A stretch of DNA of 37,904 bases from Akkermansiaceae bacterium. Lineage in GTDB: Bacteria > Verrucomicrobiota > Verrucomicrobiia > Verrucomicrobiales > Akkermansiaceae. Where the stretch lies: the NCBI GenBank assembly GCA_903908495.1, contig CAIVSK010000218.1:1-37904 (forward strand). Reading direction: 5' to 3'. Under the pieces are notes generated by a model. It was not told the origin of the DNA. It was given only the letters and a program-made list of their open reading frames with translations, and ran no database searches. A program made the translations under genes and the position numbers. Positions 1 to 37,904 of the stretch are shown one piece after another. Every line of letters starts with the position of its first letter. Position 1 is the first letter of the stretch.

Positions 1-1560
1 AACTGGACGACCGCCGTGGATCACCTGAACTACTCGCTGCGATTCGACACGGACAACCTCCGCGCCCGCAACCTGAAATTCATCGCGCTACGCCACCTCA
101 ATCGCGCGGTGGAGGCCGAGGCATTGCTGCGTGCAACGCTTTCGCTTGATCCGCTAGATGGGTGGGCACGGCATTTGCGCGGCGATAAAATGGGGTGCGA
201 TTTACAAACTGCACTGGACATCGCGCACGATTTTTCCGCCGCGGGATTGTTTGCGGAGGCGATTGGGATTCTGCAAACCACTCAAGCGAAAAGCAGAGAG
301 TTGCCCGACCAATCCTGGGGCGCGCTGCCGCTCGTCCACTACACGCTCGGCGGGTTGGAACAAACGCGCGGCAACGACAAGGCCGCGCTGAAGCACTTCA
401 AGAACGCCGCCGCGCTACCGCCGGATTACTGCTTTCCCGCAAGGCTGGAGGAGATTGCCATCCTCGAAGCAGCGGGGCGCGCCAATGCGCGCGATGCGAA
501 AGCGTCGTATTATCTCGGCAACCTGTTTTACGACCGCCGCCGCCACGCCGAAGCCATCGAGCATTGGAAGAAATCCGCAAAGCTTGATCCCGGTTTCTCT
601 ATCGTCTGGCGCAACTTGGGTATCGGCTACTTCAATATCCACGGCCAACCAGCCAAGGCCCGCACTGCCTACAACCGCGCGTTCAAGGCGAACCCCGCCG
701 ACGCACGCTTGCTCTACGAGCGTGACCAACTCTGGAAGCGCCTCGGTGAAATGCCGGTGAAACGGTTGCGCGAATTGGAAAAGCATCTCCCCCTCGTCCA
801 ACAGCGCGACGATCTGAGCGTGGAACTGTGCGCGCTGTACAATCAAACCGGGCAACACGAAAATGCGTTGTTGCTCGTGAGCACCCGCTATTTCCAGCCT
901 TGGGAAGGCGGCGAAGGCGGCCCACTCGGCCAATGGGTGCGCTCGCACCTCGCGCTGGGACGCCTTGCCCTTGGTGGCAGCAGCCGACATAAGTCCGATC
1001 TAACTAAATCCAGTCCGCCCGGACCCGCGTCCGCTGCCACACATTTCCGCGCCGCGTTGACCGCGCCCCTGAATCTCGGCGAAGCGAAGCATCTGCTCGC
1101 CAACCAGAGCGACATCCAATACTGGCTAGGCTGCGCGTTGGCAGCGAACGGCGAAACCAAGCAGGCACGACTGCATTGGCTTGCCGCCGCCACGTTCAAG
1201 GGCGACTTCCAGGAGATGAGCGTCCGCGCGTTCAGCGGGATGACCTATTACTCCGCGCTGGCGTGGGAAAAACTCGGGCAACGCGCGAAGGCCAAGAAGT
1301 TGTTCCATGACTTGCTCGCCTACGCGCAGCAACTTAAGAAGTCACAAGCGAAGATTGATTACTTCGCCACGTCGCTCCCCACGATGTTGCTGTTCGACGA
1401 CGACCTGCAAGTGAGTCAGGAAACCGCCGCGTTGTTCCTGCAAGCGCAGGCCCGGCTTGGCCTCGGGCAAAAGTCCGTTGCTCGAAAACTCCTCGCCACC
1501 GTGTTGCAACGCGATCCCAACCACCCGCTAGCGCATGACTTGAACAACGAACTTACTTGA
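1..1560 (+). CDS. TPR protein, DUF5107-type, 5' end outside window
   Basis: The reading frame is open from base 1, so the N-terminus lies upstream and about 519 residues are visible. TPR-like helix pairs with A/G/Y spacing recur through the protein. The clearest are at about residues 165-240, where ASYYLGNLFY and AIEHWKKSAKLDP are followed by VWRNLGIGYF and ARTAYNRAFKANP; others lie near both ends. There is no signal peptide or membrane segment in the visible part. In Verrucomicrobiota, proteins with this kind of TPR tail usually carry an N-terminal DUF5107 beta-sandwich domain related to sugar mutarotases; that domain would be upstream and is inferred, not seen. A galactose-mutarotase-like gene follows after 3 nt, and glycosidases come next, so a role in sugar handling or sensing is plausible. 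TPR identity is confident; the DUF5107 assignment is moderate. Confidence 0.75.
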   Translation, partial: NWTTAVDHLNYSLRFDTDNLRARNLKFIALRHLNRAVEAEALLRATLSLDPLDGWARHLRGDKMGCDLQTALDIAHDFSAAGLFAEAIGILQTTQAKSRELPDQSWGALPLVHYTLGGLEQTRGNDKAALKHFKNAAALPPDYCFPARLEEIAILEAAGRANARDAKASYYLGNLFYDRRRHAEAIEHWKKSAKLDPGFSIVWRNLGIGYFNIHGQPAKARTAYNRAFKANPADARLLYERDQLWKRLGEMPVKRLRELEKHLPLVQQRDDLSVELCALYNQTGQHENALLLVSTRYFQPWEGGEGGPLGQWVRSHLALGRLALGGSSRHKSDLTKSSPPGPASAATHFRAALTAPLNLGEAKHLLANQSDIQYWLGCALAANGETKQARLHWLAAATFKGDFQEMSVRAFSGMTYYSALAWEKLGQRAKAKKLFHDLLAYAQQLKKSQAKIDYFATSLPTMLLFDDDLQVSQETAALFLQAQARLGLGQKSVARKLLATVLQRDPNHPLAHDLNNELT

Positions 1561-1563
1561 TCC

Positions 1564-2208
1564 ATGCCAACCCTCAACTCGATGCAGCCAACCAAAACCT
1601 TCCGCCTCTCGGAACAGGGCTTTGACGTGTTTGCCCTGCGGAACGAGGCGGTGGAGATCGCGCTCGTGCCGGAGTTGGGCGCGAAGATCATTTCGCTGCG
1701 AAATCTCGCCACCGGTTGCGAGTGGATGTGGCATCCGCCAGCGGGAAGGAAGCTGTTTCGCAACCGATTGGGCGATGACTTTGCCACCAGCCCCATGACG
1801 GGTTGGGACGAGTGTCTGCCTACCATTGCGCCGTGCGATTGGAAGGGCCGCAAGCTGCCAGATCACGGCGAAGTTTGGAGCGTACCGTGGGAGATTGATC
1901 TGAACGCCTTTCAACGCGGCGTGTTGAATACTTCCGTCACGCTGGCGGTTTCGCCGTTTCATTTTGAGCGCCGCATCGAGTTGTGCGGAGACGAAGTCAG
2001 GCTGGATTACCGATTGGAAAACCGCGGCAACCACACCTTGGGCATTTGGCTCACGCGCGACGGATGGAATGGCTATCATCACATCGCGCTCGAACCTGCC
2101 AATGGCGCTGCCGACATCCTGACCGCGGCAGTCAAGGCGGGGCATGGTGGATTGCTCGCGCCCAAGGAAAAGCAATCCTGGCAGGTCAAACTGCGAATTG
2201 GGCTCTAA
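1564..2208 (+). CDS. aldose 1-epimerase-like protein, apparently internally deleted
   Basis: The 214-residue product resembles the galactose-mutarotase-like fold. The N-terminal half has the usual landmarks: an early beta region (IALVPELGAKIISL), MWHPPAGR at about 55-62, GWDECLPTIAP at 80-90 and the LPDHGEVW motif at 98-105. After LDYRLENRG (148-155) the protein jumps straight to GIWLTRDGW and HHIALEPANG (160-181), which normally sit near the end. Family members are around 290-310 residues, and the segment that should lie between, with the W-A-H-P motif and a conserved His, is absent. The product is therefore probably inactive or altered. The ATG is 3 nt after the TPR gene stop, suggesting coupling; a second ATG at 1582 is an alternative start. 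Family call good; loss of function is inferred. Confidence 0.65.
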   Translation: MPTLNSMQPTKTFRLSEQGFDVFALRNEAVEIALVPELGAKIISLRNLATGCEWMWHPPAGRKLFRNRLGDDFATSPMTGWDECLPTIAPCDWKGRKLPDHGEVWSVPWEIDLNAFQRGVLNTSVTLAVSPFHFERRIELCGDEVRLDYRLENRGNHTLGIWLTRDGWNGYHHIALEPANGAADILTAAVKAGHGGLLAPKEKQSWQVKLRIGL

Positions 2209-2247
2209 CTCTCAACAACCAGCAAACAACCTGATCACTACCGCCCG

Positions 2248-3750
2248 ATGAACACTCTTTCCGCTTTCCCACTACCCATCAACCGCCGCCGCTTGCTGCT
2301 GCTGTTCGCGTGGCTGCTGGTGCCGGGTATTTCCACTGCCGCCGAAACGCAGTTGGTCATCCACCCGGCCCCGCCCGGCGAGATGATCTTCGCCAACTAT
2401 CAGGTCACCATCAACGGGCAGCCTGCTCCGGTGCGCCGCGCCATTCAGAACGACGGGCGGGTCAACGACGACAACTGGGATCTCGATTATGGCGACTACG
2501 GGTTCGTGTCCTTTGACTTCGCGGGCGGGCCGGTGGAACTGCGCATCGAGTCGCGCACCTCCCTCGACCGCGGGCTGGTGCAACCGGCCTCCGCCGGGTT
2601 GAAGCCGAGGTTTGCCGCGCCCAATGTTGCATTCATCACGATCACGCGCCCCGGGCAGTTCAGCTTCGAACCTAACGGCCCCTTCAGCCCGCTGCTCATC
2701 TTCGCCAACCCGCCGGACCAGGATGTGCCCGCCGCCAACGCACCAGGGGTGGTCTATTTCGGTCCTGGCCTCCACCATCCGCCGGGCGGTATCATCGAGT
2801 TGACCGACAATCAGACGCTCTATCTGGATGGCGGCGCGGTCGTGCAGGCGGGCCTGCGGGTCCAAGGGCGCAACATCACAATCCGCGGCCGCGGCGTCCT
2901 CGACGGCTCGCTGTGGACCTGGCGCCACGGGCCGCGGCCGGGCAATTCGAATGAACACGACCCGCAGGGCCGGATCCTCGAACGCGGATTCATGAACACC
3001 ATCCGCCACAGCTCCGGCGTGCGCGTCGAAGGCATCACCGTCCTCGGTGCTTGGGAGTGGACATTCTACCTTGAAAACAGCGCGAAGATATCATTCAACA
3101 ACGTCAAGATTGTGGGCGGCAAAAACATCAACGATGACGGCATCGACCCGACCAACAGTCGCGATATCACCGTCCGCAACTGCTTCATCCGCACCGCCGA
3201 TGATTGCTTCGCTCTCAAGGGCCACCGGTTCGAAGATGGCCCGGTCGAGCGCATGCTCGTCGAAAATTGTGTGCTGTGGAGCGAGTCCCAGCGCATCGTC
3301 TTGCTAGGGCACGAATCGCGCGCCCCGGCGATGCGTGACATCACGTTCCGCAATCTCGATGTCATTCACTTCGGCCCCAACATCGGCTTCGCGCTGCAAC
3401 CCGGCGAGGAAATGAAATTGGAGAACATCACCTTCGAGAACATCCGCCTCAACGCCGATGGATATGTGGGCGTCATGAATCCGGCGCATGTCATTGATAT
3501 CACCCCCTTGGTCAACGAGTTCATGGAGCGCAAAGTGCCCGGCCACGTGGACCACATCACCTTCCGCAACCTCAGCGTCACCGGCCCGGAACGCCGCAAA
3601 CGCATCATCCGTGTCGCCGGCATCGATGAATCCCACAGCAGCCGCAACGTCACCTTTGAAAATGTCGCGGTCTTCGGTGAGCCCGCCACGCGGAATGCCT
3701 CCTTCGTCGAACTCGGCCCAAATGCCGACGGTATCACCTTCAAACGGTGA
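2248..3750 (+). CDS. exported GH28-type (polygalacturonase-like) beta-helix glycosidase
   Basis: The 500-residue protein starts with an N-terminal signal peptide (RRRLLLLFAWLLVPG, likely cleaved after about residue 32). Residues 33-160 form a beta-rich N-terminal domain. From about 165 on, short repeated turns (ITIRGRGVLDG, VRVEGITVLG, ISFNNVKIVGG, ITVRNCFIRTADDC, ITFRNLDVI) indicate a right-handed parallel beta-helix. The clan GH-N catalytic pattern is visible: N-D-D-G-I-D at 295-300 (NTD in classical GH28), D-D at 318-319, and G-H-E at 354-356 in place of GHG. Likely reaction is hydrolysis of a uronic acid-containing or related glycan in the periplasm or outside; the substrate cannot be read from sequence. 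It lies 39 nt after the epimerase-like gene and precedes a GH20 gene on the same strand, consistent with a glycan-use operon. Confidence 0.8.
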   Translation: MNTLSAFPLPINRRRLLLLFAWLLVPGISTAAETQLVIHPAPPGEMIFANYQVTINGQPAPVRRAIQNDGRVNDDNWDLDYGDYGFVSFDFAGGPVELRIESRTSLDRGLVQPASAGLKPRFAAPNVAFITITRPGQFSFEPNGPFSPLLIFANPPDQDVPAANAPGVVYFGPGLHHPPGGIIELTDNQTLYLDGGAVVQAGLRVQGRNITIRGRGVLDGSLWTWRHGPRPGNSNEHDPQGRILERGFMNTIRHSSGVRVEGITVLGAWEWTFYLENSAKISFNNVKIVGGKNINDDGIDPTNSRDITVRNCFIRTADDCFALKGHRFEDGPVERMLVENCVLWSESQRIVLLGHESRAPAMRDITFRNLDVIHFGPNIGFALQPGEEMKLENITFENIRLNADGYVGVMNPAHVIDITPLVNEFMERKVPGHVDHITFRNLSVTGPERRKRIIRVAGIDESHSSRNVTFENVAVFGEPATRNASFVELGPNADGITFKR

Positions 3751-3869
3751 ATGATGTTTGGCCCCTGACTGGCTCCACCCATGAGACGTCAGAGAGGCGT
3801 GCGCCGTTCCCGTCACTTTCAAAAAAAGAAATCATTGATATCGAAGTCGCTATCGGTCTTCATCCCGTC

Positions 3870-6404
3870 ATGAACAAAATCACTGTGTTGCTGGCGACCA
3901 TCCTGCCGATCATGAACGCCTTCGCCGCCAATCCTGCGGAGGCAAGCCTCCATCCCGCGCTGATTCCTTCCCCTGTAAAAGTCGAGTGGCGCGAGGGAGT
4001 CATGCCAAAGGATGGCCCGGTGAGCGTCGACCACGTAGCGGGTCTGCCGCCGGAAGGCTACGAGATCGAGGTGGCACCCACCGGCGCGCGGGTCCGTTCG
4101 TCATCGGATGCCGGAGCGTTCTATGCGCAGCAGACTCTCAAGCAACTGCGGGCAGCCGATGGCTCACTGCCTTGCGTGACCATTCACGACGCGCCGCGGT
4201 TTGGCTGGCGCGGGCTGATGCTCGACTCATCCCGGCATTTCCAGACGCCCGATGACATCAAGCGCTGGCTCGATCTGTTAGCCATGCACAAGCTCAATGT
4301 GTTCCACTGGCATTTGGTGGACGACCATGGCTGGCGCTTCGAGAGCAAAAAATACCCGCTGCTCACCCAGATCGGCGCGTGGCGCGAGCAAGCACCGGTC
4401 GGCCGCTACGGTGGGTTTTACACGCAGCAGGAAATGCGTGATATCGTCGCCTACGCCGCCAAACTGCACATCACGGTGCTGCCGGAAATCGAGATGCCGG
4501 GTCACTCGCGCGCCCTGCTTGCGGCCTATCCAAACCTCGCCTGCGGCGGCACCAAGACCGAGGTGGACCATTTCTTCCTATTCCCGATGAGTGAACAGAA
4601 GTTTCCAAGCGTGCCCGGCAACAACGTCCTCTGCGCGGGCAAGGAGGACACCTTCCGGATGATCGAAGATATTCTAACTGAAGTGATGAGCATCTTTCCA
4701 GGCAAGTATATCCACTGCGGCGGCGATGAGGTGGGCATGGAGGCATGGAATGGATGCAAGGACTGCCAGGCGGAGATGAAGACCAGGGGCCTCGCCAACG
4801 GCCACCAACTCCAAGCGTTTTTCATGGGAAGGATGGAAACGTTTCTCACGGCCCACGGCCGCAAGATCATTGGCTGGGATGAAATCCTCGAAGGCGGCCT
4901 CACCCCTGCGGCCACAGTCATGAGTTGGCGCGGCACCGCCGGTGGCATCAAGGCGGCCAAGGCGGGCCACGATGCCGTGATGTCGCCGGAAAAGCCGCTG
5001 TATTTTGACCATCGGCAATCCACATCTCCACAGCATCCACCCGGGTTTGGCGGCAACGTGGAGACGCTGCAGGACGTCTATCAATACGACCCGGTGCCTA
5101 AAGAACTCACCCCGGCAGAAGCCGTACATATCCTCGGCGTGCAGGCGAATCTGTGGTCCTGCGCCACCGAAACCACCGAGCGCCTGGAACTCTTCGCATT
5201 CCCCCGGCTCTGCGCGCTGGCCGAGATTGCCTGGCACCAGCCGCTGCCGAAGGATTTCAGCGGCTTCCAGCAACGGCTCGCCGGCCACCTCCCACGCCTC
5301 GATGCCCTTGGCGTCAACTATTGGAAGGATGTTGCAAGCATCCAGGCCGGCACGTGGTCGCCCAATCCTGCGCTCAAAGATGGAACCACATTCGATCTGC
5401 CGCTTGATCGAACACCCGAGCCCGGCAAATGGACCGTGTCCTATAACTATCAAAGTGGTGCCGATGCACTGCGCATCGACGCCGTGGAGCTGCTCGCCGA
5501 TGGCAACGTTGTCGCCCGCGATGTGCATGCAGGCACGGCGGGATCGGAACATCACAACCACCAATACACGCTGTCCGTGCCGGAGATAAAGGCCGGTGCC
5601 AAATGGGTCTTGCGAACCAAGGCTCACGTCACGCCGTGGAGTGGCGGCGGAACCGGCGATTCCACCGGCACCGTTTCTATCAATCAAGCCACCTCCGTAA
5701 GATTACATGCAGCCGAGCAGCCCATACCCGTGATCCGCTCCACCGCTCCGGTGACCCAGGATCGCGACCATGCCACCTACAACTGGGCCACTCGCCACCA
5801 GCAAGCCCTCGGGCAACTCAAGACGCATCCGCCGGAGTTCGTGATGATCGGCGACTCCATCACCCACTATTGGGCAGGCCCTCCGACCGCGCCTCACGTG
5901 TGGGGTCCTGACGCCTGGAAACTGGCATTTGGCACCCACGCCGTGGCCAATCTCGGTTTTGGCTGGGACCGCACCGAGAATGTGATATGGCGCATTGAGC
6001 ATGGCGAACTGGACGGCATAGCCCCCAAACAGGTGGTCGTGCTGATCGGCACCAACAACCTCGAACTCGACACTCCCGAACAGGTTCTGGCAGGAATCGA
6101 CGCGATTTGCCGCGGGATTCACGCCAAACTGCCAGAGACGCACATCCTGCTGCTCGGCATCCTGCCGCGCAAAGACCAAGCGAAACTCAAGGCGGATCTT
6201 GACAAGGTGAACTACCTGCTGCAAACGCGACTGCATCCGCGCCCGTACATTGACGTGCTGGATCTTGGCAACAAGTTCCGCAACACCGACGGCACCCTCA
6301 ACGACAGTCTGTTCTCCGATGGTCTTCACCCCAATGCAGCAGGTTATGCCATTCTTGCCAAGTTCATCGCACCGCTGGTGAATACAAGTTCCAAACCCCA
6401 ATAA
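3870..6404 (+). CDS. exported beta-N-acetylhexosaminidase (GH20) fused to an SGNH esterase
   Basis: The 844-residue product begins with a signal peptide (MNKITVLLATILPIMNAFAA). An in-frame upstream start exists at 3747 but would bury this signal, so the ATG at 3870 is chosen. Residues about 25-105 match the GH20 N-terminal domain and 110-460 the GH20 barrel: WRGLMLDSSRHF, VFHWHLVDDHGWR, EIEMPGHS, and HCGGDEV with the catalytic Asp286-Glu287 pair, then GWDEILEGG. A beta-sandwich linker spans about 495-610. Residues 655-835 are a PAF-acetylhydrolase-like SGNH domain: GDSIT (Ser663), NLGFGWD, GTNN (727-730) and SDGLHP (Asp817, His820). The enzyme likely removes terminal GlcNAc/GalNAc, while the second domain removes an acetyl or other ester from the same glycan. 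The GH20 call is firm; the esterase substrate is unknown. Confidence 0.9.
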   Translation: MNKITVLLATILPIMNAFAANPAEASLHPALIPSPVKVEWREGVMPKDGPVSVDHVAGLPPEGYEIEVAPTGARVRSSSDAGAFYAQQTLKQLRAADGSLPCVTIHDAPRFGWRGLMLDSSRHFQTPDDIKRWLDLLAMHKLNVFHWHLVDDHGWRFESKKYPLLTQIGAWREQAPVGRYGGFYTQQEMRDIVAYAAKLHITVLPEIEMPGHSRALLAAYPNLACGGTKTEVDHFFLFPMSEQKFPSVPGNNVLCAGKEDTFRMIEDILTEVMSIFPGKYIHCGGDEVGMEAWNGCKDCQAEMKTRGLANGHQLQAFFMGRMETFLTAHGRKIIGWDEILEGGLTPAATVMSWRGTAGGIKAAKAGHDAVMSPEKPLYFDHRQSTSPQHPPGFGGNVETLQDVYQYDPVPKELTPAEAVHILGVQANLWSCATETTERLELFAFPRLCALAEIAWHQPLPKDFSGFQQRLAGHLPRLDALGVNYWKDVASIQAGTWSPNPALKDGTTFDLPLDRTPEPGKWTVSYNYQSGADALRIDAVELLADGNVVARDVHAGTAGSEHHNHQYTLSVPEIKAGAKWVLRTKAHVTPWSGGGTGDSTGTVSINQATSVRLHAAEQPIPVIRSTAPVTQDRDHATYNWATRHQQALGQLKTHPPEFVMIGDSITHYWAGPPTAPHVWGPDAWKLAFGTHAVANLGFGWDRTENVIWRIEHGELDGIAPKQVVVLIGTNNLELDTPEQVLAGIDAICRGIHAKLPETHILLLGILPRKDQAKLKADLDKVNYLLQTRLHPRPYIDVLDLGNKFRNTDGTLNDSLFSDGLHPNAAGYAILAKFIAPLVNTSSKPQ

Positions 6405-6486
6405 TTCGAATGATGAAAGAAGAAATGTGAGCTGCAATGATGATGGTCACCCTGTCCGCTGCCGGCGTACGCAGAACGATGCACGA

Positions 6487-6687
6487 ATGCAGTGGTTCCG
6501 CGACGCGAAGTTCGGCATGTTCATCCATTGGGGACTCTACTCGCAACCGCCCTCACTCCACCGCCCACCCGCCCAAACACCTGCCAGAGGCAGGCACCCG
6601 TCGGCAATTCATCCGCCAGCGCGCCATCAACCGGCTGGTGTAGCCCGCCAAGCAGATAGCATACTATTCGGAAACCTCTTCGATTGA
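6487..6687 (+). pseudogene. remnant of a GH29 alpha-L-fucosidase N-terminus
   Basis: The frame starting at the ATG at 6487 reads MQWFRDAKFGMFIHWGLYS, the conserved start of the GH29 alpha-L-fucosidase catalytic domain. Similarity ends at about 6546. The frame then continues as low-complexity Pro/Arg/His residues to a stop at 6685-6687, with no further GH29 motifs in any frame. An in-frame GTG at 6427 gives a longer 86-residue reading. GH29 enzymes are about 400-500 residues, so only the first 20 or so codons of the domain survive. It sits 82 nt after the GH20-SGNH gene on the same strand, as expected for a lost third enzyme of the cluster. The degraded state is clear; the GH29 origin rests on one short but highly diagnostic motif. 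Confidence 0.6.
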
Positions 6688-6805
6688 TGATGGCCGATTG
6701 ATGATTTTTGATTGTTGAATTGACGGAACGCCATCGCAACTTCAATTGAGCATTCAGCAATCGGGAATAAAACCGCTTAAAGTGTTTTCCGTAAGACGGG
6801 CTGCA
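6550..6805. other. spacer with small inverted and tandem repeats
   Basis: No intact gene is seen between the fucosidase remnant and the end of the minus-strand CotH gene. A 6-bp hairpin (CCTGCC, loop AGA, GGCAGG) lies at 6580-6594. The 11-mer CGATTGATGAT occurs twice, at 6681-6691 and 6695-6705, followed by AT-rich sequence with related TTGATTGTTGAATTG words. Such short AT-rich ATCAAT/TTGATT repeats are common spacers in Verrucomicrobiota and related phyla (general knowledge, not tested here). This is also the 3' flank of the CotH gene, but no convincing intrinsic terminator is visible. Confidence 0.5.
6681..6705. repeat. two copies of an 11-bp AT-rich repeat
   Basis: CGATTGATGAT occurs at 6681-6691 and again at 6695-6705, separated by GGC. 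The tail continues into related AT-rich words. No coding function is supported. Confidence 0.6.
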
Positions 6806-9800
6806 CTAGGGCTGGGCGACACGCAGGCGCATGAATTGTCTGGGGGCGCTGCCGATGGGCGCGGTGGCGCGGCAGGTGACGGTGGAGGAGCCGTCGTTAT
6901 TGCAGGACGTGTTGATATAGGTGACATCGGCGGGAGCGGATGACCAGGAGCCGAGTCCATTGGAGTATTCCACGAAATAGCTGACGCCATCGGCGGCGTC
7001 GGCGCGCCGGTAAGTGAAGGTCATGTACGGTTGGGAAAGCCCGCCGATGACGAGATTGGCGCGGCCGGCAGTGGGCAGGTTGGCGCTGCCTGGCCGGGTG
7101 GGCGAGGAACCGGTTGCATACTCCAACAAGTCCGGGAACCCGTCGTGATCGCTGTCCGCCGCGGGATCGCCGGAGAATGGCGGCCCGGGCGCCACACCGG
7201 GGGTGCCGCCGGGTTGCGCGCTGGCATGAAACGCAGCAGCATCGTACACCGGATTGGGCGTCGGGGCGGCCAGTACCAGGCTGTATCCGGCGTCCTGTGC
7301 CGCCACCGGCCACGGCTCGGCGATGCCGTAGGTGACGCTGGCGATGATACTGTCGTTGGCGGCGAGCAGGGTGAGAGTTTCGCCGCTGTTGCTGAGGTTT
7401 CCGCTGAAGGTGCCTAGGATTTCACCGGCGAGCCCGCTGCCATAACGCATGCTGAAGGCCGCCTCATTGCCCACCACCAGCACCCGAGCGCCGGGAGCGA
7501 GGGTGAGCTTCGACTGGGCGACGCCGGCAAAGCTGAAGGTGATGCCGACGGAGAACTTCAAGTTGGTTAGATCGACATTACCGCTGCTGACGTTGAGCAA
7601 CTCGACGTACTCGAAGTTATTGCCGGAGGTGAAGCCTGCGAGATACTCGGCGGAGCCGGGAGCGGGCGAGGTCGGCTTGTAACAGATCTCCGAAATTGCC
7701 AGATTGGCGGCGCTGGCAGGGGCCGCGTCCACCATGAAACTCGCGGTGGTGAGCGGTGACCAGCTGCCATTGGCATAAAGCCGGGCCTTGACGGTGGCGG
7801 AGTTATTGAGAACCACGGGGCTGCCATAGGCCAAGCCGACGGCGGCACCCGAACTATCGCGCGGATCGGTGTCGTTGGTGGTGTAGTAGAGAGTGCCGCC
7901 GTTGGCGTAAGTAAAGCCGGATGGAGCGGTCCCGCTGTAGCGAGTGAGCGCCAGGGTGGTGCCAGCGGGCACGCTGCCACCGGAGCGGCTCATGACCGGC
8001 GGCCGATAGACCGTGGTGCCCACGTAGTTCTGGTCATCGATCCAAGCCAGGCGCTGCTGGAGGAAACTCTTCATAGCATCGACCTCAGCGTCGGCGGAGG
8101 TGTAGGCGGTGGGGGTGAGGGTGGCGCCGTTCCAGAACTTGGTGCGGGTCTGATAGCCTGCGGGATTTGGCCAGACATAGCTACCGAGCAGCGGCCACTT
8201 CCGGTAGTGGCGCATGGCGGGGTTTTCCGCCAGCGGTGGCAGGCTGGGCATGCTGTTGGTCACCGGGGTGGTGCTGCCGTTGACCAACTGGGAGGCGAGT
8301 GAGTCGATGTAATTGAGCATGGTGGTGGTGGCGAAGGAGCCGCGCCGCAGTTCCCAGTAGCGGTCCCAATGCAGGATCAGATAATTGGGATCCTGGAGCA
8401 GGCGCGGCCAGTAATAATAATCGGCGCTGCCGAGGATATCCCGGTACCAACCGGTATGGATGTCGCCGCTGTTGTAGTTGGCGTTGAACAAGGACAGGTT
8501 GTAATCCCACAGCGGCGAGCAGTTGAGCTTGCCATTGCGATCCTTGTGAAAATACGTGCTGAACCGGTAGCCGTCGATTTGTTTGGCGATCTCGACAAAC
8601 CACTGGTTGTCGACAAAACTGAGGGGATTGATATAGGCTGCGTAACCCGTGGCGGGATTGGCGAAGCCCGCGCCGTTGAGGGCGGTCTCGAAGTTGTTCA
8701 TATAACTCGTCAGCCAGGATTGCTGCGCGGCGTTGGGCGCAGCGGGCTCTACAAACTGGAATGTCTGCGCGTTGGCGCTGGTGGAAAAACTGACATTATC
8801 GATGCCGGACTTGTCTTTTTTGAAGATATAGCCGCCGCTGACAACCGATGCGTCGGTCATCAGGTCGTTCAATTTATCGACGGTCACGCGGTTGCTGCCG
8901 CGTTTGATTTTCTCCACCAGCACATAGACGCCGCGGTAGTCGCTCTCGGTGAGCGGGCCGCCATCCTGGTTGTAGAAGACCTCGACGAATCTGACGCCCA
9001 TGGCGGCGGAGGTGCCGTCGAGGGCGCGCATCCGGTCATAGATCAGATAGTTGCGCATCAGCGTCTTATCGGTGTAAGGGGCGTGTAACACCCAATCGCT
9101 GTCGGCGGGCTGGCCCAGCACTGCCGCGGCCTTGTCCTGGTTGTCGTTGTTCCAGAGTTCCCAGGCATAGCTTTTCTGGGCGAAATCCGCGGATGTCTCG
9201 CCGCGCACATGGGAGCCACTGCGGCCTTGGAAATCCGCCGGCCCGGTGATCACGGCGCGATTGGCGGCGGTGCCGGTGGCGAGCGGGTTGCGGTCGATGG
9301 CCACCGCATAGGTCAACCGGTAGGGCCGGGCCTGGGTGGCGTCGGAATAGGCGTCCACCGGCACGCCGAAACTGTCCATCACGATGATCGGCAGGTTGGA
9401 GGAAAACGGCTGACCGCTGCCGTGATAGTTGGTGAGCGTGCTATCGAGCTGCAGGAACGTGCGACTGCTTACGGGCCCGGGCAGGCAGGCTGGCGTGTAA
9501 ACCCGGGCGCGGACGGTGCGCGTTGCGGTGACCGGCAGCGGGGCGGAGTAGATCGAGGAGGTGGCGGTCGGCGGCGTGTTGTCGATGGTATATCTGACCA
9601 CCGCGCCGACTGCCGCCGGCGGCTGGATGGTGAGGGTGAAATTCGTGGCGAAGAGACCGCCCGTGATCGCCACCCCGTCCTTGAGGAAGACCACATCCTC
9701 CGCAGGCGGGCCGGCGGCTTGCAGGCCGGTATTTTTGCTGCCCGGGGTGGGAGTTTCCAGATAGCCATAGGCATAACCATTGCCACTGGCCAGCAAACCG

Positions 9801-11017
9801 TAGCTGACGTCCTGCGCCTGCGGGCCGTAGGTGAACTCGCTGGCGGCGCTGCCGCCGGGCTTGATCAGGGCCAGATAGCCGGCGGTCTTGGACAAGCTGA
9901 AATTCGTATGCAGCGGATAGGCGGGATTGCTGCGGTTTTTGGAGGAGGCGAAAACCGTCAGATAGCCATATGCCGGGACCGTGACACTGGGAATGGCCCA
10001 CATGCCGGGGGTGGCCGCCGTGTCGGTTAGGCACCAACCGGCGAGATTGGCCGGGCTGGCGCTGCCATTATAGATTTCGATCCAGTCGCTGCTGTCGCCA
10101 TTTTCATCCTCGAGCCCAGTGGAATTTTCCGCGGCGAATTCCCCGATGACCGGGCCGCCGGTTTCGAGCTGCGTTTCGGGCACGGTAGAAACTAACAAGT
10201 CGTCGAGATATGTGCCTTGGGTGGATCCGCCGGTGCGGGCGCTGAAGGCGAACCGGTGACCGGGGGCAGGAACGTAACCCGGGGTGGCCAGGTTGGTGCA
10301 GATGACCACCGGGGTGGTGTTGACGGTATAGGTGAGGTCGAGCCCATTGGCATCCCAGTGGATGGCAAGACTGCGGGGTGTCGTGTCGAAACTGAAGGTT
10401 CGGGGGAAATTGCCCACCGAAATGCCGTTGGCGAAAATCTCGATGCTGGGGACGTCGTTGCTTCCGTTGTTATAGGTATCGAAGGCGACGATCAGTCCGT
10501 TGGCCATGACAAAACCGCCCTCACCCGAGCCGTTGCCAGTGGGGATGGGGCCGACGTTCAATGACCACCCGTCTGCCGCGGTGCCGCTCTTATCCATGCG
10601 CACATTGAGGGTAGCATCCCAGGATACGACTGACTTGCCGATGTCGAGATCCGGCAGTTTGAATGAGGAGTTGGTGTTACCGGTGCCGGCCATGGTGAGG
10701 CGCAGCCGGTTCGCGAGCACCGCGGCAGCCGGATAACCGTCGGAACCGTTGTTGCTGGAGGCGATGATCGAGCCATCGCCGAGACTGGTGATGGGACCGG
10801 TGCCGGCGAATGTCTGGGTGCCGGTGGCCGGATAGCGACCGGCTAACAGCGTGGTGGGAAGCCATCCGGCAGCCATCAGCAGGACGCAAAACAACCGGCT
10901 AACCCTGCGGGAAACTTGCTTCCGGGATGAGGGCCATGGCAACAACCGGAGGCTGGAGCGGCGCTCGGGAAAAACACGCAGGGGCGGCAAGCGCCCGGAG
11001 TTAGGGGTGACTTTCAT
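6806..11017 (-). CDS. exported multidomain protein: lamin-tail, CotH kinase, PVC-type C-terminal tail
   Basis: This 1403-residue protein has a long Arg-rich N-region and a hydrophobic signal segment at about 42-59 (LFCVLLMAAGWLP), so it is exported; a slightly later non-ATG start is possible. Residues 65-280 are a lectin/LamG-like beta-sandwich (WSLNVGPIPTG, LDDLLVST). A first lamin-tail domain spans 288-430 (SDWIEIYNGS, LAGWCLTD). A chitobiase-type Fn3-like domain covers 440-525. The CotH-kinase region covers about 540-890: YRGVYVLVEKIKRG with Lys703 and PLWDYNLSLFNANY with Asp838. A second Fn3-like domain (YYTTNDTDPRDSS) is at 1010-1095 and a second lamin-tail domain at 1100-1230. The tail has an EF-hand-like loop (DSDHDGFPDLLEY, 1288-1300) and ends FMRLRVAQP. 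CotH-type proteins phosphorylate coat proteins in Bacillus; here the role is unknown and probably surface or matrix related. Confidence 0.85.
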   Translation of the reverse strand: MKVTPNSGRLPPLRVFPERRSSLRLLPWPSSRKQVSRRVSRLFCVLLMAAGWLPTTLLAGRYPATGTQTFAGTGPITSLGDGSIIASSNNGSDGYPAAAVLANRLRLTMAGTGNTNSSFKLPDLDIGKSVVSWDATLNVRMDKSGTAADGWSLNVGPIPTGNGSGEGGFVMANGLIVAFDTYNNGSNDVPSIEIFANGISVGNFPRTFSFDTTPRSLAIHWDANGLDLTYTVNTTPVVICTNLATPGYVPAPGHRFAFSARTGGSTQGTYLDDLLVSTVPETQLETGGPVIGEFAAENSTGLEDENGDSSDWIEIYNGSASPANLAGWCLTDTAATPGMWAIPSVTVPAYGYLTVFASSKNRSNPAYPLHTNFSLSKTAGYLALIKPGGSAASEFTYGPQAQDVSYGLLASGNGYAYGYLETPTPGSKNTGLQAAGPPAEDVVFLKDGVAITGGLFATNFTLTIQPPAAVGAVVRYTIDNTPPTATSSIYSAPLPVTATRTVRARVYTPACLPGPVSSRTFLQLDSTLTNYHGSGQPFSSNLPIIVMDSFGVPVDAYSDATQARPYRLTYAVAIDRNPLATGTAANRAVITGPADFQGRSGSHVRGETSADFAQKSYAWELWNNDNQDKAAAVLGQPADSDWVLHAPYTDKTLMRNYLIYDRMRALDGTSAAMGVRFVEVFYNQDGGPLTESDYRGVYVLVEKIKRGSNRVTVDKLNDLMTDASVVSGGYIFKKDKSGIDNVSFSTSANAQTFQFVEPAAPNAAQQSWLTSYMNNFETALNGAGFANPATGYAAYINPLSFVDNQWFVEIAKQIDGYRFSTYFHKDRNGKLNCSPLWDYNLSLFNANYNSGDIHTGWYRDILGSADYYYWPRLLQDPNYLILHWDRYWELRRGSFATTTMLNYIDSLASQLVNGSTTPVTNSMPSLPPLAENPAMRHYRKWPLLGSYVWPNPAGYQTRTKFWNGATLTPTAYTSADAEVDAMKSFLQQRLAWIDDQNYVGTTVYRPPVMSRSGGSVPAGTTLALTRYSGTAPSGFTYANGGTLYYTTNDTDPRDSSGAAVGLAYGSPVVLNNSATVKARLYANGSWSPLTTASFMVDAAPASAANLAISEICYKPTSPAPGSAEYLAGFTSGNNFEYVELLNVSSGNVDLTNLKFSVGITFSFAGVAQSKLTLAPGARVLVVGNEAAFSMRYGSGLAGEILGTFSGNLSNSGETLTLLAANDSIIASVTYGIAEPWPVAAQDAGYSLVLAAPTPNPVYDAAAFHASAQPGGTPGVAPGPPFSGDPAADSDHDGFPDLLEYATGSSPTRPGSANLPTAGRANLVIGGLSQPYMTFTYRRADAADGVSYFVEYSNGLGSWSSAPADVTYINTSCNNDGSSTVTCRATAPIGSAPRQFMRLRVAQP

Positions 11018-11153
11018 GGAAAAATCCGTCGGGCGCGAGGATAGTCACCCGCCCCGGTTTGCACAGACATATTGTTGGAAAATCTTCGGGTGGTGGATTG
11101 TTGGGCAGGGGTCGCAGAGATCACGCGAATGACTTGCTGCGAGACGCGGCAAT

Positions 11154-11184
11154 CACAGCCTGCCGCGAGACGCGGCAGGCTGTG
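11154..11184. repeat. perfect 14-bp palindrome with 3-nt loop
   Basis: CACAGCCTGCCGCG pairs exactly with CGCGGCAGGCTGTG around the loop AGA. A partial copy of the same word (CTGCGAGACGCGGCA) lies immediately before it, at about 11137-11151. It lacks a T-tract on either strand, so it could be a REP-like element or a transcript-end stabiliser. It shares the CCTGCC...GGCAGG core and AGA loop with the small hairpin at 6580-6594. Confidence 0.75.
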
Positions 11185-11350
11185 CGTGCAGGCAACCGCT
11201 TTACGGCAACTTCGGGCGGGCGAACTTGCCCGATGTTTTGGCACGCCCGAGGACGAACGCTGAGTTCTGCGCCTAGGGGCTGGACCACTCGCAGCGGGAC
11301 TTGGCAACCGAGGTCCCCTGCCCCGCCGCTGCTGACGTGGCGACACCACA

Positions 11351-11376
11351 AAGCGGCCGCTCACAGAGCGCCGCTT
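11351..11376 (-). repeat. REP-like hairpin downstream of PATR gene
   Basis: AAGCGGC (11351-11357) pairs with GCCGCTT (11370-11376). Inside, GCTC pairs with GAGC around the loop ACA, leaving one bulged base, for an 11-bp stem. The word CAGAGCGCCGCT also occurs in the inverted repeat inside the nuclease gene at about 31378-31389, so both may belong to one interspersed repeat family. Only a short run of T follows on the minus strand, so terminator activity is possible but not clear. Confidence 0.6.
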
Positions 11377-11387
11377 GAGGTGCAATT

Positions 11388-11429
11388 GCCGCCTGCCATC
11401 TCGTCCACTAGGACTTGAAAGCAGGCGGC
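11388..11429 (-). terminator. candidate hairpin after the 2538-aa PATR gene
   Basis: GCCGCCTGC (11388-11396) is a perfect 9-bp inverted repeat with GCAGGCGGC (11421-11429); GTCC and GGAC (11403-11414) form an inner stem. It begins 23 nt after the stop codon of the minus-strand PATR gene. No T-tract follows directly, so this is a weak intrinsic terminator or an mRNA 3'-end structure. Confidence 0.45.
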
Positions 11430-11452
11430 GTTGGATATGCTGCCGGTGCCGA

Positions 11453-14400
11453 TTACGGGGTGATCAGCACCTTCATGCGGGCGAATTTCGTCGCATCCGG
11501 GGCTTGGGTCACCGTGAGGGTCACCGTGTCCTTACCGGCCACCGGGGTGTTCGCGGTGACGGTCACCGTGCCGGTCGCGCCAGGCGATGCGGACGAGCCT
11601 GCGGTATCGACACCGACGGTGTAGGTATCCGTCCAGCCGGCGAGGTTGGTGCCGACTTCGATTTCCACCGTGGTGCCTGCATCGGTGAGGATTTGTTGAT
11701 CCCTCACGAAGGTGAACTCCAGGTTGCCCGCGGCGGTGGTTGCCTTGGGAAGTTTCCCGAGGTCATTGGTGGTTTCAGATCCGCCCAGCACCCATTCGAG
11801 GCCATTGCTGACGCCGTCGCCATCGAAGTCCTGGGTCGGAGTGCCGCCGCCGGCGTGGGTGGCGGCCCAACCGGCGTAGCCGTTGCCGAGCACCGTGAGT
11901 GTGCCGCTGGCCTTGTCGAAGGTCCAGGTCTTGGTGCCCACCGCCTTGCTCCACTTGCCGGTGCCGGAATCCGTCCACAGACTACCGTCGGTGTTCATGA
12001 CGGAGAAGGTGCCGCCGTAGGTGACACTCAGGGTGGCGATGGAGTTCAGCAACCAGGTGCCGGTGTTGAGTGCGGTGGCCGCGCTGGTGTCGATGACGAA
12101 TGCGCCATCGACGATGACCGCCCCGGTGCCGGTGATTTTGTTAGCAAGTCCGCTGGTGGCACCGATGGCGAAAGTAAGCCTGCCGGTGCTGGTGAGGTGG
12201 AGGGTACCCGCATTGACCGTGGTATTGCCGACATAGGTGTTAGCAGCGCTGAGATCCAGCGTGCCGAGGCCCGTCTTGATGAGGTTACCCACATTGCTGA
12301 CGACACCACTGAGGAGCAGGTCGGTGGCGGCATCGCCGTCCGCCACCTGCAGCGTGGCCGCGGCAGTCGCAGGATAGCAGTTCAACGGGCTGGCGATGGT
12401 GGAACCGGTGGTGCTGGCGTCAAACGTCATCGTGCCGCCAAAGGTTGACAGATTGCCGCCGGTCACCAAGCCGCCAGCCATGTGCAAGCTGCTGACGTAT
12501 TGTCCGGAAGCGATTTGCAGGGTGCCGCCGTTGACGAAGACCGTGTTGCTATCCGTGCCCAGGCCGTGGACGATAGCCGTCTGGACCTTGCCGCCGGCGT
12601 TAATGGTGATGAGGTTCGTCTGTCCGAACGGATTGACATACCAGCCACCGCCACCGATAAGGAGCGTGCCTTCGTCGACGATGACGCCACCCGAGAAGTT
12701 CATGTTGCCCGAGAAGGTCAGGGTGCCGGCTCCAGTCTTGTGCATCCCACCGGTGCCGGTGATGCCGGTGGACCAGGTCAGGCCCGCCGTATCGTCGACT
12801 TGGATGGTGCCGCCACCGGAGCGCAGGGCGAGGGCCTTGGCGGTGGTCAGGGCGGTGGAGCCCACGACGTCGAGCGTGCCGCCGCCCATGGCGAGGGTGC
12901 CCGTTCCGAGTTTGGCCATATCATCGACCGACACTGCACCTTGATTGATAACAATGCTGGCGATGGTGTTGCCGAGATTGTTCAGGATGAGCGGATCGTA
13001 GCCGGTTTTGGTCAAGGCACCTGCGCCGCTGATCACGCCGGTGAGCGTGAGCGGGCCGCTCGCGACCTCGAGAGAGCCGGTCGTGCTGACTGTCACCGTG
13101 CGGTCGGTACTGGCGGCGCTGCCAGCGTAGCTCAGAGTCCCTCCGCTCAGCACGATGCTGGTGCCAGCGCCGAGGGCGCTGTTCATGCCGACGTTGCCGA
13201 TGGTGCCCACTTGCAGCGTCCCTTGGCTAACGGTCACCGCGCCGGTGAAGGAATTGGTGTTAGAAATGATCAACAGTCCGGTACCACCTTTAAGCAGGCC
13301 GGTGCTGCCGGTAACGGCACCCCCGCCCAGTGTGTATTCGTTGGTGCTGTTGGTGAATTGAACGGCACCGGGGGCAACGCCCGCCATCGCGACGGTGACG
13401 GTGGTGTTGCTCGCCGTATCGTCAAACACCACCTGATTTCCAGTGGAGAAATAACTCGGGCTGGCTCCAGCCAACCAGTTGAGAGCAGCCGGAAGAGTGC
13501 TCCAATCCGAACTGAGCGAACCGCTCCAGAAGATCGCCGAAGTGGAAACCCGCAGATCCAGGTAGCCGGCATTGTCTTGCAAGGTATAACTGTAAGCGCC
13601 GCCGGGCGTGGTGCTCAACACGAATGCGCCGAGGCCCGTGCCCTGGATGCCGCCAACATGGCTGATGAGGTGATAGGTGCCCGCAGCCAGCGGCGTGGTG
13701 CCGATGTTGATCGCCACGGAACCCGTCGCACCCGAAGTGGTCAGGCCGTTGGAGCCGGTGACGTTCACGCTGCTCGCACCGGGACTCACCACGAGGGTGC
13801 CGGTCCCGGCAAAGGTGAGGCCGCCAACATTGAGGGCGCCAACATTGACAAGGCCGGGGCTGATGGTGCCGCCAGAGACGCCCACCGTGACCACTCCGCT
13901 GATGGTGCCGGCGCCGTCCAGCGTGCCGGCGCTGTTCACGGTCACTCCACCGCTGCCGGTGGCGGATCCCGCGGTGTTGGAGATGCGCAAGGTGCCGCCA
14001 TTGACCGTGCTGCCACCAGCGTAGGTGCTGGTGTTGCCGGTCAGAGTGAGCATGCCGGTGCCGGCTTTCGCCAGCGCCAGGTTGTTGTCATTGGTGCCTG
14101 AGCCGCCGAGGGTGCCGGCGGAGGTCGAAGCGGCGGTTCCGCTGACGTTCAGGGTTGATAGAGCGGCGGCACCGCCGGTGACGCTGCCTGAGTTTGCTAT
14201 GCTGGGCAGCGTCTGGCTGGTGCCGTTGACGACGAGTTTGGCACCGGCGGAAATGCTCACGACTGCGTTGGTGCCAATGGCATTGGTAGCACCGGTGATC
14301 ACCGTACCGGCCTGCAACTGCAAGCCCCCATTCGTTGAGATGGCTGCGGCATTTAGTGCCAGGGAGCCGGCTCCGCGCTTGAAAAGACCAGTGCCGGCCA

Positions 14401-17400
14401 CATTCAGCGGTCCATTCATGACCAAGTCGCCGGTGGCGCTATTGGCACCCACCACGGTGGTGACCACCATCCCGTAGCCGCGGGACACAAACTGGATGTT
14501 CGAGTCAACCACCGATCCGGATGCCGCGGCGGTGGTGGACAGGCCGGGATTGGAATTGGTGTCAAAGATGCCGATGGTGGCCACCCCGCTGCCGTATTGG
14601 CGGATGGTGGTGGGCGCGTCGTTAATCACGAATCCGCTGCCGACATTGTAGGATGTTCCTCCCAACAAATAGACGCCACTCGTCGCCGAGACTCCGTCTC
14701 CATACATGGTCATCGGGGTGTTGGAATAACCACCGCCGGTGGAATAGCCGAACCTGAGCGTCGCGCCATGATTGACGATATAGCCCACATCACCGTTCTT
14801 CGCTCTGACTTCGAGGCTACCGGCGGTGACGCTGGTGGTGCCGGTATAGGTGCTGGCACCGGTCAGAATGACATCACCGGTGCCGGCTTTGGCAAAGCCA
14901 CTGGGCGAGACGCCGAAGGTCAGCGAGGTACCGGCGGCGCCTGTGGTGACATTGGCGTTGAGGGTGATCTGGGTCGCGCTTTGGATGGAAGCGATGGTGG
15001 AATTGGCGGCCAGACCGGTGCCTGTGACGGTCATGCCCACCACCAAATCGGTGGTCGCGCTAAGGCCGGTGACGATCGCGCTGGCGGTTGTCGTGCTGCC
15101 GGTGCGGGACGCCGGGACGGGCTCATTGGCGATGAGCGAGTTGATGGTGATCACACCGCTGCTGTTGTTTGTGACCGTGAGATCACTGGCGATGCTGTTG
15201 ACGTTCTGGCCGGGCATGAGCGTGCCTTCGCCAACCACACTGCCGATGGTCAGATTGCCCGCGCCGGATGATGACAAAATGGCACCCCTAGGCCCGAAGC
15301 GCAGGGTTTGCGATGGCAGGGCAACGGTTGCCGCGCTGGCGCCCCCCACGGTGCTTTGGAGCAGCGTATTGATGTTGGTGGTAGCGGCGGCGAGGGTGAT
15401 ATTGGCGAAGGTGCTGCCAGTGCCTTCGGTGATGCGGATGTTGCTGGTGGCCGCATCGGCGATGACCTTGGTACCGGTCTCAGTCCGCGTCACATCGGTG
15501 TAACCGGAGTAGGCGGTGATCAGGCCGCTGGCGGCGTTGGTCGAGTTGCAGGCGAAGTCGTTGCCGATCATGGCCCAGCCGCCGAGGATGCCGTTGGTGT
15601 TGAGGGTGTCGGTGGTGGCAATGCTGGGCGAAGCGAAGTTGATCGTTGCGCCGGTATTGCGCGTGATGGCTTTCATCTGCAGAATACCCGTGCCGGACGG
15701 CCGGGAGATATACACATTGGCACCGGCGTTCAGCGTGGTGGATGCCACGATTTCGGTGTGCGAGCCACCGTTGAGCGACAGCCCTGAATATCCGTTGAAG
15801 TTGAGGGCGGCGGTGTCCGAGAGTTTCGAGACACTGGTAATTGAATAGTCGAGGGCGAGGGTACCGCCGCTGACGGTGGTGGCACCGCTGTAGGTATTGG
15901 CGCCCGAGAGCGTCAGGGTGCCGCTGCCGTTCTTGACGACGACCCCGGTGCCGGTGATGGCTCCGGCATAGGTGGTGTTGGTGTTGAGCGCCCCAATGGT
16001 CAAGGTGTTGGCGGCCAGGGCGACGCCACCGCCGGTGGCACCGCCGCCGGTCAGCGAGCCGACTGACATCGCGGTGGCGAGAGTCAGCGAAACGCCAGCG
16101 GTGTTGTTGAGGGTGAGTGCGACAGCGCTGGTATTCGGTGCGGTGGTGGTGGTAGCCAGCACGCCGGCCGCCACGGTGAAGGTGCCTGCGGTCACCGTGC
16201 TATTGCAGAGGGAGAAGGTACCCGCTCCAACCTTTGTCAGAGTGTAACCGCCGAGGTCGAGGGAGGTGGCACCGTAAGCGCTGGCAAGCAGGCACCAACT
16301 GCCGGAGCCGCCGACGGTGGCATTGGCGGCGAGTTTGATGTTGGTGGTTTGGGCCGAGCCGGTGCCGATGGCAGCACCGTTGTTGAGCAAGGCACCGGCA
16401 CTGCCCACTCCGGCACCAGCGATGGTGTAGCCGTAGGTTGCATCTGCCACGCCGTTGAAATTCACCGTGGCGCCGGAGGCCACTGTGACCTGGGTCACGG
16501 GGCTGCCCGTTTGGAACGCACCGAGCGCATTCTTGTTGCCCATGACAAGCGTGCCCGCGTTGAGCGCGGTGTTGCCGCTGTACGTGTTGGCGCCGGAAAG
16601 CGTGAGGCTGCCGCTGCCGGTCTTGGTGAGCGAGGCGCCGCTGCCGCTGATGATGCCGGCGAAGCTGGTGTTGGCGCTGCCCCCTGCGGTCAGGTTCTTG
16701 CTGCCCAGAACAATGGTGGTGCCGCTGACTCCGTTGATCGAGCCGACGGTCGCGCCGCTGGCGCTGATGCCGGCGAGGTTGAAGGAGGTGCCGCTGTATG
16801 TGAGGTCCACCGTGGAGACCGCGGCGAGCGAGCCCGCGCCCGTCAGCAGCAATGAGCCGCCGACGATGGTGGTGCCACCGGTGTAGGTGTTGGCTGCGGT
16901 GAGCGTGAGAGCGCCCAAATCATCCTTGCTGAGCGAGCTGGCCCCCGTGCCGTCGGCGATGACCGAGTTGACCGTGGTACCCGCGCCGGCGAGGTCGCGG
17001 AAACCAAGTGCGGTACCGCTACTCTTGAGTGTGCCATTGTTGGTGCCGGTGCCGAAGGTTAGCGCGCCCGCGCCGGTACCGATCATGACCGAGTTGACCA
17101 CCAGAGTCTGCCCGGCTGGATCGATGATGGCGGCGCTGGTGCCACCGCTGGCACTCTGATTGAGCGAGTTGACGGAGGTGGTAGCCGACCCCAACAGAAT
17201 CGGAGCGGCCGCCCCAGTGCCTTCGATGATTTGCACGTTGGTGGCCGAACCATCGGTGATGGTTTGCGGACCGGATGAGAGGCGGGTGACAAGGGAGTAA
17301 CCGGTGTAGCTGACAATATTGCCAGTGCCGTCATTCATCCCCCAATCGGTGCCGCCGATGACGGCCCATGAGCCGAGGGTACCGCCGGCGTTATTGGGGT

Positions 17401-19069
17401 TGGTGGTTTTGGCGATGCCACTCTGAGGGATCGTGAGGACGGCTCCGGATCCGGCGGTGACGGCACCCAGGTTGAGCGTGGCGCTGCCGCTGCTGCGGGT
17501 GAGACTGGAGACGGTGCCAGCCGTCAGCGTGGTGGTGGTCACGGAGTCAGCGAAAGTGCCGCTGGCGAGCTGGATCGTGCCGCCGGACAGGGTGAGGGCG
17601 CCGGCTCCGATCTTGCGGTTGTCGTTGGTGGCGTAATTCAAGGCCAGGGTGGTGCCCGCGCTAACGACGGTGGCACCCGTGGTGGTATTGGTCCCGCTGA
17701 GGGTGAGCGTGCCAGCGCTCACCGTGGTGGTGCCGGTGTAGGAGTTGTTGCCGGCCAGCGTGGCGGTGGTGGCGGCGTTCTTGGTCACTGCACCCGCGCC
17801 GGCCAGGGCGCCATTGAAGATTTGATTGGCGGTGCCGATGAAGATGAGCGGCAGGCTGCTGGAAATGGTGACATTGCCGGTGTAACCCGACACATCGCCG
17901 TACCACTCGACGCTTCTGCCACCATTGATGGTCAGCGCGCCAGCTCCGCTCAGGGTGCCGGTAAACCGCAGGTTCAGGCCAAAGCCGGTGTTATTGGGAT
18001 TGAGGGTGCCGCCGCCGGCGTTGATCGTGATATTGTTTCCGATGGTGGACTGGGCACCGCCGCCGTTGCTCGGACTGGCAGCCGCGGCACCGCCGTTAGA
18101 GATGGTGCCGCCGTCCACGGTGATGCCGTGGCGGTTGGTCCAGGCGGTGTTGTTGTAGTCGCGCACATCCATGATGGCGCTGCCACTCAGCGTGATGGTG
18201 CCGGTGCCGCCGACTTGCGTGGTGCTCCCGCTCGGATAGAAAACCGCGCCGCTGCTGACGGCGATGTTGCCGCTGGTGATGTTATTGGTGCCCATTTTCA
18301 GACGACCTGAGGCGATGGTGAGTGTCTTGCCGGCCAAATCCAGACTGCTCGGGGCAAATCCCGCGGCGTCCACATTGGAAGCGCCGCCCAGGGTGGCATC
18401 GGCGGACAGGGTGAGCGCGGCGGGGGTCGGGCCGGCGGCGATGGAACTATTATAGAGCGCCGTGCCCGACACGCCGGTGCCAGCGATGGTGATCGGCCGC
18501 GAGGCCGCGGCAAATCCGGCGACGTCGAGCGTGGCGCCCGCGCTCACGGTGGTTAGCGAGGAGGCACCGAGGCCCGCCGCGTTGCCGAGCTTGAGGGTGC
18601 CTGCGGTGATGGCGGTGGCACCGGTGTAGGTATTGACGCCGCTGAGGGTGAGCACGCCCGCGCCGGATTTGGAGAGGCCGAGCGAAGTACCGGCGACGAT
18701 CGAGGCGATGGTGGCGTCGGCAGTGGCGACGATGGGAGTGGCGGCAGCGCCCAGAGTGAGGGTGCCAGCGGTGAGAGTGAAGCCGGCGCTACTGAAAGTG
18801 ATGCCGTTGGCCGTCGCGGTGGTGACGGTGACGGATTCGCCGGTGCCGCTGAAGATTGCGTTGTTGCCGTTGGTCCAGACCGCGCCGCTATCCCAGTTGG
18901 TGGTGGTGGTGTTCCAAACTTTGGAGGCGTTGGGCCCCACATAGTTCTGGTCTGCGGCAAAGGCGAAGGGCTGGACTGCGACGCCGGCCAGCGTCATGAC
19001 GACGGCACTGACGATGGAATTGGCACGGAAGAACCGGGCGAATAAAGGATTGCTACGATTTTGCTTCAT
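11453..19069 (-). CDS. giant exported PATR beta-strand repeat protein (2538 aa)
   Basis: The ATG at 19069 is chosen because it directly precedes a signal peptide (FFRANSIVSAVVMTLAGVAV...FAFA); the open frame extends 28 codons further up without family support. After the opening W..T...NWD...VW module, at least ten PATR units recur (G-x-LTLSGANTYSGxTTVxxGTL), the hallmark of autotransporter-associated beta-strand repeat proteins. Two copies of a LGGWA-x-IG module lie at about 17040-17400 and 15230-15610. A phage-structural-like insert (VTGLSATTDLVVGMTVTGTG) is encoded at about 14915-15105. Gly, Ser, Thr and Ala dominate; Cys is almost absent. There is no C-terminal autotransporter barrel. Instead the protein ends with an EF-hand-like loop (DFDGDGVSNGLEW), a small beta module and FARMKVLITP. 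It is likely a cell-surface or secreted adhesin/matrix fibre; ligand and export route are unknown. Confidence 0.9.
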   Translation of the reverse strand: MKQNRSNPLFARFFRANSIVSAVVMTLAGVAVQPFAFAADQNYVGPNASKVWNTTTTNWDSGAVWTNGNNAIFSGTGESVTVTTATANGITFSSAGFTLTAGTLTLGAAATPIVATADATIASIVAGTSLGLSKSGAGVLTLSGVNTYTGATAITAGTLKLGNAAGLGASSLTTVSAGATLDVAGFAAASRPITIAGTGVSGTALYNSSIAAGPTPAALTLSADATLGGASNVDAAGFAPSSLDLAGKTLTIASGRLKMGTNNITSGNIAVSSGAVFYPSGSTTQVGGTGTITLSGSAIMDVRDYNNTAWTNRHGITVDGGTISNGGAAAASPSNGGGAQSTIGNNITINAGGGTLNPNNTGFGLNLRFTGTLSGAGALTINGGRSVEWYGDVSGYTGNVTISSSLPLIFIGTANQIFNGALAGAGAVTKNAATTATLAGNNSYTGTTTVSAGTLTLSGTNTTTGATVVSAGTTLALNYATNDNRKIGAGALTLSGGTIQLASGTFADSVTTTTLTAGTVSSLTRSSGSATLNLGAVTAGSGAVLTIPQSGIAKTTNPNNAGGTLGSWAVIGGTDWGMNDGTGNIVSYTGYSLVTRLSSGPQTITDGSATNVQIIEGTGAAAPILLGSATTSVNSLNQSASGGTSAAIIDPAGQTLVVNSVMIGTGAGALTFGTGTNNGTLKSSGTALGFRDLAGAGTTVNSVIADGTGASSLSKDDLGALTLTAANTYTGGTTIVGGSLLLTGAGSLAAVSTVDLTYSGTSFNLAGISASGATVGSINGVSGTTIVLGSKNLTAGGSANTSFAGIISGSGASLTKTGSGSLTLSGANTYSGNTALNAGTLVMGNKNALGAFQTGSPVTQVTVASGATVNFNGVADATYGYTIAGAGVGSAGALLNNGAAIGTGSAQTTNIKLAANATVGGSGSWCLLASAYGATSLDLGGYTLTKVGAGTFSLCNSTVTAGTFTVAAGVLATTTTAPNTSAVALTLNNTAGVSLTLATAMSVGSLTGGGATGGGVALAANTLTIGALNTNTTYAGAITGTGVVVKNGSGTLTLSGANTYSGATTVSGGTLALDYSITSVSKLSDTAALNFNGYSGLSLNGGSHTEIVASTTLNAGANVYISRPSGTGILQMKAITRNTGATINFASPSIATTDTLNTNGILGGWAMIGNDFACNSTNAASGLITAYSGYTDVTRTETGTKVIADAATSNIRITEGTGSTFANITLAAATTNINTLLQSTVGGASAATVALPSQTLRFGPRGAILSSSGAGNLTIGSVVGEGTLMPGQNVNSIASDLTVTNNSSGVITINSLIANEPVPASRTGSTTTASAIVTGLSATTDLVVGMTVTGTGLAANSTIASIQSATQITLNANVTTGAAGTSLTFGVSPSGFAKAGTGDVILTGASTYTGTTSVTAGSLEVRAKNGDVGYIVNHGATLRFGYSTGGGYSNTPMTMYGDGVSATSGVYLLGGTSYNVGSGFVINDAPTTIRQYGSGVATIGIFDTNSNPGLSTTAAASGSVVDSNIQFVSRGYGMVVTTVVGANSATGDLVMNGPLNVAGTGLFKRGAGSLALNAAAISTNGGLQLQAGTVITGATNAIGTNAVVSISAGAKLVVNGTSQTLPSIANSGSVTGGAAALSTLNVSGTAASTSAGTLGGSGTNDNNLALAKAGTGMLTLTGNTSTYAGGSTVNGGTLRISNTAGSATGSGGVTVNSAGTLDGAGTISGVVTVGVSGGTISPGLVNVGALNVGGLTFAGTGTLVVSPGASSVNVTGSNGLTTSGATGSVAINIGTTPLAAGTYHLISHVGGIQGTGLGAFVLSTTPGGAYSYTLQDNAGYLDLRVSTSAIFWSGSLSSDWSTLPAALNWLAGASPSYFSTGNQVVFDDTASNTTVTVAMAGVAPGAVQFTNSTNEYTLGGGAVTGSTGLLKGGTGLLIISNTNSFTGAVTVSQGTLQVGTIGNVGMNSALGAGTSIVLSGGTLSYAGSAASTDRTVTVSTTGSLEVASGPLTLTGVISGAGALTKTGYDPLILNNLGNTIASIVINQGAVSVDDMAKLGTGTLAMGGGTLDVVGSTALTTAKALALRSGGGTIQVDDTAGLTWSTGITGTGGMHKTGAGTLTFSGNMNFSGGVIVDEGTLLIGGGGWYVNPFGQTNLITINAGGKVQTAIVHGLGTDSNTVFVNGGTLQIASGQYVSSLHMAGGLVTGGNLSTFGGTMTFDASTTGSTIASPLNCYPATAAATLQVADGDAATDLLLSGVVSNVGNLIKTGLGTLDLSAANTYVGNTTVNAGTLHLTSTGRLTFAIGATSGLANKITGTGAVIVDGAFVIDTSAATALNTGTWLLNSIATLSVTYGGTFSVMNTDGSLWTDSGTGKWSKAVGTKTWTFDKASGTLTVLGNGYAGWAATHAGGGTPTQDFDGDGVSNGLEWVLGGSETTNDLGKLPKATTAAGNLEFTFVRDQQILTDAGTTVEIEVGTNLAGWTDTYTVGVDTAGSSASPGATGTVTVTANTPVAGKDTVTLTVTQAPDATKFARMKVLITP
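14915..15105 (-). other. phage-structural-like domain inside the PATR protein
   Basis: The encoded stretch reads A-S-A-I-V-T-G-L-S then VVGMTVTGTGLAANSTI and ITLNANVTTGAAGT. This pattern (a value/limit pair followed by STIASIxSATQITL) is frequent in phage tail and capsid-decoration proteins and in some large bacterial repeat proteins. It differs in composition and periodicity from the PATR units on both sides, so it looks like an inserted module. Confidence 0.5.
15230..15610 (-). other. GGWA module, copy 2 of the 2538-aa protein
   Basis: Starts at about LNTNGILGGWAMIGNDFA and runs through YSGYTDVTR, IRITEGTG, INTLLQSTVGG and SQTLRFG to GNLTIG. It aligns along its whole length with copy 1 at 17040-17400 and more loosely with a stretch of the 2673-aa protein at about 27000-27360. 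It separates blocks of PATR repeats. Confidence 0.6.
17040..17400 (-). other. GGWA module, copy 1 of the 2538-aa protein
   Basis: Starts at about NAGGTLGSWAVIGGTDWG and continues through YTGYSLVTR, VQIIEGTG, VNSLNQSASGG and GQTLVVNS to GALTFGTG. The order of motifs is the same as in copy 2 at 15230-15610, which supports an internal duplication within the gene. Confidence 0.6.
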
Positions 19070-19407
19070 GGTGTGTTCGTTGTTTGGGTTTTTTTCGATA
19101 ATTCGGGTGTCAGAAAGTGGATTGCGGGTCGACCCATTGCCGGCCGGCGACAAGGCAAAAACCGGAGAATTTGTCGTCGATGAAGGCTGCCAACAACGGC
19201 AGTTTGCAAAATGAGCAACTCTTCATGGATGGTAACGACTAAATTGATAACGCCGCGATAACGGCTGAGACTGATCCGGAGTAGGAGTAAAGAACGCGGC
19301 GATTGAAACTAGAATACCGGATTAGTCAAAGCATATTTCATGCCAACCCTGATGGTTTATTCAACTACACTGGGGACCACATACCATTGCCCGCCGCGAC
19401 CGCTCGG
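19070..19407 (-). other. 338-bp upstream region of the 2538-aa PATR gene
   Basis: No gene is supported between the HAD phosphatase end and the PATR start. The region is more AT-rich than its flanks and should hold the PATR promoter and a long leader. Reading the minus strand, a sigma-54-like element is present at 19330-19345 (listed separately). No clear sigma-70 pair or Shine-Dalgarno sequence was found; the bases just before the ATG are ACGAACACACC. Confidence 0.5.
19330..19345 (-). promoter_or_regulatory. weak sigma-54-like promoter candidate
   Basis: The minus strand reads TGGCATGAAATATGCT. The GG and GC doublets are separated by exactly 10 nt, as in the TGGCAC-N5-TTGC consensus, with two mismatches. 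It would give a leader of about 250 nt before the PATR ATG at 19069. A chance match is quite possible. Confidence 0.2.
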
Positions 19408-20049
19408 TCACATCGCCGCCGCGCAGTGGGCGAGCGAAGGCAGCACCCGCTGGGCCGCCGCGAAATCCAAGCCATCGGTCACCCGGTTGGGCACCACCCA
19501 AACCGGCATCCCCGCTGCCTGCGCGGCGAGCAGGCCGTTGAGTGAGTCCTCGATGACCAGACAATCGGGAGCCGGAAAGCCAAGCCGTTTGGCGGCTGCC
19601 AGAAACAAATCCGGGGCCGGCTTGATTCGCGGCGCGTCACCCCGGCACACCACGGTTTGGAAAAACCCGGCGAGCCCGAGTTTCTCCAACCATCCATCCA
19701 CCCACTGGTGCGGCGAGCTCGAAACCACCGCGCAGGGCATGGCCGCCGCCGCGAGTTTCTCCAATAACTCAAGCGCACCCGGCATCGGTGGCTCGTCGCT
19801 GAGATCCGCGAGGATTTCCTGCTGGCGGCGGGCGTCCAGGTCATGCCAGTCGAAATCCAGTCCGGTGAGATCCTCCAAATGAGTCTTGGCCGACCAGGTG
19901 GCGAAATCCGAACCGATACAGCGGGTGTAGACGTCGAGCGGCAGCGGGTGGCCGTGGGCCTCGAAGAGGCGCCGCCACGACTGATAGATCGGCCACTCGG
20001 TGTCCACCAGCACGCCGTCGAAATCAAACAGGATCGCGGAAATGGCCAT
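19408..20049 (-). CDS. HAD-superfamily hydrolase, beta-phosphoglucomutase-like
   Basis: The 213-residue protein has all four HAD motifs: motif I LFDFDGVLVDTE with nucleophile Asp9 and acid Asp11, motif II VVSSS (Ser110), motif III Lys143 in RIKPAPD, and motif IV VIEDSLNG (Glu167, Asp168). The cap inserted after motif I is helical (about 16-90), placing it in the subfamily I group with beta-phosphoglucomutase and phosphoglycolate or sugar-phosphate phosphatases. It is cytosolic, with no signal peptide, and of normal length. A CAGGGG stretch just upstream can serve as ribosome binding site. An overlapping 193-codon frame starting at 20060 is rejected because it lacks these motifs. The gene sits between two giant surface-protein genes but is separated from the upstream one by a strong terminator, so it probably has its own promoter. 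The substrate is not known. Confidence 0.88.
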   Translation of the reverse strand: MAISAILFDFDGVLVDTEWPIYQSWRRLFEAHGHPLPLDVYTRCIGSDFATWSAKTHLEDLTGLDFDWHDLDARRQQEILADLSDEPPMPGALELLEKLAAAAMPCAVVSSSPHQWVDGWLEKLGLAGFFQTVVCRGDAPRIKPAPDLFLAAAKRLGFPAPDCLVIEDSLNGLLAAQAAGMPVWVVPNRVTDGLDFAAAQRVLPSLAHCAAAM

Positions 20050-20112
20050 GCCCCTGCCATGCCCTATCCGCCGCCGCGGGGCAAGCGCGATTTATCGAGA
20101 CGCGCGGGGTGC

Positions 20113-20148
20113 AAAAAAAATGCGCCATGGCCGGGTGGCCATGGCGCA
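20113..20148 (-). terminator. intrinsic terminator of the 2673-aa PATR gene
   Basis: On the minus strand a perfect 12-bp stem (TGCGCCATGGCC with GGCCATGGCGCA, loop ACCC) is followed by eight T residues. It starts 16 nt after the stop codon at 20165-20167. This is a textbook Rho-independent terminator and separates the giant gene from the HAD gene downstream. Confidence 0.93.
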
Positions 20149-20164
20149 AATTGTGAGGGGTGGC

Positions 20165-23100
20165 TCAGGGTTGGGTCACGTGGAGGCGGCCAAACAGGGT
20201 GGTGGCACCGGCCTTTGGAATGGTGATGGTGACAACCTGGGTACCGCCCACCGCCGCACCGATGACCACGCGTGGATCCACCGACGGGGTGAGGATGTCA
20301 ATCGGCGACCACGCCGCCAGATCGGCACTGGACTCAAACACCTGGGTCGTGTCGGCAGCGGATTCCTCCAAGCGGGTGAACGTGAAGATGAAATTCGCCG
20401 CGTCTTCAGTGCGCGTCGGCAGGATCGCCATCGATGATTGGCCAGGGTTGCCGTTGAGCACATATTCCATCAGGTTGCTGATGCCATCGTGATCCGGGTC
20501 GCCGGAGGGAGTGGTATCACCGGTTAGGCCCGCGGCAATGAAGGCCGCCATCCAGCTGGAGTAGCCGCCGGTGACGACGGTCAGCACCAGGCTGTTGCCA
20601 CTCTTGCTGAGGGTGGCGGTCTGGCCGGTCGGCATCGTCAGGCTGGCACCGAGGCCCGCTTCACCGCTGATGGCAGCGGCCGTAACGAGTGTGTAGGTCC
20701 CAGCGGCCGGGGGGGCGGCGGCGAAAATATCCACCAGGTTTCCGTCGCCCAGCGTGAGGGTGCCGGCGATGGTCCGGGTGACCTGGGCCGCAGCCGATCC
20801 GGCGATGTGGAACGCAAGGTGGCCACCGCCATTGATAGTGACGTACGAACCGAGCGCCGCGTGACCGATGACGTTGGAGCCGGCGTCGAGCGTGGCGGAC
20901 GATGCCACCGTGACCGCCGACGCACTGATCGTGCCGGGCACCGCCAAGGTACCGGCGTTGACGGAGGTGGTGCCAGTGTACACATTCACCGCGGAGAGCA
21001 CCATCGTGCCAAGGCCGGACTTGATCAGGTTGTGGTTGCCGTTAGGGCCATTCGAAACCACCGCCGAGATCACCAGGTCCTCGCTGGCCGGGCCGTCCGC
21101 AATGTTGAATTGCGTATCATCCTGACGCAGGTCGAGCACGAGCCCGCTGATGGTCGAGGGCGTGGCGGCCGCGACAGTGGTGATGGTCGTCCCGTTGTTG
21201 AACAAATCGAATGTGCTGGTGCCCATACCGGTGATGGCACCCGCGTTCATCGTGATGGCCACCGTCGAGATCGTCTGGTTCTGGCCAGCGCCACCGTTAG
21301 TAGCCACATCGAGTGTGCCGCCGACCAGATTAATGCTGGTGATGCGGTCCGTGCCGGTCCCGTAGCCGGTGCAATCATTGGCAGCCAAGCGCAGCGTGGC
21401 ACCCGGATTCACTGTCACATTGCCGCGGATGGTGCCGCTGACACCGCCCCCTCCGATCAGGCTCAACACGCCACCATTGACGGTGGTGCCGCCGGTGTAG
21501 GTGGCCTGGGTGGCGAGGGCAAGAGTGCCGTTGCCGGACTTGGTGAGGCCGACGTTGCCGGTCACCACCGCGCTGATGGTCGCAGTCCGATTGACCACGT
21601 TGATCACCGGCGAGCCGCTGGTGACGTTCAGCGTGAGCGGACCTGCGCTGCCGGTGTTGACGGTCCAGTCGCTGGTTTCGCTGGTATCGCCGAACTTGAT
21701 GCCGCCGATGGTGCGGGCACCATCGAGGGTGACGGTGGCGGAACCGCCGGATAGATCCAACGTACTCAGATCGGCCGTCATATCCGAGCCGCTGCCGATT
21801 GCGCCGACTAGCCAGTTATCAACCGTGGACCAGGATCCGCCTGCTGTGTTGATCCACGTTGGCACGCTGGTGGTGCCGAAGGTGCCGCTCAAAACCGCGC
21901 TTTGACTCCAACCCGAGTGGGTGGCCAGCGCCTGGATGGTGATGCTCGGCGTGTCGGTCGGCACGCTGATGGCAGTGGTATAAACCGGCGACCACATCGT
22001 CGGTGTGCTGCCATCGGTGGTGAAATGGATCGTTGCTCCAGCGGTGCCGCAAGTGATGGCCACCAATTGGGCACCGACGTAGCCGCCGGGCGTCAGGCTG
22101 AATGCCGGGGTAACCACCGTGTTGGCTGGCATGACCCGCACGATGCCGCTCAAGGCCAACAAGCTCGTATCCCAGACGAGGCTCGGGTTGCTGTCCGGAA
22201 TCGCCGGAGAAATCGTGCTGAACGACCCTGTGCCGCCTGCGGCAAACAAGGTGAAGCTGTCGCCCGCCTCCAACGGCGAACCCACGTTGGCCAGCGTCAA
22301 GGTGCCGCCATAAGTGAGCGCACCGGCGGTCTTGGCGATCTTGTCGCTGGTGCCGTCCCGGTTGATGCGAAGCAGCGTGTCGCCAAGCAAGGTCAGCGCG
22401 CCGTTGATGGTCAGCGTGCCGGTAGTCGTATCCGTGGCGCCGCCGACCGTCAGGGTGCCGCCGGACTGCACCGTCACAGCACCTGCGATGGTGCCCACCC
22501 CGGCGATGGTGCCGGCGGTTACCGTCGTTGGGCCGCTGTAGGTATTGACGCTGTTGAGGGTGAGCGTGGCGTTGCCGGTCTTGAGCAATCCGCCGCTGCC
22601 GATGATCGATTCGTTGGACGTGATGTTGCCCAGGGTGTCAATGATGGCGAAGCCGTTCAACGTGATGTCGCTGTTGCCATTGCCGCTGAGCACCAGCGTG
22701 TCGGTGGTCAGCGCCGGATTGTAGCGGAAGGTGCCCCCCGAACTGCCAACGGTGAAATCATTGCCGCTGGCGTGGCCGGGGCCGGTAACTTCGAGCAAGC
22801 CGCCGTTGATGACGCGGCGGGCGGCGTAAACGGACAATTGACCGGTGCCACCGGCAGTGCCGTAGCCGAAATCAACCAAGCGCAGGGTGCCGCCGGTGTT
22901 GATGGTGACCACCGCGGTGTCGTTGTAGGCGGCGTTGTACAGGTAGCCGGCGGGACCGACGCTCACCACGCCGCTGTTGATCGTGGTGTTGCCGGAGTAG
23001 AGGTTGTTGCCGGTTAGGCTCAGGACACCGCCACCGGACTTGATCATGGCTGAATTGGCACCCCATTCACTAATGACGGAACTGATCACGCAATCCGCCG

Positions 23101-26100
23101 CCGGAGCAAGCGCACCGCGGGTCACATTCACATTCAACGGTGAACCCTGGATGGAGATTTTCGGGGCACTGATGCTCGCTGGATTTCCGGCCGCATCGGA
23201 CGTCGCGTTGATGCCCGCACCGGTCAGGAACGAGTAGTTGCCGTTGGCATCGCCCGTAGCAACGGCAGTCAGCGTGCCGCCGGTCATGTTGACGTTGTTG
23301 GCGAGCGTGCAGCGGACTCCGGCCACGCTTTCGGTGATGGTGCCGCCGCTGGTGACGCTGAGGGCACCAACACCTGCGGTGTAATGCAGCGTGTCGAAAT
23401 GAGCCAAATCCAAAGTGCCGCCGTTGTTCACGGTGACGCCAGAGGTGGCAAAAGTGGCGCTGTCCGCAAAGGCAAACCTCAGGGTGCCACCATTCACCGT
23501 GGTCGGACCCGTGTAGAGCGGCACCGCGCTGAGAACCAGCGTGCCGCTGCCGGTCTTGGTCAGTCCGCTGCTGCCCACGATGACCGCACCGATGGTGGCG
23601 GACTGGTTGACCACCTCAATGGTCGGCGCACCGCTGGTGACGCCCAGCGTGAGTGGCCCCAAAACTCCGGTCATGAGCGACCAGCCATTGGTGGAACTTG
23701 TGTCACCAAACCGCAACCCGCCAACCGTGTGCGGACCATCCAGCGTGACGGTGGCGGCCCCACCTGATAGATCCAGGCTGCCAAAGTCGCACTTCACATC
23801 CACCCCGCTGCCGACGGCACCGCTTTGCCAGTTGCCCGTCACGGGCCAGGAACCGCCCGCCGCATTGGTCCAAACCGGCGTCGTGAGCGTGGTGAAGGTG
23901 CCTCCGCCAACCGTGCTATCCGTGGAACCGGCTTTCACCGCAATGGCCCGGATCACCATGGTGGTATCCGTCGGCACGCTGATGGACGAGGTATAGACCG
24001 TCGATGCGCCCGTCGGCGTGCTGCCATTGGTGGTGTAATGAATCGTGGCACCCGCCGTTGAGCAACTGATGCTCACGCTTTGCGCGCCGACATAGCCGCC
24101 GGGCTCCGGACTGAAAATCGGCGTGGCCACCGCGCCCACGGCCACCACCGAAATGATGCCCGTCGTGCTCAGCGTGCTGGTGTCCCACACCAGCAGCGGA
24201 TCGTTGTTAGGTGTGGCAGGCGAGATCGCGCCGAACGAACCGATGCCGCCGGCGGCGAAAATCGCGAAGCTATCGCCCCCGGCCAGGGTCGAGCCGACGT
24301 TAGCCAAGGTCAGCGTCCCGCCGAAGACCATCGTCCCGCTGGATTTGGCGATCCGGTCGCTGCTGGTCACCCCGCCCTTGTCGAGGCGCAGCAGGGTGTT
24401 GCCGTTGAGCAGGACGTCGCCATTGAGGGTGAGGGTGCCGGGCGTGCCGGTGGCGCCGCCGACCGTCAGCGTGCCGCCGGAATTGATTGTGACCGCACCG
24501 CCGATGATGCCGGTGCCTCCCAGCGCACCGCCATTGACGGTGACCGCGCTGATTCCCGTCGATCCGTTGACCAGCAGCGTGCCCGCGTTGACAGTGGTCG
24601 CACCGGTGTACGTGTTGGTGGCGGAGAGCAGCATCGTGCCACTGCCGGCCTTGGTCAGCGCGCCAACCCCGGCGTAATCGTTGGAGCCATCGATCAATTG
24701 GGAGGAAACCGTCAGGTCGGATCCGCCGCCGGTGATGTTGGCCACGGTGAACGTCGTGGTACCTGGCTTGAGGTGGTCGGACGGGGCACCCACGGCATTG
24801 CCGTTGTTGTCAATGTATGCGCCATCGGATCCGGTACCGGCGGCCACCGTGATGTCCCCGATGAATTGATACCCCTGATAGGCAGGGCCGGCTTCCAGCG
24901 ATGCATTGGACAAATGGCCGCCGTTTTGCAGGGTGACCGCGCCGATGGCGCTGTACCGGCCTGCCATGACTGTGCCGCCGTTGATGACCAGCACTGGAAC
25001 ATGGCTGGCGACCATGCCGCCGCCGCCCAACGGATTGGAGGCACCGGTGGTGGCGCTGAGCCACAGGGTGGTGCCGGTGTTATTGACAAAAATGCTGCGG
25101 GTGTTGCCCATCGCGCCGAATGCCGAAGTGGTACTCCCTGATCCGACGTTGCCGACGCCATAGACGGTTCCGGCGTTGATGTTCAGATTGCCGGTGAAGC
25201 TGTTGCCGTTGCTGCCAAGCATCAGGGTGCCGGCACCCGTCTTGGTCAGACCGTCGTTGCCGGTTAGCACCGTGCTGATGGTCGCAGTCTGGTTGACCAC
25301 TTCTATCACAGGCGATCCACTCGTCACATCCAGCGTGAGCGGACCGCCCGCTCCCGTGCTCAAGGTCCAGTTGTTGCTCGGTGAGGTGTCACCAAACTTG
25401 AGGCCACCGATGGTGCGGGCGCCATCGAGCGTGATGATGGCCTCCGCGGTGAGGTCCTGGGTGCTTAAGTCGACCGTGGCATCCACCCCGCTGCCGACCA
25501 CTCCACTTTGCCAGTTGGCAGGCGTGAGCCAGGATCCGCCGGCCGCATTGATCCAGACCGGGGTGGTGATGGTGTTGTAAGTGGCGCTTGCGATCGAGCT
25601 GTTATTCCATGCCGGATAGGTCGCGAACGCCTTGATCGTCAGGTTGATCGTGTTCGTCGGCACCGTGATCGGACTGGAATAGACGGCCGAGCCGCTCGTC
25701 GGATCGTTGCCATCGGTGGTATAATAAATCGTGGCACCTGCGGTGGAGCAGCTGATGCTCACACTTTGCGCTCCGACGTAACCGCCGGACGGCAGGCTGA
25801 TGGCCGGCGTCGCAACCGTGTTGGCAGAGCGGATCCGGATGATGCCACTCGACCCTAACAAGCCGGTATCCCACGCAAGTAGCGGGTTGCTGTCAGGACT
25901 GGCCGGAGAAATGGTGGCGAACGCTGCGGTGCCGCCCGCCGCGAAAATGGTGAATTGGTCGCCTTCCGCCAAGCTCGCGCCGATATTGGCCAAGGTCAGG
26001 GTGCCGCCAAAGGCGAGTGTGCCGGTGACCTTGGCGATTTTATCGCTGGTGGTCGCACCGCCTTTATTGAGGCGCAGCACGGTGTTGCCCGCGAGCGCCA

Positions 26101-28186
26101 GATTGCCGTTAATGGTCAGAGTGCCGGGCGTGCCGGTGAGGCCACCCACCGTCAGGCTGGCTCCCGACGCCACGTTCACCGCTCCGGCGATGATGCCGGT
26201 GCCGGCAAGCGTGCCGCCGCTGTTGACGGTCACCTGGCCTGAGCCGGTGGCGCTGCCGGTCGTGTTGGCCACCAGCAGGACGCCGTTGTTGATCGAGGTG
26301 GTCTCGCCGTAGGTGTTCGCTCCGGTCAGGCGCAGCGTGCCGGCTCCAGCCTTCGTCAGCCCCGCGCCGACGGGGGATCCGCCAGGTGAAGTCCGGATGA
26401 CCGAGGAAATATCCAAGTCGATGCCTGAAACCGTGCTGCCCGCGGCAACGGTAAAGGTGGTGCTGCCCTGGCGACAGGGGGAAATGGGCACGCCGCTGAT
26501 CGTAGAGGTTGTGGCCGATGCCAGGGAGAAGAGAGCGGAGCCGCCGCCATAAAAGTCGAGGTTACCGGCGACGTTGCCGGTGATCGAACCGCCGTTTAGG
26601 TTCAGCACGCAACTGCCGAGCGTCTGGTTGCCCGTGGTGTTCACGTTCAGGTTGCCGCCATTCAGGTTGATGGCCGTCAGCGCGTTCGCCCCACCACCCC
26701 AACCGGTGCCGTCACTGGCACTCAATTGCAGAACCCCGCCGGCATTGATCGTGGCGGTGCCGCGAATGCCGCCGGATTGGCCACCGGTCTGGAGATCCAA
26801 AGTCCCCTGATTGATGAACGTGCCGCCGGTGTAGGTGTTGATATTGCCCAGTTTCACCAGCCCCGAACCGCTCTTGCGCAGCGTCACCGCGCCCGCGCCA
26901 CCATCCTTGATGTAAACGTTGAGACGCTGGTCGCCGCTAGCGCCGTCGGCTTGCAGATACAGGTCGCTGATGCCCGAGGTGATATAACCGACACCCGCGG
27001 ACGATTGCAGCCAGAAATTGTTGTTGCGGAAAATCAATCCGCCGGACCCCAGCGTCAGCGTCGCGCCGCTGTTGATCTTTACGTCAGCCTGCTCGATCAT
27101 CGAGTTGATCGTTAGATCGGTGGTGATCGTCCGGTTCGCGTCGGTGGCGCTGCCGCACAACCAGTTGTCCGTGGCGACACCCGTTGAAAGCAGTACTGCG
27201 CTGTTGTCCTTGCTAGGCGCGGCTGCCACGATGGATCCCACAGTGCTCCCGACGGTAGCCGTTGGGTTCCACGCGGCGAAGGATCTGGCTTGGAGCGCGT
27301 TCTCGGCACCAGCAGCTTCCGATACAAACGCCCAACCACCGATGATCCCGTTGACGTTGGCGATGGCGGTTCCGTTGATCTGGACTGGCTTGAGCTGGAC
27401 CTCGCCGCCCGTTCCCATGTATGAGTACGTTGCGCGGAACTCAACCGTCGCGCCATTCGAGCGCGTCAGATTGTTGATCACCAGCAAGTCCGGCGTTCCA
27501 CCGCTGGGTGCGACGGCGATGCTGTTGAAGCCGCCGGTCAAGGCCACCGTGTTTAGTGTCGTGGTGTCGGCACCGCCCCCTGAATACCAGATGACCGAGC
27601 CGTTGTTGAGAGTGAGCGTCTGGCCGTTGCCAAGCTGGTTTCCGCCCGGAACACCGGTATCATCGCGCAAATAGAGCATGCCGCCGCGGGTAATTCCCTT
27701 GAAGGGATAGGCCGTGCCGCCCACGGTTCCCGCGCCGCCCTGGACCGTGATGCCAGTGCCGCTTGTGATCGTCGACCCACTGTTCAATTGAACGATACCA
27801 TCCCGGATCGTCATAACCCCGGTGTATGGATTTACCCCGGACAACGTGATCTGCCCGGTTCCGGTCTTGGTGAACGCGCTGGCACCGGCCAACGTGGCCG
27901 CCGTGAGCGTGTTGACCCCGGTATTGAGCGTGTAACCCGCCGTGTTGAAGGTGACCGATCCCGCGGTGATGGCCGTGGTTAGGCTCACCGTGCCCACGCC
28001 TGAGGCACCGAACGTGGCGCTGTCCGGTGTGGCATTGTTCCAGATCGAGCCGGTCCAGTTGGCGCTGGTGGTGTCCCAACTCATGTTGGCAGCAGCATTG
28101 TTCCAGGTCAGGGCGGCGGCGGGTGCTGTGTCGAGGGTCAGGGCAACAGCTAGCAACGTCAGATATCTTGCTTTTTTGGCAATCAT
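20165..28186 (-). CDS. giant exported PATR protein with Fn3-like macro-repeats (2673 aa)
   Basis: Translation is placed at the ATG at 28186, three codons inside a TTG-started frame, giving a signal peptide MIAKKARYLTLLAVALTL...PAAA. The mature start LTWNNAAANMSWDTTSANW is the usual first module of PATR proteins. Many PATR units follow (LTKTGAGTL, NTYTGATTVNAGTL). Three long macro-repeats of about 320 residues lie at roughly 25222-26190, 23538-24494 and 21521-22480. Each holds a linker (TLTVGGATGTPGTLT, LTLANVGS, FAAGG), a chitobiase-type Fn3-like domain (GGYVGAQSVSISCSTAGATI) and a W-x-NAAGGSW module. The C-terminus carries an EF-hand-like loop (DPDHDGISNLMEY) and ends LFGRLHVTQP; no autotransporter barrel is present. 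A strong terminator follows. Likely a secreted or surface-bound adhesin or matrix protein, with Fn3-like domains possibly binding glycans. Confidence 0.9.
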   Translation of the reverse strand: MIAKKARYLTLLAVALTLDTAPAAALTWNNAAANMSWDTTSANWTGSIWNNATPDSATFGASGVGTVSLTTAITAGSVTFNTAGYTLNTGVNTLTAATLAGASAFTKTGTGQITLSGVNPYTGVMTIRDGIVQLNSGSTITSGTGITVQGGAGTVGGTAYPFKGITRGGMLYLRDDTGVPGGNQLGNGQTLTLNNGSVIWYSGGGADTTTLNTVALTGGFNSIAVAPSGGTPDLLVINNLTRSNGATVEFRATYSYMGTGGEVQLKPVQINGTAIANVNGIIGGWAFVSEAAGAENALQARSFAAWNPTATVGSTVGSIVAAAPSKDNSAVLLSTGVATDNWLCGSATDANRTITTDLTINSMIEQADVKINSGATLTLGSGGLIFRNNNFWLQSSAGVGYITSGISDLYLQADGASGDQRLNVYIKDGGAGAVTLRKSGSGLVKLGNINTYTGGTFINQGTLDLQTGGQSGGIRGTATINAGGVLQLSASDGTGWGGGANALTAINLNGGNLNVNTTGNQTLGSCVLNLNGGSITGNVAGNLDFYGGGSALFSLASATTSTISGVPISPCRQGSTTFTVAAGSTVSGIDLDISSVIRTSPGGSPVGAGLTKAGAGTLRLTGANTYGETTSINNGVLLVANTTGSATGSGQVTVNSGGTLAGTGIIAGAVNVASGASLTVGGLTGTPGTLTINGNLALAGNTVLRLNKGGATTSDKIAKVTGTLAFGGTLTLANIGASLAEGDQFTIFAAGGTAAFATISPASPDSNPLLAWDTGLLGSSGIIRIRSANTVATPAISLPSGGYVGAQSVSISCSTAGATIYYTTDGNDPTSGSAVYSSPITVPTNTINLTIKAFATYPAWNNSSIASATYNTITTPVWINAAGGSWLTPANWQSGVVGSGVDATVDLSTQDLTAEAIITLDGARTIGGLKFGDTSPSNNWTLSTGAGGPLTLDVTSGSPVIEVVNQTATISTVLTGNDGLTKTGAGTLMLGSNGNSFTGNLNINAGTVYGVGNVGSGSTTSAFGAMGNTRSIFVNNTGTTLWLSATTGASNPLGGGGMVASHVPVLVINGGTVMAGRYSAIGAVTLQNGGHLSNASLEAGPAYQGYQFIGDITVAAGTGSDGAYIDNNGNAVGAPSDHLKPGTTTFTVANITGGGSDLTVSSQLIDGSNDYAGVGALTKAGSGTMLLSATNTYTGATTVNAGTLLVNGSTGISAVTVNGGALGGTGIIGGAVTINSGGTLTVGGATGTPGTLTLNGDVLLNGNTLLRLDKGGVTSSDRIAKSSGTMVFGGTLTLANVGSTLAGGDSFAIFAAGGIGSFGAISPATPNNDPLLVWDTSTLSTTGIISVVAVGAVATPIFSPEPGGYVGAQSVSISCSTAGATIHYTTNGSTPTGASTVYTSSISVPTDTTMVIRAIAVKAGSTDSTVGGGTFTTLTTPVWTNAAGGSWPVTGNWQSGAVGSGVDVKCDFGSLDLSGGAATVTLDGPHTVGGLRFGDTSSTNGWSLMTGVLGPLTLGVTSGAPTIEVVNQSATIGAVIVGSSGLTKTGSGTLVLSAVPLYTGPTTVNGGTLRFAFADSATFATSGVTVNNGGTLDLAHFDTLHYTAGVGALSVTSGGTITESVAGVRCTLANNVNMTGGTLTAVATGDANGNYSFLTGAGINATSDAAGNPASISAPKISIQGSPLNVNVTRGALAPAADCVISSVISEWGANSAMIKSGGGVLSLTGNNLYSGNTTINSGVVSVGPAGYLYNAAYNDTAVVTINTGGTLRLVDFGYGTAGGTGQLSVYAARRVINGGLLEVTGPGHASGNDFTVGSSGGTFRYNPALTTDTLVLSGNGNSDITLNGFAIIDTLGNITSNESIIGSGGLLKTGNATLTLNSVNTYSGPTTVTAGTIAGVGTIAGAVTVQSGGTLTVGGATDTTTGTLTINGALTLLGDTLLRINRDGTSDKIAKTAGALTYGGTLTLANVGSPLEAGDSFTLFAAGGTGSFSTISPAIPDSNPSLVWDTSLLALSGIVRVMPANTVVTPAFSLTPGGYVGAQLVAITCGTAGATIHFTTDGSTPTMWSPVYTTAISVPTDTPSITIQALATHSGWSQSAVLSGTFGTTSVPTWINTAGGSWSTVDNWLVGAIGSGSDMTADLSTLDLSGGSATVTLDGARTIGGIKFGDTSETSDWTVNTGSAGPLTLNVTSGSPVINVVNRTATISAVVTGNVGLTKSGNGTLALATQATYTGGTTVNGGVLSLIGGGGVSGTIRGNVTVNPGATLRLAANDCTGYGTGTDRITSINLVGGTLDVATNGGAGQNQTISTVAITMNAGAITGMGTSTFDLFNNGTTITTVAAATPSTISGLVLDLRQDDTQFNIADGPASEDLVISAVVSNGPNGNHNLIKSGLGTMVLSAVNVYTGTTSVNAGTLAVPGTISASAVTVASSATLDAGSNVIGHAALGSYVTINGGGHLAFHIAGSAAAQVTRTIAGTLTLGDGNLVDIFAAAPPAAGTYTLVTAAAISGEAGLGASLTMPTGQTATLSKSGNSLVLTVVTGGYSSWMAAFIAAGLTGDTTPSGDPDHDGISNLMEYVLNGNPGQSSMAILPTRTEDAANFIFTFTRLEESAADTTQVFESSADLAAWSPIDILTPSVDPRVVIGAAVGGTQVVTITIPKAGATTLFGRLHVTQP
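21521..22480 (-). repeat. macro-repeat C of the 2673-aa protein
   Basis: Third copy of a coding repeat of about 960 bp. It runs from SGGTLTVGGATDTTTG through GGYVGAQLVAITCGTAG and TWINTAGGSWSTVDNW to GLTKSGNGTLAL. It is the most diverged of the three, with Cys and Ser changes in the Fn3-like part. Confidence 0.75.
23538..24494 (-). repeat. macro-repeat B of the 2673-aa protein
   Basis: Second copy of the coding repeat, from SGGTLTVGGATGTPGTLT to GLTKTGSGTLVL. Its GGYVGAQSVSISCSTAGATI segment is identical to that of copy A for 20 residues, indicating recent duplication or gene conversion. Confidence 0.8.
25222..26190 (-). repeat. macro-repeat A of the 2673-aa protein
   Basis: First copy in protein order, from ASLTVGGLTGTPGTLT through the Fn3-like segment and VWINAAGGSWLTPANW to GLTKTGAGTLML. 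It shares order and spacing of all submotifs with copies B and C. Confidence 0.8.
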
Positions 28187-28215
28187 GGTCGTCAACGAGG
28201 GGTGGGTGGTTTTTT

Positions 28216-28236
28216 TGACGCGTGGGTGGCGCGTCA
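28216..28236 (-). promoter_or_regulatory. leader hairpin upstream of the 2673-aa PATR gene
   Basis: TGACGCG and CGCGTCA pair around TGGGTGG, 29 nt before the PATR ATG. On the minus strand it is followed by a run of A, so it is not a terminator there. It may affect translation or mRNA stability. Confidence 0.35.
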
Positions 28237-28279
28237 GGATCGATAGATAAGCTTGAGAAAAACCTCGGGGGCGTCAAAC

Positions 28280-28298
28280 AAATTTTTTCGGAAAATTT
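28280..28298. promoter_or_regulatory. AT-rich palindrome in the divergent promoter region
   Basis: AAATTTT and AAAATTT flank TTCGG, in otherwise GC-rich DNA midway between two divergent starts. A regulator-binding site is possible; no known operator was recognised. Confidence 0.3.
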
Positions 28299-28457
28299 GG
28301 CGGTTCGTCCGCCACCCACATTTCCCCCGCAACCGACCCGCTCCCTGCTCGGCAAGTGCGGCAGGTTGAGACCATTTAGCGGATTGCCTTGGCAGCGACC
28401 GGCTAATCCCGCACACTGCCGCTGGCAATCGACCGTTCCCGACTGCCCCCCACCCCC

Positions 28458-29198
28458 ATGACCCTCTGCCCATTGATTTTTGGAAGCGCCTTGCAGCTCG
28501 CCTTGTGCCTGGGCGGCCTGGCCGCCGATGCCGCGCCGAGTGCCCCCAAACCCACCTCGCGCAGCGTGCAGATCATCCAAGGCTGGAGCGTACGCGTCGA
28601 CGACCGCCTGCTCCAACCACCTAACGCGGAGCTGGGCACCCGCATCCTCAAGTCGCTCGACGCCCGCCTCAGTGACATCACCGCGGTGGTCCGCCCGCCA
28701 TGCCTGACCAAGCTGCGGGGCGTGACCCTCGTGCTCGACCTAACCCACGGCAAGCTCAAGACGATGCAATATCACCCCTCGGCCGGGTGGCTGGTTGACA
28801 ACGGCTATGCCGCCGATCTGGCCCACTGTGTTCACATTCCCGAGGCGGGCGCGTTGCTCGAACCGCGCCAGATCAACGTCCAACCGTGGTGCGTCCTGCA
28901 TGAACTCGCTCACGCCTATCACGACCAGGTCCTCGGCTTCGACGACGCCCGGATCCTCACTGCCTATTCCCGCTACAAGGCCAGCGGCCACGGCGATTCG
29001 GTGCTGCTCATCACCGGAGAACACGTCCGCCACTACGGCCTAACCGATCACAAGGAGTTCTTCGCCGAAATGACCGAGGCGTATTTCGGCTCCAATGACT
29101 TCTTCCCATTCAACCGCGGCGAACTGATGACGGCGGAACCTGATATCTACCAATTATTGAAAGCCATCTGGGGCCCGCCCCAAACCGCCGCCAATTGA
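28458..29198 (+). CDS. secreted zincin metalloprotease-like protein
   Basis: The 246-residue product starts with a signal peptide (MTLCPLIFGSALQLALCLGGLAA). The zinc-binding motif HELAH is at 148-152 (His148, Glu149, His152), followed by KEFFAEMTEAYFG, in which Glu204 is the likely third zinc ligand, as in gluzincins. The spacing and the downstream sequence (NDFFPFNRGEL, DIYQLLKAIWG) resemble the small lethal-factor-like (M34/ATLF-like) peptidases found in many environmental bacteria; this family assignment is from motif memory and moderate. Predicted role is proteolysis of a peptide or protein outside the cytoplasm. The gene is transcribed away from the giant PATR gene across a shared 271-bp spacer, so joint regulation with surface-protein production is possible but unproven. 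All catalytic residues are present, so it is probably active. Confidence 0.75.
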   Translation: MTLCPLIFGSALQLALCLGGLAADAAPSAPKPTSRSVQIIQGWSVRVDDRLLQPPNAELGTRILKSLDARLSDITAVVRPPCLTKLRGVTLVLDLTHGKLKTMQYHPSAGWLVDNGYAADLAHCVHIPEAGALLEPRQINVQPWCVLHELAHAYHDQVLGFDDARILTAYSRYKASGHGDSVLLITGEHVRHYGLTDHKEFFAEMTEAYFGSNDFFPFNRGELMTAEPDIYQLLKAIWGPPQTAAN

Positions 29199-29217
29199 TT
29201 GCGCAACCACCCGCCAT

Positions 29218-32091
29218 TCACCCGGGCAGCATTGCCTCGTGCAGCGGCCGGCCCGCGCCCAGGATCCGGTAGTCATCGTAGCTCACCCGTTCGGCCGGGG
29301 GGGTGAATATACCGCTCGATATATTCTTCTCCACCCATTCGGCACAGGCTTGCGCCGCGTCCAAATCCTGCCGGGTGAAATCCGCCCACTCCTGCAAGCC
29401 GACATCCCCATCGGTGGCCCCCAACGTGAAATAACACGGTCGCGGCAACAGTTCGTCACGCCGCACCAAGGCCAAGGCATACAGCGGCAATTGCAGGTTG
29501 ACCCAGCGATAGGCCACCACCTTGCCATGCTCCGCACGCTCGTGCAGGGCGGGTGAATCGGCCAGATGAGCCGCCAGCACGGTGCTGGCCAGCAGCTTGC
29601 TGCGATGCGCTTTTTCCACCCCGTCGACCTTGCCTGTCTTGTAATCGATCACGCGCAGTTCGCCGCTGTCGCGGTGTCGGTCGATCCGGTCAATCTTCGC
29701 CACCAGCATGGCGGCACCTACCGCGAGTTCCACCTTGCGCTCGACGTCCACCACCTGCCAGCCCGCCGCGCGCTCGCAGGCCTGCTTTCTGGCCAGCCAG
29801 GCAAGGCGCTGGCGCAGCGACTCGGCCTGGATCCTAACAGCCATCGGCACGCGCTTGCCGAACCACTCGGCGACCACGCGGTCGAGTTCGGCGGACAGCC
29901 AGGCAGCCAAGGCCTCGGTTTTGTCGAACTCCCGCGCTTCCTCATCCTTGCCCCAGCGCTCCAACACCTCGTGGGCCGCAGTGCCGAAATCCCTCGCATT
30001 CCACTCCACCCGAGCCGTTTCGGGTTGTCGCATGGCGACGACGTGCTTGAGGTAGAACCGCAACGGGCAGGCCAGGTAATCGGTGATTGCCGTGACGCTG
30101 ATCCGGCGGGGCGGTTCCAACTTGCGCAGCGACCATTGCCAGTCAGCATGCCAGCGCAAGCCGGCTTCCGGCGGCTCGATCTCGCGAAACAACGTCGCGA
30201 CCCGCAACGGCAACGCTGCGCGCCCGGCGGCCAGCAACAAGCGCGATGGTAGCAAGGTTTCACCCCCGGCACCGGTCTTGCCGCAGATCACGTCCACCCG
30301 GCCGTCCAGGTGCCGCGCCTCGGCCATCGACTTGTATAAAAACGCGTCGCGTGCCGCGCGCATCGCATCGGTGATCAAGCCCAGGCGATCGCGAGCGGTC
30401 TCGCTCAACCACGGCTCACCACCGCTGCGGGCCGGCACCTTCCCCTCGTTCATCCCACATAACACCAGATGCCGGCCTGGCTCATAGTATAAGTCCAACC
30501 AGCCGTGAACATCGATAACCCGCCCGACCGGTGGCAGCGGCGCGGGGGCTGCCACTTCTTCTAACATCAATGTCAGCCAAAACCGCGCGCCGCGGCGGAC
30601 CCGCCCGATCACGGGAGCCGCCTGTGCCATCCACTCGTCGAGGGTGGCGGCCATGGCCGCTGACGCCGGGCCGCAACCGGCGAGGGCATCCAACAGATCG
30701 GCCAGCGCGCCGGTGAAATCGTCGCGCAGAAACCGCAACCGCCATTTTTCTAACGCAATAGCAGCAGCCAGGACTTCCAGCGCTGCCGCCCTGGCCGGTT
30801 CGCTTCGAAACACCTCGGCATCGATCCGGCGCTGCAAGTCCTCCGTGCGCATGACCATCCAGCGCTCGCGCATTTCTGACAAGCGCTGGGCCTTCTGCGC
30901 CCGCCTTCCACCAATGAGCACGGCGGAATCCGGCAATGTCAGCAAATCGGCCATCACCGCCAGCGTCGGCTCGGCCAGCCAATCGCCCCAAACCTTGAAC
31001 CAGCGCGCCAAGCCTGCCGTGGCCGACACGGTCGCCGGATGAAAGGCCGGCCAGCCATCGCGGGTCAGCGCCCGCGCCAGTTCCTCGCCGGCTTCCGCGT
31101 CGGCCGTGCCCAGGGCAACCTCGTTAGATGCGGAGCCGGCCTCGCCGATCACCCGCAGTGCCTCCACCGCCTGCTGGCGCGGATCGGCCACCACCCGCAC
31201 CGAGCCGCCCGTGCCCTCAGGCCACGGCAGCGAGCGCTCGCACCAGCCCGCCAGCGGCCGGCCGATCGCCGAGAACCCATCCGCCTCGCCCTCCGGCGCG
31301 CCGATCAGCACGGTGAGGCGTTGTAGCGGCGGTCTGTGCCCGTCGCTGCATTGCTCCTCATTGGCCAACGGCCCTCGCAGAGCGCCGCTACATTGCTGCC
31401 CGTCGCTGCCGATCTCCCATGCCAGCAGCGCCTGTTCGACCAGCGGTGCCATCTCGGCAACTCCCGCCACCACGATGTTAGAAACCCCGGCTGGCAGGGT
31501 GAATCCGGCCGCCAGCAGCCGGCTGCGGCTCCGATACCCCCAACTTGCCAGCGTCCTCTCGACCAGGCCCTCCAAGCGGCCGAGCGCCTCCCACCGCTCG
31601 GCCTCCACGGTGTCGCGCAAGCGGCGCGCCGCGGCGTTGAGGGTGAGAGCGCTTTCCTGCAAGGTGCGGCGCAATTGCACCAATTCCCTGGCCAAGCCGG
31701 CGGCCCACTCGCCGTCCGCTGCCGGGGCCTCGGGAAACAGGCCCGCATACGCCGACCAATCCCCCACCCCCTCCAACACTTCCACCCACCCCACTTGCTC
31801 GGCCCAATCCGGTGCCACATCCGTCAGCGAATCCTCGATTTTCAGAAACGACCCCGGGGTGGCGAATTGCGGCGAGAGCAGCGCGCCGCCGGCCTCGGCC
31901 AGCGCCTCGCGCAGGCGCCGGCCGCTTTCCGCCGTGGGCACCACCACCAGCAGACCCGGCAGCTCGGCACGTCGATCTAACAACCACTCCACCACCCGCA
32001 CCAAAAACGGCCGGTCCCATCCGAGAAATACGCGCGCTGGCATGGCGCGAGCATGGACCTTCGCGACCTCCGGGGAAGCCAAATTGTCCAA
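29218..32091 (-). CDS. AddB-like PD-(D/E)XK nuclease/inactivated helicase
   Basis: The 957-residue protein has a helicase-like N-terminal region without a Walker A motif (RVFLGWDRPFLVRVVEWLL, LLVVVPTAESGRRLREAL), as in AddB. The C-terminal third is a RecB-family nuclease: ITDYLACPLRFYLKH and the conserved His region (FGTAAHEVLERWG) at about 670-715, then AKIDRIDRH and VIDYKTGK (Asp and Lys of the active site) near 800-820. AddB partners AddA in repairing double-strand breaks; no addA is visible and the neighbours are unrelated. The Cys of YLACP is present, but the C-x2-C-x5-C that completes the AddB iron-sulfur cluster is missing (YDDYRILGAGRP instead). An in-frame repeat insertion occupies about residues 232-258. 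Translation may start at 32091 or at the in-frame ATG at 32043, which begins MPARVFLGW. Confidence 0.8.
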   Translation of the reverse strand: MDNLASPEVAKVHARAMPARVFLGWDRPFLVRVVEWLLDRRAELPGLLVVVPTAESGRRLREALAEAGGALLSPQFATPGSFLKIEDSLTDVAPDWAEQVGWVEVLEGVGDWSAYAGLFPEAPAADGEWAAGLARELVQLRRTLQESALTLNAAARRLRDTVEAERWEALGRLEGLVERTLASWGYRSRSRLLAAGFTLPAGVSNIVVAGVAEMAPLVEQALLAWEIGSDGQQCSGALRGPLANEEQCSDGHRPPLQRLTVLIGAPEGEADGFSAIGRPLAGWCERSLPWPEGTGGSVRVVADPRQQAVEALRVIGEAGSASNEVALGTADAEAGEELARALTRDGWPAFHPATVSATAGLARWFKVWGDWLAEPTLAVMADLLTLPDSAVLIGGRRAQKAQRLSEMRERWMVMRTEDLQRRIDAEVFRSEPARAAALEVLAAAIALEKWRLRFLRDDFTGALADLLDALAGCGPASAAMAATLDEWMAQAAPVIGRVRRGARFWLTLMLEEVAAPAPLPPVGRVIDVHGWLDLYYEPGRHLVLCGMNEGKVPARSGGEPWLSETARDRLGLITDAMRAARDAFLYKSMAEARHLDGRVDVICGKTGAGGETLLPSRLLLAAGRAALPLRVATLFREIEPPEAGLRWHADWQWSLRKLEPPRRISVTAITDYLACPLRFYLKHVVAMRQPETARVEWNARDFGTAAHEVLERWGKDEEAREFDKTEALAAWLSAELDRVVAEWFGKRVPMAVRIQAESLRQRLAWLARKQACERAAGWQVVDVERKVELAVGAAMLVAKIDRIDRHRDSGELRVIDYKTGKVDGVEKAHRSKLLASTVLAAHLADSPALHERAEHGKVVAYRWVNLQLPLYALALVRRDELLPRPCYFTLGATDGDVGLQEWADFTRQDLDAAQACAEWVEKNISSGIFTPPAERVSYDDYRILGAGRPLHEAMLPG
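31322..31409. repeat. palindromic repeat inserted in frame in the nuclease gene
   Basis: TGTAGCGGC (31322-31330) and GCCGCTACA (31384-31392) are perfect inverted ends; extended to 17 bp they match at 15 positions. A 13-bp direct repeat, TGCCCGTCGCTGC, occurs at 31337-31349 and 31397-31409, exactly 60 bp apart. The encoded insert (SDGQQCSGALRGPLANEE and onward) is Gly/Cys/Gln-rich and unlike the flanking protein. A shared CAGAGCGCCGCT core links it to the hairpin at 11351-11376. The unit keeps the reading frame open, so the nuclease may still be made. Confidence 0.7.
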
Positions 32092-32251
32092 GCACCGCTG
32101 AATTCATTGCTGTTAGACGGCAATCCGCGCCCGCCGTTCCAAGCATCGTGTGATCCAGCGGCCGCGACCTTCCGTGGTTTGATCAGACACCGGATTGTCG
32201 CGGATCGGCCTTGACTTTTACGACGTCTGGAATTCTGGTGCGCCCACGCCT

Positions 32252-32713
32252 ATGTCCCTCATCCTTGAAAAACTCGCAGCCCTCGGTCTTGTTCTGCCCT
32301 CGGTGCCCACGCCGGTGGCGGCGTATGTGAATTGTGTGCGCAGCGGCAACCTGCTGTTTCTATCCGGCGGGCTGCCCATCGATGGCGACAAAAGGGTCAT
32401 CGGCAAGGTGCCCACCGACGTTTCCATCGAAGACGCCAAGGAGGGCGCGCGGATGATCGTGCTCAACCGCCTCGCCGTCATCCAGGACGCCGTCGGCTCG
32501 CTCGACAAGGTCAAACAGATTGTCGCACTGACCGGCTTTGTGAATTCCGCCGCGGATTTTTACGGGCATCCGCAAGTGATCAACGGCGCTTCCGAATTGC
32601 TGGTGGAAATTTTCGGCGACAAGGGCAAACACTCGCGCACCGCCCTCGGTGCCGCCGCCTTGCCCCTCAATGTGGCAGTGGAAATCAATCTCATCGTCGA
32701 GATCGAAGACTGA
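32252..32713 (+). CDS. RidA (YjgF/UK114) family protein
   Basis: The 153-residue protein has the RidA fold markers: LGLVLP near the start, LLFLSGGLPID at 34-44, VPTDVSIEDAKEGAR, LDKVKQIVALTGFVNS and PQVINGASELLVEIFG, and the C-terminal HSRTALGAAALPLNVAVEI with Arg129 in the position of the catalytic Arg. RidA proteins hydrolyse reactive enamine/imine intermediates such as 2-aminoacrylate and release ammonia. This sequence belongs to the slightly longer YjgF-like subgroup that has a distinct N-terminus. The start at 32252 is preferred over an in-frame ATG at 32195 because it fits the family. An amidotransferase gene begins 2 nt after the stop, so the two are probably co-translated. The sequence TTGACT lies at 32211 but no convincing -10 follows. 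Confidence 0.88.
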   Translation: MSLILEKLAALGLVLPSVPTPVAAYVNCVRSGNLLFLSGGLPIDGDKRVIGKVPTDVSIEDAKEGARMIVLNRLAVIQDAVGSLDKVKQIVALTGFVNSAADFYGHPQVINGASELLVEIFGDKGKHSRTALGAAALPLNVAVEINLIVEIED

Positions 32714-32715
32714 AA

Positions 32716-33405
32716 ATGAGAATCCATTACCTCCAACACATGGGTTGCGAAGGCATCGGACGCATCGCCAACTGGGCTGAGGAGCGCGGCCATGCGGTCA
32801 GCGCCACCCACCTCTATCGGGGGGAAGCCCTGCCTGACGACGACAGCTTCGACTTCCTCCTGATCATGGGCGGACCGATGAACATCTACGAGTATCGCAA
32901 CCATCCGTGGCTGCCCGCTGAGAAACTCTTCATCAAGCGCGCCATCGACTCCGGCAAGATCGTCCTCGGCATCTGCCTCGGCGCGCAGCTCATCGCCGAC
33001 GTGTCGGGTGCCAAGATCTTTCAGAACCCAACCCTGGAAATCGGTTGGTTTCCGCTGCGCTTCAACGCCGCACGGCAGGCAATCCCGGCACTGCGCGATT
33101 TTCCCGCCGAACTCACCCCGCTCCACTGGCACGGCGACACCTTCCAACTGCCGCCTGGCGCGCTGCATCTGGCCACCAGCGCGGCCTGCGCGAACCAGGC
33201 ATTCACCGTCGGCCAGCGCGTCATCGGCCTGCAATTCCACATTGAGATGGATGCGCCCGACGTCGCCGCGTTCCTCGACGACACGCTGCCCGAGCCGGTC
33301 CCGGGGCAAGTCCAGTCCGCCGCGGAAATCCTCGCCGGGCAGTGCCACCTGCCAGCCATCCACGCCGCGCTCTACACCATGCTGGACGCGCTCGCGGACT
33401 CCTGA
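32716..33405 (+). CDS. class I glutamine amidotransferase-like protein
   Basis: The 229-residue product carries the class I GATase triad: nucleophile Cys87 in LGICLGAQL, and His175-x-Glu177 in GLQFHIEM. The early LLIMGGPMNIYEY motif and the oxyanion region are also intact. It resembles the stand-alone GMP-synthase-type GATase group (GATase1_GMPSynthase_Like), which includes enzymes acting on glutamine or related gamma-glutamyl compounds. The longer frame reaching upstream to 32332 is only read through the RidA gene and is not real. The ATG lies 2 nt downstream of the RidA stop, implying an operon with imine/enamine deamination and nitrogen handling. Cytosolic; the exact substrate and any synthetase partner are unknown. 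Confidence 0.85.
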   Translation: MRIHYLQHMGCEGIGRIANWAEERGHAVSATHLYRGEALPDDDSFDFLLIMGGPMNIYEYRNHPWLPAEKLFIKRAIDSGKIVLGICLGAQLIADVSGAKIFQNPTLEIGWFPLRFNAARQAIPALRDFPAELTPLHWHGDTFQLPPGALHLATSAACANQAFTVGQRVIGLQFHIEMDAPDVAAFLDDTLPEPVPGQVQSAAEILAGQCHLPAIHAALYTMLDALADS

Positions 33406-33606
33406 AAATCACGACCCATCTTCGGTGGTCAAGCCTGCCAAGTGTTTGAACTCGCGCAGGTTGCGCTAACGCTTTCCTCACGGGCGTTGCGGGTTTTGGC
33501 AATCGCGGTGCCGCGCAGCAACAGAATGGCAGGAACGCTACAACACTCTTAGTCCCATGAAATCCACGATGCCACCCCTCCATAAAATCATGCAGACAAT
33601 CCCCGT

Positions 33607-34065
33607 ATGAAGCGCTTTTTTCAACGCGGGGGTGCCTGGGTGGCCGTGCAAGGCGTTCTGCTCACGGCGGTCGCTCTGCTGGCGGTATGCTTTCGCAGCG
33701 GCGGGTTTCCCATTCTGGTGATGGCCGGAGTGGCTTTGATGCTCGTTGGCGCGAGCGTCGCGCTTGCCGGAGCGATGGCGCTCGGTCGAAACCTCACCCC
33801 ATTTCCAAAGCCGTCGGACTCGGCACAACTGGTGCGGCACGGCATCTATGCGGGAGTCCGCCACCCGCTCTATACTAGCGTCATTGCGGTGTCGATTGGC
33901 TGGGCCTTGGTCTGGCAAAGCTGGCCGGCTCTGCTGGTTGCCGTGATGCTGATCCCATTTTTCCACGCCAAAGCCCGCCACGAGGAGCGTTGGTTGCGGG
34001 AGAAGTTTCCCGAATATGCCGAGTACGAAAAGCGGGTGTCTCGGTTCATACCGTGGATTTATTGA
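33607..34065 (+). CDS. membrane methyltransferase, isoprenylcysteine carboxyl methyltransferase-like
   Basis: The 152-residue protein has several hydrophobic segments (about 10-30, 34-57, 90-120). The C-terminal signature LVRHGIYAGVRHPLYTS followed by HEERWLREKFPEYAEYEKRV and SRFIPWIY is typical of the ICMT/phospholipid N-methyltransferase (PEMT) group, which binds S-adenosylmethionine at the membrane. Length is normal for the bacterial members. Substrate could be a lipid, polyprenyl or small hydrophobic amine; this cannot be determined from sequence. It is separated from the GATase gene by 201 bp of unremarkable spacer and does not look coupled to it. ATG at 33607 is the only good start; no strong Shine-Dalgarno sequence is seen. 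Confidence 0.85.
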   Translation: MKRFFQRGGAWVAVQGVLLTAVALLAVCFRSGGFPILVMAGVALMLVGASVALAGAMALGRNLTPFPKPSDSAQLVRHGIYAGVRHPLYTSVIAVSIGWALVWQSWPALLVAVMLIPFFHAKARHEERWLREKFPEYAEYEKRVSRFIPWIY

Positions 34066-34456
34066 TCCACCGGGAGAATACCGGTGCCGTCTTCCAGCTC
34101 CCTCCCGGCACGGTCCGTGGCCAAATAGCCGACGTATTGTCCCACCACCCGCCGTTGGCCATCGCAGGGCCCCATGTTGCGACCAGGGAAAATTGTAGTT
34201 CGGCTATTCTTACAACTTTCGGTGATGCGCCCGCATGGGCGGTGGCAGGAATTTGGTTCGCCAGGGACTTGAGACGTTCTACGGGAGACGAAACTCGGGG
34301 TTTTTGGGGCATCCTTGCCGGCTGGAACCATTCTAAGAACACAACTGGCAGGATGCCCGCACCAGCCTTCCGCGGCGCGGGCATCCTGCCTGATCTTCCC
34401 CAAACTGCCTCTTCCCGCTTGCCTGAGAGGCGGCTTCGTGCTTGCTTCGCGGCCAC
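34066..34456. other. 391-bp spacer with palindromic repeat debris
   Basis: No gene is supported between the methyltransferase and argG. Open frames on either strand lack family motifs and repeat the kind of translated repeat words (GILPV) found in Verrucomicrobiota spacers. The main element is the 14-bp inverted repeat at 34347-34390. The argG promoter should be here, but no clear -35/-10 pair was found. Confidence 0.55.
34347..34390. repeat. 14-bp perfect inverted repeat upstream of argG
   Basis: GGCAGGATGCCCGC (34347-34360) is the exact reverse complement of GCGGGCATCCTGCC (34377-34390), with a 16-nt GC-rich loop. A related word, GGGGCATCCTTGCC, lies just upstream at about 34306-34319. GC-rich GATGCCCGC repeats are widespread in Verrucomicrobiota and Planctomycetota genomes. 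There is no T-tract after the right arm on the plus strand. Confidence 0.7.
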
Positions 34457-35740
34457 ATGAAAATTCTCGTTGCCTATTCCGGGGGGCTCGACACCTCCGT
34501 CCTGCTCAAGTGGCTCAAGGAAAAGTATTCCGCTCAGATCATCGCGTATTGCGCCGACGTCGGCCAGGCCGACGAATTGGACGGCCTCGAAGCCAAGGCG
34601 CTGAGCACCGGGGCGTCAAAATATTTCCTCGGCGACCTGAAGGAGGAATTCGCGCGCGACTACATTTTCCCGATGATCCAGGCCAACGCGATCTACGAGG
34701 GCCGCTACCTGCTGGGCACCTCGATCGCCCGCCCGTGCATCACCAAGGGCATGCTGGACGTGGCGCTGGCCGAAGGGGCCGACGCCATCGCCCACGGTGC
34801 CACCGGCAAGGGCAACGACCAGGTCCGCTTCGAACTCTCCGCCGCCTCGCTCGCGCCCCAAATCAAGTGCATCGCCCCGTGGCGCGATGCCTCGTTCCGC
34901 GCCCAATTCCCCGGCCGCGCCGAAATGATCGCCTACGCCGAGGCCAACGCCATCCCAATCAAGGCGTCCATGAAAAAACCGTATTCGATGGACCGCAACC
35001 TGCTCCACATTTCGTTTGAAGCCGGCATGTTGGAAGACCCGTGGTACGACGCCACCACCCCGGCGGACAAGGACATGTATGTTCTATCCACCTCGCCGGA
35101 GGATGCGCCCGACCAGGCGGAGTACGTCCAAATCCTCTTCGCCAAGGGCGATGCCATCGGCATCCAGGCAGAGGGGCTCGCGCCGCTCATCGCCAGCCTC
35201 GGGGACTTCCAGGTGCTGGGCGAACGCGACGGCTACACGCTTCTAACACCCTACGGGATCATGCGCGTGCTCAACGCGCTGGGCGGCAAGCACGGCGTCG
35301 GCCGCATCGACATCGTGGAAAACCGCTTCGTCGGCATGAAAAGCCGCGGCGTCTATGAAACCCCCGGCGGCACCATTTTGTTAGCCGCACACCGGGACCT
35401 GGAAGCGCTCACGGTGGACCGCGAGGCGATGCACATCCGCGACACCCTCATCCCGAAATACGCCCAGCTCGTCTATAACGGGTTTTGGTTTGCGCCCGAG
35501 CGCGACGCGATCCAGGCACTCGTCAGCCACACCCAACAAACGGTCTCCGGCGAAGTGCGCGTCAAACTCTACAAGGGCAACGTCATGAACGCCGGCCGCC
35601 GCTCGCCTCACAGTCTTTACTCGGAAGCCATCGCCACCATGGAAGGCGGCCAGGAAGCCGCCTACAACCAAGACGACGCCACCGGCTTCATCGCCCTCAA
35701 TGCGCTGCGCCTCAAGGCCAGCGCCCGCCAGCACAAGTAG
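34457..35740 (+). CDS. argG: argininosuccinate synthase
   Basis: The 427-residue protein catalyses ATP-dependent condensation of citrulline and aspartate to argininosuccinate, the penultimate step of arginine synthesis. The N-terminal P-loop-like ATP pyrophosphatase motif [10 protein letters not shown] is at 6-15 and [14 protein letters not shown] at 113-126; [14 protein letters not shown] and the tetramerisation/substrate region are also intact. An in-frame TTG five codons upstream is a less likely start than this ATG. Length is close to the family norm (about 400-450). It is a lone cytosolic biosynthetic gene on the plus strand, preceded by a palindromic spacer and facing the minus-strand RCC1 gene at its 3' end. 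The call is very secure. Confidence 0.98.
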
Positions 35741-35766
35741 GCCAGCCGGGCAGGCCTTGCAAGTGA

Positions 35767-35813
35767 CGTGGAGGACGCCCGGACGATAGATGAAGTCCTC
35801 CGCGGCCTCCACG
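35767..35813. terminator. possible bidirectional hairpin between convergent genes
   Basis: CGTGGAGG (35767-35774) pairs with CCTCCACG (35806-35813). Alternatively GAGGAC (35771-35776) pairs with GTCCTC (35795-35800), so two overlapping folds are possible. It lies 26 nt after the argG stop codon and about 40 nt beyond the RCC1 stop. No T-tract follows, so terminator activity is only suggested by position. Confidence 0.35.
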
Positions 35814-35854
35814 AGTCATGAAAATCCAGCATGCTAACGATCTGGAGGAATTTC

Positions 35855-37904
35855 TCATGGTGTTAGTATGGCCGGGGCTCCCTTCTCATCAGACACTCTC
35901 AGGCGCATGAACATCCGCGGGCCGGTCCCCACCGGCACGCTGAAGACATGCTGGTCACCGCTGCCGCTGTCGGGCACTCCGGTCCAAGTTCCCGGCAGCA
36001 GACTCGCGCTCCACTCGGCCCCGTAGGTGATGCCGGTGACGCCCGCGGGCTGCGCGAACCCGATCACATAGTTGTCGCCGATGCGCCGGGGCTGCGGCAA
36101 TTGCCCGGCATTGGGCACCCGCTGCAAGCCGAAGGCATAGTCCAACAAATCCGCCGAGCTATCATTGAGCGCGGCATTGGGAGTTAGGTTAAGCGTCGGC
36201 AAGGCCACCACCGCAATGTTATGCAGCGCCGCCGACCCGCTGGCCACCGCCATCCAGCGCGCTCCGGCTTCCAACCCGCTCGCATCCACGGTCACCGGTC
36301 CCGCGCCGGGCGTCATCGTGTTGTTTCCTAACTGGCCGTAGGCATTGTCGCCCCAGGCCGCCAGCGTGCCGTCGGCCGCCAGCGCCAGGCTGTGGCTGCC
36401 GCCGAGCGCGATTTGAGTTAGAGAAGCGCCTGCCAAGGGGATGATCACGGGCAAGTTACTCTGCGTGATATCCGGCAGCCCCAACTGGCCGCTCTTGTTC
36501 CATCCCCAGCCGACGAGCGTGCCATCGGCGCACAGCGCCAGGCTGTGGGCACCGCTGGCGCGCAACGCCAACACCGTCTTGCCGGCAAGCGCGCCAAACC
36601 CACCAATGGCCACCGGCGTTTTGCTGGAGACGATGCTGTCATTGCCGAGCTGGCCGCGATTGTTGTAGCCCCAGGCAAACAAGCTGCCGTCGGTGCACAG
36701 CGCCAACGTGTGGTATTGTCCCGCGGCAATCGCGGCCACCCGCATGCCCGCCGGCATCTCCACCGCGACCGGCACGAGACTGTTAGCGGTGGTGCCATCG
36801 CCCAGTTCGCCCTCGTCGTTGTAGCCCCAGGCCGCCAAAGTGCCGTCGTCGCACAAGGCGAAGCTGCCGTAGGCCGCGGCCGCCACCGCCACCACATGTT
36901 TGCCCAACAAAGCGCCTACCGGTTTCACCAACACGGGCACCCGGCGGGTCACCGTGTTGCCGTTGCCCAATTGGCCGTAATTGTTATATCCCCAGGCGAC
37001 CACGGTTCCATCCGTGCACAGCGCCAGGTTGTGAAATGGCCCGGCGGCGATGGCGATGACCGTCTTGCCGGCGAGAGCGTCCGAGGAATCCACCGCCACC
37101 GGCGCGTTGCCGGGGGCGTTGCTGTTATTGCCCAACTGGCCGTAGATATTGTAGCCCCAGGCCGCCAGTGTGCCGTCCGAGCACAGGGCCATGCTGTGCA
37201 GATAGCCTTCTGAAACCGCGATGATGGTCTTGTTAGCCAATATACCCGAATCATCGACCGCAGTCGGCAGCAGGCGGCGGGTGGTGGAAGCATCACCTAA
37301 CTGGCCGGAGCTGTTGGACCCCCAGCCCACCAATTTCGTGTTCGCCCATAGCAGGACCAGGTCATTTCCGCTACCGCCGTGGTAGTTGGCCACGAAGTCA
37401 TAGGTCTTGCCCGCATAGGTCAGGCTCACCCGCTGACCCTGCACCAGATTGGAGAAGCGGCCATGCATGAAGCCCAGGCCGGTGTTGTTCACCATCGTTA
37501 GAACCGTCCCTGGCTGCGGCGCGAAATCCAGCACGATGTCCACCGCAATGCCACCGGCCGCAAAACCGTCGGCGATCACCGGCACGTCGCCGGGCGCATG
37601 GAAGGTGAGGTTCAGCGGCAGGCGGGTCACCGTGATGGTATAACTCTTGGTGGTGATTCCGTCTTCGGCCGTGACCACAGTGGTGATGCTGGTGTTGCCC
37701 ACCGCCAGATCGATCACCCCGCCGGGAGTGCCGCTAACAACCGACACGCCCTCCACTTGCACCGTGGCCCGTGGATGGTCGGTCACGGGGGTCACCGTCA
37801 CACCCTCCACGGCAAATGGCACCGTGGCCACATAGCGGGTGGTGAGTTTATCAAAATCCGGCCCAAAGGCACCCGTATTCAAGCCCAGCGCCGCGAGTTG
37901 TGCA
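35855..37904 (-). CDS. RCC1 beta-propeller protein with PVC-type C-terminal tail, 5' end outside window
   Basis: The frame is open to the window edge, so the N-terminus and any signal peptide are missing; about 682 residues are visible. The upstream end shows a cadherin-like beta-sandwich (LGLNTGAFGPDFDKLTTRY, then SYTITVTRLP). Next is a beta domain with YDFVANYHGGSGNDLVLL. Seven RCC1 units follow (LAAWGYNIYGQLG-type with x-PVAV), with a spacing consistent with one complete seven-blade propeller. The C-terminus has the weak form of the shared tail: DSSADLLDYAFG with no Asp loop, a beta module, and FMRLRVSDEKGAPAILTP. RCC1 proteins bind partners via the propeller; in Verrucomicrobiota such proteins are usually secreted or surface-located. 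Function of this one is unknown. Confidence 0.85.
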   Translation of the reverse strand, partial: AQLAALGLNTGAFGPDFDKLTTRYVATVPFAVEGVTVTPVTDHPRATVQVEGVSVVSGTPGGVIDLAVGNTSITTVVTAEDGITTKSYTITVTRLPLNLTFHAPGDVPVIADGFAAGGIAVDIVLDFAPQPGTVLTMVNNTGLGFMHGRFSNLVQGQRVSLTYAGKTYDFVANYHGGSGNDLVLLWANTKLVGWGSNSSGQLGDASTTRRLLPTAVDDSGILANKTIIAVSEGYLHSMALCSDGTLAAWGYNIYGQLGNNSNAPGNAPVAVDSSDALAGKTVIAIAAGPFHNLALCTDGTVVAWGYNNYGQLGNGNTVTRRVPVLVKPVGALLGKHVVAVAAAAYGSFALCDDGTLAAWGYNDEGELGDGTTANSLVPVAVEMPAGMRVAAIAAGQYHTLALCTDGSLFAWGYNNRGQLGNDSIVSSKTPVAIGGFGALAGKTVLALRASGAHSLALCADGTLVGWGWNKSGQLGLPDITQSNLPVIIPLAGASLTQIALGGSHSLALAADGTLAAWGDNAYGQLGNNTMTPGAGPVTVDASGLEAGARWMAVASGSAALHNIAVVALPTLNLTPNAALNDSSADLLDYAFGLQRVPNAGQLPQPRRIGDNYVIGFAQPAGVTGITYGAEWSASLLPGTWTGVPDSGSGDQHVFSVPVGTGPRMFMRLRVSDEKGAPAILTP

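Follow-up and report, generated by a model that had tools for sequence, protein, structure and literature searches.

A nuclease gene in the window (the 37,904-nucleotide stretch of DNA that was analyzed) contains a palindromic repeat element that is translated in frame. We consider it very probable that this element is a REPIN without genes of its own, that it was gained once, in a freshwater Verrucomicrobia ancestor, through the action of a cognate RAYT, that it was later lost in one relative (genome G050), and that it now drifts as a dispensable loop of the protein.

The element and its host gene

The REPIN occupies positions 31,322 to 31,392 of the window (71 bp, no strand assigned) and is made of a head-to-head (inverted) pair of GTAG-type REP units (TGTAG...CTACA). 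The first unit is of the GGTC type (GTAGCGGCGGTCTGTGCCCGTCGCTGC) and lies on the plus strand at 31,323 to 31,349, where a pattern match (C218:31323) differs from the family 20-mer by 1 substitution. The second, located by a unit scan and its codons, is of the GCTC type with a TGC loop and lies on the minus strand at 31,372 to 31,391. As a previous sequence-only reading had pointed out, the ends are inverted, with arms at 31,322 to 31,336 and 31,378 to 31,392 that pair at 14 of 15 positions (93%), and a 13-bp direct repeat recurs at a spacing of 60 bp (31,337 to 31,349 and 31,397 to 31,409, plus strand). The second copy of this repeat is a duplicated REP half located beyond the REPIN. A target-site duplication was ruled out as its origin because the first copy lies inside the REPIN. 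Of the five carrier genes, only that of the window has the exact 13-mer, in two copies, which suggests that the repeat arose by local duplication in the window lineage.

The nuclease gene contains one inverted pair when no more than 1 mismatch in 15 and a spacing of up to 70 are allowed, and 1 of 40 codon shuffles also contains one. Therefore, the palindrome by itself is modest evidence, and we take homology to the REP family, rather than the palindrome, to be the decisive evidence for an element. A chance palindrome in GC-rich coding DNA, with no mobile element involved, would agree with the shuffle result, but this explanation has practically no probability left because it is refuted by membership in a REP family and by the lack of the segment in relatives. 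No Rfam match was found anywhere in the window.

The genome to which the window belongs (G000) is a draft with 95.7% completeness. A DNA search of this genome with a 95-bp segment gave 61 matches at E values up to 10, and the REP 20-mer GTAGCGGCGGTCTGTGACCG has 98 matches with up to 3 mismatches, compared to 5 for a reversed control. The exact 20-mer, which joins GTAG to a hairpin of the GCGGCGGTC/TGT/GACCG type, is present in 20 of these 98 matches. Each arm of the palindrome opens a REP unit, built from GTAG, then the hairpin GCGGCGGTC, a TGT loop, and GACCGTCGC, and two variants (GGTC...GACC and GCTC...GAGC) are found in G000. A scan of the fetched G000 loci for both variants (up to 3 mismatches) revealed 113 units at 74 sites. 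The element had been taken for a REP-like one lodged in coding DNA, for which further copies in the genome were the proposed check, and those copies exist.

The 74 sites comprise 43 single units, 26 exact '+-' pairs (GTAG outside), no exact '-+' pair, and 5 other arrangements that include a six-unit array. The contrast between 26 '+-' pairs and none of the opposite arrangement indicates a REPIN organization, and the window copy is among the 26. The family displays the unpaired GTAG at the foot of a stem-loop and the many dispersed copies that define the GTAG REP super-family, and the '+-' window site displays the inverted REPs, outside GTAG, and short spacer of a REPIN. Across the genus, 38 of 73 genomes (G000 counted) have family matches with up to 2 mismatches. 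From its presence and absence among relatives, we infer that the REPIN moves or replicates as one unit. Inverted ends and a length of about 70 bp would also suit a different kind of element, such as a DDE-transposase MITE or some other TIR element. We give this a very slight chance, since each end is a GTAG-tagged hairpin that also occurs alone (43 of the 74 sites) and in tandem, and since a Y1 transposase gene in relatives is flanked by these same units.

The host gene, on the minus strand at 29,218 to 32,043, was defined as an ORF from the ATG at 32,043 and by a domain search, and encodes a 941-aa PD-(D/E)XK nuclease (AddB-like). Its frame is open through the element, so the insertion is in frame and tolerated, as originally read. 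The Pfam domain PDDEXK_1 matches residues 647 to 865 (E value 1.8e-25, well over the cut-off), and the REPIN-encoded residues 218 to 241 lie elsewhere in the protein. Of the earlier name for this protein, the nuclease part holds, but the NCBIfam AddB model TIGR02786 matches the C-terminal part only, at 69.2 bits versus a cut-off of 486.5, so AddB identity is not borne out by the curated model and "AddB-like" is a fair name. No helicase family was found among the neighboring ORFs that were scanned, and no solved structure matched the nuclease at an E value of 0.01. An AlphaFold2 model from 15 alignment rows places residues 214 to 238, with pLDDT below 50, between a helix (200 to 211) and a strand (242 to 247). 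This agrees with the REPIN segment being a loop, though weakly, given the low overall quality of the model (mean pLDDT 56.5). Elsewhere in the window, two minus-strand ORFs of more than 2,500 codons (11,453 to 19,153 and 20,165 to 28,195) carry PATR repeats; the latter also has Fn3_assoc and CHB_HEX_C_1 repeats, and the former was scanned in part only.

Carriers of the insert and its history

The nuclease alignment has 46 rows (the window, 15 rows from the first search for relatives, and 30 of 68 matching genomes), 13 of which repeat another row. The insert is present in five distinct sequences, namely those of the window (G000), G058, G013, G012, and G033, and is missing from the other 28, including G050 and G049. 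The alignment region spans 147 bases in the window and in G058, 153 in G013, 156 in G012, and 168 in G033, compared to 63 in G050 and 57 in G049. The window thus has 28 to 30 extra codons relative to these relatives without the insert, which agrees with the 25 to 30 added residues estimated from the window sequence. Length differences are whole codons throughout, and no stop codon occurs inside the insert in any of the five carriers.

The insert is less conserved than its host, with identities among carriers of 0.42 to 0.60 versus 0.68 to 0.80 for the remaining protein, which itself differs by 20 to 32%. By our reading of the folds, the window, G013, and G012 retain the palindrome stem, and G058 and G033 have largely lost it. 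An insert common to five diverged genomes, its faster divergence, and the two decayed palindromes rule out the recent jump that had been proposed. From these comparisons, we hold that the insertion is old and probably neutral and that the insert was apparently lost in one species, G050. The accompanying suggestion, that the element may be a source of new protein sequence, holds in the literal sense, but the residues diverge faster than their host and seem to have been discarded once.

Phylogenetic trees were used to place the relative that lacks the insert. In a nuclease gene tree computed with the insert columns removed, G050 falls inside the carriers (support 91/88), and a polA tree, from which a partial G028 row was excluded, gives the same placement (99/98). 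G012 has two polA-like genes; both are in the polA tree, and the long-branched one (L227) was excluded from a concatenation of nuclease, polA, and M3 peptidase sequences (11 genomes, 2,539 columns kept, insert columns removed). In the concatenated tree, G050 joins G012 and G013 with support of 100/99, and an arrangement in which the carriers form a clade without G050 is rejected (p-AU 7.9e-10). Support for the order of G033 and G049 is low (72/64), which leaves room for one further change. An rpoB tree, which included one long row, carried too little signal to be informative.

The main competing explanation is an insertion hot spot, in which one site was struck independently several times and G050 never had the element. 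In its favor, the REP types differ among carriers: the window combines GGTC and GCTC units, whereas the inserts of G012 and G013 (G012:C27 and G013:C70) are symmetric, with arms that remain well paired despite sequence change and, in G012, a matching change on both arms. Such pairing could reflect separate insertions, or arm-to-arm correction, instead of one drifting insert. There is also a precedent, as the available text of PMC3733652 describes different REPs at about one site in recB of two Xanthomonas species. However, the 3' terminus of the insert (CTACA or an altered form, one codon ahead of Leu-Thr) falls at the identical codon in all five carriers, and G050 shares with G012 the residues KDG beside the site, as expected if G050 descends from a carrier. 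Moreover, because G050 is nested at 100/99, gains alone would require four events (in G033, G058, G000, and G012 plus G013), compared to one gain with one or two losses. Several gains at one site are thus a worse fit to the pattern of carriers and non-carriers, and we regard a hot spot as unlikely. One gain in the common ancestor followed by loss in G050 is the simplest reading.

The cognate transposase and the open frame

A search of G000 with PF01797 found eight Y1 transposase (Y1_Tnp) genes, none of which has the window REP family in its fetched flanks (up to 1.5 kb). Y1 loci from eight relatives were also examined, 30 initially and then 20 more. Among these, a Y1 gene of G030 (151-aa protein, Y1_Tnp confirmed) has family REPs on both sides, and one other locus, in G045, has two REP copies some 600 to 800 bases upstream. 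Searching the genus with the G030 protein identified three further close relatives, in G004, G037, and G033. All four of these closest RAYT genes are flanked by REPs on both sides, with the nearest copies within about 150 bp; those at the G037 gene are a 2-mismatch variant. At remoter loci from the same search, any REP copy was found in only 2 of 26 that were fetched.

The two-sided flanks at all four closest genes argue that the REP family has a cognate RAYT. The proposed search for such a gene was thus successful in relatives, but in G000 none of the 15 candidates scored matches the G030 protein. Because the G000 draft is 95.7% complete, its cognate RAYT may have been missed or lost. We infer that the RAYT now seen in relatives made the nuclease insertion. 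Two other observations were made at these loci. First, G033 carries a second REP/RAYT pair (C105, L137), in which a Y1 gene lies amid GTAGCCGTGGGTTTCAACCCACGG-type hairpins. Second, an ORF upstream of a Y1 transposase gene in G045 (C56, L147:120-599) has two in-frame REPs (FDGHRPPLQ and SDGHRPPLQ) and no Pfam match.

In the mechanism we favor, the cognate RAYT (a Y1 transposase) would act on a folded single-stranded REP and move the REPIN into the nuclease gene. Three factors may explain why the gene survived: the inserted length would have been a multiple of three, the half of the element in the risky frame has CGA where a TGA stop is usual, and the site is presumably a tolerant one outside the catalytic domain. 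The insert would afterwards have drifted as a dispensable loop. In-frame insertion of a REPIN is not improbable: in the 26 complete REPINs of G000, a mean of 2.5 of the 6 frames is open, and at least one frame is open in 24 of them. In the frame used by the nuclease, the coding strand of a REP normally reads CTG TGA, whereas the window reads CTG CGA because its second unit has the TGC loop, a form found in 9 of the 113 REP units. The TGA is also missing from the other four carriers. This fits what survival of open insertions alone would leave, although the stop may instead have been lost after insertion.

Translated REPs in other genes and in known systems

The nuclease is not the only gene of this genus with a translated REP. 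In an M3 peptidase, a single REP is read in frame as DGHRPPLQ (L107:1407-1439 in G000, at G000:C420:1414, and L250 in G012, at G012:C12:24527). This segment is longer in all seven clade genomes examined, G049 and G050 included, than in seven outgroup genomes. Its REP origin is plain in G000, G012, and G049, whereas it is decayed in G013, G050, and G033 and no longer recognizable in G058; among the 15 genomes searched, G023 gave no match to the peptidase. More broadly, 142 locus-sites (the G000 loci, some overlapping, and 60 sites of G012 and G013) include 5 in ORFs with a coding signal to the left and right of the site, namely the nuclease (G000 and G013), the M3 peptidase (G000 and G012), and one match in DapF. 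Single REP matches with 2 to 3 mismatches can be due to chance, and the DapF case (L127), a 3-mismatch match over CDRNRGIGADG of diaminopimelate epimerase, was dropped on this ground; we take CDRNRGIGADG to be an active-site motif.

Six further genomes (G018, G025, G026, G023, G004, and G003) were sampled in 60 stretches, which cover most but not all of the matches from the genus search, and sites less than 90 bases from a stretch end were skipped. In this sample, 8 of 62 REP sites lie in ORFs with two-sided coding signal, a lower bound like the preceding count because the codon-usage test misses real cases (the known G013 insert scores only 6.2 and 0.7). On the basis of that signal, G026 has five candidates for in-frame REPs (UvrA, SucB, Tex, PurL, and a U32 peptidase), and G023 (a U32 peptidase of the same kind), G018 (a protein kinase), and G003 (an acyltransferase/ACP protein) have one each. 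The SucB-type succinyltransferase of G026 (C248, L364:302-1804) has a linker between its lipoyl and catalytic domains that is made up of four consecutive REP units, and UvrA of that genome has two in-frame REPs (C223, L363:5-2029). In G018 (C37, L330:351-2081), a REPIN is translated within a Ser/Thr protein kinase domain, between what we take to be the DFG and APE motifs. REPs can also end genes, as the TAG of the GTAG motif terminates an upstream ORF with a coding-like left flank at 4 of the 74 G000 sites (C238:5181, C425:1421, C368:12671, and C140:4631).

Two apparent regularities were considered and set aside. A preferred REP frame had been suggested by SDGHRPPLQ in two genes, but the eight further sites split over three frames (five of the VAAVCDRR type, two DGHRPPLQ, and one in the third frame), so no single frame is favored. 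Likewise, a preference for repair genes does not show in this small set, where only the nuclease and UvrA were counted as such, and the M3 and U32 peptidases, SucB, PurL, Tex, the kinase, and the acyltransferase/ACP protein were not.

These genes bear on the possibility that the insert was co-opted, with its residues or hairpin tuning the nuclease or its mRNA, as the available text of PMC3733652 speculates for REP-tagged repair genes. The presence of the insert in five diverged genomes would suit this idea, as would the REP-tagged UvrA of G026, which parallels that of Opitutus terrae. We nevertheless consider co-option quite improbable, given the rapid divergence of the insert, the decayed palindromes of G058 and G033, the empty site in G050, and the fact that most other tagged genes in the genus sample are not repair genes. 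A broader proposal, which we advance only tentatively and rate as unlikely, is that the REP/RAYT system of this genus continually provides proteins with new linkers, in that its elements frequently enter genes, persist within loops and inter-domain linkers in any of several open frames, sometimes multiply there (as in the four-unit SucB linker), and in some cases contribute useful segments. If so, a transposase would be steadily writing new disordered segments into housekeeping proteins.

The nuclease provides a natural experiment on a tree, with one in-frame REPIN across five species and an empty-site relative nested among them, which allows the drift of a translated mobile element, the upkeep of its stem, and its loss to be followed directly in these species. 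This case, the M3 peptidase, and the remaining tagged genes together make the genus well suited to asking how often REPs enter genes and whether the residues they add are ever of consequence. We found no other account of this nuclease insertion in the literature searched, which included only a minority of subscription journals.

Intragenic GTAG REPs were described by Di Nocera, De Gregorio and Rocco in 2013 (PMC3733652). According to the available text of that study, the verrucomicrobium Opitutus terrae has the largest number of them, more than half occur as dimers or groups that add 20 to 30 residues, and many tagged genes are repair genes, including UvrA (reported for O. terrae) and recBCD proteins. 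The same text notes that REP ends supply TAG stop codons and suggests that insertions may occupy flexible linkers or loops. Therefore, the expectation that REPs avoid genes, with which the window was first read, does not strictly apply, either in that published work or in the genus studied here (8 of 62 sites in six genomes).

The window element resembles the O. terrae REPs of that description in having GTAG hairpins, often as dimers, translated in frame as 20 to 30 residues in a repair gene of a verrucomicrobium. It differs in belonging to another lineage and in that its insertion has been located on a phylogeny in which a relative with an empty site nests among the carriers. The available text covers 24 REP families, to which the window family is likened by description and not by consensus sequence. 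The REPIN/RAYT systems treated in the accessible parts of PMC3116915 and PMC8266576 (TnpA-REP) share with ours the inverted REP doublet, the GTAG motif, and a Y1 gene flanked by its own REPs. Unlike them, the present system is verrucomicrobial, its REP-flanked RAYT is found in relatives but not in the G000 search, and its activity is predicted. Rickettsia palindromic elements, as portrayed in the available text of PMC3733652, likewise occur in frame in many protein genes. However, RPE-4 and RPE-6 are of the CGTC type and apparently have no dedicated transposase, whereas the window element is of the GTAG type and has a REP-flanked transposase gene in relatives. On these comparisons, it is well supported that the nuclease insertion is a further case of a kind known since 2013.
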